Part shown: positions 1 to 64,000 of the stretch, piece after piece
Position numbering within the stretch: position 1 is the stretch's first letter
How the letters are laid out: every line of letters begins with the position of its first letter
Source of the DNA: Fomitopsis serialis
Lineage: Eukaryota > Basidiomycota > Agaricomycetes > Polyporales > Fomitopsidaceae
NCBI RefSeq assembly: GCF_022376445.1
Contig: NW_025954981.1
Location: forward strand, 408,111-472,110
DNA length: 64,000 nucleotides
Direction: 5' to 3'
Translations under genes and position numbers: made by a program
Notes under the pieces: generated by a model
What the model was told of the DNA's origin: nothing
Seen by the model: the letters and a program-made list of their open reading frames with translations, nothing else
The model's database searches: none

Positions 1-1789
1 CGAGGTCCACAACCCGTACACTCGTCAGGTCGTCGGTCATGCCGCCGCCGCCACCCAGAAGGATTGCCGGGATGCTGTGGAGGTCGCTGCGCGTGCCTTC
101 AAGACCTGGGAGAACTCGCCGTACTCTACCCGCCGCGACATCTTCCTCAAGGCCTCCGAGCTGCTGAGCACCGACAAGTGGAAGAAGCGCGCGACCGAGG
201 CGCTCCAGGAGGAGGTCTCCGCGACGGACTTCATGATCATCTTCAACTTCTTCTTGTCGACCAACGGCCTCCGCGTCGACGCCGGCGCCATCGATCAGCT
301 CAAGGGTGAGAGCTTCGCGTCCATCCTGCCCGGCGGCCAGGTCAGCACCCAGCGACGTGCCATGGGTGTCATGTGAGTATCGCTTCATCTTTCGCACGTA
401 CACCGAACTGAATGCGCCTGTAATAGCTACGCCATCTCCCCTTGGAACGTCCCCCTCGCGCTTACCATCCGCGCCTTCGCCGTCCCCATCATCTGCGGCA
501 ACACCGTCGTTCTGAAGACGTCCGAATCCAGCCCGCGATCGCAGACGCTCCTCGCCGAGCTCCTGCATGAAGTATGTTCCTAAGCGCCCTGTATCGATTT
601 GCTTCCGTTAACGCGAAATCTTTCAGGCCGGTCTGCCGAACGGTGTCCTGAACATCATCTCCACGCGGAGAGTCGACTCTCCCCCCAGATCGGCGGAGAT
701 CATTGCACACCCTGCTGTGCGCAAAATCAACGTGAGGCACAGCGCAATAACTATACCCGTTCCCGGTACTTACGGGATGGTGCCTGTGCGCAGTTCACTG
801 GCAGCTCGGTCGTCGCGAAGCTGCTCGCTGCTGAGGCTGCGAAATGGCTCAAGCCCTGCGTCTTCGAGCTCGGCGGCAAGGCGCCTGTCGTCGTGAGTGC
901 GAACGCCGATGAGCTCTGCGCGGACGCTGACGCGCATCCTGCAGGTCCTCGAGGACGCCGACATCGACCGCGCGGCGCGTGCGATCACCTCGTCTGCGCT
1001 CATGAACTCCGGCCAGATCTGCATGTCGACGGAGCGCGTCATCGTCATGCGCAAGGTCGCCCCGGCGCTGACGGATGCGCTCAAGAAGCACTTCTCGTCG
1101 CTCAAGGCGGGCGGCCCGGGCTCCCCGCTCTCCGCGCTGTTCACCGAGGCGTCTGCCCAGCGGTTCATGGGCCTGCTGGATGATGCTCTCAAGAGCGGTG
1201 CGAAGCTTCTGCACGGAGACAACGCCCGCGAAGGCAGTGTTATCCAGCCCCACATCGTCACCGATGTCACCTCCGACATGCGGATCTGGAACGAGGAGTC
1301 GTTCGCCCCGAGTGAGTGCCCTAGAGGCCATCAGTCTGCTCGACGCTGATAGGTTGGTAGACGTCATCGTCCACGCTGTCGACACCGTCGACGAGGCCAT
1401 CGAATACGCGAACAAGTCCGACTACTCGCTCATGGCGGCTGTCTGGACGAAGGACGTGTACAACGCCTACGAAACTGCGGGGCGCATCCACTCCGGTAGG
1501 CTTTTGGCTGATTGACAATGAATTAGTATCTGAATGACTGGTTAACACAGGTACTGTCAACATCAACGGTCCGACCATCCACACCGAAATGGGCTTTGCT
1601 GGCAGCGGCGTCGGGAGCTTGAGGGGTCTCGGGTAGGTTTCTGTTGTTGACCATCTCGAGCTCTGGCTGATGATCCGTTTCTTCAGTGGTGATTCTGGAT
1701 ACGGTCACTTCGGCGTGGAGGACTTCACATACGTCCGTGTCGTCACGCTGCACCCGAAGGAGAACACGCAGTACCCGATCATTGGATGA
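1..1789 (+). CDS. Aldehyde dehydrogenase (5'-partial)
   Basis: NAD(P)-dependent aldehyde dehydrogenase superfamily enzyme that oxidises an aldehyde to the acid. By eye it fits the salicylaldehyde/vanillin-dehydrogenase-like branch, but the substrate is inference. The window opens inside the gene, so the N-terminus is missing. Eight exons join in frame: 1-372, 427-571, 627-731, 794-892, 945-1311, 1361-1495, 1551-1632 and 1687-1789. The 1311/1361 junction is the least certain. Seen motifs: the cofactor-binding stretch SPWNVPLALTIRA with NTVVLKTSE, the FTGSS turn, FELGGK with the general-base Glu, and SGQICMSTERV with the catalytic Cys. The C-terminal segment GDSGYGHFG is followed by TGA at 1787-1789. 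All key residues are present and no frame break is seen. Confidence 0.88.
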
Positions 1790-2831
1790 GAAAGTAGAAC
1801 ATGCGCAGGTCGCTTCATGTATAGTACGGATTCACGTCATGTAGGAATTGCAAGTAGTGCTTCATCAACGTCAGTCACTCGTACACGGCACAGCATCGAG
1901 AACGTGGACTTGGTTGGAGGGTACATACCTGAGTACTACCATGGTAGTGCCTTCTGTGCTCCGCGCGAGTAAAAATGCTTGTGAGGTACTGATGCAACGA
2001 GAGAAGGCATGAATCGCGATGGGCCATGTATAGTTGCAATCGTCTCAAAGATGAGCTTGAGGTGGCAGGTTGCCAGAGGTTGGTCCAGAGCAGAGACGAC
2101 TCGTCCCATTGTTCCAGCCAAAGTAGTTTCCATTCTCTTCCAGTCGAGGATGCACAGCATAAAGAACCTTCGCCCACACTGTTAGGCTACGACCACTCGC
2201 CGAGGTTAGGCCGTCGTCGTCGTCCGCAAAAGACGGAGAGAAGATTAAAACAGTCGTGATCCTGTCACGGTGTGACACACTCACGTGATAAGACCTCAGT
2301 ATGGTTCGGAATCGGTACAGGACAGACAACTTCAAGTTGCAAGGTTTTCGGTTTGTCAAAAGAATCATAGGAAATTGTCCTTCACCGCACCCAGGGTATA
2401 AATGAGCTTCCTCAAATTGACGATGTCCTAGACCATGACCTTACCGCTCAACGCTCTTAAGCGCCGGCACCCTGGCTCCTAGTTCGTCAGTGAACATCTC
2501 CAATACTTATGGAACAGACTCCAAATTGAATAAAGCATCCGCAGTTGTTGACGCAGTACTTCGAATGTAGTAGGAACATAATGCCCGCACCGTCCATCTC
2601 GATTGCGGGGGAGGCCGATATAGACGGTCTACCGCTACGAACCGGCCGACGCGTGCTTCTCACCGAAGCCCGAATGCATGCACGGAAGCTGACTCAGTGA
2701 CTGCAGGCAGGCACGGTTGAACCTCGAGGCCGCCGACCCGCCTTTTTCCCGACAGGCGACATATGTACCCTTGCGTAGCGTTGTCCGATTCTGTACAAGC
2801 TTCACCCGTGCCCATGGACAGCTGTGCGGAC
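1790..2831. other. Intergenic, no gene recognised
   Basis: About 1 kb between the aldehyde dehydrogenase and the TRIM element. Short open frames exist on both strands (the longest about 107 codons, minus, 2045-2368), but none shows a family motif or a convincing splice pattern. A TATA-like GGGTATAAATG lies near 2395. I see no supported gene. Confidence 0.5.
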
Positions 2832-2836
2832 GAGCA

Positions 2837-3021
2837 TGTTGGAACATGCGTTTAGGCACGAGCTCGCAAGCTCGGCCGAGATAGTTCCTGAATGAAGATA
2901 AGGGAGGTCAGGGTATATAAACCGTAGTTTTCGATGTACCTACCTCACGCGATTGCCCTTCGGGCATCGTCCGCGCCCGGGACACTCGCGCCCGTCGACC
3001 GTCGTTCCGCTTGTTCTCACA
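2837..3021 (+). repeat. TRIM LTR, upstream copy
   Basis: 185-bp LTR, by eye identical to 3741-3925. It contains a TATA box (TATATAA at 2914-2920) that could drive the element's transcript, and a short palindromic stretch CGAGCTCGCAAGCTCG near 2859. Starts TGTTGG, ends CTCACA. Confidence 0.85.
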
Positions 3022-3179
3022 CAATCGCGTCAGCCCACCTGGGGGTTTACTACCAGAAGGCTCTGGGGGCAGCTGAAAGCCCGCCGCTCGCTGCGTTGCC
3101 GTACCTCGCGCGCATGCTGTCACTCGCCGATGCTCTGCTGGCCGTCGCTGTGCCGCAGACCGTGACTCCCGCCGTCGCC

Positions 3180-3490
3180 GTTGACCCACCTGCCTAGACG
3201 AGGCTGAAGTCGTCAACCCGCCGTTGAACGCCACACGCGCGCCACTGCCGCCGCACGTCGTACGATCGACCCGTCGAACCGAACCGCCCGGGATGGGGTT
3301 GAAGCCATCCACTGCGATTGTCAAACCACCACTGCCGAACCGTTGTCTTGCCCACCGCTGAGGGTACCGTCGTCGAACCGCCGAACTGTTGAACTGTCGA
3401 ACCGCCCGCCGAGGGTACCGAACCGCCTGCCGAGGGCACCGCCGAACCGTCTGTCGAGGACACCGTTGATCGAACCGCCGCCGTTGCTGG
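3180..3490 (+). repeat. Degenerate GAACCGCC-rich repeats inside TRIM
   Basis: The internal region of the TRIM holds many imperfect copies of a short unit built around CGAACCGCC and CCGAGGGTACCG. They read through both strands as low-complexity peptide, so open frames here (for example 3194-3463 minus and 3343-3642 plus) are not taken as genes. The array fills about 300 bp of the 719-bp interior. Confidence 0.6.
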
Positions 3491-3740
3491 AGATGTTGAA
3501 GAGTTGCCGGATTTGGACGAGGATCGCGCCGCCGTACGTGTACGCCTTACCTTCGCACCTAAGGGTCACCCGTCGGAGCTCGCATGAGCATGGACTATCG
3601 GCCGGATGTCGGAGTGTTGGAATGGGTGTCGGAGCTGGATGACTGCGCCGAGAGGATGAGGATTTGAGTTTGGGGGAGTGCCGGATATTGAACTGCGGGG
3701 AGTGCATACGACGCGCTCGCTTGCTTCGCTCGGGGGAGTG

Positions 3741-3925
3741 TGTTGGAACATGCGTTTAGGCACGAGCTCGCAAGCTCGGCCGAGATAGTTCCTGAATGAA
3801 GATAAGGGAGGTCAGGGTATATAAACCGTAGTTTTCGATGTACCTACCTCACGCGATTGCCCTTCGGGCATCGTCCGCGCCCGGGACACTCGCGCCCGTC
3901 GACCGTCGTTCCGCTTGTTCTCACA
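3741..3925 (+). repeat. TRIM LTR, downstream copy
   Basis: 185-bp LTR, by eye identical to 2837-3021, with its TATATAA at 3818-3824. It is followed immediately by the second GAGCA target-site copy at 3926-3930. Confidence 0.85.
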
Positions 3926-3930
3926 GAGCA

Positions 3931-4964
3931 TTCAGCGCTCAGCCTTTGATCGATCGTTGAAGGACGGTGACCCATGCCCGCACATGGGGTCAACTACGGG
4001 CATGCAGCTCGTCAGCCAGATGACGATTGCGTTTGTGGTATCGCGCTCTGCCCACCCGTCCGCCAAAGACTGCAGACCGTAGCAGGCATCGTGTGGGGAA
4101 ACGGCCGTAGGACTCCGGGTCATTGTCACTCACGACATCACTTTGACGTGGATTGGGAACCCACCTATCCCTTGCGTAACTGCTATATCCACATCCTATC
4201 TGAAGGTCGAGTTTATGATGCCGCGACCGACTGCGCAGGATCGCGACGTACCACAAGTTTGACTGGGGTGCTCACCTTGGTGATGATTTATTGTCACGCG
4301 GCAGATGGCCACTGGCATAGTCCAGTTGCACTCGCATCCGGGAAACATTGCAAAGAACGGGGATGTGCACATAAGGCAACCGTTACTCGTCTTGAGACCA
4401 ATACGTGAGCTGACTCAGGTATCGACACGTCAATCAAAGACTCGCTGAACGAGCTGACACCTCCGGTGGTCATCGAGCAATCTATGACGAACGGCATACA
4501 AAGAGTCGAGGGGCGTATGCTCACTCTCTGTTCCAGCACGCCCATCAGTATGTCACCCGCAGAGATGTCCGCGACGTACGCTCGAATAACGCCTGTAGCG
4601 CGAAGAAAAGCTCGGGATGGTCTTAAATGCGAACACCTTGACCGCATCTCGCACCGAACAGCGGATATTTCCACGGACGTGAACTGTTTTCTTCGCGTCA
4701 ACCTACAGCTGATCAAAACCGGAGAGTATCACCAACCGAGCCACAGCAGCGCATGTTGGTGCGACTTCCCCAGCTGGGCTCTCGCTGTAGGTATTACCGA
4801 GGACACGTAACCAGAGCCTCGTTTCAGCAGCCGGCGGCGACTGTGTGCCCCCGGAGATAGATGACGGCACCGCAGCGGACAGCCAGTATAAGATGAGCGA
4901 AGAGACAACTGTCTGGTCTATCAGTACCTTCTCCACATAGTAACAGATTCTCCACATTGCCTAC
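3931..4964. other. Intergenic, no gene recognised
   Basis: About 1 kb between the TRIM and the short-chain dehydrogenase. Open frames of 140-144 codons occur on both strands (3974-4408 plus, 4294-4716 minus), but neither shows a known motif, biased composition or intron structure like the real genes. The promoter of the dehydrogenase should lie at the right end. Nothing else is supported. Confidence 0.45.
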
Positions 4965-6103
4965 ATGGATTCCCCGCGGCAGCCCGAAGTCTGGTTCATT
5001 ACTGGTCTGTAGATCAGATCGTGTCTCGTGTGGCTCCAGATGTTGCTCACATTTCACATGGTACATCTCAAGGGACGTCGTCGGGTCTCGGCGAATGTCT
5101 CGTACAGTCAGTACTGGCTCGCGAAGACTACTTTATCGCGACGGTGCGGCAGGTGGAGAAGTTCAAGTTGACGGACGTGGACCGCACTCGGCTGCACGTT
5201 CTGCGACTCGATGTGACGGATTTCGAAGAAAACATCTCGAAGGCCGTGTCTGAAGGGGTAGCGAAGTGGGGGAGAATCGACGTCCTGGTCAACAACGCGG
5301 GAATAATTCCGAAGTGCCTGTCAGAGGAAGGAGGGTAAGTCATTGCGGATGGTTCGAAGACATGTTGATGCTAACGGGACATGCTTGTGCGTGGCTCTCG
5401 TAGATCAAAAGCAGCTATGGAGACTTTCCAAACCAACTTCTTCGGCCAAATCAACGTCACCAATGCCGTACTGCCGTACATGCGAGAGCGCAAGTCGGGA
5501 ACAATCGTCAACATGGGCAGTCGCTCAGCGTGGATCGACTTACCAGTGTGTTGCATTTTCTCCTTCAAGTTGTGACGTCGTGTCCCCTTACTCGTAACGG
5601 TGCTTCAGAACTTTGTCTGGTACTGCTCGTCAAAAGCAGCACTGCATGGTAAGATGAGCGCGTATAGGGGCCTCCTTGCGAGCCACTCACTGATGTTGAC
5701 ATTGACAGCGTACACCACGACCCTAGCAAACGAAATGGCTGGATTTGGCATCCGCGCCATGGTCGCTATACCAGGCGGCTTCCAAACCCCGACCACAATC
5801 AACGGACCGAGCCTAGCAAAAAAGGCTATACCCGACTACGACGAGATGCGCCAGAATGCACATAGGATTGCCCAGCAGAGCTGGGATCAGTGGAAAGGTG
5901 TCGGCGACCCCGCCAGGGCAATGGAACTTTTGGTGGACGTCCTCAAGGGAGAGGGGAGAGCGAAGGGCCGGGATGCTCCGGTATTGCTTTTCGTCGGGCA
6001 GGGTACGTACAATCGCGGCAGGGCGTACTGCAAGAACCTCATGGAGACGATGGACGCATGGGAGGATATCGCCAGGGACCTTGATCTGGAGGAGAGCAGC
6101 TGA
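4965..6103 (+). CDS. Short-chain dehydrogenase/reductase (SDR)
   Basis: Classical NAD(P)-dependent SDR of about 292 residues, a cytosolic oxidoreductase with unknown substrate. Five exons join in frame: 4965-5004, 5073-5334, 5404-5545, 5609-5648 and 5709-6103. Splicing at 5004/5073 builds the cofactor motif TGTSSGLG, which is broken in the genomic sequence by intron 1. Other hallmarks are NNAG after the fourth strand, the catalytic Ser in NMGSRSAW, and the YxxxK pair in WYCSSKAAL, assembled across intron 3. The start ATG at 4965 gives the usual short N-terminus before the first beta strand (EVWFITG). No frame break is seen. The conserved layout resembles fungal SDRs annotated loosely as oxidoreductases, so a finer name is not justified. 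Confidence 0.9.
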
Positions 6104-6270
6104 AGTATCTGCAAAATGATTGGAACGTAACATGCTATTCGCAGTGAGTTTGCTTAAGAAATCGGTAGACGACTGGCGACTCAGCAATATTGTATCCATG
6201 CTAGAACATACGCCCAGCCCAACTCATGGGGCGGTAGAGCTTCCATGATGCATATCGGAAGGGGCATGAC

Positions 6271-6779
6271 AGCTAGTTGCAGAACATTAGGCGCAGATGA
6301 ACGCGCGCGACATATGATGACAAATAGGCGCTATCCACACGAAGACGTCGGTTTACCCACCTCACCACACCTCGCACCACCATGTTTTTGTGTTGCATCG
6401 ATTGTCCCTGCAGCAGCCGTCATGAGAGGCATGTCTTGCGACTCGCTGAACACGATCCCGTGGACGCCTTGCAGGAGTACCGGCCAGTGCCCGCAGACAA
6501 TTGAACGTGTATCTGCCCCCTACACCCAGGTCTACGACGTCTGTCGGACTCGTCCATTGTAGCTGACTGCAAGTGGCGGTGTAGGGGAGGCATTGTTACA
6601 TTGTTACTACTCTCGATGTAATATACATTAATACGGTGTCCGAGGAGCGTGACCGCGTCGCTATTGCTCGGTACAGGTGCTAGTGCAGACGACCGTGAAG
6701 CCGCAAAAACATGATGGTGCAGAAGTATCGTATGTCGCGCGCGTTCGTCTGCGCCTACATAATGTTCTGCAACTAGCTG
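6271..6779. repeat. Imperfect inverted-repeat element (possible MITE)
   Basis: The left arm, about 6271-6316, beginning AGCTAGTTGCAGAACATTA, is matched in reverse complement by the right arm, about 6727-6779. Both then run through GGCGCAGA-GAACGCGCGCGACATA with a few mismatches and a small gap. A further inverted match around CACCACCATGTTTTTG (about 6376-6392) pairs with 6704-6719. The roughly 500-bp span has no gene. This is the form of a non-autonomous terminal-inverted-repeat transposon, but I could not define a clear target-site duplication, so the class is open. Confidence 0.55.
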
Positions 6780-7772
6780 GAATGAACGTTGTCTCTCAAA
6801 CGACAACAGACAATGGCACTGTGGACTTGAGCTAAGTAGTATCCCCTTAAGGCTTAGATTCGTAAGAGTGAGAGAGTATGTCGGGATGGTTGTTAGTGCA
6901 AAGCTGCTTTGTCGGACTGAACATGTCCTTTCCTATTTTGGTAATTCCCGCCTTGCCCTGAAGTCAGCTGTGTTTGCCCACTCACCACAATCATTTGCCT
7001 ATGACTCGACTGCTGCTTCTGTCTAGTGCACAACGTGCGTGCTTGATATCTTACCTCCTCCTCTACGATTTCCATTGCTCAAAGGAAATGCAGCACCATG
7101 CTTGTCGCCCAAGCTACGACAACTAGAAGTGTCCAGCCCAAGACTCTTTCATCAGGAAAAATGCCCTGTCTCGGAAAGCCCTTACAAACACTTCTCACGG
7201 CTTTCAGAGCAGAAAAGCACCTCCAAGCGCCAAGAGCGGCTCATACACAAGTGCCCTAATCTGAAGCCTTCAAAGTAACCCAAACCCTTTTCAGCTGTTT
7301 AAAAGCTACCCTCCCTTGTTAACATTCTCTTCACATTGGTTTCAATTTTATGGGTTCGCCGTCCATTTAATCAATAATGCTGCTTTCAATCACTTTGAAA
7401 TTGCTCTGAACCGTTTTCTTTGGTCCTTTAATAATGCTTTTAGGCTACTTGGAAGGTGTTGCAAGGCTTCCCAGAGCCCTCTCAATTCCTCAGTATTTTC
7501 TCAACCGTGATTCACAATAAAATCTGGGCCGTTGAATACATTGCAAAAGATGATACAGATGGGGCATACAAACAACACATGACAGGCAGACGTACATCCA
7601 GCAGCTGATGGTAGAGACGAGAGGTATTGTGCTACTGGAGGTGATGGGACAACAGCGGGCGGTGACCGGACGTAAGGAATGGGGAGCCTGTGCGCATGCA
7701 CCAGAGAAATACAACACAGAAAACAATACGTATCGTACATCCCCGTTGGAGACTGCTCAATAGCGATGTTCG
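6780..7772. other. Intergenic, partly AT-rich, no gene recognised
   Basis: Nearly 1 kb between the inverted-repeat element and the 3' end of the DUF6532 gene. The stretch 7290-7520 is AT-richer than its surroundings. Open frames of 60-80 codons occur on both strands without motifs or splice support. It may hold the 3' UTR of the minus-strand DUF6532 gene at its right end. Confidence 0.4.
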
Positions 7773-10490
7773 TTACGCTCTGGAAGCGGTCTTCTTCTCC
7801 CAGTTCGCGTTGAACATGTCGTCGTCCTCATCGTCTTCAGCGGGGCTCCCGTCGCCAGCGTCACTGTCGTCGACACGCAATCCTGCGAGCGCACTGACAG
7901 CGTAATTTATGGTCAGCAAGAATTGAGAGCACACAAGATCATGTTACCGTATATAGTTGTTCAGCGTGGAGTCCATGGACTTGACGAAGGCAATGACCCC
8001 GGCATGCTTCTCGCGATCGCCTGTGCTGGCGAGCCGCCTGAACTTGTCGATCCGAGCCTGGAAGCGGTCGTGCCTGGGACTCTCAAGTTAGCTGGGTGTG
8101 TTATAGCCGGTGTTGACTTACTCGACAGCGTAGTGCCTCTCGTCGAAATTGATGGTCTGTCCCCTTGCCGCCTCTTCAAGCGCAACAAGTATCTGGCCAT
8201 CATAAAAATCAACTGAGGGGTCATCTAGTCAAAGAGGATACGTAGACTCACCGCACTGCACGAAAGTGCAATCATGTTGCTGGATAGTGGTTTGCCGAGG
8301 TCAAACTGCGCCTGGTTCTCCTTACGCATTCCCTCGGGGTTTGCTCCAAGCCACCACTGACGGGCCATGAGCTCCGCCAGGGTCTCGCTGTGGAAGGGCA
8401 TGTCGAAGTTGACTTCCCAGGTCTTGTCCCGAGGTCAGATGTCAGTTATGACCACGTTGTAGGATATCAACTATATACGTACCACGGGGTCAAGGTCGGG
8501 GTCAGGCATTTCGAGGTTGCCGTGGTGGAAAGCGTCCTTCTCCTTGAGCCATTTGATGCGGGCCTCTGTCGCCTTGGCCAGCTTCTCAGCCCTGTCTGCG
8601 GCGTTGAGCCTCTTACCGTCACGGCCCCGGTCGGACACCTTCACGTGCAAGAAATCCTTCTCAACCACATGTTTTGCTTTCTGCTTGATTTCTTGACGGT
8701 ACTGCGAGGAGACCTTGAAGACCTGATGCCCAGCAACATCGCGGTCAGACGCGTACAACAGCAACTGGACGCCATACCTTGTAAGCCAAGTCATGGTGCA
8801 GCTTCGGATTGCTCCACAACCGATCAAATGCGGCCTTGAATTCCTCCGTCTGGAACACCTTGTACTTGTCGCGAGTCCTCTGGATTACCAACTCAGGACC
8901 AGCAGTCCTCCCCATTTCACCATTCTTCGCGCGCGGCCAAGCATTCTCCAGCGCGAGGTACAGCCGGAACTCTTGCTGAGCGGTGTAAATGAAGCTCTTG
9001 ATGATCTCGGACCCGAATGGGTCCTCGTCCTCGCCGGCTGCTTGAGGAGAACTCTGGCGGGCCTTTCCCTTGCCCTTGCCCTTGCCCTTCGCCGCACGCT
9101 TCTTCGGCCCAGTCAGGTCCTCAGACTTGACGATGATCTGGACACCTAGTTAGCTTATTTGAAGATGTGTAAATGCTGCTCACCTCGTCGTCGTCGACCT
9201 CCTCTTCAGCCCCGGACTTCTCCAGCTCGTCAACCTCATGCTCATCATCATCTTCGCCTTCAGCATCGGCGTCCGATTGACGGTATTCGTCCTCCTCTAC
9301 ATCAGTCGGTTCGCCGGGGGAGAACCGTGACCTCGCCTTGCGCTTCGACTGAGAGGCTCTGGAGGCTGCACTCTCCTTGCCCTTGGACTGCGAAGGCCTG
9401 GCTGCCGCGCTCTCCTTGCGTCGAGGAGCTGGCTCAGACTTATCCTCTAGCTAACTTGTTAGTACTGCGTCTCCTCTCAGACGGTGCTGACTTGCCGTCT
9501 GAGTCCCTGATCTCGCTCTCCTCGACCTCGCCACCCTGCCCATTGTCTGGGCTGCTCTCCTCCGAGCTCTCCAATACGCGCCGCGCTGCCTTCCCAGCAT
9601 TTCCGCCTATCCATGTAACCTGTGATGTTAGTTTTCTGATTTGAGCACAACAGTCACTTACGGAGACGTGCAGCAAGGTCCTTCTCCTCCTCAGTAGCTC
9701 CAGAGGCTACGTTCTTGCGTGCAGATGCTGCGGACGGAGCCGGCACTTCGAAGGCCATCACACTCAGTATCTGCATGAGAATTGGACATCACGTACCCGA
9801 CGCAGTGCTGTCATCGTTGGCATCTGTTGCGGTCCGTGCCAGTGTACTCTGTGCCTTGACCTTCTTGCTGGGCGGTTCCTGATCAGCTTCGGCGTTGTCA
9901 TCCTCGCTGAGCTGAGTGGCGTTCCGCTTGGATCCTGTGGCAGCTTTCACGGTTTTCTGTAAAATATCGAAAAGAAAAAATGGTGATTGCCACGTACCAC
10001 TTTTCCCTGCTGCCCTCTTAGGCTTAGGGCTGGTCACTGCCTCAGTGCGCACTTCAGGGCCTTCCTCTTCCACTGCAACCTCCGAATCATCGTCCTCTTC
10101 CATCATCACCGCCTTCTTCGCTTGGATACCTACAGTGCACCGGATGAGTTGCTACTGAGAATCGGTAACATGCCCAACTAATGACTCACTGTTTCTACGC
10201 TCTATCTGGTTGGACTCCTCGGTCCCCCGTCTCATCTCCGCCACGATTTTTCGAGCCTTCATCGCGATCTCCTTCTCGCTAGCGTTCGGCATCCCCTTCC
10301 GCACGAGCTCCTTCGATTCCTTGAGTGCGCTGGCATAGCTTTGCTGAGGAGGCGCAGAAGCCTGCGTCGAAGCGGGTTTGCTGGAGGACCCTTTCGACGC
10401 ACGAGCGCGTGTCGACGCCGAAGCTCCGGTCGCCTTCTTCTTGGTAGCTGAAGTTTTGGCAGCTGCGGTCGCTCGAGTCTGCGGAGACAT
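7773..10490 (-). CDS. DUF6532-type protein, intact copy
   Basis: Nuclear-looking basidiomycete protein matching what I know of the DUF6532 family; molecular function is unknown. The start ATG is at 10490 (MSPQTRATAAAK) and the stop at 7773-7775. It has many short introns; early exons read 10190-10490, 9998-10129, 9797-9934 and about 9662-9745. The N-terminal half is Lys/Ser/Ala-rich and then strongly acidic, with clusters such as GKGKGKGK that could be nuclear-localisation signals. The C-terminal half (exons from about 9140 down) holds the conserved globular block: LYLALENAWPRAK, a YRQEIKQKAKHVVEK helix, FHHGNLEMPDPD, NFDMPFHSETLAELMARQW and SSNMIALSCAV. It lies about 355 bp downstream of, and on the same strand as, the Tet-like oxygenase, as in the second copy at 53.8-59.7 kb. 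All recognised conserved blocks can be read without a frame break. Confidence 0.72.
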
Positions 10491-10845
10491 GATTGTAAGA
10501 GAACGAAGAGCAGGGGAGAGACGAACTGCGATAGTTGAAAACTGCTAGCCGCGAGATTGACGGACCATGTGCATAGTCTTCTCGGAGTTGCGGAGTGCGC
10601 GGCACGGAGTCAGAGAACCCGGAGCAGTTTATCCGCAGATGGACGGTTGATGACAGGAGTTGAATAGTTGGCGAAGTGAGAAGGAACAACAAATGAGAAC
10701 GGAGAACAATGGACCGTTTGACGGAAGACCAGACGTTGGCCGGGGAGGAGCGGTTTGACAGCTCGGCAGTCATGACAGCGCCAGAATAGGGTAGCATTAT
10801 AAAAAAGATTAAAGAATACATTATACATTCATTGATGCTCGTAAA
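10491..10845. promoter_or_regulatory. Spacer/promoter region of the DUF6532 gene
   Basis: 355 bp between the stop of the split oxygenase gene and the start of the DUF6532 gene, both on the minus strand. A T-rich run on the minus strand lies close to the oxygenase stop. The equivalent spacer in the second cassette (56648-56965, 318 bp) is similar in length but I see no clear sequence match, so no element can be named. Confidence 0.35.
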
Positions 10846-10937
10846 CTAATGGAAGTGTTGATTCGTTTCCCAGCCGTTGCGCCCACTGTTCGTCCACTTA
10901 TCAATCTCCTTGTCTGTGTGAAGAACTATAGAAGCGC

Positions 10938-11917
10938 TGTGTAGCTCGGGAGTGGGATACCCCCGGGCGCGATGATGTTCAAGGGGTGGGGTGATCCGTT
11001 GCTTCGGGGTAGAGGTGACATGGGTGGATCGGAATATACTATGAGAGTGGAGGGGAGACGTGCCGGGGAGTGATCTCACAACGATGCCTCAGGCTCGCTG
11101 ACCTCGTCCTCGGTTCTCCAAGCCTCACAAATCCCTCTGTTTCCGACTCGTTCCTGGGACTCTGTCCTGCCTCGATCTTGACTTCGTTCCGAAGGTGTCT
11201 TACTCTCGCTCTGCAGTCACTACGCTTGCTGAGTTCATTCCGCGGTCGCCTCGTTCTCGTTCCGTGGTCGCCCTCCTTGTTCCGCAGGTTCCTGTGCTCG
11301 TTCCGCGAGCTCCTAAGCTAGCCCTGCTGATCCTCGTACTCGTTCCGCAAGCTCCTACGCTCATTCCGCGAGCTCCTATGCTCGTTCCGCGAGTTCCTAT
11401 GCTCGTTCCGCGAGCTCCTGAGCAAGTCCTGCTGATCCTTATACTCGTTCCGCGGGTCCTATGCTCGTTCCGCGAGGTCCTAGGCTCGTTCTGCAAATCC
11501 CTGTACTCGTTCCGCGAGTCCTTGTCCCCGATTACGTGGCGCTGCGTTCGTCCGAAAGATTCTTGATGGCCCGAGTAGATCACTGATGACCAACTCGGGG
11601 AGATGCCCTCAGCTCCAGAAATGTGATAAGAATGGGCGCGAGCCAGGCTCGCAGCCGTAGATTCGGAGTGGGGGAGAACTAAGGTATGTACCTGTCTTCG
11701 TGGCACTGTATGCCACGAAAGCTGACTAAGAGTATCTACTTGCTATATATGGTAAGTAATGCAAGATCGCACGAAGTCCATCAAGTACAGTAAGTTATAA
11801 GGTATCGGAGGGAACAATGAGAGCTCCCTGAGTGCTCGGAGGGGACAGTGATACTGTAAGAGCTCAGAATGAGGAATACACGTACTGTCCGGACCTATGT
11901 GGGGGGCACTCCCCACA
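10938..11917 (-). repeat. 3' LTR of the large element (left copy)
   Basis: 980-bp LTR beginning TGTGTAGC and ending CCCCACA as written on the plus strand. It differs from the right copy by about two substitutions and one base in a G run. It contains a 21-bp tandem array (about 11290-11530), a 9-bp-stem hairpin TTCGTGGCA/TGCCACGAA with a 5-nt loop (11697-11719), and a terminal palindrome, TGTGGGGGGCACTCCCCACA, at its right edge. Confidence 0.9.
11290..11530. repeat. 21-bp tandem repeats inside LTR
   Basis: Imperfect tandem copies of a 21-bp unit built on ATGCTCGTTCCGCGAGCTCC. Because 21 is divisible by three, both strands read as seven-residue peptide repeats (plus strand VPRAPML-like, minus strand RGTSIGA-like), so the open frames over the LTR are not evidence of a gene. 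The same array recurs in the right LTR at about 21367-21607. Confidence 0.75.
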
Positions 11918-11927
11918 TCTCCCCCTT
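11918..11927 (-). other. Polypurine tract of the large element
   Basis: On the minus strand this is AAGGGGGAGA, directly adjoining the 3' LTR. It is the expected primer site for plus-strand DNA synthesis and fixes the element's orientation as minus. Confidence 0.65.
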
Positions 11928-11975
11928 ACTCGAATTGTGACCGTCCCCGGTCACCTACTCCCGCAACAACACTGC

Positions 11976-12755
11976 CTAACCGAGAGCGATCCACTGCGAC
12001 ATGAATGACGCGAGTCCATCCGCTCGATCATCTTCTACGCCGCGTCCTCGAGTCGCGCCGAAACCGCGCGTGCGATGTTCGTCCCGGTCGACCCAGCCAC
12101 AGTCCCGGTTCGTCTCAGCAATCACCTCTGTGGCATATGGCAAGTACTTGAAGATCCAATGCCCGTTCTCGTCCAGATGGCCGCATCTGACTAGTTCATT
12201 GTTGCAGGCCTCTTCTGGCACGTTGGGCTTAGCTGACTCCAGAAGTAAGCAGTCGCCGAAGAGTCCAGATCCTTCTGCGTCGATTGCAGTGCCGAGCTGA
12301 CCACCAGGTCCAGCTTCTCTCTGCACCTCCCCCATACTTGGATCCATGCTCGACGGTCGCTCTCGTTCTGCTGGGCTTCGCATGGTGTGACCTCGAGCTG
12401 TCTCCAACCTGCGCACGAACCCACCGCGCAGCCGCTGGTCTGCCTCCGCGACTGCCTTCTTCGCTTTATCGCGTGGAAGAGACTCGATGATCCACTGTCC
12501 ACAGTCGTCGAGGTGGCAACAGCTAACCAGCTCGTTGTCCTGCTCTTCCTCCGGGATGCTGAGCTCGGTTGACTCCACAAGTAGGCACTCCGAGTCTTGT
12601 CGTCCCCGTTCTTCCGCGTCAATCACGCCGACCGACTGACCACTAGGTCTAGTTCCTCTCCGACCCCTCTCCGTACTCGAATCTGTGCCTTGCAGTCGCC
12701 CCCGTTTCGCTGGGCTTTGCGTCGTGTGCCCTCGAGTCCCACCTAACCTGCGCAT
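11976..12755 (-). CDS. Repetitive ORF C of LTR element
   Basis: Open frame of 259 codons made almost entirely of a repeated module of about 110 residues. The best conserved part is a 35-40-residue core around ELVSCCHLD-GQWI-LPRDKAK-AVAEADQRLRGG. It continues the C-terminus of the 1466-codon frame upstream, whose last residues end in the same module. The two are out of frame by one base at a five-C run (plus strand 12759-12763), where a sister repeat has one more base. So ORFs B and C were probably one reading frame. No known domain is recognised. Confidence 0.45.
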   Translation of the reverse strand: MRRLGGTRGHTTQSPAKRGRLQGTDSSTERGRRGTRPSGQSVGVIDAEERGRQDSECLLVESTELSIPEEEQDNELVSCCHLDDCGQWIIESLPRDKAKKAVAEADQRLRGGFVRRLETARGHTMRSPAERERPSSMDPSMGEVQREAGPGGQLGTAIDAEGSGLFGDCLLLESAKPNVPEEACNNELVRCGHLDENGHWIFKYLPYATEVIAETNRDCGWVDRDEHRTRGFGATRGRGVEDDRADGLASFMSQWIALG

Positions 12756-12960
12756 GAACCCCCGCGTAGCCGCTGATCGGCCTCTGCAACCGCATTCTTT
12801 GCCTTATCGCGTGGAAGGAACTCGACAAGCCACTGCCCATTCTCGTCAAGGTGGCAACAGCTCACCAGTTTGTCATTCCGCACTCCCTCCGGGATGTTGA
12901 GCTCAACGACCTGCACGAGCAGGCACCCTCCGAATCCCGGTTCCCCTGCGTCAGTCGCAC
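12000..12960 (-). repeat. About 330-bp tandem protein-coding module
   Basis: Three in-phase imperfect copies of a unit of about 110 codons. Each runs from an RGHT--SPA segment through CLLVES-ELNIPEE to C-HLDE-GQW---LPR and ends RLRGG. A fourth, more distant relative of the core (LVACWHIAEDGRRLWGYIPR) is encoded near 13310. Conservation is at the protein level, with the Cys-x-His pair and the Trp kept in the recognisable copies. Confidence 0.6.
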
Positions 12961-15900
12961 TGCCTGGCTCTGGCTGACCACCCGGTCCAGCTCCTCTCCG
13001 AGGATCCCCTCTACTCGGCTCCTTACTCTGTGGCCGGTCTCGGTTCGCAGGGCTGCGCGCGCTGAGGTCTCCGAGGTCAGCGACAGACCCGCGCTCTCTC
13101 AGCGTCAACTGCTCGTCGCTTTGCCTGTCTGAGATCGCTCCTCGGAGTTGCACGCGCTCGTGTACAAGGTATTGCGCCAGCCATTTGCTCCGCTCGGTAT
13201 CCTCGTCAACGGTGCGTATGCCGTCCTCTGGGATCCATTTGTCTGCCTGCTCAACTTCGCGCAGGGCGGCCTCGGCTTCGATTCGCGGAATGTACCCCCA
13301 TAACCGCCGCCCATCCTCCGCAATGTGCCAGCACGCCACCAGATCGTCCTCAGGTGTCGGCTCCTCCCCGTCGAACTCGCCAAAGTCTCCAAGTAGCCAC
13401 GTCTCAGGCTCCACGGGCCCATCTTCACTCGCGCTACTCTCGGGCTTGAGGGTGCCCACTCCGACATTAAGACCACCGGCGTCCGCGCTCCCTTGTCTTC
13501 CCAGCCATAACTCAACCGGTGCGTTCAGTTCACGGTCCGCAGCCTCGCGTCCGCAGCCTTGATCCCCTTTTCTCGGCTTAGAGCTCGCGCCCTCGCTGAT
13601 CTCACTGCCCGTGTGTCCGAGCCTGCCTGTCGCGTGTCCTCGCCAAGGTACGTTCGCTGAGTCCGCGAGCAGTACGGTTTCCTGGCTGATCTCGACCAAC
13701 CCTGTCTGTAGCGCCACATCGTGTTCGCCCTCCACCCCGTACCTGCTCGTCCGTTCGCGCCTGGAGTGCATGGCGTCCTTTGGCCCGCTCGGCGACCCTT
13801 CCACTGCAGCTATCCGTCTCATCCCCCTCCATGTCTCGCCACGGCCGGTACGTTCGTCAGCCCGCTCCTCCATATTCGGCTCGGCACTCGTGCCCTGGTA
13901 CGTCTTGCTGCCTGCATGCCCCCAGCTACGGCTGCTGCATTGTTGCCACGGTACGTCCGCGCGGCCCAGTAAGGATCCGCTCTGATGCTGGCTTATCTCG
14001 ACCAGGTTGACCTCCGAAACGGCCTCGAAATTGCCGTCCTGTGCTCGCCTGCCCATTCCCTCACACTTTGCACGTTCGTTCTCTCCTGGCTCGCGCGGTA
14101 CTGTCCTTGCTCGGTCCCGTCGTCTCGTTGGCTCCCGCGTCTCGCTTTGTCGCGCGTGTTCATCTGCTAACTCGGGCTCCCCACTACTCAGCTGGAAGCT
14201 CGCGAGCTGGTTCACGTCACCGTGAGCTCGTACATGCCCCTCTCCCGCTTCGACGAATCCTGCTTGAGGTCCCAGCTCTTGCCCGTCCGATTCCGCGATA
14301 GCCTGCGCATCATCCCTCGCCACCGTTACGTGTCGTCCCCTTGGTGTGTCCGGTGAGCCCACCAGTCCTTCGGCTACCTTGGTCCCGAACGAGTTCACCT
14401 GTAGAACTGTCGCCCCATCCCCGTCATGCGCGCACTTGCCCTTTCTCTCGCGCCCGACACGTCCGCTCTCTCCCGATATGCGTGCTGACGGCTCGGCTGC
14501 ACCCTGCGACTCTGCCGCTCTGAATATCGCGGCCTGGTCCGTGTCTTCCTGTGTTTGCGTCAACTCGTCCGCCGCGGAGCGGTCCAGAGGTACGTCTATG
14601 CGGTCCATGCGAGCCCCGGTTAACTCGTCCACCTCGACCAGAGCAACACAATCACCGTCCTGCGTGTACTCCGCCATTCTCTCCCATTCGACACGTCCGC
14701 TCTCTCCTGGCTTCTGCACGCGATCCCGTGGTCTCACTACCTCCCTTGTCTCGCTACGCTCCGCGTGTTCATCGGCTAGCTCAGCCTCCCCATTACTCGG
14801 CAGCAAGCTCGCGCCCTGGTCCATCTCCCCGTGCGCCCGTGCAAGCCCGTCCGCTATCAATGGTTCCCAGGGTCTGTCGCTTTCTTGCCCAATCTGTCCC
14901 TCTTCGCGTTGCCTTTGCAGGGATGTTCCTGAGTTAGCTAGCCCCCTTGACGGTAGGATATCGCAATGATCGATACGCTCGCGAGTCATCACCCCCGTAC
15001 TCAGCTCCAAGCTTGCGCCCCAGCACTGCACACTCCCCTCGTAGGCATTTCCCCTCGCGACGTCCTCGGAGTCGTCTCGTCCCTGCTCACGCTCCTTGCG
15101 TAGACCATCCTCCGCGCGCCTCTCGACTTCGTCTCGCTGCCGCACGATGTCCCTAGATGCGTACCCTGACACGTCACGGCCTGTCGCTTCCACGTCCGCC
15201 TCGACTCGGCCACTGGTCCCCCTCCCGCTCGGTAAGTGCCGCTCGTCGCCATCGGATCGTCCAACCACGGTGCCCGCCCTTCCCTCGTCTAGACTCGTTG
15301 CTGGCTCCCCGTCCTGATGTAGGTGGTCTTCCTCCTCGGACTCGGCTTGGTCGTCCCACGGTTCCAGCCCTTCAAGTTGTAACTCGTGGGCACTCGCGTC
15401 GGCATCGAAGTCGTCGCCTAGCTCGCCACCGCTCGCCGCTTCCGAGAGGACCGACCCCGACCATCCGCCTTCCGATACCTGCGCCTTGTTTGTTGAATCC
15501 CCATGGTCCTGGCTTTGGTTGCTGTCGACACCGATGTGGGGGTCTACCACTGCTACACGGCGCCGGACGTATCCGTTCTTCGCATGTATGCCGGCCCGCT
15601 GCATCCTTGACTCGCCTGACCTCGCCTCGTCGCACGCCGATGGTATTCCCGGTTTGACTCGAAGTACCATAGTCCCCACCGCATCGCCGCACTCGGTGTC
15701 CCGGTGAACCGACTCCGCGTCCCCCTTAATCGGTCCGAGACCTCGCCACTCGTTATCCTCGCCACCGGGTAAACCGACGCTTCCCTCCGCAACGACCTCG
15801 GGCTCAACTCCTACACACAGCCTGCGGTCTCCCTTCTTCCGTCTGCGCCGCGCTTGATCGATCCGCTCATTCTCCGTGGCCCTGGTTCGGTCTTCTACAT

Positions 15901-17143
15901 CACTCGTGACGCCACTGACTTCCGTCCTCCGTAGACTCTGATACTCGCTAGCCTCGGTCCTCCCATTCTCCGGTCCCCAGGCCTCGTACCGTGCCGCGGA
16001 TCGCCAAGCCGCGGTCGGTCCCACCGAGCACCCCACAACGCAAATCCCAATCACTATAGAGAGACGCCAGAAGACGCGCACCACGCCCATGACCCGGGAG
16101 GCCACCGTCCCGCTAACGACCCATCCAGACCATAGCTCAGCCACGCCAGGAGTCGTCACGCCAAGGTTCTTGTTCAGCCACGAATACCTGTCGATTTTCT
16201 CCCCGACCTCACCGCGCTTGTCCTCGAGGATCCTGAATCTCGTCTCCGGAAGCTCCGATATGTATATTGAGCTGTCCGTCGTACCGACCCTCCTGGCATG
16301 CCCGTTCTCGTCCTTGATATGCGCGGTCCATCTGTGCGCACTCGTCTGGTCTGCGCCCTGTCGCTGTACATCTGGGTGGTAGATTACTCCAGCTTCTCGT
16401 CTTGTGGACTCCGTGGACTCTTCTGTCTCCCCTCGTTCCCTCCGGCCAGGCATGACCTCGAAGCTCCAGCGAGTTCGCTCGATGCTTGCACTCGACACGG
16501 TTCGACTGTCCGTCTTCTCGCTCCTGTCCTCTGTCCTCTGATCTCCCCGGTTCCCTCTGTGCTGAGTACCTCGCTCGCCTAGCCACACGTCCGCCCAATC
16601 CGCGTCCGCGCGCCCTCGGTCTTGAGAGTCGCTCGCAGTTCCTTCCGCGACGTGGTTACAGGCAATCGCGGTGAGTCTCGCACTTCGCCGCGTAAATCCT
16701 CCCATTGACCTGTGTCCGGACGTCCGCGTTCCTTCCGCTCGCTCCTCCCGTACCTCCCGTGGGCCGACTGAGTCCGCAACCTCCATCCCTGAGCTCGCCC
16801 GTGCCGTACCCGCAACTGCTCGGCTGTCCTCGCTCTCGCTCCCATACTCGTGTCCCGTCTGGCTAGACAGAACTTGCTGGCTCGCCGTGGCTTCCAAATG
16901 CGCGTGCCCTGACTCTCCCGTGGGCATGATGGATCTGCTCGTCCGTTTGTCGTAGGTAGCCCCGTAATAGATGCTCTTCCCTTCGGCCCTCCGCGTAACT
17001 CGAGCTTGAATCCCTGTATGCGCGTCCTCGATACGTCCCATCATGTCCCGCTGTACCTCTGAGTGCCAGTTGCCCTCGCTCCTCCGCTGGCCCTGGTCAC
17101 TCACAGCCGGCCTTAACTCCGCGTCATGTCGACCCTCTCCCAC
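12743..17143 (-). CDS. Giant repetitive ORF B of LTR element, unknown function
   Basis: Uninterrupted frame of 1466 codons, very rich in Glu, Arg, Gly, Asp and Ser, with no recognisable gag, pol or env domain. Around residues 345-385 there is one strongly hydrophobic stretch (for example FWRLSIVIGICVVGCSVGP) that could span a membrane. The centre contains imperfect repeats of about 100 residues marked by LVEISQ, ADVPW and ELADEHA-RSETRE. The C-terminus contains the ELVSCCHLDENGQW module that continues in ORF C. A further frame (192 codons, 17113-17691) overlaps its start and links it to ORF A. Such a frame is too long for chance at this base composition unless strand bias maintains it. In-phase repeats argue for past coding, but function is unknown. 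Confidence 0.5.
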   Translation of the reverse strand: MGEGRHDAELRPAVSDQGQRRSEGNWHSEVQRDMMGRIEDAHTGIQARVTRRAEGKSIYYGATYDKRTSRSIMPTGESGHAHLEATASQQVLSSQTGHEYGSESEDSRAVAGTARASSGMEVADSVGPREVREERAEGTRTSGHRSMGGFTRRSARLTAIACNHVAEGTASDSQDRGRADADWADVWLGERGTQHRGNRGDQRTEDRSEKTDSRTVSSASIERTRWSFEVMPGRRERGETEESTESTRREAGVIYHPDVQRQGADQTSAHRWTAHIKDENGHARRVGTTDSSIYISELPETRFRILEDKRGEVGEKIDRYSWLNKNLGVTTPGVAELWSGWVVSGTVASRVMGVVRVFWRLSIVIGICVVGCSVGPTAAWRSAARYEAWGPENGRTEASEYQSLRRTEVSGVTSDVEDRTRATENERIDQARRRRKKGDRRLCVGVEPEVVAEGSVGLPGGEDNEWRGLGPIKGDAESVHRDTECGDAVGTMVLRVKPGIPSACDEARSGESRMQRAGIHAKNGYVRRRVAVVDPHIGVDSNQSQDHGDSTNKAQVSEGGWSGSVLSEAASGGELGDDFDADASAHELQLEGLEPWDDQAESEEEDHLHQDGEPATSLDEGRAGTVVGRSDGDERHLPSGRGTSGRVEADVEATGRDVSGYASRDIVRQRDEVERRAEDGLRKEREQGRDDSEDVARGNAYEGSVQCWGASLELSTGVMTRERIDHCDILPSRGLANSGTSLQRQREEGQIGQESDRPWEPLIADGLARAHGEMDQGASLLPSNGEAELADEHAERSETREVVRPRDRVQKPGESGRVEWERMAEYTQDGDCVALVEVDELTGARMDRIDVPLDRSAADELTQTQEDTDQAAIFRAAESQGAAEPSARISGESGRVGRERKGKCAHDGDGATVLQVNSFGTKVAEGLVGSPDTPRGRHVTVARDDAQAIAESDGQELGPQAGFVEAGEGHVRAHGDVNQLASFQLSSGEPELADEHARQSETREPTRRRDRARTVPREPGENERAKCEGMGRRAQDGNFEAVSEVNLVEISQHQSGSLLGRADVPWQQCSSRSWGHAGSKTYQGTSAEPNMEERADERTGRGETWRGMRRIAAVEGSPSGPKDAMHSRRERTSRYGVEGEHDVALQTGLVEISQETVLLADSANVPWRGHATGRLGHTGSEISEGASSKPRKGDQGCGREAADRELNAPVELWLGRQGSADAGGLNVGVGTLKPESSASEDGPVEPETWLLGDFGEFDGEEPTPEDDLVACWHIAEDGRRLWGYIPRIEAEAALREVEQADKWIPEDGIRTVDEDTERSKWLAQYLVHERVQLRGAISDRQSDEQLTLRERGSVADLGDLSARSPANRDRPQSKEPSRGDPRRGAGPGGQPEPGSATDAGEPGFGGCLLVQVVELNIPEGVRNDKLVSCCHLDENGQWLVEFLPRDKAKNAVAEADQRLRGGSCAG

Positions 17144-17691
17144 TTCCGATCCTTGTGGACGCCAGCTCCCTTGCCCTCCTCCTTGGATCGCGTCGGAAGG
17201 GATGTTGTCCCCAATGAAGCCTCCCGTACGCGTACCGTCTCCTTCCGCGCGAATACGATGGCCCAGGCCCGCGAGAACAACGGTCCCGCGAGCCAGCGAC
17301 TGGTGGTGAGGGCGTTGTCGGGGTTTCCAGCTTCTGTCGACACTCGTCCGAACCTTGACGTTCCTTCCGCGTCCTGCTGCCTTGCCTCCGAGCTACCATT
17401 CCGCCCTGCAATGCTCCGTCTCACCGTTCTCCTAAACTCGTCCTGTTCCCTCCGTAACGCGCCGTACTCGAAGCTCATCCATTCCGTGTCCGTCGCTAAA
17501 CTCTCGGTGCTATCCCTCCCATTTCCGCATGCTGTTCGTTCCGATGCAACGCACTGGTGTGAGTCGCGATCCCAGCTCGCCTGCCTCGTCGATTCTTGCG
17601 TTGCCAGTGGGACAGGTCCGTGAGTGAGCGTTCCCTCCGACGACGAGTTTGCGATCGCCGGGTCCGTCGGCGGACACTTGAGTAGATGCAT
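17113..17691 (-). CDS. Linking ORF between ORFs A and B
   Basis: 192-codon frame that fills the gap between ORF A (ends 17724) and ORF B (starts 17143) in the third phase. Composition matches its neighbours (Ser/Glu/Arg-rich). No domain is recognised. It is best read as part of one ancestral reading frame of roughly 3,000 codons broken by single-base shifts. Confidence 0.35.
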   Translation of the reverse strand: MHLLKCPPTDPAIANSSSEGTLTHGPVPLATQESTRQASWDRDSHQCVASERTACGNGRDSTESLATDTEWMSFEYGALRREQDEFRRTVRRSIAGRNGSSEARQQDAEGTSRFGRVSTEAGNPDNALTTSRWLAGPLFSRAWAIVFARKETVRVREASLGTTSLPTRSKEEGKGAGVHKDRKWERVDMTRS

Positions 17692-17723
17692 GTCGATCCG
17701 CCGACCTGCTGTGTCGCGTTCGT

Positions 17724-20700
17724 TCAGTCGCGAGTCTTCCGGTAACTCACTTGTGCCGAGACTCGCCCGTCTCTCGCCCTCTCAGGTTGACCTCGCTCGT
17801 CTGCGCGATGCTCCGAGAACGCGTGGGTACTCGACGCACCACGGAATCGCTGGCTACGAGCGTTCGCTTCACGTCGATCTGGGTCTACTGGGTCTTGAAC
17901 CTCACGCGCCGTTTCCTTCGAGCCCGATCTTGCCATGGGGTGACCGTGGACCGCCGCTAGGGTTCTCGCGCACTTCCAGAGGAAAACATGCCCAAAAGGG
18001 CGACTAGTATTGACGAGACGCGGGAGTGGAGAGAATGTACGTGCCGACTCAGCGACCTGAGCGACCAGCGACGCGCCAGTAGGCTGTGCAGACCGTGGTT
18101 CCGGCGCTTGGGCGATCATCCCTCGCCTGAGTCCTCTCTCCACCGACTCTCCCTGTAACTGCTTGCGGTCTTCGCTCCGGATCTTGTCGTACTTCCTCTC
18201 GTCCATCGCGACCCTGGTTCCTCGTTGAACCCTCGCCAGGTCAGCATGCTCCCATTCGCAGTCGTGTCCATCCTCGCCCCGTTGCCCGCCCGGAAGTGGC
18301 GCGCCCTCAACTCCGAGCTCAGATGCGCTCGTCGCGTGCTCCTGCACATGCAAGACAGTTTTCGCGGAGGGAGATGAACGTCCGGGGTACGCATAATCGG
18401 TGGAGGAGATCCCATAGGTGAGCGTAATCTCTGTTGCTCGAATAACGACCCGTCTGAACGCCTGTGCTTGTCGCTTCTGCTGCTTGCGCGTATCAAGCTC
18501 TTCCGCCGTCACGCTATCCCGCCCTACGGTATCTTGCCAGATGTCGGACGCGTGCGTCGCCTCCGTCTGCATGCATAGTGTGCCTCGTGGAGTTGATATG
18601 AGGCTTGAGTCGACTCGCGAGGAGGGTGGATAGCTTGTCATGGGACTTCTGCCGGTACGTCTGTCCTTTAGCGCTGTTATCGCGACCCGCCTAGTTGCCC
18701 GTAACATCTGTTCAGCTCGCTGGTACAGCCGCGGCCAGTCGTTTCCGGTTTTGAAGACTCGTCTTGCCGCCGCCAGGAACTCGCCGACCTCCTTCTGTTC
18801 CTTACTGCACGCGCTAATGGCTGCGCTTGAAGCCTCACCGCCCGCCATCCTCTTCTCGTCACTGCCTAGCTCGCCGTCGAAATCCCGGCCTTGCGCAATG
18901 CCCGTCGTAGCTAGGTCCATGCATGCAAACCCCGCCCGCCGTGAGTTTCTCGCCCGTGGTCTTGGCTCGTCTCGCTCGCTCGACGCCCCGCCTGGGCCGC
19001 GTCCAGGAGCCCCCATTCTCTCGTCGTCCTCTCGTTCGATGTCGCTTACATTCGAGTACTCATAGGTCCGCACATGGTCGACTAGGTACGGCACATCCGT
19101 TCCTCCTCGATCTCCTCGCGTCGGACCCAGTACCTCGCTGAACGGGCTCCTGTGTCGGCGACCGACCACTGCAAGACACGCGTCGCTCCCAGCGATTTCA
19201 CCGGTGAGTCTAACCTCCGTAATCACTTCTCGCGCCCGTCCTGATGCTCGCGTTTCAGTTCCCGTTCCCTCCTCCGGCCGTGAGTAATCGTCTTCGACCG
19301 TGAGGACTCGTCTCGGCGCCGCCAGCAGATTCCCGACCTCTTCCTCTATCTCCGCGCCGTGGTGGTGCGTCTTGTACTCACGGTGGTCGATTGTGTACGT
19401 CTCAGTCGCGGTCTGCACCTTGGCTAATGGCGCCTGCTCGCTCGCCTCCCGTGCGTGCCCCTCTTGCTTGCGCAAATCCTCGCCTCCGATGCTGGCGTCA
19501 CTCGTTGGCCCTGATCCCTGGATCCTCTGCTCGCGTGCTCGGTTACTCGCTGGACTCCAGGTCCTGCAGGTCCGACGCTCGCTCCGGCTCTTGTAGCTCG
19601 CAGTTTTCAGCATCCCGAGGCTGATCGTCGCTCGACAGGCTCCGCCCTCCGAAGTCGCTCGCTCATCTCCCTTCGTGACGCACTCGTACAGGCCCAACAA
19701 GCTCGACGGATATACTGATTCTAGCGGAGCACATTGCTCGTCCCGCCATCCACTCGTCGCTATGGGGCTCTGACTTCGTTCGGATCCGCCCGCCGGGTGC
19801 GTCTTCTCTTGCTCCTGGCTCGTGGTACTGATGCCTAGTTCTGAAGGTGCTGATTCGCTTAACCACTTCTGTAAGCTGGCGGGTCCCCTTCCCATGCACA
19901 TGTCGACTCCGGGCTGGGACATTGTTCCCGTTATACGTGACGTGTTGCAGAAGGATTCGTCGAGTAGGGGCAAACCACCGCCTGTCGTAGCCATAGACAT
20001 CTGTGTCATAGAGCTCGCATTACCCACATACAGCTCCCAGCCACTTCGTCTATTCATCGCGTGTCGCCCCCGCGAACCGGCACTTCCTCCTCTGCGCGTG
20101 CCTTCGAATCCGAGCACTTGCTCGTGGGTGCTTAAACTGTCGCTGCTAGTGTTCGTCCCGGGTCTCGTCGGCGTGGTCAGGCCCTCATACTGGGTAGCTC
20201 CGTCATGTTTCCTCGCCGTGAGACTTGCTACTCCACTCCAGAAGTTGCGAAGTGCGAGTGAGCTGCCTCGGTGAACATGCGAGCGTACGGTGACGTGGGT
20301 GTCCGGGTCGACTGTCCTGCTAGTACCGCGAGAAGCGTCCTCGGCTACTACGAAATCGCTGCCCGTACGCACAAGAACTCGCTCCTGTATGCGTGTCGTC
20401 GTCTCCCGTCTCTGTCCGTCCGCGGCAATGCTCGCGCATGTGGCTGGTCGAGTCTCGTGGACGCCGTGGTTCCGTATCTGCATGGATTGGGCGATAGTGT
20501 CGCTTGCGACGAGTGTGTGCATCGCGAGATGGTCGTCCCATGCATGTGCCGTAACTGGCTCGGAGTTCACGGTCGCGCGTCCCGTAGCTTGCTCGTAGGT
20601 CTGGGTTGTAGATGCTGAGGCCATGAAGAGGCGGTCGAGTGCGTACGTGCCGTCGTCTCCAAGACAGCCAGTCGCCGACTCCGTGATAGACCTGAACCGT

Positions 20701-21098
20701 TCCGTCGCGCCGGTCAATCTCGCAACTACATCCGCTTCGCGCATTGGCGTCGATTCCGCATGCACCGTAATGGTGGACTGATGATGGAGGGTATAGCAGA
20801 TGTCGACTCGCCTGTGCACAGTCGCGGTAGTGACTCTGGCCGTGTCTTGATCGAACGCGAGCCCTCGTTCTGTATGTGACGTACTCGTAGTGGATGGGAA
20901 GTGAATGGATTGGATTGTGGGTGCTTGCCTGTGCTGTGAACGCGATGACGCGAAGCCGTAGGCGGAGCGGAAGAAGCACGAATATGGTACCACCCCTCGC
21001 GGTGGGCTCCAGTTGTGTAGCTCGGGAGTGGGATACCCCCGGGCGCGATGATGTTCGAGGGGTGGGGTGATCCGTTGCTTCGGGGGTAGAGGTGACAT
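17724..21098 (-). CDS. Giant repetitive ORF A of LTR element, unknown function
   Basis: Frame of 1124 codons that opens inside the 5' LTR; the first 29 or so residues are LTR-encoded, so the real start is uncertain. It is Thr/Ser-rich at first, later Arg/Glu-rich. Two relatives of a helical repeat are visible: EVGNLLAAPRRVL in the middle and EVGEFLAAARRVF further on, each followed by an acidic then Arg-rich stretch. No CCHC knuckle, protease, RT or integrase motif was found. Its position just inside the 5' LTR is where a gag would lie, but no gag signature is seen. Confidence 0.45.
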   Translation of the reverse strand: MSPLPPKQRITPPLEHHRARGYPTPELHNWSPPRGVVPYSCFFRSAYGFASSRSQHRQAPTIQSIHFPSTTSTSHTERGLAFDQDTARVTTATVHRRVDICYTLHHQSTITVHAESTPMREADVVARLTGATERFRSITESATGCLGDDGTYALDRLFMASASTTQTYEQATGRATVNSEPVTAHAWDDHLAMHTLVASDTIAQSMQIRNHGVHETRPATCASIAADGQRRETTTRIQERVLVRTGSDFVVAEDASRGTSRTVDPDTHVTVRSHVHRGSSLALRNFWSGVASLTARKHDGATQYEGLTTPTRPGTNTSSDSLSTHEQVLGFEGTRRGGSAGSRGRHAMNRRSGWELYVGNASSMTQMSMATTGGGLPLLDESFCNTSRITGTMSQPGVDMCMGRGPASLQKWLSESAPSELGISTTSQEQEKTHPAGGSERSQSPIATSGWRDEQCAPLESVYPSSLLGLYECVTKGDERATSEGGACRATISLGMLKTASYKSRSERRTCRTWSPASNRAREQRIQGSGPTSDASIGGEDLRKQEGHAREASEQAPLAKVQTATETYTIDHREYKTHHHGAEIEEEVGNLLAAPRRVLTVEDDYSRPEEGTGTETRASGRAREVITEVRLTGEIAGSDACLAVVGRRHRSPFSEVLGPTRGDRGGTDVPYLVDHVRTYEYSNVSDIEREDDERMGAPGRGPGGASSERDEPRPRARNSRRAGFACMDLATTGIAQGRDFDGELGSDEKRMAGGEASSAAISACSKEQKEVGEFLAAARRVFKTGNDWPRLYQRAEQMLRATRRVAITALKDRRTGRSPMTSYPPSSRVDSSLISTPRGTLCMQTEATHASDIWQDTVGRDSVTAEELDTRKQQKRQAQAFRRVVIRATEITLTYGISSTDYAYPGRSSPSAKTVLHVQEHATSASELGVEGAPLPGGQRGEDGHDCEWEHADLARVQRGTRVAMDERKYDKIRSEDRKQLQGESVERGLRRGMIAQAPEPRSAQPTGASLVAQVAESARTFSPLPRLVNTSRPFGHVFLWKCARTLAAVHGHPMARSGSKETAREVQDPVDPDRREANARSQRFRGASSTHAFSEHRADERGQPERARDGRVSAQVSYRKTRD
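20995..21011 (-). other. Candidate primer-binding site
   Basis: Read on the minus strand it is TGGAGCCCACCGCGAGG, starting 2 nt after the 5' LTR. The TGG start is what pairing with a tRNA 3' CCA end requires. I cannot name the tRNA. Confidence 0.5.
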
Positions 21099-21994
21099 GG
21101 GTGGATCGGAATATACTATGAGAGTGGAGGGGAGACGTGCCGGGGAGTGATCTCACAACGATGCCTCAGGCTCGCTGACCTCGTCCTCGGTTCTCCAAGC
21201 CTCACAAATCCCTCTGTTTCCGACTCGTTCCTGGGACTCTGTCCTGCCTCGATCTTGACTTCGTTCCGAAGGTGTCTTACTCTCGCTCTGCAGTCACTAC
21301 GCTTGCTGAGTTCATTCCGCGGTCGCCTCGTTCTCGTTCCGTGGTCGCCCTCCTTGTTCCGCAGGTTCCTGTGCTCGTTCCGCGAGCTCCTAAGCTAGCC
21401 CTGCTGATCCTCGTACTCGTTCCGCAAGCTCCTACGCTCGTTCCGCGAGCTCCTATGCTCGTTCCGCGAGTTCCTATGCTCGTTCCGCGAGCTCCTGAGC
21501 AAGTCCTGCTGATCCTTATACTCGTTCCGCGGGTCCTATGCTCGTTCCGCGAGGTCCTAGGCTCGTTCTGCAAATCCCTGTACTCGTTCCGCGAGTCCTT
21601 GTCCCCGATTACGTGGCGCTGCGTTCGTCCGAAAGATTCTTGATGGCCCGAGTAGATCACTGATGACCAACTCGGGGAGATGCCCTCAGCTCCAGAAATG
21701 TGATAAGAATGGGCGCGAGCCAGGCTCGCAGCCGTAGATTCGGAGTGGGGGAGAACTAAGGTATGTACCTGTCTTCGTGGCACTGTATGCCACGAAAGCT
21801 GACTAAGAGTATCTACTTGCTATATATGGTAAGTAATGCAAGATCGCACGAAGTCCATCAAGTACAGTAAGTTATAAGGTATCGGAGGGAACAATGAGAG
21901 CTCCCTGAGTGCTCGGAGGGGACAGTGATACTGTAAGAGCTCAGAATGAGGAATACACGTACTGTCCGGACCTATGTGGGGGGCACTCCCCACA
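21014..21994 (-). repeat. 5' LTR of the large element (right copy)
   Basis: 981-bp LTR, near-identical to 10938-11917 with about three differences: A/G in GATGTTC[A/G]AGG, one extra G in CTTCGGGGG, and A/G in CTC[A/G]TTCCG. It carries the same 21-bp array, the hairpin at 21774-21796 and the terminal palindrome. Confidence 0.9.
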
Positions 21995-24900
21995 GCGCGC
22001 TGGCCAGTAAAGTGAAGATTATAATGAGTAACACGCGACGATGAGAATGCCGCAAAGTCCCCATTGCTAAGAGGTAGGACTAGGCCGGGTTCATACAAAC
22101 ACAACTCTCCGCCCTCGTAATCCCCGACCGCCAGGACAACGCACATGGATTTATCCTGATGGTCCCTGTGAGCAAGAGTCGCTACGTTCAAATTGATGAC
22201 GAGTGACAAGAAGGGATGCACGGCCGAACATGCATTTCCCGGCAGCACTTCGGCGTCCATTTGAAGGCCTGCATAGCTCTCTGGTAAGACCTTTTGGATC
22301 TGTGACCGGGATTGACTATATGTTATGAGCAATAGAAGCTATGGTCTCACCTGCTGACCCATGTACTCGAAAACTTCTGCGAATATTGTTTGTACGTTCG
22401 CGTAGATATCTTGATATTTGCGCATATCACTTGAGGTGTAAGGGAGCAGCTGACCGTAGTTCATTCGAGTGTTATCAGCCTTCCCGACGACGTAGGGATG
22501 CACGTCAGGTGGGGCTTCATGACCCTGTTGAAAGTGTGATTAGCAACATAATGAAACTGACTACGTACTGCACTTACTCTCATGCCGTGTCTGTTATACC
22601 ATGAGAAATGCAATGCGGGGAAGCAATATTCTTCGCCCGTCGCATCTGAGCTCATGTCCTCAAGACTGAGTCTCTGCTGATCGAGACACGCAAGCAGGTT
22701 GGCCTTGAGTGTTGCGCGAAGACTGTCTGGCATGTTTGAAAACACGCAGGCAATTAGCTCCCCATTGACGTCCTTGATTTGAAGCGGTTCTCTATGCCAT
22801 GGTCAGTTGATATCTGATCACCGAGGTATGGTTACTTACTTTAGAATATGCGGGCGTACCCTGACATACCGCGTGCTGCACACGCGTCGACCGTTTCTAA
22901 ATTGTTCAGACAACTTGACGTGTCCAAAGTTCACGCGTTAGCTTCGAGCTATTGTTGTCACATGAATGTTCAACATTACCTGTTCTTCAAGTTCCTCAAT
23001 GCTGTCGGGTTCGCGAGCCGTACAGGCTTCAGATCGCCGGGACTCCGTCCACGAATACGCCTCAGAGGCAGGAACAGGAATTTTTCGGTGCTCGTCGAGT
23101 TGCAGGTCAAAGGTGGTGGTCACTGAGATTCCCGTGGATAATGCAGGTTTGCCGGCTGTCTCGCCTTCAATGTTCACGACACCTGTTGTGTAACATTCGT
23201 CGTCGTCGTCCAACGCAGTGCAGGGAGACAGGGGATCGGAGTGATCGTCGTTTGCGGTGCACAGTAGTTGCTGACTGGCCCGCGTCAGGTGGAATTCAGT
23301 CTGATGGTCTACGGGCTGCAGGCATGGCAGCCAAGCCTCAGCGTTCCTCTCGACAGCTTCAAACGTGCTATGCAAGGTATTATGTGCAAATTTTAATAGA
23401 CTATGACGAAAGTACGTACTTCATACTCAGCGCTCCGAAGACGCGATCAGATTGGCCGAGATCGGAGCAAAGTATGTAGTCCGAATCGACGTTGATATCC
23501 TCGAGAAGGCTCCTCGAGAACAAGGTGTCGAAACGGAGAGATACAAGGTGACGGATACGGGCGATGGTCGGAATGATACGTTCTGTGATCAGTTGACCGC
23601 ACGTTGTAGCTAGTGAGAGACAGCAGTATTAGCATTGATCAGGAATGTTTTCCCAGTGAAGAAACTCACAGACATCTGGGCATCGCAGCACATTTGCCAA
23701 TTGCCACGCGAAATCATCGACAGATTTTTCAAGGTCGAGCCGCAACTGAGCACAGGCAATGATTATCAATATATACACGGATCCTTTGGAAAACACGTCA
23801 TCCATAATCCATATGAAAACCATGAGGAACGTACCGCCCGCGGCGACAGCTGCAAATTTACTGCCTGACTTGACCCAATGCCGAAAGGTACGCTGGCTTG
23901 GCGCATCTTGCATACCCTCCACATGTCTTCGCCAGATTTCTGCGTTGCTGTTGATGTCGTCTCGACGCTTCAAACTGTGTATGCAGTTTAGCGTTCTCGA
24001 ACATTGATTAGGAGCGATACAAAGTGCTTACACAGTGCACTTGCACACCAGCTGTATGTAGTGGATCATCAGTAGAAAATTCATGGTGAGGTCACGCTTC
24101 CCAGCAAGACCGCATCTCTGCATTATAGAGGACAGAGAATCGTCAGCAAATCCGGCTCCAAGAATATCGTTGCTCCTGATGGAGCTCAGTATCCCGTCTA
24201 CGTTGGCGTCCACATCATGCATGGCGGTACCTAGTTGCGCTATAAATGCACTTATCACCGGAGTTACTTGCGCAGCGGGCGTGCGGAGATTGACCCATCG
24301 CCTACTGGGGGCGGCCTGTGCTCCGGTTCGACACTTCCAATATGCTACGTCCGCTCTTCTTCCACTCGAAGAACTGGTCTTTTTCCTCGATGATCGACGT
24401 GTGCTCCGGTTGTCCTGGGATGGCACCGTACCTGAAGAGGAGGTCGGAGTTCAGTATGTGAACCCAACCACAGTTGAATTAGGCGGTACTCACCGTCCGG
24501 GAGGCTTGAATGCTCCTGTGAGGTGGCGACGGCACCTGGAGCAAGTGGTGCCGCCTGAGTCTCAGCGGTCGTGTTGCAAGCATCAACAGCCATATCGCTC
24601 ATATCCATGCTGCTCTCTGCTGTACGGTAAGTATGCAGATACAACAACCACAACCTGTGCCTCACCATCAGGGCATACGGGTGACTGGATGTCCCCATCA
24701 GAGCCAGCGATGCCCAGCTCTCTCGTAACGGCATTGCCTTGAGCAGTGTTGCGGTCAGTGTACGTGATAATGCCTGAGCATGTGGTGAGTCCAAATACTT
24801 CAGCTGAAGACTGGATACGCACCTTCCGGCTCGATTGGCGCGCTGATAGATGGTAAAGGAAACTCAACTACGCAATCCTGAAGACGAGAACGAGTGGTTT

Positions 24901-25192
24901 GAAGGGATGTTGGTAGCGTCGGAAAGCTCATAAGAAGTGCTAGCAAGTCCGAAATTTCTGTTTGTGATAAGGATATGAGCACGTCGCGGTCGTCAGAGCT
25001 GCCAGCGTCCATGGTAAAGTGAGAAGTGTTAAGCGCTGAAGCTCTCGGGCCCGAGAAGTCTCAGAAAGCTCTCTGAACGGTTTTATGGAGCATTCCCAAG
25101 CGCATCAGGAAGAGAGTAGAGTACACAGATATTGAACGTATTTCACTAGATGTCCTTGGCGTACGATACTACTCACAGTGGCGCCCGCCCTC

Positions 25193-25990
25193 TTACTTTC
25201 GCCCGGCCCGTTTACCCTGCGCCTTCGCATTCCCCGCCCCCTTCACTTTTGTATTCGTGCTCGTATTCGCACTCGCCTTGGCCGTGTGCCTGGGCCGAAC
25301 GCGTTTTCCCTGGGCCTTGGCCTGCTCCTTGTTCCTGGCGTGCTTCTCCTTCATTTGCTCTTCCAAGACGGCCTTGCGCATGCGCTTGCGGCATCCCGAC
25401 AGAGCGTACGACAAGGCGTTCGCGGGGAGGCGGTCGGTAAACACGTCGAAAGCGGAGGAGAAGTTGTGCTGCATGTGCAGCACCATGTCGGCGGCGGGGG
25501 TCCCCGGGTCAAGACTCGGCAAGGTCGTCGAGTAACCCTGTAGGTCCTCTTTGGCGATAGTCAAGAGGACCTTATTGCCGGGTTCCTTGATACCGCGAAA
25601 GCGGTGTAAAGCGGCCCTTTGTTGAACATCGCCCTCCCGGTCGTTCACAGCGGCCAGAAGGTTGTACATGAGCACGAACAACCTAGATAGGTGCTCTTTG
25701 ATGCGACGCACGGCATCGGGTGGGCTGAGTTGTGGGCTCACGATGGGCATCAGGTCGGTGGACTCCTTGTCCAGACGAATCTCCTGCCGGCTTACATGGT
25801 TAGTACTGTAGCATAGATTATGATTTACTTACCATGAATACAAACTCCGTGAGGATCCTCGTGAGATCCCACTGCTCATCCACGGCCTGGCGAAACTTGT
25901 GATACTCCAGGGGCATCAGGAAAAACCCATTTCCCTTAATCACACTTTGGCAATCTTTAACCGGCTTTTCCTCTCATCTCATAGATTTAT
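25193..25990 (-). pseudogene. 3' fragment of an unrecognised gene
   Basis: Two exons read well on the minus strand: about 25990-25833 (…KGNGFFLMPLEYHKF…) and 25783-25193, joined by a GT/AG intron. The product ends in a very Lys/Ala/Gln-rich basic tail (RKMRKAVLEEQMKEKHARN-like, then KAQGKR repeats) that could bind nucleic acid. Upstream of about 25990 the frame meets a stop with no convincing further exon, and the DNA turns AT-rich, so the 5' part seems missing. It lies about 180 bp beyond the start of the split oxygenase, same strand. No family is recognised. Confidence 0.45.
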
Positions 25991-26176
25991 GTCATCGGGA
26001 TGCGTCAGATGTTTCATGAAGTACCCTGAAGACTTCTGAAATTGCCTTCAAGCATTATACAATCTTAAGACCTTACTTTTAAGATGTCTGAAGTATCTAT
26101 GATGCCCCATTGAGAGCCGTTGAAGAAGTATGTACTGCTACCTATCTAAATGCTCTAGCTTAACGTACTTTGCCGA

Positions 26177-27565
26177 TCAGATGGTGCAGAGGTAAGAGTT
26201 AGTCCGGGTGCTTCGCAGAGTACACCAGCAGAGGTGCACTGCTTCGTAGCATCCACACGTCGTGCCATCAGTAGTACTGCTTGACGTACCCAATGCTTGG
26301 AGTGCGGTTGATGTTTGAAATGCGCCCGCTGTACTCGAGGGTACATGGCGCACGGACGAGGTCCTGTCCCTGTGCGTACATCGGGCGGCATTGATTGCAG
26401 GATGAACATCGCGATATTGAGGTGGACGTGAGATGTCCGAGGTCAGCGTCGTCGAACACGACATCAGCTTCGTTATCGAGTACGATGAGGTCAGTACCTT
26501 GCTCGGCAACTCGCCCGGTCGACGTGAATTCACACGAGGTCGAGTCCTCGTACATGCAGCCGGTATCAGACATGTAAGGGCTCGACATAGCCATGCCGAG
26601 GTCGAACCGCGAGTCTTCGCCATCGCGGCGGCGTCCACTGGACGCCGAGACCTTGCTGGTCCGTGCGTCACAACTGCGCCTGCTGACGCGGGCACAGGGA
26701 GCGGAGGCGGGCATGCAGGGACGTCCGGTGAGGTCGTACCTGCAGTTCTCGAGCCTTCGTGCTCGTTTTCTCTGCTCGCCTCACGTCCTTCCTCCTCCCT
26801 TCTCCTCTTCCCCTTCTTGATCTCCTCGCAGCCTCCTTGTTCGACGTTCCCTGCGTTCTGCGCAGTCTTCTCGCTCGGAGCTGGACTTGAACGCGCGTCG
26901 TTCAAGTCCTGGGTCGTGCTGCTGCACAAGTCCAGTACCCCGTTCTTGACGTCAGGGAGGCACACGAGGAACTCGTTGTTCGTAGTGTGGCCTTCCGACG
27001 CGGGTGTTGCGACTGGTGACGTACGTACCGGGTGCACCCTCGTGGTCGTGGGGTACACCTCGGTCGCATGTAAGGGGTCGGATGACACGCCGGGTACATC
27101 CTTGAGTACGCCGTAGCTCGACGTACCCACTGTGCGGCGACTTGTAGAACGACGGTATGTAGTCGAAGTCGAAGTGGGAGACATGTCGGTCGTGCTGGAT
27201 GGCACACCGAACACGTCGTGCGTCGTAACGCCGCTGAGCTCGTAAACTAGCGCGTCGCATGGATTCAGCACCTCATGAGGTTCTCTGACAGTGAATACAA
27301 TGATCTCGTTGATCGCTGCATCGACTGCAGGTGCTGACGGTGGATGCGTATGCATCGAAACGGAAACTTGAGGGGTCGCGGCAAACACACTTGAGGGTGC
27401 GTCGCGCGCGTCCCGGGATTCGGCTGCGTGTACGTCGGGCGGTGGGCTCGACGTACGCATAGCGCGAGGCGGTGTCGAAAGAGAAACGGACGACCCGATA
27501 GAACTGGCATGTTCTCCGGGTGCGTCACTACGCCAAGTAGGGGCGTGCTGGACGGCGGCCAGCAC
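26177..27565 (-). CDS. Low-complexity ORF, paralogue of 27707-29188
   Basis: 462-codon frame rich in Pro, Ser, Thr and Ala. It shares two blocks with the neighbouring frame: VRTSPVATPASEG…NEFLVCLPDVKNGVL and an acidic/basic block EEIKKGKRRREEEG followed by NEHEGSRTAGT, SPDV and PPPLPVPASAG. The block order differs between the two frames. No domain, start or intron could be confirmed, and the opposite strand is also open over parts of it, so coding status is doubtful. Confidence 0.3.
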   Translation of the reverse strand: MLAAVQHAPTWRSDAPGEHASSIGSSVSLSTPPRAMRTSSPPPDVHAAESRDARDAPSSVFAATPQVSVSMHTHPPSAPAVDAAINEIIVFTVREPHEVLNPCDALVYELSGVTTHDVFGVPSSTTDMSPTSTSTTYRRSTSRRTVGTSSYGVLKDVPGVSSDPLHATEVYPTTTRVHPVRTSPVATPASEGHTTNNEFLVCLPDVKNGVLDLCSSTTQDLNDARSSPAPSEKTAQNAGNVEQGGCEEIKKGKRRREEEGREASRENEHEGSRTAGTTSPDVPACPPPLPVPASAGAVVTHGPARSRRPVDAAAMAKTRGSTSAWLCRALTCLIPAACTRTRPRVNSRRPGELPSKVLTSSYSITKLMSCSTTLTSDISRPPQYRDVHPAINAARCTHRDRTSSVRHVPSSTAGAFQTSTALQALGTSSSTTDGTTCGCYEAVHLCWCTLRSTRTNSYLCTI

Positions 27566-27706
27566 AGACGGGCGTGCGTCGCGCGCATCCAGAAAGAAGG
27601 CACCGGAGGATACATCGAGCGACGAGCTCGACGTATCTGCCGCGTGCGGTGGTAGAGAAACAGGAGGCGGCCTGGTAGAGCTCGAAGGCCCTCCAGACGC
27701 GCCGTC

Positions 27707-29188
27707 TCACAAAGTGGGAGCAGCAGGTACGATGGGCCTGCTGCTACACCGGCCTAGCACCCCGTTCTTGGCGACGGAGAGGCACGCAACGAACTCATTG
27801 GTCATTGCGTTGCCTTCCGACGCGGGCGCTGCGGCTGGTGACGTGCGTACTGGGTCCACGGTCGTGAAGTGCACCACGGAACCTTCGCTCGCGCATGGGA
27901 GGTCGGCGAGCGCGCCGGGTACGTTGGCGAGTACACCGGACGCGGATTCGATCTCGTTGATAGCGTGTACATCGAGCGATAAGCTCGACATACCCTCTGT
28001 GCGGCGGGTTGCTGAAGGACGGGGCACGTCAGACATGCAGCGGTGCATGTCCGACGTGCTACCGTGCGTAGCTGCGGGTACGACCATGAGGTCGTCCCGG
28101 AAGACGGAAGGGCCGTCTTCGTGGCCAGCAGAACGCACGACGGACTTCTTGTTCATCGTTACGCCTGCTGCTGCGGCAGATGGCGATGAAACGGGCACGT
28201 CGGACGCGCAGCTGCGTGCGTCCGACGTGGTACCGTCCAAGGCAGTTGGTACGACGTGGGAGTCGTCCCGAGAGGCGGAAGTGCCAATGTCGTGGCCAGC
28301 AGAGCGCACGACAAGCTTCGCGTTCGTCGATACGCCTGCTGGCGCAGGCACTGGAAGCGGAGGCGGCGAAGCAGAGACGTCCGGTGAGGGCGTACCAGTG
28401 GTTGTCGAGCCTTCGTGCTCGTTTCTTCTGCTCGCCCCGCGCCCTCCCCTCTCCTCTCTCTTCCTCTCCTCCTTGACCTCCCTCTGCTCTCCTGGCTCCG
28501 TGTTCTCGGGGCTCGGCGCGGTTCTATTGCTCGGTGGTGGACTTGCACGCGCGTCGTGCGAGTCCTGGGCCGCGCGGCCTTGTTGCGCGTTGCTTGGGTC
28601 GCAAGGATCCGGGTAGAAGTCGCCAGAGTCGAGAGATGAGGCGAGAGGATGGAAAGCAGGGTTCGCAGGCGGAAGTTGATGGCCTGGGGAAGAAGGGGAT
28701 GGCGGTCTTGCATTGCCTGCAAGGTCGTCTTCTCGCGCTGCTAACTGAACCAGCAGCAGTTCAGCTGGCCAGACGCGGACGCGCGCGTTCCTGCCCGTTG
28801 GGACAGAACATGCGCCTTGATACGCGTTCTGGCGGTCGAGACGGGTGCCCGGAGGGAGGTCGTCGGCGAGATGGTGGCGGTCGAGAGCAGAGCGTTGGGC
28901 GCTAGCTCTCTGAGCGCCCGCCGACGACGCGGGCTTGCAACGCTCAACACTTTTGGTGTCGAGCGCGTCGCCGGTCGTGTCGAGCGCGTCCTTGCTCACG
29001 TCGAGCGCGTCGCTCGACTTGTTTTTAGTATATTTGAGTCGCAGCTCATTTCTGAGCGGGCGACGCGGGTTACCGGCGGGTGACTGCGAGTTCCGGCTTG
29101 TTCGGAGTCGGTTGGTGTTCCGCTGGGCGATCTTGCGATCAAGATCGAGATCTGAACGCCTTTGCATCCACTGGCAGTAGTGCCGCAA
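27707..29188 (-). CDS. Low-complexity ORF with internal repeats, unknown
   Basis: 493-codon frame. It contains a short tandem SKDALDTTGDALDT repeat, a Pro-rich segment, a charged block VKEERKREERGG, and two copies of a block of about 55 residues (VVRSAGHD…SRDD…VVP…GTTSDA). The C-terminal VRTSPAAAPASEG…KNGVL block is shared with the frame at 26177-27565. A plus-strand frame (27714-28616) is also open, so either strand or neither may code. It starts about 105 bp from the divergent plus-strand gene at 29295. Confidence 0.3.
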   Translation of the reverse strand: MRHYCQWMQRRSDLDLDRKIAQRNTNRLRTSRNSQSPAGNPRRPLRNELRLKYTKNKSSDALDVSKDALDTTGDALDTKSVERCKPASSAGAQRASAQRSALDRHHLADDLPPGTRLDRQNAYQGACSVPTGRNARVRVWPAELLLVQLAAREDDLAGNARPPSPSSPGHQLPPANPAFHPLASSLDSGDFYPDPCDPSNAQQGRAAQDSHDARASPPPSNRTAPSPENTEPGEQREVKEERKREERGGRGASRRNEHEGSTTTGTPSPDVSASPPPLPVPAPAGVSTNAKLVVRSAGHDIGTSASRDDSHVVPTALDGTTSDARSCASDVPVSSPSAAAAGVTMNKKSVVRSAGHEDGPSVFRDDLMVVPAATHGSTSDMHRCMSDVPRPSATRRTEGMSSLSLDVHAINEIESASGVLANVPGALADLPCASEGSVVHFTTVDPVRTSPAAAPASEGNAMTNEFVACLSVAKNGVLGRCSSRPIVPAAPTL

Positions 29189-29294
29189 CGTAGGTGTTCT
29201 GCACGAACAACAACCTCCCGCAAACTTCGCATCTGGTTCGCAAACCCTTCAACTTTCTTGTACATCCCTCTCATCTATAATTGTCACCCAAAGA

Positions 29295-29901
29295 ATGTCA
29301 GCCCAGACCCGCCGTCAACCCGACGATGACGAGGTCCAATACCTCGGATTCCAGCGCGTCGACGTAGAGAAGAGCGAGGTCCACCGGACGATGCTCGAGG
29401 AAGACGGTCTGGTCTTTTGCGGGTTCCACAACACGCAGGACTATTCCGGTCGTTCACCGCCGCCACATATCAAGCAAACACGGGCACCGGTGGTGATTGA
29501 TCTCGTCTCTTCGGATGACGAAGACAGCTCGGAGCTTGCCGTGTTGACCGCGGCGGGCAGTTCGTCTTCTTCGGGCGCCCGGAGCACTAGAACCAGCAAG
29601 CGTTTGGCTGTTAAGGTGAGTGCGTGGCTTCTCTATCACGGACACCACCATTCAAGCGATCGTCATACTCTACCAGAAAATCGGCAATACTCCCAAGGGG
29701 GCCCTCGCTCACCAGCCCCCTTCTCCGTCCTCGCGGTCTACCCTCGGCAAACGCGGCAGACGGTCCACTTTTAAAGAGTCCACGATCCCCACCGTGAACA
29801 AACAACAACGCAAGGACGCGATGCGCCAGAAGACACGGCGACAGCGATCGCGCAACCAGCCCGCTGAACGCTCGGCCTCGCCCTCGACCACAGTGTTATG
29901 A
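29295..29901 (+). CDS. Small protein with SUMO-interaction-like motif
   Basis: Two exons, 29295-29615 and 29677-29901, with a 61-bp GT/AG intron, encode about 181 residues. Near residue 70 is VVIDLVSSDDEDSS, a hydrophobic core followed by acidic and serine residues, the textbook form of a SUMO-interacting motif (inference; binding not shown). The N-terminal part is acidic, while the C-terminal 70 residues are strongly basic (RQKTRRQRSRNQ) and could enter the nucleus or bind nucleic acid. No enzymatic domain is seen. The frame is clean and the splice restores a good ORF. Confidence 0.6.
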
Positions 29902-30474
29902 ACGCTGGTCGGCGGGTGCGAACATACTTAGGTGCTTAGGTGACCAGACATGTATGCATGACCAAAATTTGTATATGATCCATATACACGACCTAGTACT
30001 GCTACAGTTGTCCGTTCGTCGGCTGCGTTTGCACGCAGGGCATTTGCCCTGTGTGCTCGCCGTCGGCGTGTGGACACACCCTGTCCCCGCCTGCCTGCTC
30101 GCCTGCCCCCGCTCTTCTGCTAATTCACCCACCTGCTCGTCCACCGCTGTCTGCCCTCTCTCCTGCCGTCCCCTTGCCTACGCACCCTGGTTGGTTGGTA
30201 ATCCCGTTTATCGTCATTTGAGGGCGAAGCCCTATGTAGACTCGGACTATATACATGTACTATACTACTTGGGTTTGATGCGAGGGTGCCTAGCTAATCA
30301 TTGGCTCGGTACACCTACGGAGAGGCGACTTCGCCGGTTGGGATGGATTGGGTTATAGCATATGTACAGTAGTTCGATTAGTTCGTGTTGTAGAGTCCAT
30401 TTACTATGTATAGTGTCCGTGTGCAAATCGCTACAGTGGGGTATTAAGGATGCGCGTGGGATAGGAGATCGTCG
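29902..30474. other. Spacer with C-rich repeat, no gene
   Basis: No gene seen. The part 30020-30190 is pyrimidine-rich and contains GTCGGCGTGTGG with flanks that resemble 31140-31203 on the other side of the LINE fragment. The rest is AT-richer and featureless. Confidence 0.4.
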
Positions 30475-31093
30475 TCACTCATCGTCCTCGGTGTTTGGTA
30501 AGTCAAGTCCTCCGAAGGTGTGGTCGAAACGGCCGGTGGCGTGTATATAGCGGAAAAGCGGTCGGATGGTGTCGGCTTGCGAGAGTAAGTGCCTGAGAGA
30601 TCGTACTCGGCTTCCGATTTTGCGTCGTAGCCATGCGCGTTGTGGAGCGTATTCCGTGCACTCGAGGAAGAAGTGTCGGACGGTCTCTCGGTGGGCTCGG
30701 CATGCGGGACAGCGCGCTGTGTCGGATCGGCGGATGCGATGGAGGTGGTAGTTGAGCGGTGCGTGTCCGGTTCGGAGCTGAATGAGGAGGCTGGCATGTC
30801 GACGAGGGAGGGGTGCGACGAGCTTACTGAACCTCTTCGACGGCATTTCAGGGTCTATGCGTGCAAGGGCTTCGAAACGGGGCGACTCCTTCCACCGTTG
30901 GACGGCTGCGGCTTTGATCTGCTCAAGGAGGTGCCTACGGATCGCGGAGATGCTCGATGGGAGGGCGGAGCGAAGGAGTGCGGTGATTTCGTCAGGTGGG
31001 CTGCTCGCACCTCTCGCTGCTTTCTTAGCTTCCTGGTCTGCGCACCCTACGCACCCTTCCGCTGGCCCACCCGTCCGCTTGCAATCCCGCTGA
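30475..31093 (-). pseudogene. 3' end of a Tad1-like LINE ORF2 (5'-truncated)
   Basis: The frame ending at the stop 30475-30477 encodes the C-terminal part of a fungal non-LTR retrotransposon polyprotein. After an RNase-H-flanking helix region comes LLIQLRTGHAPLNYHLHRI, then a zinc-binding CPAC…HFFLEC motif of the zf-RVT type, then a helical tail ending NTEDDE. Similarity stops near 31093; upstream codons are low-complexity repeat, so the copy is truncated at its 5' end as LINEs often are. The endonuclease and RT domains are absent. It may belong to the same family as the longer element at 60.4-64 kb, but the two do not overlap in content. Confidence 0.72.
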
Positions 31094-31434
31094 CCCGCCC
31101 GGTCCCCCGCCTGCGTGCGTGCGTGCGTCCTCGTCCGCTGACCGTGTCTGCGCACTGGGCATTCACCCACCGCGCTCGTGGTCGGCGTGTGGTGTGCCCT
31201 GCTGTAAGGCCGTCTGCCGGTCTGCCCACTCGCCCGCTTGTCGTCTCATCAGCTCGTCCGCTCAACTGTTTGCTCGTTCACTCACCTGCTCGCCCTGCCG
31301 CTCACTGGCCCGTTTGTGCGCCCGGTCGTTCGCCTTCAAGTTCACACCCACCCGGTCGCCCGTGTGCCCCGTCACCTTCTCGCCCGCCTACCAGCTTACT
31401 TGCGGCGCGCGCAACGCACCTTCGTGAGCTGTAT
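31094..31434. repeat. Pyrimidine-rich CGCCTGC/GCTCGTC tract
   Basis: Imperfect short repeats such as CGTGCGTGCGTGCGTCC and CTCGCCCGC. The part 31140-31203 resembles 30030-30085 (shared GGGCATT and GTCGGCGTGTGG). Open frames here (for example 31119-31427) are by-products of composition. No gene. Confidence 0.45.
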
Positions 31435-31620
31435 CTACTTGCTGGGCATCAATCCATGCACGGGCAGCGCGCACTCGTACGCAAGCAGGTCGTGCGCATC
31501 CAGCGCATTGATGAGCTCTGGCATACAGGTGGCGAGGCATTGCCAAGGCTCGTCGGCCTTCGCCCACCACCACAGGCCCTTCAATGCGAAGTCAGCGAGC
31601 CTATTTGCGAACGATGCAGA
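31435..31620 (-). pseudogene. Fragment resembling mitochondrial RNA polymerase
   Basis: 62 codons on the minus strand end at TAG 31435-31437. They contain GLWWWAKADEPWQCLATC followed by a helix, NALDAHD and ALPVHG. The family of single-subunit (T7-like, mitochondrial Rpo41/POLRMT) RNA polymerases has WW-x(2)-A-x(2)-PWQ-x-LA-x-C-x-E at this place, then LPVHQDG(S/T)CNG. Here the match ends right after PVH, where the catalytic QDG should follow, and there is one extra residue in CMPEL. So it is a short non-functional piece. A GTAAGT lies just upstream. It sits between LINE debris and the Plavaka element, and could be captured gene sequence. Confidence 0.55.
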
Positions 31621-32058
31621 GATGGACTTACTTTAATCAACTGCAAAGCGATGCCGCGGGTCGTACCGCTAGAAGGGCGACAAGTCGACGGCCGATAAGA
31701 AAAGATTTCAAAAAAGGGCACCAGTCAGTAGATGGGGAAGTGGACTGTTGAGCAGGATTGTAGAGGAGCGGCTGAGGGCAAGCAGGGGAGAAGGCAGGTG
31801 AGCGAGGTAGCAGAGGTGGTCCGCAGTTGTTGATGAGGACCGAAGTGTGAAGCGCCCATTTCGGAGAATGCCGACAGCGATCGACTTAAGGTGGTGATGG
31901 TTCTCAAGTGGTATGAAGTACGGAAATGCGTTCTGAAGAAACATGAAGCGTTGGTATTGCGTTGTGACCGTTCATTCAATGAGAGCTGTTAAGAGACCAG
32001 ACACTTGTGTGAGATTGGCGGTCACAACTGTTGCTCAGTACTATTCAATGTAAGTAAT
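31621..32058. other. 3' flank of Plavaka element 1
   Basis: About 440 bp between the polymerase fragment and the transposase stop. It should contain the element's terminal inverted repeat, but I could not match one with the opposite flank. No gene. Confidence 0.35.
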
Positions 32059-35000
32059 CTACCATAGCGTCTGGTACGCGTACTTAGATGCCCAATTGTT
32101 AAGCCAGAATTTAGTAGCCTTATCCAGTACAGTATACGTATCCCAGTCGTCCGGTAAGCTCTCGCGATTCGTGGTAGTACGTGTAGATCCAGGGGGACAT
32201 GGAACGAGTTGACACGATTGACGGATGACCGACAGAGGAATAATCCCGCCAACGGGATGCCCATTGGCGCGAAGGGGAGGTTTGTGAATAGGATACATCA
32301 TATGTATGGGATCGGCTTGCGTAGGTAACTTAGAGTACCATTCTACGTACGCGAGTGGCCCCTGGCTAGCCCATTCGGATGGAGCTTGTAGCGGCCTGAG
32401 GGTTCGAGGATCCCTGATGTTTTGAGGGAGTTTGAATATGACTTTGATGCGTCCGATGCGTGTACCTGTAGAGTCGGAGCAATTACGTTAATTCGCTATG
32501 AGATGTGTAGAGAGCATGTGTACCTTGCAGCCCAGTAGCTTCAGCGTCGTCCTCCTGCAGCACAACCACAGTATCGAAACGCGCAGGTTGTTTAGCTATG
32601 GCGGGCCTTGCCTTCACTGCGTCGGTCTCCTGTGTGTCGTCGGTCAAGGGTTCGGGCGTAAACTTGAAGCCATGGAAGACATCGAGGCGTTGGAACGGCA
32701 TATGGTTGATGGCGTTGTTGAGCTGTGAGGAGGCTAGAGGTCGTCCATTCTTCAGCGTGTAGATATACTGTGCGAGGGTGTCGATGAAGCCGGGTGCATG
32801 GTGTTTGTCGACGATGGTCGGGAGAGCCTGGAGGGGTGCAGAGGGGTGCTTCGCCAATTTAATTCGACCGTTATGACGTGAGCCTGATACGCTGTCTTGA
32901 TCTGGATTGTCTACGTCGTCCGCATGACGAACGGAGACATCATCTCTTCGTTCGCGGCCAGTACTCCTGAGCCAGCGGTGGATGGTTGAGCTGAGCACGA
33001 CCATCTTCTCCTGTCGTGCCAGCCAACGCACCATCTGCGGACGCGCATCGCGATGGTTTGATGCCCTCCACCCTTTCTTCGCGTAGTCGATGTGGAGGCG
33101 TTCAAACGCCTCCGTGTTGTAGTTATCCGTAGTGCCTAGTAGTCGGATTGCGTCAACGTAGTGAAGTAATGAATGGAATTTCGGAATATTAAGATGATCG
33201 CGCACTCCGAGATCGACAAGAATGGTCTTGTTGCTGTGGAAGGTCTTGAGGGCGTCTTCCATGTACTGGAGCGTCGTGTCGTCGTGAGTGGTGTATTGCG
33301 CGAGGTAAATAAAGTCTAGAATAGACCTGAAAGCGAGGATTGCTTTCTTCGGTATCTTGCCGACCAGACAGGCAAGCAGTATGCGAGCCATGTGCTTACG
33401 CTCGGTCCCCGAGACCTGGGACAGGGAGGAAATTCCGTTCTTGAAGTGGCGGGTACTGAATGCGGGCGGAAGGCAGCGGATGTGCCGGTCAAGCTCGCGC
33501 TCGTCGACGAGTTCCGTGCACCATTCGATGATGTGTTTAAGAACACCCTGGTACAGCTGATGGAGTACATCAGGGGTTATGCAGGAGTGTATGTCGGTAT
33601 ACGGTAGATCGCGCCAGAAGGGACGTACGACGTAGCCGGAAACGTTAAGGTCTTGACAGGCTCGAGTGTACGCGTTCGAGCTTGTCTGCCCCTGGGTTTT
33701 CTCACTGGCGAGGCGGAGCACGTCCAAGGTCCAGAGGGAAGTACGGGGCGTACCTGCGGCTGCGGATTCAAGCAGCTGCTCCGGGACCTGGCACTTGGGG
33801 CAAGTGCCGGACTTGGCACAAGTTACCAAGCATTGCTCCGGATAATCCGCGACGTAGGCGGCAAGAATTGGGTGCACTCGTCGAACCTCTCCGTTGGCCG
33901 AGGTCACGTCGATGCCTTCTTTTCCGGCCTGGACAAGCGGCTCCAAGATCGCCCGAACAGAGGCGTGGAACAGTTGCTGCACCAGCGCGCGTTGCTTGCG
34001 CTGCGTGATACCCTCCGAGCCGACTTTGTCGACTGATAGGTATCCGATAAGTATGCAGGCATTTTCCGATGGCTTGCGCCTCAGAGATCGAGGAATATTA
34101 CCGAGGGTCATGTACACCGGATATGCTGCCTTGTTTCCGGAGAACTGCGTTAACTGTGTTTTGTCTGTAGCTATAATGACCGGCGCGACAGCTGCGCCTG
34201 CAGGTAAGAGACTCTACACTTGATTCAGAAAATATATGCGTTCTACTGATGCGGCAGTACTCACCTGCACAGCGTGCCACCAACGCCCGGTCCACATCTC
34301 GTTGTAGAGCCGGTGCTTCCTGGATGCATCTGAGAAAATCCGCCGCGGTCGGTACACGATTTGATCAGCGTGTTCCGGGTTGCCTAGCAAGGTACGTATT
34401 GCTTGTATGATATCCCGGAACTGGAGAAGATGCCTCTCCTTCGGACGGTCCTTGAACGAGAGGATCTGCTCCTTCCATTCCGCTCTCTCAGGAAGTGAGT
34501 CGACACGCTGGAGAAGAGCTCGGCTGTTATGATACGACAACCCGAGTTTCTCTTGCAACTGAGGTGTGTCAGCAGATATTACTAAGATACTGAAGGCACT
34601 CACACCGGGGATTTCCAACGCTCTATCAATGGAACCGAGGGTCAGGCCTTCTTGTATTGCCCACGACGCAAATCGCCAATCCATCTCGGACTCGAATGGC
34701 TTCCAAGGGTTCTCCGACTGTTCAGCAGTGCGTTCACGGTCTGGGTCTTCTTCTGCATCCTCGCCAACGCGCCTGTGCTCTGCACGCTCAGCAAATACTC
34801 CACCAGCTGTAATTACGGTTAGAACTGTGCCCACTGCCAGGAACAACACTACGACGTACCTGAGGATCCTCCCTCTCTATGCTCAAGCCACTTCCTTCGC
34901 ACTTCTGCGTTGACGTGAGTCACTTTCCCCGCTTCTTCATCCTCATCCACCACTCGCTCATCCTCATTGTCATCAAGCGACAGAGCGGTTCTTCTGGTGC

Positions 35001-35491
35001 TGGTCGATCTAGTTGAGGGCCCTGCCATGTCCTCGCCGTTGCCATCGCCTCCTGGATCGCCTGGCGGCTCGGGAGGTGTGCAGACCTCGATGAAATCATA
35101 TAGTGAGGCAAGTTCACTGTCTTCATCCTCGTCTTCCAGGTCCTGGATTTCTTCTTGTTCCCGCGGATGACTTGGACCGTCGGTAGAATCATGTTGGTCC
35201 GTTCTACTCGACATTTCAGTGAGTGAGTATATATATACCTTGTTGAATTGACGGAGTTCCTGAGGCAATGTTATGGACTTACCGTGCGTGTTCAAATGTT
35301 GCGCCATCATCTAATATTTCCTGGCGATCCTTGACCTTGAAGATCTCTTTCAGTTTACCCTTTTTATACCAAGCGCATTTTTTGCTCATGGTCTGGTGCG
35401 CTGAGAGGCCTTGGGTCGTCCGGAACGTCTCATGACAGGCCCCGCACGTATCGCCGAGGAGCTCCTCAATGGTGCGCTTTCTCCTCACCAT
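32059..35491 (-). CDS. Plavaka-family (CACTA-like) transposase, copy 1
   Basis: DDE transposase of the Plavaka family, acting on its own element's ends. The start is MVRRKRTIEELLGD at 35491. Exon 1 (35491-35283) holds a zinc finger, CGACHETFRTTQGLSAHQ followed by KKCAWYKKGK. An acidic linker follows (exon from about 35270), then DNA-binding-type helices with NPWKPFESEMDWRFA and EMWTGRWW. The core (up to 32483) has candidate catalytic acids in ATDKTQLTQFSGNK, TPDVLHQLYQG and TEAFERLH, plus a CPKC knuckle. The last exon (about 32483 down to 32059) reads GRIKVIFKLP, then IRQSCQLVPCPPG and ends WASKYAYQTLW. All exons can be read without a break, so it may be functional. Confidence 0.8.
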
Positions 35492-36310
35492 ATCTATTCC
35501 GGATATTTCTTTTAGTTCTCAAAGTACAAGCATAGAAATGAACACGCACTGGAATGCGGACTGGAGGTAAGAGACGAGGGAGGGGTTGAAAATCCTCGCA
35601 AAAAAGCAAGGTCCCTGAATATGTCAACTTCACATGTCCTTACGTTACGTTGGCAGATTTGGACGCGCCAAATAAGCGCGTTGGACGTTGCGTTTCGCTT
35701 CCAACATCCATCTCAAGTTGAAATCCGTACCGTACCTTTTTCCTTCTTGTTCTTCAGCTGACTACATTCACTTGACGTAGGTCACATACATTGGGCTGAG
35801 TACGCGTAGTTGGGCACTCTCAACAGCCCGCGTTTCGTGTTTTGTACGGAGGTAAGTACGGACTTCATCACTTTTACTTATCATCCGTCATTACGGTACG
35901 CGCTTTGATGAAACATTGCCCCTGCGAGTAACGGCGTGTGGCGTGTGCAACGCCATTGCCTCCGGCGTTGCGCACAACCCACGCCACAGGCCAGCGTGCC
36001 GGGTCGGCACAGGGGCGCGCGTACCTCGGATTAACGGACGCGGTGGGTCGGGACTTTGGGCTGGCGAAGCGTCGTCATGAGGTGGGAGGTGGCCTATGAG
36101 AGATCGATTAGCCCACCTTAGGTCCGTGCAGTGAGAAAACACTACCAAGAGTGGCTTGGAAGGTGTGGGCCGGGGCAGAGAATGGGACACGTAGGCGGTG
36201 CACCTAGGCATCGTCACTTGACTACACATGCCGTTGACTAAGACTGGTGCCGTGTCAGGTTCTCGAGTTCTTCATAGTCCCTGCCCTGTGAGGCACTGTC
36301 ACGAACGGTA
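35492..36310. other. Intergenic with strong hairpins
   Basis: No gene. A long imperfect hairpin spans about 35937-35992 (GTGTGGCGTGTGCAACGCC against GGCGTTGCGCACAACCCACGCCAC). It is followed closely by the palindrome GTGCCGGGTCGGCAC. It may be the outer part of Plavaka element 1 or an unrelated small element. No SRP, tRNA or other RNA signature was recognised. Confidence 0.4.
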
Positions 36311-38557
36311 ATGTCTCCTACCTCTATAGTGCGCTCAACCACTCGATCCACCAGTCGCTCACCGAGTACTGGTGCTCCCCAGCCTCGCATCAAAGGCAGA
36401 GCGAAGGGGGATCGCATCTACTCGAACTATCAGCGCGGAAGCCCTGTAGGTAAGCCTTTGATTATTATTTCAGTCGTAATTCGATGACATTGAGACGTCA
36501 ATCAACCAGCTCGATCCAGTTACAAAGACAACGAGAGCCAGAGGGCAGACAGCGCCAAGAAACCCATCGCCGCACAGGGAGGTGAGTTACTTACATCGCC
36601 CATAATCAGTTCCCGAGTGTTTGCTATCGTTCCGCATAGCAGAGGTTAAAAAACACTCTTAATTTGTAGCAACGACAGATCAAACCCTTCGGACTGACAA
36701 CGAGGAGGCGTACCCCCTCGTCATCCGGAAGGCTTTCGGAGACCATCACCTCGATCTTCCAGACAACATCGGCGACATCGTAAGTCTCTGTCAGCGTCTT
36801 AGCTATACCTATAAGTAATATCTTCGGCTTTCAGACCACCGCAAACTTCACCGAGGAAGACTGGAAGAACTTGCAGGAATATCTGGAGAGTCACGACGAT
36901 CTCAATAGGTTCGAGTGAGTATTCTTCTCCGCAAGCTTTATGTAGCCGTACTAATACTTGAGAACTCAGCTTTGAGTATGATAGAGACGGAAACATATTA
37001 ACTATCATGTCGCCAACAAACCTCCACGACCGTCTCGTAGCGCTGCTTAGGTCGATGATCAGCAGGGGGTGGTTCAAGAAGTATGCTCCGCCGGACTGGG
37101 TTGCAAAAGCACTCGCCATGTTGATCGACCATGCGGAGTATGCGTCCGTGCGGGGCAAAGGAGGTGGGAAGAAAGTAGCGGATGTGGTGGAGACAATCAA
37201 AGTGGGGCGTCAACTGCTCGTCACGTCGATCAATGAAACCGCGAAGTCTCAAGACCTTTACGATCGCAATGGAAAGGATGGAGCGCTGTCAAAGGTATGT
37301 AAGAATGGGCATTCGAGGTTATGTACTGTATTTGCTGACATTGCTTGTGTAGCTCCTGGCCGTGGTGGAGCGTTTCATCAAAAACAACGGCGGGGATGGG
37401 GGTCAAGACGATGGCGGGAATGATAGTGAGGGCGATGACGGCGACGGCGGGGATGTGGATGAGCGCGAAGGCGAGGATGAGGGTGCGGACGAGGATGCCG
37501 ATCAAAAGCAACGGCCGCAACTCGTCGCGATCACCTGCTTTAATATCGAAGAAATCCAGCCGGGTCATGGCCCTACAACGAAATGGAAGGCTCCGTCGCA
37601 GGACGCTTACCACCTCTCCGAGCTACATGTCGACCACAAGCGATACGAACAATTGGCCACGCAGAACTCAGGGTTGATCCCGGGTGCCGGCCCATGGCTT
37701 GCGGAGAAAGACGCAGTATTCTTCGGGGCGGTACGCGTTTGGTGGTTTTATATCCCCATTGAGGAGCTGCAGACGTTCCGGGACGGCGTCGCCCAGCAAT
37801 GGGACATGAGGGTCTGGGTGGCAAAAGGCTTCGCCATTGTAAGTTTTAATTCTACGCAGCGTTAAGCTCACTGATCGTTTTCTAGCCTATCCTACCGACC
37901 TACAACGAGACGGAACAACGCCAGGTCGACGCATTGATGGACAAGGTACGAATCGGGGCGAGGAAGAAGCTAGTTCTTCTCGCGAAGCTCATGTCGCACG
38001 GGAACAACAAGGAAGTCCTCGCGCGTGCGCTCCAGCAAGCCCCAGGAGAGGAGGAGCGACAAGCGATGCACGAACAATTGCTGAAGTACTTCGACGACCT
38101 GGTCGAACCTGACACGGATCCCTTGGGGGAAGACGCCGACACCTTCGTGCCCGAGGTCTTACAAGAGATCTTGGCCGGTAGCGAGGGCACGGCTGGGGAC
38201 CGCCTGTGCGCCAACACTTCGGTCCATGGTCAAGAAGTCAGCGTTCTGCAAGGCAGTACCAGCGGTACTCCCCTGGAGCTCGATTCCACCAAAGACTCAC
38301 GCGCAGGCTTAATGAGCCTCGAGAAATACGTCAAGAAGCGCAAGCGTTCGAGTCGCGGTGGCTCCGAAGATGAGCAAGCGAACGAGCGTGCTCGCGACGG
38401 GCCGAGTCGCGAGCAGAGTCGCGAGCAGAGTCGCGAGCAGAGTCGCGAACAGAGTCGCGAGCAAAGCCGCGCGCAAAGTCGCGAGCAGAGTGCACTTCGC
38501 GGGCAGGGTGCATCTCGAGGGCCGAGTGCATCTCGCGGACGGCTGAGAGGAGGGTGA
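36311..38557 (+). CDS. Unrecognised 627-residue protein with SREQ repeats
   Basis: Seven exons join in frame: 36311-36449, 36510-36581, 36670-36779, 36835-36914, 36970-37294, 37353-37838 and 37886-38557. The N-terminus (MSPTSIVRSTTRSTS) is Ser/Arg-rich and basic. Residues around 130-160 read FDFEYDRDGNILTIMSPTNL and HDRLV, which recalls the start of the Uma2/PD-(D/E)XK-like fold (…M-P…H), but I do not see the catalytic D-ExK pair, so this is only a hint. There is an acidic linker (GDDGDGGDVDEREGEDEG). A middle domain contains AVRVWWFYIPIEELQ. The C-terminus is a tandem of SREQ units with an RG-rich tail. The frame is clean. Confidence 0.7.
38400..38500 (+). repeat. 12-bp tandem repeat coding SREQ
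   Basis: About seven near-perfect copies of AGTCGCGAGCAG inside the last exon of the 627-residue gene, giving Ser-Arg-Glu-Gln repeats. It is likely to vary in copy number between strains (inference). Confidence 0.85.
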
Positions 38558-38639
38558 CATGACGGTGAGACATAATCTCATCATTGCCCGTGTACGATAC
38601 CGTGAGTAGTCCTTATACTGTACGATACGAGTTGTGTGT

Positions 38640-38740
38640 TGTGTCGCTGTTCTTGTCGCTGTGTCTATCGCTGTCTATCGTCTATCGCTGTCTATCGCTG
38701 TGTCTATCGCTCTGTCCATTGCTCTGTCCGTGGCTCTCAC
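38640..38740 (+). repeat. GTCTATCGCT simple repeat
   Basis: Short imperfect tandem units of TGTCTATCGC and GTCCATTGCTC just downstream of the 627-residue gene. Non-coding. Confidence 0.7.
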
Positions 38741-39506
38741 TTCTAGTGTTTGTTTTTTGTCTATTAGCTGTCAGGTCCCGAGTCTCGCAGTCTGTGTCCG
38801 CGGCCCAAGTCACCCTACGTTCCTCTGTCGCCAACTTACATAGAATGAGATCGATTTCGGCCGATTAGTATACCAACTTACGTCGATCTCACCACGCTAA
38901 GTCAACGCGTTTGGCTCAGTATACATAGCCTTATAAGCCACGCCGCCCAACAGCTAAACGCGCGATGCGGACGCAATCCCGTGACGGCGGCTGTGCACTT
39001 GCAAGGCCAGGCATGCATCATCCCGCTAACTTAAGTTCGTGAAGGTCGTTCAGCTACACACACTCCGCTGCCCCAGCAACGCCCCCACTGGCACATCAGG
39101 AAAAACACTTGGGGCGCCCAACAGATTGGGAAAACCTTCAACCCGTTGGGACACATTCCGATGTATTGAAACAGATCGAGAGTTGTTGCGAGCCTTTGTA
39201 ACTTCTTGAAGCAGCTTTCGCTGTCTGTATAGCAATGATAAGTGGTTTTACCATCTGGTTTGAGGTTTAAAATGTTTCCGCTGCTGGTGCACTATAAAGC
39301 GCTTTGGCCAACCAAGTTCAATCATTTATCAAATCAAGTTCAAGCATTGAACATCTCATGCGTCAATGGCAAGTAATACACCGTTATATACAATCAGAAC
39401 GGTCCACTACTTCAAGTCGTCATCGTCAATTTTGACCGTTCAAAAATCTATGCTCTGTCTACGCTGAAGCGGTCCTCCCTCCCAAGTTCCACAGCTGCTC
39501 CCCAGC
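38741..39506. other. Intergenic, no gene; ends in array-type flank
   Basis: No gene seen. The right end (39368-39487) resembles 42223-42321, downstream of array copy 3 (for example AAGTAATACACCGT, CCACTACTTC, GCTGAAGCGG-CCTCCCTCCC), so it is the duplicated 3' flank of the array unit. Confidence 0.5.
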
Positions 39507-40569
39507 CTATTCATCATCGGCAGCATCCTCCTCTGTCACGGTCTCTGTTCCTGCCCATTTGACCACGCATCCATCCTCTCCAACTTGCGGCCGCACTGCC
39601 CGCAATGTCGGCGTCGCCGCAGGAGTCCAGGCCGCCTCGATGTACTTGCGGGGCTTCGGAAGGCGCACCGGCCAGATCCATTCAATCCCCGTGAAGTCGT
39701 GCATCATGGAGCACATGGGGGCCCTCTTCTGGTCTCCAATCGCATAGGAGTGGCAGAATGGGGTGAATTGGACCTCGGACTCCCTGAGAACGGGGACGCT
39801 CTGGAGAGGGAGTTGCCGGCGGATGGGAAACCCCTTGATGATGTGGTCAGGCACGAATGTCTGCATCTTGGGTTCGTAGAGGTCGAATGCTGTCTCCCTG
39901 TTGACCAGCTCAAATGCCTGCGACAAGACGGGCTGCTCATACGGTCCGGGAATCTCCAACTCCATCCCCATCTGGTCAACAATCCCAATAAGGGGTACTG
40001 GAACCGGGTCACACCCGTCCTGTACGATATGCCGAACGTGTCTATCAGGAACGGAGCGAGCTTTCAAAGACATCTGAGACGCACCGATACAAACATCAGC
40101 CCCTCAACCAACACTGCTTTCGGCGGGTGCATCATCCCCCGGGCTTAGCCTTTGGATTCAGCAGACGACGGATCGCTCTGCCATCACTGTAGAACTCGGG
40201 AACAACACCCATGAACACCCATCCCCCAAACTTGGCAGGAGGCCTGCGCAGTGCTGCGGCGCGGCCCAACATGTCAGCGACGCGGTCTGGATTGATCTGA
40301 CTGGCGCTGAGCCGCATAGGGCACCGGTTCATAAGACACTGGATGGAGAAGCATTAAGCACAACGCCACTACGATACCAGTTCAGAAGCACTCACGTAGT
40401 CATAGTACTCCGCAAAGTTCTGCTTCTCCAGGCAGACCACCGTAACATGGAAAGTGTTAGGGGCCATTGGGCACGGTGCCGCAAACTTGCACTCCCTCTC
40501 GAATCCATATTCCATGAATTTGCCCATGATCTTGAAAAGACGGGCATCGGTGATAGGCGAGGCAGGCAT
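39507..40569 (-). CDS. Tandem array copy 1 (WIWPV family), frame-broken
   Basis: First of five head-to-tail paralogues of a family I do not recognise. Exons: 40569-40396 (MPASPITDARLF… HVTVVCLE), 40338-40085 and 40019-39507. Exon 2 carries KFGGWVFMG then AVLVEGLMFVS, but these two parts are in different phases. The shift falls at the CCCCCGGG run 40136-40143, making exon 2 one base short of the 3n length its intact relatives have. Exon 3 is clean: VPVPLIGIV, MELEIPGPYEQPVLSQAF, PLQSVPVL, PMCSMMHDFTGIEWIWPV and GEDGCVVKWAG, with an acidic tail. It may be a young pseudogene or carry a sequencing indel. Its closest relative by flank is copy 3. Confidence 0.6.
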
Positions 40570-40925
40570 AGGGAGATGGAATTGCAGTGAGGAAGTGTTG
40601 AGGCGTGTTGGAAGAGGTCTGAGAGCGTTGTTAACACGTCTCAATCAAAGGTGATGGATTATAAGCAAGTTCTCACCTCCAAGCGCCCAAGCCACACATA
40701 GCGCCCGGCCACTTCTCAGGCTCCCAGAAGAGCGTTGACTTCGCTCTGAGTTGGTGCTTTAGTTCAATTTCGCAATTCTGAGGGGCTGCCATCTCATGAT
40801 AGTATCACTTTCCACGAAGACCATGTAGTAGAGTATTCAAATACAATCAATGAAATAAGACGTTACAGAATTACAGTTTTGACCCCATGAATCGCACCTC
40901 TCCTGTTCCTACGTCCCTGTCCCGC

Positions 40926-42064
40926 TCAGGCGATAATGATGGGGTTCTCCGCATCCAAGCCCTTCTTATTGAGCTCCTCCCAGCGCACCTCCTTGCCCTC
41001 GCCTACCCGTCGCAGCTGACACCCGGCCTCTCCAGGCCCAGGACGCACTGCCACCAGACCCTTGGGATCAGGCATCTGCACCACGCTCCACTCTGCCTCC
41101 AGATATTCGCGACGTTTTGCAAGTCCCACTGGCCAGATCCAGTCCAGCTCGATGAAGTTGCGCTTCATCGAGCACAGCGGCGGCATGTCCTCTGCTCCAG
41201 CTGCGAAGTTGATCACCAACAGCGTCATCGCAACGCTGGAGAGCTTCAGCACCAGGACGCTGGTGAGAGGCAGGGGGAGACGAATGCAGAACGACTCCTC
41301 TGTTTTTGACACTTTGAACGTTTGCAGAGACGGTTCGTAGGGGTCGAGGACGGGGATGGGAAGGCGGCCTGATTTCGGTGGCCTTTTGAACGGGTTCAGA
41401 CCCGGGAGGAGCTGCAAGAGGAGGGGTTGATGATACGGCCCTCGTATAGTCACTTCCGACTTCGTACTGTTGATCTCCCCTAAGAGAGGGACAGAGACCG
41501 GAAAATAATCCTCCTGTTGTCACGCACACATGTTTGTAAGTAGTGCATGAAGATTAGAAGAAATATGACACGCACATGAACGTAAATCAGGGCCTCCACC
41601 AGCGCTGTTCTCCCCTCCGCCCACGCGCTGCTTGGGGAGAACAGGGACAAAGCACGCTTTCCCCTGTTGCTCTCCTTCCAGAACTCGCGCACCATCCCCA
41701 TGTATACCCATCCTCCGAACCTCGGACCGCCTTTGAGTGCCTTCGCGCGCTCGAGCATGAAAGCTCTCTCCTTTTCGGACGACTGGACGCGACTGGGTTT
41801 CATGGGGCAACGAGAGATGTCGGACAATAAGCACTGAAACATCATCACGTCAGACGGAAGTTGTGTTGATGAGTAGTTTGAACTGGTACTCACATAGTCG
41901 AAGAGCAAGCCAAAGTGTTGTTCCTCCAAGCACACCACAGTGACGTGGTCAATGGCGGGGCACACCTTGCAGTCTTGCGACCGTGTACAGGCTAACTCGA
42001 ATCCAGGTCCATGCTCACCGAGTATGGCGATGAGGTTTCGGTCAACAGGAATGGGGGTGGACAT
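40926..42064 (-). CDS. Tandem array copy 2 (WIWPV family), intact
   Basis: About 338 residues from exons 42064-41894, 41833-41576 and 41513-40926, introns of 60 and 62 bp. Exon 1 has two Cys pairs around CKVCPAIDHVTVVCLEE, then FGLLFDY. Exon 2 begins CLLSDISRCPM and has FGGWVYMGMVREFW and GRTALVEALIYVH. Exon 3 reads PVSVPLLGEI, PYHQPLLLQLLPGLN, RLPLPLTSVLVLK, LCSMKRNFIELDWIWPVGLA and GEAGCQLRRV. There is no signal peptide or membrane segment. The conserved beta-rich patterning (VPL, IPGP, LPLPL) suggests one compact domain. Cytosolic location and function are unknown. All phases agree, so it looks functional. Confidence 0.7.
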
Positions 42065-42286
42065 AGCGTGATGGAGGTTGAGTTGAGAGATGTCTGAGAG
42101 TGGCGTAAAGGCCTATGAGCGAACGCCTACCCTTAAGCGCCGATATCGCCGGCCACTCATAGGAGATTGTTAAGCTCATGGGTCCTCAGAAATCGTAAAA
42201 TATGAGAAGCCTGGCATCAATAGCAAGTAATACACCGTAATATACATTCAGAACTGTCCACTACTTCCAGTCGTCATCGCACAAAT

Positions 42287-43401
42287 CTACGCTCTATCTA
42301 TGCTGAAGCGGCCCTCCCTCCCTTCCGCCGCCGTCCTCACAACACAGCCCACTTCCCCCACTCGCGCCCGCTCTGCCCCTATGCCCATCGGAGCCTCTCT
42401 CGTCACCACGGCCCATTTAGCCTCCATGATCTCGCGACGCTTCCCCAGGCCTACAGGCCAGATCCAATTCAGCTCGATGAAGTTATACTTCATCGAGCAC
42501 ATCGGATGAACGGGCTGTTCCCCCGTGGCGTAGTTCTGGGAATACAGCGTAAGCCGCACCGTCGAATCTTTGAGGACGAGGATGTTGTCCAGGGGGAGGG
42601 GGAGGCGGATCGGAAACGTCTGGTGCAGACGCGACGGCTCAAACGTCTGCGTCGACGCGTTGTAACGGTCGAAGGTCGTTACTCGTGGCTCGAGCATCTC
42701 AGCGTACGTTGGGAACTCCCGTGGCTTGAATGCGTTCAGCTTCGGGAACATTTGAGCGAGCATCGGTTGCTCAGACGGTCCCGGTATCACGATCTCCGAG
42801 CCCGTCGCGTTGACCTCGCCGATGAGCGGAACAGAGACAGGCGTATAGCCGTTCTGTACACGGTGTTCAGTGAGCGCGCCAACATCAGTGAGGGTTACCA
42901 CGTACCTGAACGTAAACCATTGCCTCAACCAGCGCCGTCCTCCCTTGCGCCGATGCGGTACTCTCCGGCCACATATCTATCAGAGGCCGCGGACACATGA
43001 CGCCGTAGAAGTCGTAGATCGCGCCCATAAGAACCCACCCGCCAAACCTGGGAGGGCTACCCAACTTGTACGCGTATTCCATCATTGAGCCTAGGTCTTC
43101 CTCGCTCGCCTGGATTTTGCTGGGCTTCATGCGGCACCCAGTCAAGTCGAACATCGGACACTGAGTGACGAACGCGTTGGAGACAAGCATCAGTAGCACA
43201 TCATGAGACTGCGGGCGTAGCACTCACGTAGTCAAATAACCACCCAAAGCGCTCCCTCTCGAGGCAGACAACCGTGACATGGTCGATCACCCGACATATC
43301 TTGCAAGATCGGGAATGCATGCAAGCGTCTTCAAAAGTAGGTAGTCCGGTCTGAGCGATGATGTTGACGAGCCGGTCGTCGATGCGGGATGCGGTAGACA
43401 T
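42287..43401 (-). CDS. Tandem array copy 3 (WIWPV family), intact
   Basis: About 331 residues from exons 43401-43228, 43160-42906 and 42853-42287. The start MSTASRIDDRLV aligns with copies 2 and 4, so the in-frame upstream Met at 43584 was not used. Exon 1 has CKICRVIDHVTVVCLERE. Exon 2 has CPMFDLTGCRM, RFGGWVLMGAIYDFY and GRTALVEAMVYVQ. Exon 3 has PVSVPLIGEV, EIVIPGPSEQPMLAQMFPKL, RLPLPLDNILVLKDST, MCSMKYNFIELNWIWPVGLG and GEVGCVVRTA. The frame is clean. Function is unrecognised. Confidence 0.7.
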
Positions 43402-43694
43402 AGCGGTGCAAGAAGATTGGAAGGAGATGGGTGTTGGTTTGACAGATCTGAAGGTCGACGCAAGACGTTTGGACGGAAGATGATCATAAGCGCCCACCGC
43501 CGCGCGCTGCGGCTGATCAGGTTCCATGGCTCGCTCAACAGCAGAGACCCTTCTACAAGTCGTGCTGGCGTACATAGATAGCAAACCGAAGCATTTCTCC
43601 GGTTACACGTAGAGAGATACATGAGTAGAATACAATTTTACGCGCTACAAGTAATCACAACCGTATGAAATTCGCAACGAAGTCAGCCTTAGTA

Positions 43695-44874
43695 CTAGTA
43701 CCCGTCTGAATCCAGCTCCCACAGCCGTTCCTCCCCTTCAGAATCGTCGTCTACGCCGAGGTCCACGCCCTCCTCGTCCTTCTCCTCGCTAGCCGCACGC
43801 TCCTCCCTTGGCTCCACCGCCAGTTTCACCACGCAGCCAGGTTCGCCGAGCTGTGGTCGCACAGCTACGGTGACCAACGGATACGGCCAGGGGAACACGT
43901 TCCACGCGGCTTCCATGTATGTGCGCGGCTCCTGGAGGCCCACAGGCCAGATAAAGTCCAGCCCGATGAAGCCGTACTTCAACGAGCACATGGGGTCGAT
44001 GGCGCGCCGGCCCCTCGCGTAGTCGAGGACGTGCTCCGTTTGCTCGACCGTGGCGTCCCTGAACACGGGGATGTCGCGTAGGGGGAGTTGCAATCGAACG
44101 GGGAAGGTAGGGCTCATTTTCGAAGGTACGAACGTCTGCCAGGCCGGGTTGTAGAGGTCGAAGACGGGCCATGGCTTGCGGGTCGCTCGTACGCCCTTGT
44201 AGCGGTTGAGAAGCGGAATCGCCTGCGCTAGCACAGGCTGCACGGCGGGCCCGGGGATCTCGAGCTCCATCCCCGTGGAGTCTATCACCCCGATGAGGGG
44301 GATGGGGACCGGATCTTCGGCGTCCTGTAGGCCGTTCAAATAGATATATCAGTAGTCAGTTACACGCTTAGAAGAGGCTCTTACGCACCGTCACAAAGAA
44401 TAACGTTTCTACCAGAACCGTACGCCCGCGCCTTAGTACGCCTGAGCCCGGCCTCTGCTCCAGCAACTGGCGCAGCTGCGCGGACTCCGGTCCAGGTGCG
44501 TACAGCTCCGGAACGGCCCCCATCAATACCCACCCGCCGAACTTCACAGGCGGGTCGCGGAGGAGGTCAGCGCGTTCTCGCATGCGATCGAGGTTTGCTT
44601 GCTCGGCCTGGACGCGGCACCTCCCCACGGCGCAACCGAAGCCGTTGTGCATAAGACACTGAAAAGAGCGTATCAGAGAAGGCGTTACACGGGGGAGACT
44701 ACTCACATATTCAAAAATCACCCCCAGACCCTCCCTCTCGAGGCAGACGACGGCGACATGGTCGATCTTGAGGCCGAGCTTGCAGCGTCGCGTGAACTGC
44801 GACACTTGTTGTACCGTTACGCCCAGAGTCTCCTTCACGATGTTGAGCAGACGATTGTCGACGGAGGTAGGCAT
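43695..44874 (-). CDS. Tandem array copy 4 (WIWPV family), intact
   Basis: About 355 residues from exons 44874-44707, 44658-44389 and 44324-43695, introns 48 and 64 bp. Exon 1 keeps HVAVVCLEREGL but has only one Cys of the pair (RRCKLGLKIDH). Exon 2 has KFGGWVLMGAVPELY and GRTVLVETLFFVT. Exon 3 has PVPIPLIGVI, MELEIPGPAVQPVLAQAIPL, QLPLRDIPVFRDAT, MCSLKYGFIGLDFIWPVGLQ and GEPGCVVKLA. It then extends into an acidic tail (DDDSEGEERLWELD) longer than in the other copies. The frame is clean. Confidence 0.7.
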
Positions 44875-44939
44875 AGTGAGATGTGCAGAGATCAGTTTTT
44901 AGTGGTTGAACGCGGTTGAGGATCGCAGGAATGTGTTTG

Positions 44940-45154
44940 ACGCGACTTTCGCCCTTAGGCGCTGAGAGCTGGCTTCCAGTTCGCACGGGCGCTCCGCAAT
45001 AATGGGGAAGCGCCTGGGTTCGCAAGACGGTATCGTATTAGCTCACACAAATTGATAGAATCTAGACGGAACATTGTAAATGGCGTGAACAGTACGAACT
45101 TCTCTCGACGGAATCTAAGTACAATCTGGAGACGTAGGAGTAAGAAATCATAGC
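44940..45154. other. Spacer between array copies 4 and 5
   Basis: About 215 bp with no gene. It should contain the promoter of copy 4 and the 3' UTR of copy 5. The gaps 40570-40925, 42065-42286 and 43402-43694 are similar short promoter/3' spacers with nothing else seen. Confidence 0.4.
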
Positions 45155-46386
45155 TCAGCTAATGGTACAACACCGCACCATGCACGCCCCGTTCTCCAGC
45201 CTCCACAGTCCCAGCTTCAACGTACGGAATCTCTCTGCCGTCCGCAGTGACCTCCCAAATTTCAATCTCCTGGACGCGCGGTTCCTGATGCCGATGTCTT
45301 CGTCCGGCGCGTTGTCGCCGCCTGCGCTACCCTTGGGCACCCCGCCATCCTCAGCAGCGGGCCAATCCTCGGATATGAACGCAGCGACTGAGTAGCCGGG
45401 CTCGCCAAAGCGTGCGCACTTCGCTACCTCGCCGTACCACGGCTCTATCCCCACGCGCCATGCGGTCGTGACGTACTCGCGCGGATGAGGAAGTCCTCGC
45501 GGCCATTGAACTTCAGCTCCATGAAGCTGGCCTTCATGGAGCACATGGGCTTGAGCGGCTTTGTGCCGCGCGAGTACTTCTCGGCGAATGCGGCGGTCGT
45601 GACGGAGCTGATTTTGAATACGGGTACAAACTCGAGGGGAAGGGGAAGACGGAACGGCACGTCGAGCGGGTGACGGATGACGGGGACGAACGTCTGCGTC
45701 TTGACGTTGAAAAAATCGAATTGTATTCTTCCCCCGCGCGGAATGCCCCTCCATCTATTGAGGGAGGGGAAAATTTGAGCCGTTAGCGGCTGGTCGAAGG
45801 AGATCTCGATTTCCTGCGTGTCGTCGCGGATCTGCCATACAAGAGGAAGGCACATGGGGATGTGGGCCTCCTGGTAGGCAGCTCCTGGTATAAGTATAAT
45901 GGCGAGTTGTTCAGAAGCCCGAGTACTCACCTCGAAGAATATGAACGTTTCCAGCGCAACGTTCCGCCCCTGTCCCCGGAAGTAAGGGGGCACATCCACG
46001 CCCCGGTGGCTCTCCAAAATGGAGCCCAGCAGTATCCACCCTCCCAACTTTGGAGGAGGTTCCAGGCGCGTACCAGGGCGAGTAGCTCCTCCAGCAGCTC
46101 CCGAGGGCCCTGCTCCTTGCTGGGTTAGCCGGACACATAGATGTGTTGTAGATAGTGCACTGTCCCAATGAATGGTCATGAAATTGTATGAGTAAGGATA
46201 GAACTGAGGGATGCTCACGTAGTCGAAAAGCCTCCCAAAGTTCTCTTCTGAATCCTCCAAACAAACCACCGTGACGTGGCGGGTCTCCCGCCGCTCGGAA
46301 CATATTCGTGACGCATGCGCAGCAATTCCGAATTGTGGTAGAGCCGGCCATAGGAGCTGAAGAACGCGTTGGTCGAAGCAAGCCAT
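45155..46386 (-). pseudogene. Tandem array copy 5 (WIWPV family), two frameshifts
   Basis: Most diverged copy. Exons: 46386-46219 (MACFDQRVLQLL… HVTVVCLED), 46159-45931 and 45870 to about 45155. Exon 2 starts in phase (CTIYNTSMCP) but KLGGWILLGSILESH lies in another phase, so a shift falls between about 46080 and 46125. Exon 3 is in phase through PMCSMKASFMELK and then changes phase near 45508 before WPRGLPHPREYV and EPGYSVAAF. Exons 2 and 3 each have a length one base away from a multiple of three. Likely a decaying pseudogene. Confidence 0.6.
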
Positions 46387-46560
46387 GTAGACGGAGTCTA
46401 AGTCAGCCGTAAAGAGGTTTGAAGCAAGTCGTCTTCCGCGCAAGCGCTCAAGTAATAACAAGACGAAAGGCTCTCCATTTGTTCAGTTGGAACGCGGAGA
46501 GAGCAAGATGGTATATATTGCTACCACAAGTTTGATAGGCATACATCCCAGTCCAGTTGT

Positions 46561-49500
46561 TTACATAAAACCGCTTTGCCTCTCTAGATATTCTGTGAAG
46601 TCCACTGGTCCGGAACGGTGCCACTTGGGCCGTCCAGGAACGACGGCGTAAGTTGGCAGGACTGTCGTATTTGGGAGACAGGGACTATTTCCCCTGGGGC
46701 AGCCCGTCCGTCCGTAGGGGTGGCTTACTGACAGAATACATGAGGTGCCTTGGATCCGCTGCAGCAGAGAACCTGGTGTACCATTCACGTAGCATAGGGC
46801 TCATCAGGCCACCACGGCGGAGACGGTGGGGCCCCTGGCCTATCAGGCAGAACTCTCGGGAGCTTGAAGACGACCTTGACTCTCCCGCTCTTGTACCTGT
46901 GTCTTGTCAGCCAGTGCCTGCAGTAATTGAGTGTCCTGTTGCTTACCTCTCACTCCAGTGGATTCTGCCTCGTTGTTCTCCAGAATAATCGCGGTGTCAA
47001 ACCGCTCCTTCTTCCTTTCTGAGCAGAGCCAGGAATGCCTTAATGAGATCTACTTCATCTTGTCGTCAGACAAAGAGCATGGCTTGAACTTGATTGATGG
47101 AATACGTCGAGTCGATCGAACGGTAGAACCGTCTGACTCAGTTCTTGCCGAGTGAGTCGCAGCTCCCGGGGCTGAAGGTCGTTGACGAAGAGTGCGAGTG
47201 CAGTGGTAAAGCCTGGGCGCCATGGAGCTCCTGGATGCGAACAAGATGCTGCTGAGGCGCGGCGCGTACTTCGCGATTCGGATGTTACGGTCGGCATCCG
47301 AGACTCTTCTGGACGGGCTTCACGCTCTTCCAACTCGTCGACACGGCTTTCCCTATCCGCCTCATCGTCCTCCAGCTCCTCAGTGGCCTGACGCTCGTTT
47401 TGAAAGACCTCGTATAGCATCATCTTCTCTCGTCTCGATATCCACCTCGTCATCTGCGGGAATTCGTCCCGGTGGTTCGATGCCCGCCAGGCGTCCTTGG
47501 CAAGGTCGATATGAAGACGCTCGAACATCTCAGTATTATAATTGTCTGTTGTTCCGAAGAGGCGGATAGAGTCGACGTAGTGGAGTAGGGAGTGAAACTT
47601 GGGGATATTGAGATGCTCGCGAATCCCTAATTTCACCAAGATGTTCTTGTGTTCGTGAAACATCTTGAGGGCATCGCTCAAATACCCTAGAGTGTCGTCA
47701 TCGTGAGTTGGGTACTGGGCGAGGTAGATGAAGTCGAGTAGAGAGCGGAAGCAGATGAGGAGGGACTTAGGGATTTTGCCAATGAGACAACCGAGGAGAA
47801 TACGAGCCATACCCTTGCGTTCGGTGCCCGTTATTTGTGACAGTGAAGAGATCCCATGCTTGAAGTGTCGAACCCCGAACGCCGGCGGCATAGAGCGGAT
47901 TCGCCTGTCAAGTTCCTTCGGACCGAGTAGATCTTGGCACCAGGTAACTAGATGTTTGAAGACGCCTTGGTACAGTTGATGGAGGACGTCCGGTGTGATG
48001 GAGAGGTGGATATCGGTGTAGGGCAAGTCTGCCCAAAACGGCTTCTTCACCCCACCCGCGACGTTCTGTTGCATACACAGGGCTTCGCAGGCTGCGTCGC
48101 TGAGCCCTTGGTTGGAGGCCTCCAGGATGATACTCTCCGTCATTTCAGACGTGCGAGGCTCAGCCGCAACAGGTTCCGCGAGTTTGTCGGCCGGACACTG
48201 GCACTTGGGACAGGTTCCGTACTTGGAGCATGCCACAAGACATTGCTCAGGGTAGTCCGCAACATAGGCCACTAGGATGGGATAAACGCGCCGTACAGCA
48301 CCGTCCCCTCCGGTGACTTCAATCCCATCCACGCCTGCGCGGACCAGAGGCTTGAGAATGATACTCATAGCCTCATGGAAGAGCCTCTGCGACCTCGCCT
48401 TGCGTTCCCTCTTGGTCATCTTGTCCCCAACTACCTTGGAGACAGGGAGGTATCCGAGCAAGATACATGCGTGTTGTGATGGTTTGCGGCGAATAGAACG
48501 TGGGATGTTACCAAGAGTAAGATAAACGGGATATGCGGTCTTGTTTCCCGAGAACTGCGTAAGCTGGGTCTTGTCCGTAGAGATGATCACAGGGGCGAGG
48601 GCCGCTCCTTCAGGTAGTAGTTTCTGCAACACAACGTGTGGGTCAGTAGCTCTTCCAATAACCCATTGACCTGTTGATCATACGTGCCTGCACTGAGTTC
48701 CACCACAGCCCCGTCCACATCTCAGTGTAGATTCTCTTCTGCTTTGAACGATCGGAGAACACGTGTCTTGGCCGGTATACAATATGTTTGGCGTAAGTAG
48801 GATTACCGAGGAGGGCCTTGATGGCCTGCAAGATGTCACGGTAGCGTACAAGGTGAATCTCGTCCGGTCGATCGGGAAAGCTCAACGAAGCTGTCTTCCA
48901 CGCAGCCCTGTCCGGGATATCGTCAACCTTCAGCAAAAGCTCCCGTACGTCCTTGAAGGTCAGTCCCAGCTTTTCTACAACCTATAGACAGCCTTTCAGA
49001 ATAGAAGTGCACAGATATGACGCAGCGGAGACTTACTCCTGGTATTGAGAGAAATCTGTTAATAGACTTCTGCCCTACGTCCTCACGAACAACCCACATG
49101 GCCACCCTCCAGTCCAGCTCTGAGGCAAAAGGCTTCCACACCTCGCTCCTATCCCTCCCTCTCGGCCTGCCATCCTCGCTGTCCACCTCCATTTGGTCCG
49201 CGTCCGATGTGTCGTCTTCTAGATCGTCCGCGAAGAATGCTTTCCATGTCTGTACAATGGTGGCGTCCATTCGGATGACCTTTCCCGCAAGAGAGTCCTC
49301 TTCTTCAACCCTGTCGTCCTCATCGTCGTCCAATGCTGGAGCTTGAACGACTCGCGGATCGGGCGGAACAGCTGGGTGCGTAGAGGACGAAGCCTGGTTC
49401 TCATCCTGTGTTGCGGGTTGTGTTCCCGCGTCAGGTAGAACAAACCTGAACAGGTCTCTGTTCTCCAACGCGTCCCAGATATTCTCCTGCGGGTCGACCT

Positions 49501-49729
49501 CCATGTCTTCGGCACTGGACAGAGCCTGTTCCTCAACCATTTGCTCCTCAACGTTCGGAAGATTGGACCAGAGGTCCTTATTCTTGCCCTTCCTATACCA
49601 CAGGCAAGACTTCGCTGTCGATAGGTGAGCCATTAAGCCCTGTGACGTATCAAATTCTCGGTCACAGGCTGGACACGTCCGTTCATCAGGGTCACTGAGA
49701 GGAACGAAGGGTGCTCGTCTTGACCTCAT
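46561..49729 (-). pseudogene. Plavaka-family (CACTA-like) transposase, copy 2, C-term broken
   Basis: Second Plavaka transposase, clearly related to copy 1. It starts MRSRRAPFVPLSD at 49729 with the zinc finger CPACDREFDTSQGLMAHLS. Then come an acidic region, KPFASELDWRVAMW, and an exon with FPDRPDEIHLVRYRDILQAI and TEMWTGLWW. The 525-codon core (48632-47055) has candidate catalytic acids in STDKTQLTQFSGNK, TPDVLHQLYQG and TEMFERLH, and the CPKCQCP knuckle. Near 47090 the conserved FHQ-IKFKP junction changes phase. The last exon (about 46930-46561) has VKVVFKLPR and IRQSCQLTP in different phases, so the C-terminus is probably dead. The core would still be translatable. Confidence 0.72.
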
Positions 49730-50572
49730 GATGCGAACACTGCTTTCAAGTTGGACTGATGGACTGGTGAGGTTCCGTTGGCTACACACAAAAAAACAAT
49801 TCACCTAAAGTTCAAACCAGTTCGAAGTTGATGATGCGTCCCGACGAGCTACAGAGCGCTTCCAATCAGAGCGTGAGCGCATCATATCGCCTAAGATCCC
49901 TTCAATTCCCCACGACGCGACGCCCGCCTGGACACTGACCTCCTCGTCTCTGCGCAATCCTCGCCGTAGAATGGTAGCAGCTGAAGGCTCTGACTAGATC
50001 AAAGCAAATAGAATACGCCTTCCAATTGCCGTGGTAACTGCACACTACAGGATGGTCATGACAGGGAGCGCGGTAGTAAGTACAGCTGCTGTCCTCCCCG
50101 CCTTCTAACGGTTGCCACCTATCTCACAGCAAGCTCATTGAGGGTACATCAGGTGCGGTCATCTGCATTCTCAACCGTGCTCACTCACCAACCGTACATG
50201 CTTTCTGAAGAGGACATGTTGGCCGAATGCTTGAGTGGTGTGTAGGAATTGCCTTATATGGTGTTTGCAACGCATGGCAAACATCCTTTTCCTCACTCTG
50301 GACGATACTGGGTGAGTAGGTACACCTCAAATCTGTTCAGGGGCACTGAGGTAAGTGATATCTTCGATATTTGAGCATATTTGAGCAGTACGTGCCCAGC
50401 AGTGAGTTCGCGGCCCAGTGAGAGAAGGAACTGAGTTGCAACAAGCTTAAGTCGGTGGTTAGCGCCGACAACATGGGATTGCGTCTGTTATTCCAAAGCT
50501 GTTCCCATGCACGTCGCCCTTCTCTCCATCGACGCAGCCTTGTCCGACTAGGTTGTCGACCGTAAACTCTCC
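49730..50572. other. Intergenic, no gene recognised
   Basis: About 840 bp between Plavaka copy 2 and the next plus-strand gene. It should contain one end of the Plavaka element and the promoter of the 496-residue gene. No terminal inverted repeat could be matched and no gene motif is seen. Confidence 0.4.
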
Positions 50573-52274
50573 ATGCAGGGACGATCAAGCTTGGAAAGTA
50601 ACTCTGACAGCGGGTCCGCGCCCGGCTCAGACGACTACGGCTCTGGGCGCAGTATACCTGGTTCCGACTCAGACTACACTGAGCCTGGCACACCCGTCGA
50701 TCTTCACCATCCCGTCGAGGTGGCCCTCTACTCGCCCAGCCGCTCTTTGGACGAGGACCAAGGGTATGCCGTGACTCTCCCAAAATCTATATCTCGCGAG
50801 GACTACTCCCGGCGCTCCCTGGCGATCTCTCCCTCCTCTGGTCCCACTTCCGCCGACATAATGCCTCAATTTCTCAAACTCATCAGGAGCCCAGACCTTT
50901 GCGAAGGAGACGAATACCGGCTTTCCAAATACTTCACTCAGATTCGGAACCTTCAGCTGGAGTGGCAGAATGCCGGTTGCGAAGGCTGGGTGACGAAGGT
51001 AACGTTACTAGTAGGCTATGATGCGGCCGTCATGTAACATCATTGTCAGGACATTACAGACGGTATGAATGAGCAGCTGTATGAGCTCATGCAGAAGAAG
51101 GTGGATGCTACGTGGGAGTGGGAGTTGGGCGAGGGAGAGTACCGGCGTTGGTTGCTGTTCATACGATGTATAAGGTGAGCAGCGATACGTAATGTGAATA
51201 TGAGATGAGTACCTGACTATCTCTAGAATGGACTTCTGGCCTAAGCAGGGTAAAGCCGTCGTCATTGCGCCGACCTTCCAAGAGGACATGGCGTACTCTA
51301 TGACAAAGCGCTTCGGCAACGCGTTCAAAGAGAGCGATCTCAACCCCATTCAGTCTGCGTTGACCATACCGTCCGACATGGTTGTGAAAGCCCCGGACGT
51401 GCACTTCAGCTTCAGGTACAACGCTGTGCTCAAGGAACCCCGTAGCAACGCGGCGTCAACGCCCTTCTTCTGTGTAGTTGCTCAGAGCTCCGAAGAGTTC
51501 CTGTATGAAACCAAGAAGGTACGTCCCGTACATTTGTACTACTTCTGGTTTTGTCTTAAAGCCTGGAATAGCTGGCGTGGGTCGTGGAGTCTAACGCCCT
51601 CTGCGGGCTGCAAGGATTTCTTGTTGCCCTTGTCGCCGAGGTCGACGAGATCACCACCCCTGACAAGCTGTACTTCCCCAACGCTTTACGCCTGCTAATA
51701 CTCCATCTCAACACCATCAACAAGGCCAGCAACCTGAATATTCGTTATCCCAAAGGTCCTCCGCCCCAGATGGTGTGTTGCACGGCATACTACGAACGTG
51801 AGCTGTTTCCTGCTTTCGTGGAGCAAGCGAGATCCGCCACCTCTGTGACGGACTGGTCCAACAGCGACCGCTTCATGGTAAGTGTTCATACCGCTGTCTC
51901 TCACTAAACTGACAATATCGATTACTTGGCAGTGGTTGACGTCCATGCGCAATGGACCGAGCGTCTTCCCACCGGATCGATGGACGATATTCGCGCAATG
52001 TGTCCGCTCAATCGTCGACGGCTATGCCGCTGAAGCGCGGACGACCGCCTCACCCAGCTCCACCTATCCAAAGCGCACCGTAACGGATGAGGAGTACCGT
52101 ACGGCGCTCCTCCGCATCCTCCCGCAATCCCTCGCGAGCGACCTGCAACAGGTCGTGTTCCAGGTTTTGGAGGGGATCGTGTCAGTCAGGGCGGGCAAGC
52201 GCAGGGTCACACGGCTTGTGGCGGCGAGTCCTTACAAGACTGAGGGGCTGTCCAGGTACGACGTCATAGTGTAG
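50573..52274 (+). CDS. Unrecognised 496-residue protein
   Basis: Five exons join in frame: 50573-50998, 51050-51174, 51227-51518, 51572-51877 and 51933-52274. The first about 100 residues are low-complexity and acidic (SNSDSGSAPGSDDYGSG). The rest is globular and alpha-rich, with KSISREDYSRRSL, FTQIRNLQLEWQNAG, MDFWPKQGKAVVIAPTFQED, DKLYFPNALRLLILHLN and CCTAYYERELFP. There is no signal peptide or membrane segment, no known motif and no frame break. It is followed 152 bp later on the same strand by another unrecognised gene, so the two may be co-inherited. Confidence 0.65.
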
Positions 52275-52425
52275 TATGTATATGCACTGGAACTACTTCA
52301 ACGATGATATGATACCCGTGTCTGCTTTATGCCTCTGGCCAGAGAATGCCACCCCAAGAGCGCCCGAGTGGGACGCTGAGTCCCGCGTTAAGTCCGAAGT
52401 CCCTTCTCTGTGAGAAGAGAAGGAC

Positions 52426-53692
52426 ATGCGGACTTGCACTGCGTGCAGCGCGTGCAGCACTGGGCGGATTGTCCGCCTCTCCTTCACGCCCGCGATGGCG
52501 GTAGGCGATGTTCACATCGGTGTCCAGCACCTCGCTCACAGATTCATTGATCTGTGCTCCCAGGACTGCGCATCTCTGGCGGGCATGACAGAGCCCACCA
52601 CCACCAACGATGAGCTCTCTGTTGGCGGTTTCCGGCCAGACTGTGTGGTCAGACTCATGGTGGGCCTACACCCCGCCAAGGGCCTCTATGTGGAGGTTCA
52701 CTCCTCGGAGAGCATGGCCCATGGAGTCAACAAGGTGAGCCGCCATCGGAACTGAGCCACCTTGCCCACTGATTGTTGAGCAGCTGGTAGAGGAATGCGA
52801 CGCCGGCGCCCATGCCGTTCTTGGGACCATCTTCTTCGCTGCATCGGAGGGCCAAATGAAGAAGCCTGAGCCTGAGGTGCTGAGGCAGTGGAAGGAGCAG
52901 GCGGGCAACCAGGACAAAAGGGACCCCTCTTCCTGGGGCCTCTGGGGCTTCATGGGGACTGAAGGGACTGGCAGCAGCGCCGCCACATGGCATCTGCATA
53001 GGGCACGGGAGGTTCAGGCGTTGAGGAAGGTCAACAGGGAGCATACCACGCCCCACATCAGTTTCAATCGACATGCGATCGTAGGAGCTCTCAGCGGGTA
53101 CGCCATCTTCATCCCATCGGCGTTGTACAACGCGCTACGACAACGCCCTCCATACCCTGGATGCGAGAAGTGGACAGCGAGGGAACTCAAGCTTTACTTT
53201 GGGCACATGGTGAGTGCCCCCTCTCCATCTAGACTGAGCTGAACTGACGTTCAGCAGGCCATCACGCCAAACGGCGAAAGCCTCGACTTCGAAAAATGCT
53301 CTGGGAAGGCCAGGGCGTTTTTCTACAACGTCTTCAAAGGTTACCTGGCCGCGGCTAGGTACAACATAACCATCATGTCCCAGGAGTTGAGCCTCCTCAA
53401 CTCCATCGACGACCTCGACGACCTCGACGACCTCGATGACCTACAAGACGACCTCAGCGCCTCTGACAGACGTCGAATCAACGTCCTACTGGGCGAGGTC
53501 AACGATTTCGCGGCCTTCAACGACGATGAATCTGATACGGACGATCGAGGGCGGTTCGAAGACAGCCAATTGTACAACAGGCTGGGGGCTGACGGCCTGC
53601 AGCGGCTATCCGCGGACTGGTCGAAAAGCATGGTGTACTTTGCTCAGTCTCTCGCTCAAGCTCGACTCAGACAGTGGTTTGGATGGCCATAG
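52426..53692 (+). CDS. Unrecognised 389-residue protein with DDL repeats
   Basis: Three exons join in frame: 52426-52734, 52784-53209 and 53258-53692. The start MRTCTACSACSTGRIV is Cys-rich (three Cys within nine residues). The middle has WGLWGFMGTEGTG, ISFNRHAIVGALSGYAIFIP and a short hydrophobic stretch that is weak for a membrane span. The C-terminal third has a 9-bp repeat coding DDLDDLDDLDDL at about residue 280, then acidic and helical sequence ending RQWFGWP. No family is recognised. The frame is clean. It lies about 115 bp upstream of the second oxygenase copy. Confidence 0.6.
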
Positions 53693-53806
53693 ATGTAGCT
53701 GTACGTATTTGTAGCATGAAATGTATTGCTTGTAACGTGTTCCAAACGTGTTCCAACTCATACTGCCCTCGGACATCGGCGCCTAATAACTTCTACGTCG
53801 TCCGTC

Positions 53807-56647
53807 ATGACTCCCACACTACAACACATTCTGAAGCTCTCCGAAGAAGAGAGTCAGGCGCTTCAATTGCTCTTGACGAAGTACGAAGACTTTCACTCTG
53901 CTCTGCCTGCTGTGCGGGATAGACTTCAATTGATCAGCGATGCCTTGAAGGGCGATGGGGGGAGATACCCAACGGTGAGTGCAATTGACTCAGGTGCTGT
54001 ACGTAGTAGTCTGACAACATATTGCAGGCAATCCGAACTCAGATGGCCATGAAGAACCCAGTCTGCGTCGTTCAAAACGCTGCCAGAACTCCAAGAAGTC
54101 GACGCATCACCGGGTCTCTCAGACCGCAAAGCTTGACAAGCAACCCCCCAAACCTGGGAGAAGAGCAGACAGAGGAGTGCTACCTCCACCGCACTGCAAG
54201 AGCGGCTCCTCAGTTAAGAAATGGGTGAGGCGTCGAGACCCGTTCAACCAGTCAACACCAGCCATCGGAGCGTTCTTTGCCCGTCTCTCTGCATCCATCG
54301 ACTTAGCCTCAGACCGCAGCCGCTCTCAGCTATCATCCGTGCGGGCGCTGCTAGAACAAGGAGACGATGGAACCGGATTCCTGGACAACACTCTTGAATC
54401 GATTGTTCAAAGATGTACGCGAATTACAACCGCTGACCAATGTGTCAGTTTCCTCGTCATTGTGCATTACATGCAGTTGGTCTGCAAAACCTCTAAGTCA
54501 GTGAAACATATTTGGTCATTGCGTCTATTAATCTGAAGTTGCTTGGATAGCATAAGACGCGCAAGCAATCTGAGCGTATGCCAGGTGTATGAGAAGCACA
54601 TCAGCGGTCACCCTTCCTCGCCAAGCCAGCGAACATTCTGTCACTGGAACGAGATTGGAAGCAGATTCTCGGCGATCGCAACAGGGGGTAGGTTGCTCGT
54701 ATATGTCCTTAATGTTGCAGTAAACAAGCAATATGGCTTATGCGCCCTCTCTGGCAGGATCTATCTACGCTGTCCTGCTGGTTATTCTAGCCGATCTGCG
54801 TAAAGACGTCATACAATCCGTTGGTGACTTTGCTTGGACGGTCGCCAACGTTCTACGTGATCCCGACCCTAGTAAGTACTAACTCACTCCGGCGCAGCTC
54901 ACCTCACACTAGTCTGCAGATACTGCGGCAGGTAGTATAGTCATTCAGCGTATCATCCCGGCTATAGACCGCGTGCGAGCGCAGCTACCTCTGCAATTCG
55001 ACGCACTGTACTCTCCTCCCATGCTGGTAGAACTTGGCGTGGCATTGGACACGCTTGATTGCTCCAATCTTGAGCACTCCGATAAATTGTTCGGCTCCCT
55101 AATACTCAAGTGAGCGTCCACAGACCTTTTGAACTTTGTGCTCTGCTAATTATACGTGGTGTGCTAGTAACTTTACTTCCGTGGATAGAAACCTGGAAAT
55201 ATGGGCAGCTTGCCTGCTTCCCAATCCCGATCCGGCCAGCGATGCGGTTCCGCTCACCCGGGCCAGTCAAAATCTCTTCCGTCGAAATGGCGACGTTGAG
55301 GGCGCGATTGATCCCCCCTCTCCCTTGTCCGATGTGTACGAAGATGAGGACGAGATCCTCGCTGAACAGTCCGATGTTGAGATGACGAATCACAACATAC
55401 CAGGCATATGCGTTGTAATGAAGGACTTCGATCTCAGCCTCGATGTGCATCGTGCGTACCCGGTGCCCAATCTACCTGAAGAAGCCTTCACTTGGACGGA
55501 GACTCAGCGTTTGCTGGCTGCAGCAGCGCTGAAACCAGAAACGCCCGCGGCATTGCAGGCCCTGGTATGTTCCCTTCGTTTGATCATACAACAGTGTACG
55601 CTCCTTCTCACCTGTAGCAACTGGTCTGTAGCTGTCACCGGCTGCTCCAGAAGGCCCCAGTGGACGGAAAGTCAAGGAATATGTTGCCATCAAGCCTGAC
55701 CTGGCATCGTGAGTAGTTCCTCAACTATCAACTGCGTCTATCTCACCCTTTGAAAGGGGTCCCATTCGAATCGAGGATAGTAGAGGATCTCTCGTCGCAT
55801 GCGTGTTCAACAACATGCCGCAAGAGATCCGCGAGATGCTCACTGTAAACTTGCTCGCTTGTTTTGAAGACCAGGCGGAGAATCTCAAAGAAACGTGCTC
55901 CTCATCGGAGGGAAGAGGTTTCAGCTTCGCGGCACTTCATTTCGCCTGGTATAACCGGCACGGGACAAGGGTCAGTGAATCCGTTTAACGTTCTACTGTT
56001 GGTATGTACTTCGTGCTGAGAATGGGCTATCACAGGGACACGATGTTCCGGTCGACGCACACCCCATACTCATTGAGAAAGACGACAACACTCGAACGAA
56101 CTACGGTCAAATGCTTCCCTACCCGTCACAAGACACCGGTAAATACAAAGACATCTACAATAATCTGCAATCCGTCTTCCAAAAATTGTTTGAATGGATG
56201 GCAGAGCAGGTACGTCTCTCTATCTACCCACTGAACTGAGTGGCTGAAATATATACAGCTCAAGGACTCGCTTTGCTTGGAATATGACGACCTACGCATG
56301 GACGCGGAGGTATTACCGGGAATGCCAGTTCTCTGGTCCATCCCTTCCTGTCACTCGTCGTCAACCTGAATGTGGCCACTCTGGCTCACAGAGACAAGCA
56401 GGATAAATCACTCTGTGTGTCTTGGCGGTGGAGAGTTTGAGGAGGCGAGCTGTGTCTGTACGAGCCCGGCCTGGCCCTTCCTCTTCGAAATGGCGATTTC
56501 GTCGCATTTCCTTCATCGCGCGTTACTCATTTTAACCTCCACTTTACTGGGCGTCGCGCCTCCATCGTTCTGCACACGGACAAAGAGATAGACAGGTGGA
56601 CAAAGGAAGGCCGTAACGGCTGGGCCGGCAACGCACATTTTCGGTAG
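53807..56647 (+). pseudogene. Tet-like 2OG-Fe(II) oxygenase, second copy, frame-broken
   Basis: Diverged paralogue of the gene split at 10846-25012, with the same exon order. It starts MTPTLQHILKLSEEES at 53807. Shared blocks: SIVQRC…HYMQLVCK, SQRTFCHW, DFAWTVANVLRDP, LTRASQNLF, FNNMPQEIREML, FAWYNRHGTR and NVATLAHRDKQDKS with the His-x-Asp ligands. The frame is lost near 54144-54149 (six Cs). It is lost again two or three times within about 56405-56445, just after the HRD motif, where the GGEL strand should follow. The rest of the domain, with its distal His and Arg, continues in another phase to TAG 56645-56647. Probably a pseudogene. It is not disrupted by a transposon. Confidence 0.65.
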
Positions 56648-56965
56648 CCTTAGCGCCCTGTACGTACGTTATGTTCCTCGGATGTACCTTGACTACCTAC
56701 CCTGCAATAGAACCACGTCACCTTGAACTTTAACTATGTTGTGGAACGCTGCCCTCATGCTCTACCTCTACCCATAGCTCTTTGAATCGCTTGAGACCAT
56801 AACCTCTTCGTCGGTCCTTCGGAGGGTGCGGACCTCAGTTCCGCGCATCTCCGCATCTCCGTTTTAGAAGCTCAAGGTCTTCTGTTATCGGCGAAACTTT
56901 GAAGGTAGACTTTCAACCTCTATTTCATCGTCTGCTCACTCTTTTCACGCTCATCATCTCACAAC

Positions 56966-59696
56966 ATGGGTCCCCGCAACACCCGCTCATCCGCAGCCGC
57001 GAACAAGGTCAAGACCCCGGTGGCGAGCAAGGCAAGACCCCGGCGGCGAGAAGTCTGCTGGTGCCGGGGTGGCAACCAAGTCTTCGTCCAGCAAAGCAGA
57101 TTCCGGAGCTGATGCTGTACCGTGCTGAGCTATGCAGCTCGGCTCAAGGCTATGAAGGAGTCGCTGCGATCCCTATTGCCCAACCTGACAGCGCAAGAGC
57201 TGGACGCAATGGCTCGGTCGAACCTAGCCAAGGGATCAAAGGGGATCTCTGGGAGAAGGAGCATCAGGATGGTACGTCCCCTACATTACTTTCTCACAGT
57301 ACACAATGGACACAGACATGCAGATGTCAAGCCAAGAGCAAGGCGATGATGGAACAGGAGGGGACGATGACGATGCCATTGCTGAGGAAGAGTCGAAGGC
57401 TGGGGGTCTGACGAGGATGAGCTAGTGATACCGTCGAAGAGCAAAGGGAAGAATCCAAGTAAGTAAAATCAGTTCAAGTGGCGAGGGATGGTCTGAGGCT
57501 GCTCCAGGGTCACCGGGCAAGTCCACACCCATTACCACGCCGCGTAAGAGGAAAAAATGTCCTTCTTCTTCGACACGAGGACAGCGATGGCGAATCTGGG
57601 TCAGAGAAGCCGAGAAGAAGAAGACCAGGACTCAACGCAGGATCAGTCGGCGGAACAGGCAACAGCAGCGGGTGAGTTTGTCAGATAAGTTTCAGGATTG
57701 CGCATGCGCTGGTAAGAATCATTCATAAGAGCTATCAACAGGTAACAAACGTAAGATCGTGGAGGTCGATTAGTTCTCGCCGAAACGCAGGCTCCGAAGG
57801 ACGAGATGATCTGGCTGCGCACCTTGGTGAGAGAGCATACATCAGCACCGTAGCCTAACATTTTTCAGGCTCGAGGACTGCGAAGGCGAAGAAGAAAGCC
57901 GCTCCCATCGTTCTTGACAGCAAGATGAGGATGAGCTGGAGACCAGCGACAAGGAGGGGGTCCCAGAGGAAGGAGACACGCTCGTCGAAGGCTGAAGGTG
58001 AGTACACACATTCCGGAGAAGGTACTCCATATGGTCACAGGTTCAGAGACGTTTACAGGCAAACATGTGGCAAAGGGCAACTCCAGCAGGAGAGAGCCAT
58101 CTCCCATGGACGTGGATGACTCACAGGACGGGAAGGCTCTTCGTACAAGGGCTCGACGGGATGGCGAGGACGAGGATGAGAGCGCGGACCAGTTGTTGTC
58201 GAAAGACGAGGAAGCTCCGAACGAGGTAAGCCATCTCCGCCAGTTGAACTGTGGGCTGAAGCTTTCTCGGTCAGATGATTGTGAAGATGGAGGAAGAGTC
58301 CGAGTCGAAGGGCAGAAGAGGAGGCAACCACGGAAGAAGGCCGACTCGAAGAAGTCCGATGCGGGCAAGAATGAGCCTACCGCTGGCGCGTATGAGAAGC
58401 TCATGGAGGACGTCGACGTCCGCAGCTTCTGGGGAAAGCCCAACAAGAGCTTAGGGTGTACCTTGCTCTGGAGAACGCTTGGCCTCGTATGAAGAAAGGC
58501 GTCTCCGAGAAGCATGCGGCGACTGCCGACATCGTTGAGCGGCTCATAACGAGCAATGTCAGGTACCAGAGGGAGGACTTCCAGAAGAAGTTCGAGCCCA
58601 ATGGGCCTTCCAGAAGACAAAGAACAAGATCATCGCATACGTACGTGTTAGCTCCCCTCATCATTCAGTACTAACCATATTCACGTTTTCCAGGTGAACA
58701 AGGCTGCACCCCAGCTTCGGCAGGAGCTCAAGCAGAAGGCGAAGCGCGTGGTGGAGAAAGAGTTCTTGTCTATCAGGCTGCCCGAGGTTGGGGACGATGG
58801 TAAACCGGTGGATGCTGTCGAGCGCAACCAGAAGGTGAAGAAAGCCCGGGAGAATCGCATCAAGTTCTTGAAAGACAACAACACCTTTCACTACGGGCAG
58901 CTTGTGCTACCGGATCCCGAGGTTGACCCATCGGTAAGTCTTCGATCTTGAGCTCGCGGTGTGCTGCTAACTGACGCCACTCAGCTGTGGGAGGAGCCAG
59001 ACCTGGACATGCCGTTCCATGGTCTGTGCGTGGCCGAGGTCATCGCTAACCAATGGTTCCGCGGACAGAACCCGGACGTGTTTCGCCCGGCGTGCAAAGA
59101 ACGGTTTGACCTTGACGGTGCGTTGAAGATCATCCCAAGCAACATGATTGCCCTGGCGTGCAGTGCGGTGAGTAATTATGCCTACTGATGTGCCATTAAC
59201 AAGCTTGACGATCCGAATGTCAGATTCTCGTGGCCTTGGACGAGTGGATGAACGACAACAACACGGTGGAATTCCAGGAGAAGGTGTACGCCCCAGCGTA
59301 GGCCACATATTACAGTCATCTCACAGGATAGTTCTGACACTCAATAGGTACGATCGCCTGCTGTCTGGCGTGGAGATGATCCGTCGGTTGGCCAATCCGA
59401 ACAACAAGGACTATGACGAGGGCTGGGAAAACCTCTCGGAGTCCCTGAACGCCAGTCTGTCCAAGAACATCAGGTAGGCGGCTGACTTTATTTGATTACA
59501 TTTCTAACAATTGTTCAGGGTGTTCGCTGGGCTTCGGGTGGATTCGCAGAGTGGGCAAGGCGACGAGAAGTCCAATGCGGACCTAGACCCTCTCATCAAC
59601 GCTGGGAAGGTGAAGGCGAGGTGGCGGTCGAGGGGTGGTGCTCCCGACAACGCTCAGGCTGGGCCGTCCAATGCTGCGTCCAAGGATAAGGCCTAG
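56966..59696 (+). pseudogene. DUF6532-type protein, second copy, frame-broken
   Basis: Diverged paralogue of the gene at 7773-10490, 318 bp downstream of the second oxygenase. It starts MGPRNTRSSAAANK. Conserved blocks: SYAARLKAMKES, LALENAWPRMKKG, APQLRQELKQKAKRVVEKEF, FHYGQLVLPDPE, DMPFHGLCVAEVIANQW, SNMIALACSA and YDRLLSGVEMIRRLA, ending SNAASKDKA at 59696. Phase changes are needed around 57000-57120, at G5 57402-57406, at A6 57552-57557, and near 58450 and 58600. The final 1 kb (58690-59696) is clean. Either a decaying gene or several homopolymer indels; the first is favoured because its partner gene is also broken. Confidence 0.65.
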
Positions 59697-60444
59697 GTGC
59701 GTGGGTTATCTCATCAGTAGGTTGCAAGACTGAGCTATCCACAGGGCTCTGATGTTGGAGGGTTGCTTGTAAGATACTGTCTTTCCCCTCTCTCCTCATC
59801 TTTGCTGGCATCGTCTTTGCTGGCGTCATCCTCACGCGTATCATCTCCGCTGGCGTTATTGTTCCTGTTGTTGTACCGCTCTCCGCTGCCCTCCAATGAT
59901 ATCCAGCCCCCTCATGTTGTATCCATGTCCACCGCATTCACATACCCGTCGTGTAGGATTGCCGCTGTGTACCGTCGCCCATCACGCCCATGTACGAAAT
60001 CGATATATTTATGACAGCTAATTCATGAATGTGCGTTATCCGGGCGGGTAAATAAATTGAGGAATAACAACCCTGAGGGAACAGCGGCCCTGAAACCGTG
60101 TGCTTTGAATCAAATGAGAGAGAACAAGAAAGTCATTAAACATATTTTTGCTATTCTCTGAAGACATTTCAATCATACCAAACTCAAATGTTCCCCGTGG
60201 AGAGCGCTGCTATGGATGTATTCATAGTAAGGACCAAACAACAACAACCTGATTCAAGCAAACAAGGCAATCTTGCAACTGGTTTGATAAATTTCTGACA
60301 CCTTTAAACAGGGGTACTTGTATTGAGTCGTGTTTGAGCGGTTTGGTCGCTTCAAACCGGTTTGGCTATCTTCAAATCAATTCTAAGAGCTCCGGCCCTG
60401 CGGGCGGTTTTTCCTGATGCAGGTATCGAGGGATCTCTCAGGGC
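59697..60444. other. Intergenic, no gene recognised
   Basis: About 750 bp between the second DUF6532 copy and the LINE. AT-richer from 60050. No motif, and the 5' end of the LINE could not be placed. Nothing supported. Confidence 0.4.
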
Positions 60445-61619
60445 ATGCAGCGAGTAGATACACCTTTCCCGCACGAGTACACCGCCACGAACCAAGTCGC
60501 GCCTCCGCCCCGCATCGCACCCACACGCGCACCTGCGGCGGCACCTGCGAACGGCCACGCAGCTGCGCTCACTCCTTTCCTCCAGGTTGCCCAACCTCCT
60601 CCTCCTCCTGGCCCTGCCGCCGCGACGAACGCAATGACGCGCACGCCTCCGGGCGGCTGGCACGTCGTCCAAGGAGATGACCCCTTCTGGCGTCTCCGTG
60701 GCATGAGGCCTGAGCAGATCGAGGCTTGGCGCCGCGATGCGCGCCCGGCTGTCCTGGTACAAGTCTTCGAGCACGGTGCCGGCGACCCTGGAGCTTGGAC
60801 CCGCATCGTAGATATCCGCGACGCAATCCGAATTCGGATCCCTGACGCTACCCGAACATCGAGGTGATCGCCGCACTCCCCATGCCCGGGAACTTCCGCG
60901 CTAACGCCGAGCCGTTCTGGCATATCGTCTTCGGTCTCACCAACACGCAGATCGAGGAGTTGATCGCTGCCCGATGCGTCTCCACGACGAGGATTACAAT
61001 CGGCACCGAACGCTGGGGCAACGCTGCGCCACAACTCTTCGCCATCTTCCGCAACATCGAGCGTTTCATCATCGTCACGCCGGAGGGCATTGCGACCGTC
61101 ATCCGCGGCGGCTTCGAGACCTTCGACATGGCAACCAGCATCCAGCGCATCATCCAGAACGACATACTCGCCGGAGGACGCTGGCGCAACTTCAGCGTGC
61201 AGGAAGCTTACCTCCTGCTCCTCGAATCCATCTCCGTCCGTATCATGCTCCGTCAGCGCCTGGGAGGCGTCCTCGAACCTATCGCAGCGATCTATTGCGA
61301 ACCGCCCACGGATGATCCCGCCGACTGGCTGACTTTCCGCAACATCGCGCGCACCCACCCCTACGGCAACGCTCTCGCTGGCGCACCGGAGCTCTTCCTG
61401 GACCGACTCTGGTGCAACCTGTGCCATTCCGTCGACCACCCGACCGGTATGTGCCCGTACCCGGACGCCCAGGGCTGGAACGGTCCAAGGGACAACCATG
61501 CGCAGCGCGGTCGCGGAAACGGACGCGGCCGCGGCCGCGGCTGCGGAAACGGTGGTAACGGAGACGCTGGCCGCGGTGGCAGAGGCGGACGTGGTGGTAA
61601 CAATGGACACAACGTGTAG
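60445..61619 (+). pseudogene. LINE ORF1 (gag-like, CCHC knuckle), one frameshift
   Basis: RNA-binding ORF1 protein of the LINE. The N-terminal third is Pro/Ala-rich (PPPRIAPTRAPAAAP), followed by a helical core (QEAYLLLLESISVRIMLRQR). Near the C-terminus is a CX2CX4HX4C zinc knuckle, CNLCHSVDHPTGMC, then a Gly/Arg-rich RGRGNGRGRGRG tail. The frame breaks at the CCC run 60851-60853: the first part ends with a stop 14 nt later, and the second part is open from upstream of its first Met at 60864. Restoring phase requires a single base. Confidence 0.7.
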
Positions 61620-62096
61620 ATCGTAGTAGCTATACTGCTGAACTGTACCCCACGACTCGTAACATGAATGCATCACAATCTTGACGTCGCGATACTTCGA
61701 CCGAACACCCTGCGACCCTCTGAACTCTCTCTAAAAACTTTCTCTATTCTCTTCACTATCTCCTTCACCCCCTATTACTCCACTAGACTAACCCGCCCAG
61801 ACCAAGCGAGACGTCAGAGCGCCCAAATACACTGACCGTACGCGGGACAGGAAAGCCTCTGACATCGCGAAGTGTCTCCTCACTTTCCCCACAGATATGG
61901 GCACTAACTAAACTTGCCCAGCCGAGAGGCTTAAGCAAAAACGACGGCCCAGCTGTCGCTGCGATTGCATGTTTCCTGCGGCGTCCAGGAGCGACGCCTT
62001 GCGCCTCGCGGATCGTTGTAGCGAGTGCGCCGATACGCAACGGCTCCACACTACATAACACCAAATAACACGGACGTTCAAACGGCAACCGGTTCA
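61620..62096. other. LINE inter-ORF region
   Basis: About 475 bp between ORF1 and ORF2 with no recognised gene. A minus-strand frame (61783-62142) has no motif. The spacer is longer than I would expect between LINE ORFs, so it may hide a degraded ORF2 start. Confidence 0.4.
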
Positions 62097-64000
62097 ATGC
62101 CTCCCAACACCAGATGGGCTGGCACTCCCTCGCTGGTGCCAACCCACAGGATGGTGTCGCGGAGTTCGGAAGCGAGGCCGGCCAAGCGACTCATACGAGC
62201 GTGCAGGCCTGCTCAACACAGGTCGGTGCCGACCGCACCGACACGGGCCACCATACCCGAAGCGGAGAAGCCGCACAGACTCATCCAGAAATGGAACCAC
62301 CGCCGAGTACAGGAAACGAGGCACCGAAAGGGAAGAAATACCCGAGCCACGCTGGCGGTAGGATCCCAGAACATCTGCGGAAGGGGCACCCTAGCCAGCG
62401 GTGCAGCCGCGAACAAATGGAACACAGTGAATCAGATCATGCGCCTCGAAAAACTGGGCATCCTAGCTGTCCAAGAGACGCATCTGTCAAATGAGTGGGT
62501 AGACAACCTCCACGACATGTATGGTAGACGTCTCAGAATATATAACTCCGCTGATCCGGAAACAACCAATGCGAAAGGAGTAGCCTTCGTACTCAACAGA
62601 GAAATAGTGGACACAGCGCAAGTCGAGACAACCGAAGTGATCCAGGACGTGCGCTACATATGAAGATAAGATGGCATGCGGATAGATTCCTTACACTGCT
62701 CAACGTATACGCGCCGAATGCGACAAATGAAAACGCGAGCTTCTGGCCCACCCTCTCGTCTAAGATACGGTCCCTCCGCCTTAAGAAACCGGATATAATG
62801 CTAGGCGACTTCAACATGGTCGAAGAGAACATCGACCGTGTACCAGTCCACAGCGACCCACCAACCACTGTAGAAGCACTACAAACACTCATAGATAACT
62901 ATAACCTCAGAGACGGATGGCGAATGACCGAGCCCACAAGTAAAGCGTACACATTCCCCCAACGGGGACACACATCACGGTCCAGGCTCGACAGGATCTA
63001 CGTAACTGACGAACTACTGAACGCCTCCTCAACGTGGTCAATCAAGACGACTGGCATCCCCACAGACCACAAACTGGTCACAGCGTCCATAAGCGCCCTC
63101 ACAGCACCGACGATTGGGAAAGGCCGGTGGATAATGCCCCTGAACCTGCTACATGACCCCACCTTCCTTGAGGAAGTAAGCACACTGGCGAACGCCTCCA
63201 AAAGGAGGCCGAGACGCACGCTGAACGCCGAATGCGTAGGGCAGACTGTAACCCCCAACTATCCCTAAAATCCTTCAAAGACTCTGTCAAACATATAGCC
63301 CAAGAACGCATGAAGAAACGGGCCCCCAAGTTGGACGCCGCGATCAGGAAACTGAATGAGCAAATCACGCTCACCCAGAACCTCCCCACCTTCGAACACA
63401 GCATCCACCTACAACAGGAAACAGGGATACTACAAGACCGTTTGCACGAACTGGTACGGAAGCGACACGCCGGGATCAAAGCCTCCACCACCGCGAACTA
63501 CGCGCTGCATGGCGAGACTATCAGCAAATACTGGTCCAGTATCAATAAAGAGCGGAAGCCCAGAGACCTCCTCTTCGCGCTACAGAACCCCCTCAACGCG
63601 ACCGAACCCATGGCCACCCGCTCAGACAAAATGGCCAAATTGGCGCGAGACTACCACGAGGCCCTACAGGAGGTAGGAACTACCCCAGTGAATAACCCGG
63701 AACGCCAAAGCGCGGCACGCAAAGTCCTGCAGGCGGTATCAGCGAGAATGCTCGACGAACATAAAGGAGCACTCACCGACCTCACCACGGCCAGAGAAGT
63801 CAGCGAAGCCCTCCGTAGCTCTCAAACGGGCAAAGCCGCCGGCCTGGACGGACTCCCTTACGAGTTCTGGACAGCAATGAAGACTACGCCAAAAGAAATA
63901 GCAAGGACGACTCACCCCCTGCTTTTGACTGTATTCAATTCCTAGCCCTGGCTTTTGGTGACATAGACACATACGGCGTATGCCCTGGCCTGCACTTCAC
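62097..64000 (+). pseudogene. LINE ORF2: endonuclease and RT start, frame-broken, partial
   Basis: Polyprotein for target-primed reverse transcription. The first segment (to about 62660) has the endonuclease start SQNICGRGT and ILAVQETHLSN with the metal-binding Glu. The second (62660-63268) has LLNVYAPN, IMLGDFNMVE and SRLDRIYVTD, and ends the domain with TDHKLV. The third (63232-63945) has the RT lead-in and GKAAGLDGLPYEFW, the first RT motif, then shifts phase; TYGVCPGLHFT continues to the window edge. The start at 62097 (MPPNTRWAG) is one of two in-frame Mets (the other is 62025) and is uncertain. Confidence 0.7.

Follow-up and report, generated by a model that had tools for sequence, protein, structure and literature searches.

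A tandem gene array lies inside a PlavakaB-like DNA transposon in Fomitopsis serialis

Five tandem genes and the element around them

The window analysed here is a stretch of 64,000 nucleotides from one contig (labelled C124, positions 408111-472110) of the brown-rot polypore Fomitopsis serialis. Between positions 39507 and 46386 it holds five paralogous three-exon genes, all on the minus strand (Table 1). This arrangement had been proposed in a sequence-only reading of the DNA and was borne out by spliced models and their translations, in which the motifs listed by that reading are also present. As had been read, three copies are intact and two are broken: copies 2-4 form complete GT-AG spliced frames, each interrupted by a pair of introns that are 48-70 nt long and in phase 0, and copies 1 and 5 are frame-broken on the window's contig. 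Using iterated exon profiles, the order of exons 1, 2 and 3 was recovered in most of the loci fetched from the genome, and the array pattern is far beyond chance.

Table 1. Features of the element and of the gene array, in window coordinates
Feature	Coordinates	Strand	Remarks
Whole DNA transposon, PlavakaB-like	39094..60419		21,326 bp; begins with CATCA and ends with TGATG; exact 13-bp inverted repeat at the termini; no homology of other copies beyond either end
CA target-site duplication, left	39092..39093		Matches CA at 60420-60421
CA target-site duplication, right	60420..60421		Matches CA at 39092-39093
Left terminal inverted repeat, CATCAGGAAAAAC	39094..39106	+	Common to five loci that each have a different outer flank
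Right terminal inverted repeat	60407..60419	-	Ten further contigs show this end
Plavaka transposase	47055..49804	-	Main frame 47055-48677 (PF18759); upstream frame 48923-49804
TET/JBP-like dioxygenase exons	55713..56647	+	Stops in the frame holding HRD and the distal stretch; looks damaged
Exons of gene with DUF6532 (PF20149)	58652..59188	+	25.1 bits (cut-off 24) and 22.1 bits, the latter below cut-off
Copy 1	39507..40569	-	Exon 2 frame-broken
Copy 2	40926..42064	-	Intact, 338 aa; exons 42064-41894, 41833-41576, 41513-40926
Copy 3	42287..43401	-	Intact, 331 aa; exons 43401-43228, 43160-42906, 42853-42287
Copy 4	43695..44874	-	Intact, 353 aa; exons 44874-44707, 44658-44395, 44324-43695
Copy 5	45155..46386	-	Transposase-proximal; frame-broken on the window's contig, intact on C62 and C345

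The broken copies have counterparts on two other contigs, C62 and C345. For copy 1, the C62 counterpart is near-identical and broken too, and the C345 counterpart is diverged and intact. Copy 5 corresponds to the open reading in an unnamed database protein (P0002), in which the introns are read through in frame. The window and C62 have a 7.35-kb block in common at 99.85% identity, within which there are six substitutions and five sites where the length differs by one base, with a longer gap at the block edge. All five of the one-base differences in length fall in copy 5. Because of this, and because both counterparts of copy 5 are intact, we give copy 5 little weight as a pseudogene; its break is no less consistent with a consensus-sequence error than with pseudogenisation. 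Copy 5 thus offers weak evidence for the birth-and-death pattern proposed earlier. When compared with C345 (locus L010), window positions 39975-46441 form a mosaic, in which copies 3-5 are 97-100% identical per 250-base bin and copies 1-2 only 66-87%, with an abrupt switch in identity near 42000.

A DNA transposon of 21.3 kb encloses the array, which is not an ordinary host gene family. On the left, the similarity between the window's array and four others has its edge at 39093-39094, and all five outer flanks differ. On the right, the homology of nine contigs (C345, C773, C668, C533, C88, C736, C158, C196, and C453) to the window ends at 60419-60422; six different right flanks are found on these contigs, one of them common to four of the nine. 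The main frame of the transposase matches PF18759 with an E-value of 7e-90 (302 bits against a cut-off of 26), and the upstream frame, for which no Pfam match was retrieved, carries what by our own reading may be a C2H2-like motif. In its Plavaka transposase, CATCA..TGATG termini and 2-bp duplication, the element is PlavakaB-like. The earlier description of the array as lying beside transposases was right about the nearby transposase and wrong in taking the array to be merely beside it, as both are within one mobile element.

The TET/JBP-like gene of the element was recognised through DNA similarity of 55750-56692 to places elsewhere that match PF12851 (above the cut-off on C23). The TET-like stretch on C345, which is 100% identical at the DNA level, scores below the PF12851 cut-off, and the 68-aa piece at 56441-56644, searched alone, yields no PF12851 match. 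The window's exon has an HRD...TH pattern, that is, HxD. The HxE hallmark of PE-type TET proteins is absent from this exon, where HRD and in-frame stops are found instead, and this copy looks damaged.

Several other features are present in the window. A second Plavaka transposase was found at 32483-34876, a second TET/JBP-like frame at 21820-22338 (PF12851, E 1.6e-5, below cut-off), and one more perfect match to the terminal 13-mer CATCAGGAAAAAC at 25914, in the DNA neighbouring the element; these three are perhaps part of another Plavaka element without the array family. Near-identical repeats at 11102-11742 and 21179-21819, about 10 kb apart, flank two very long frames (1549 and 1142 aa), and may represent a retroelement's long terminal repeats.

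A diverged family under constraint

The genome assembly is unphased and comprises 66.2 Mb in 806 contigs. Merging the results of four exon-3 queries gave 108 exon-3 places on 43 contigs among the matches listed, a count that includes fragments of 20-24 residues and haplotype copies, is pushed up by near-duplicate haplotype contigs, and is held down in that it covers the scored part of each candidate list. From the fetched stretches and the window, 92 gene groups were chained, fragments included, and 45 of these gave intact models, a model being taken as intact if its frame runs 100 codons or more into exon 3 with no interruption. Of the 45, 44 have phase 0 at both introns. Representatives below 85% identity number 30, with a median identity of 31%. 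The sequence-only reading had called the array a young, local expansion; given the spread of exon-3 places over 43 contigs and the low median identity of the representatives, the family is neither young nor local, and it is old within the F. serialis lineage. Several arrays (those of L009/L010, L016, L019, L027, and L029) also combine members from separate, mostly well-supported clades.

The absence of a known domain and the restriction to one lineage, both proposed earlier, held up in database searches. Copy 3 alone, used as a query against Pfam, retrieved 0 families up to an E-value of 10, and with 12 family members as queries nothing scored above the curated cut-offs of Pfam (best E 0.067) or NCBIfam (best E 0.018). 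No relative was found among PDB sequences, and database protein searches returned named relatives in F. serialis and none outside it. The family proteins are not basic on the whole. A short C-terminal motif resembling [IV]-W-E is present in 11 of the 45 intact proteins, such as the copy-5 counterpart on L009, often with a glycine after it and an acidic stretch before it. Among known domains, those of the beta-grasp type (ubiquitin-like, PB1, DIX) were considered as candidate structural relatives of the family protein.

Selection was assessed with pairwise dN/dS (Nei-Gojobori). Pairs with 56-76% protein identity gave values of 0.34-0.46, including copy 2 against its C345 counterpart (0.36) and against a copy from another element (0.34), as well as two further pairs at about 60% identity (0.39 and 0.46). 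Among close pairs, one gave 0.12, others 0.78 and 0.85, and one with six changes 0.92, the values of 0.78-0.92 resting on few changes; deep pairs are near saturation, with dN/dS up to 0.88 and a median pN/pS of 0.69 (967 pairs). On the whole, purifying selection acts on the moderately diverged copies. No listed pair exceeded 1 where dN/dS was computable.

These values also bear on whether the genes are selfish cargo whose target is the host and not the element, with killer and allorecognition factors as examples. Starship elements carry cargo comparable in kind to such host-directed factors, and the diversified multi-copy arrays and the mosaic relationship to C345 described above would both fit. 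However, with no listed pair above 1 where computable and no match to a known domain, we regard this explanation as quite unlikely.

Copies of the element at other sites

Four elements were read at both ends. The duplications are CA/CA in the window, TG/TG on C345, TC/TC on C158, and AA/CA on C62, and thus match in three of the four, with C62 mismatched; the corresponding element lengths are 21.3 kb, 21.5 kb, 9.2 kb, and about 21.0 kb. In a wider set of 42 locus/strand sets, a terminus was found within 2.5 kb past the last family copy in 25, and in 20 of those it lies at a distance of 467-601 bp. No terminus was found within 2.5 kb in the other 17, a few of which are cases where the fetched stretch ends early (e.g. 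L039). Eight groups of near-identical array-side ends, making up 16 pairs, are more than 90% alike over the inner 150 bp. The identity of the outer 60 bp in these same pairs is 0.13-0.38, with a median of 0.25 that equals the median of all 300 pairs. Since the outer 60 bp are unrelated in 16 of 16 pairs, the near-identical ends sit at different sites, and this is recent movement.

The surroundings of the family are similarly regular. Family places on the same contig and strand were grouped into a cluster when less than 4 kb separated neighbours (n=59). In 24 of the 59 clusters a Plavaka transposase on the same strand was found upstream within 5 kb, at 1.7-3.4 kb, where 0.5% would be expected at random; for the remaining 35, none was found within that distance among the matches used (124 of 139 matches, from 123 scored of 323 candidates, the 15 omitted being further pieces of listed places). 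The short fetched flanks contain a same-strand transposase in 16 of 41 sets. An opposite-strand TET/JBP match lies within 15 kb upstream of 17 of the 59 clusters, with about 1% expected; the distance is 9.4-12.3 kb in 15 of the 17. Single fragments and short contigs explain some part of the sets and clusters that have no terminus or transposase. The family is usually found just inside one element end, downstream of the transposase and on the same strand.

An ordinary host gene family, evolving by birth and death under conflict or adaptation and merely residing in transposon-rich DNA, would likewise present tandem paralogues, broken next to intact copies, and no known domain, and the 35 clusters for which the matches used include no transposase on the same strand within 5 kb could be counted in its favour. 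It is nevertheless contradicted by the element boundaries, at which near-identical array ends adjoin unrelated flanks, and by the tight distances to the transposase and to TET/JBP where these were found. We consider a host family very unlikely.

Individual loci show further arrangements. The C158 element (C158:28248-37472; L017, L058) is a 9.2-kb derivative that retains both ends, the TC duplication, the TET side, and a portion of the array; no transposase was found in it among the matches listed, nor upstream of the array up to C158:34000. At C18:110603-112967 (L022), a pair of elements is arranged array side to array side, with about 260 bp between the two ends. At C62:64039, the right flank is the same as that of the window element and the left flank is different, with the mismatched duplication noted above. 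At C401:211257, the right flank is present without the element and adjoins a third sequence, which is unlike every left flank it was compared with. The C62 and C401 flanks thus yielded no clean empty site; either long near-identical elements were misjoined in the assembly or flanks were rearranged, as may be the case at these loci.

Redundant haplotype contigs could, in principle, have inflated the family. The division of 66 Mb into 806 contigs, the near duplication of C62, C124, and C345 over much of the array, and the inconsistent left flank of C62 are all in keeping with such an artefact. It would account for the counts only, however, as the 30 representatives below 85% identity would remain, and near-identical ends with different flanks also speak against it; we judge it highly improbable as an explanation.

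It is also conceivable that the genes are passengers caught between the element ends, of no benefit to the element. The number of copies per cluster varies from one to five, 45 of the 92 chained loci (fragments included) are intact, and the C158 derivative keeps part of the array with no transposase detected, as might be expected of passengers. Against this, dN/dS is clearly below 1 at moderate divergence and the family is present in diverged element lineages, which makes the passenger explanation unlikely in our view.

Relation to known elements and possible role

The termini CATCA..TGATG and duplications of 2-3 bp are described for PlavakaB, to which all TET+ Plavaka elements are assigned (Kojima 2025, PMC12730594). 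According to the portions of that paper used here, TET+ Plavaka elements were reconstructed only from two Agaricales, and an earlier study cited there implied a Plavaka-TET/JBP association in several fungi, including the polypore Fomitopsis pinicola. The window element resembles these TET+ PlavakaB elements in its PF18759 transposase, its ends, its 2-bp duplications, and its TET/JBP-like gene (PMC12730594). It differs in that its TET-like gene reads HxD, whereas the PE type reported for Plavaka has HxE as its hallmark, and in that the F. serialis elements carry one to five copies of the accessory family near one end, of which none is noted in those portions (PMC12730594).

We consider it very probable that the genes of the array are accessory cargo of a large PlavakaB-type DNA transposon (39094-60419). 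Counting against this reading are the sets with no terminus found, the clusters with no nearby same-strand transposase among the matches used, the C62 and C401 flanks, the HxD of the TET-like gene, the lack of conspicuous subterminal repeats, and the higher dN/dS of some close and deep pairs. The best reading is that PlavakaB transposons have here a new accessory gene family that diversified in tandem, with a molecular role that we infer. The family proteins would serve the element in trans. Our preferred role, which we favour tentatively and with somewhat less than even confidence, is that of a regulatory or anti-silencing factor acting alongside the element's TET/JBP-like dioxygenase; a transposition cofactor is our second choice and a less probable one. 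Tandem duplication followed by divergence would allow different copies to escape or counter different host restraints, the outcome being element lineages with one to five diverged copies.

Two plant systems offer analogies. TnpA is the second gene of plant CACTA/EnSpm elements, a related transposon class, and the accessory family may be likened to it as likewise being a second gene. Unlike in the TnpA case, the F. serialis element ends showed no conspicuous subterminal repeat sites. The VANC genes of Arabidopsis VANDAL elements may be compared as element-borne non-transposase genes in an epigenetic setting, although the VANC system, as described in the portions of PMC10398659 used here, has tandem target repeats, and none stood out in the F. 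serialis ends (PMC10398659). As no subterminal repeats of the TnpA or VANC-target kind stood out in 12 non-redundant ends, and as the family proteins are not basic overall, a TnpA- or VANC-like DNA binder is disfavoured. A more specific form of the anti-silencing role, in which the family would be an analogue of plant VANC that cooperates with the element's own TET/JBP dioxygenase, each member being tuned to another host restraint or element variant, is a speculative suggestion to which we give limited credence.

The analysis moves about 100 orphan places (haplotype copies and fragments counted) in a wood-inhabiting polypore from an unexplained host expansion towards transposon cargo, and serves as a warning that other lineage-specific expansions could be transposon cargo as well. 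It also shows that the cargo of a TET+ Plavaka element can include an additional gene family that is diversified and under purifying selection, and the array family offers a starting point for studying the escape of fungal transposons from silencing.
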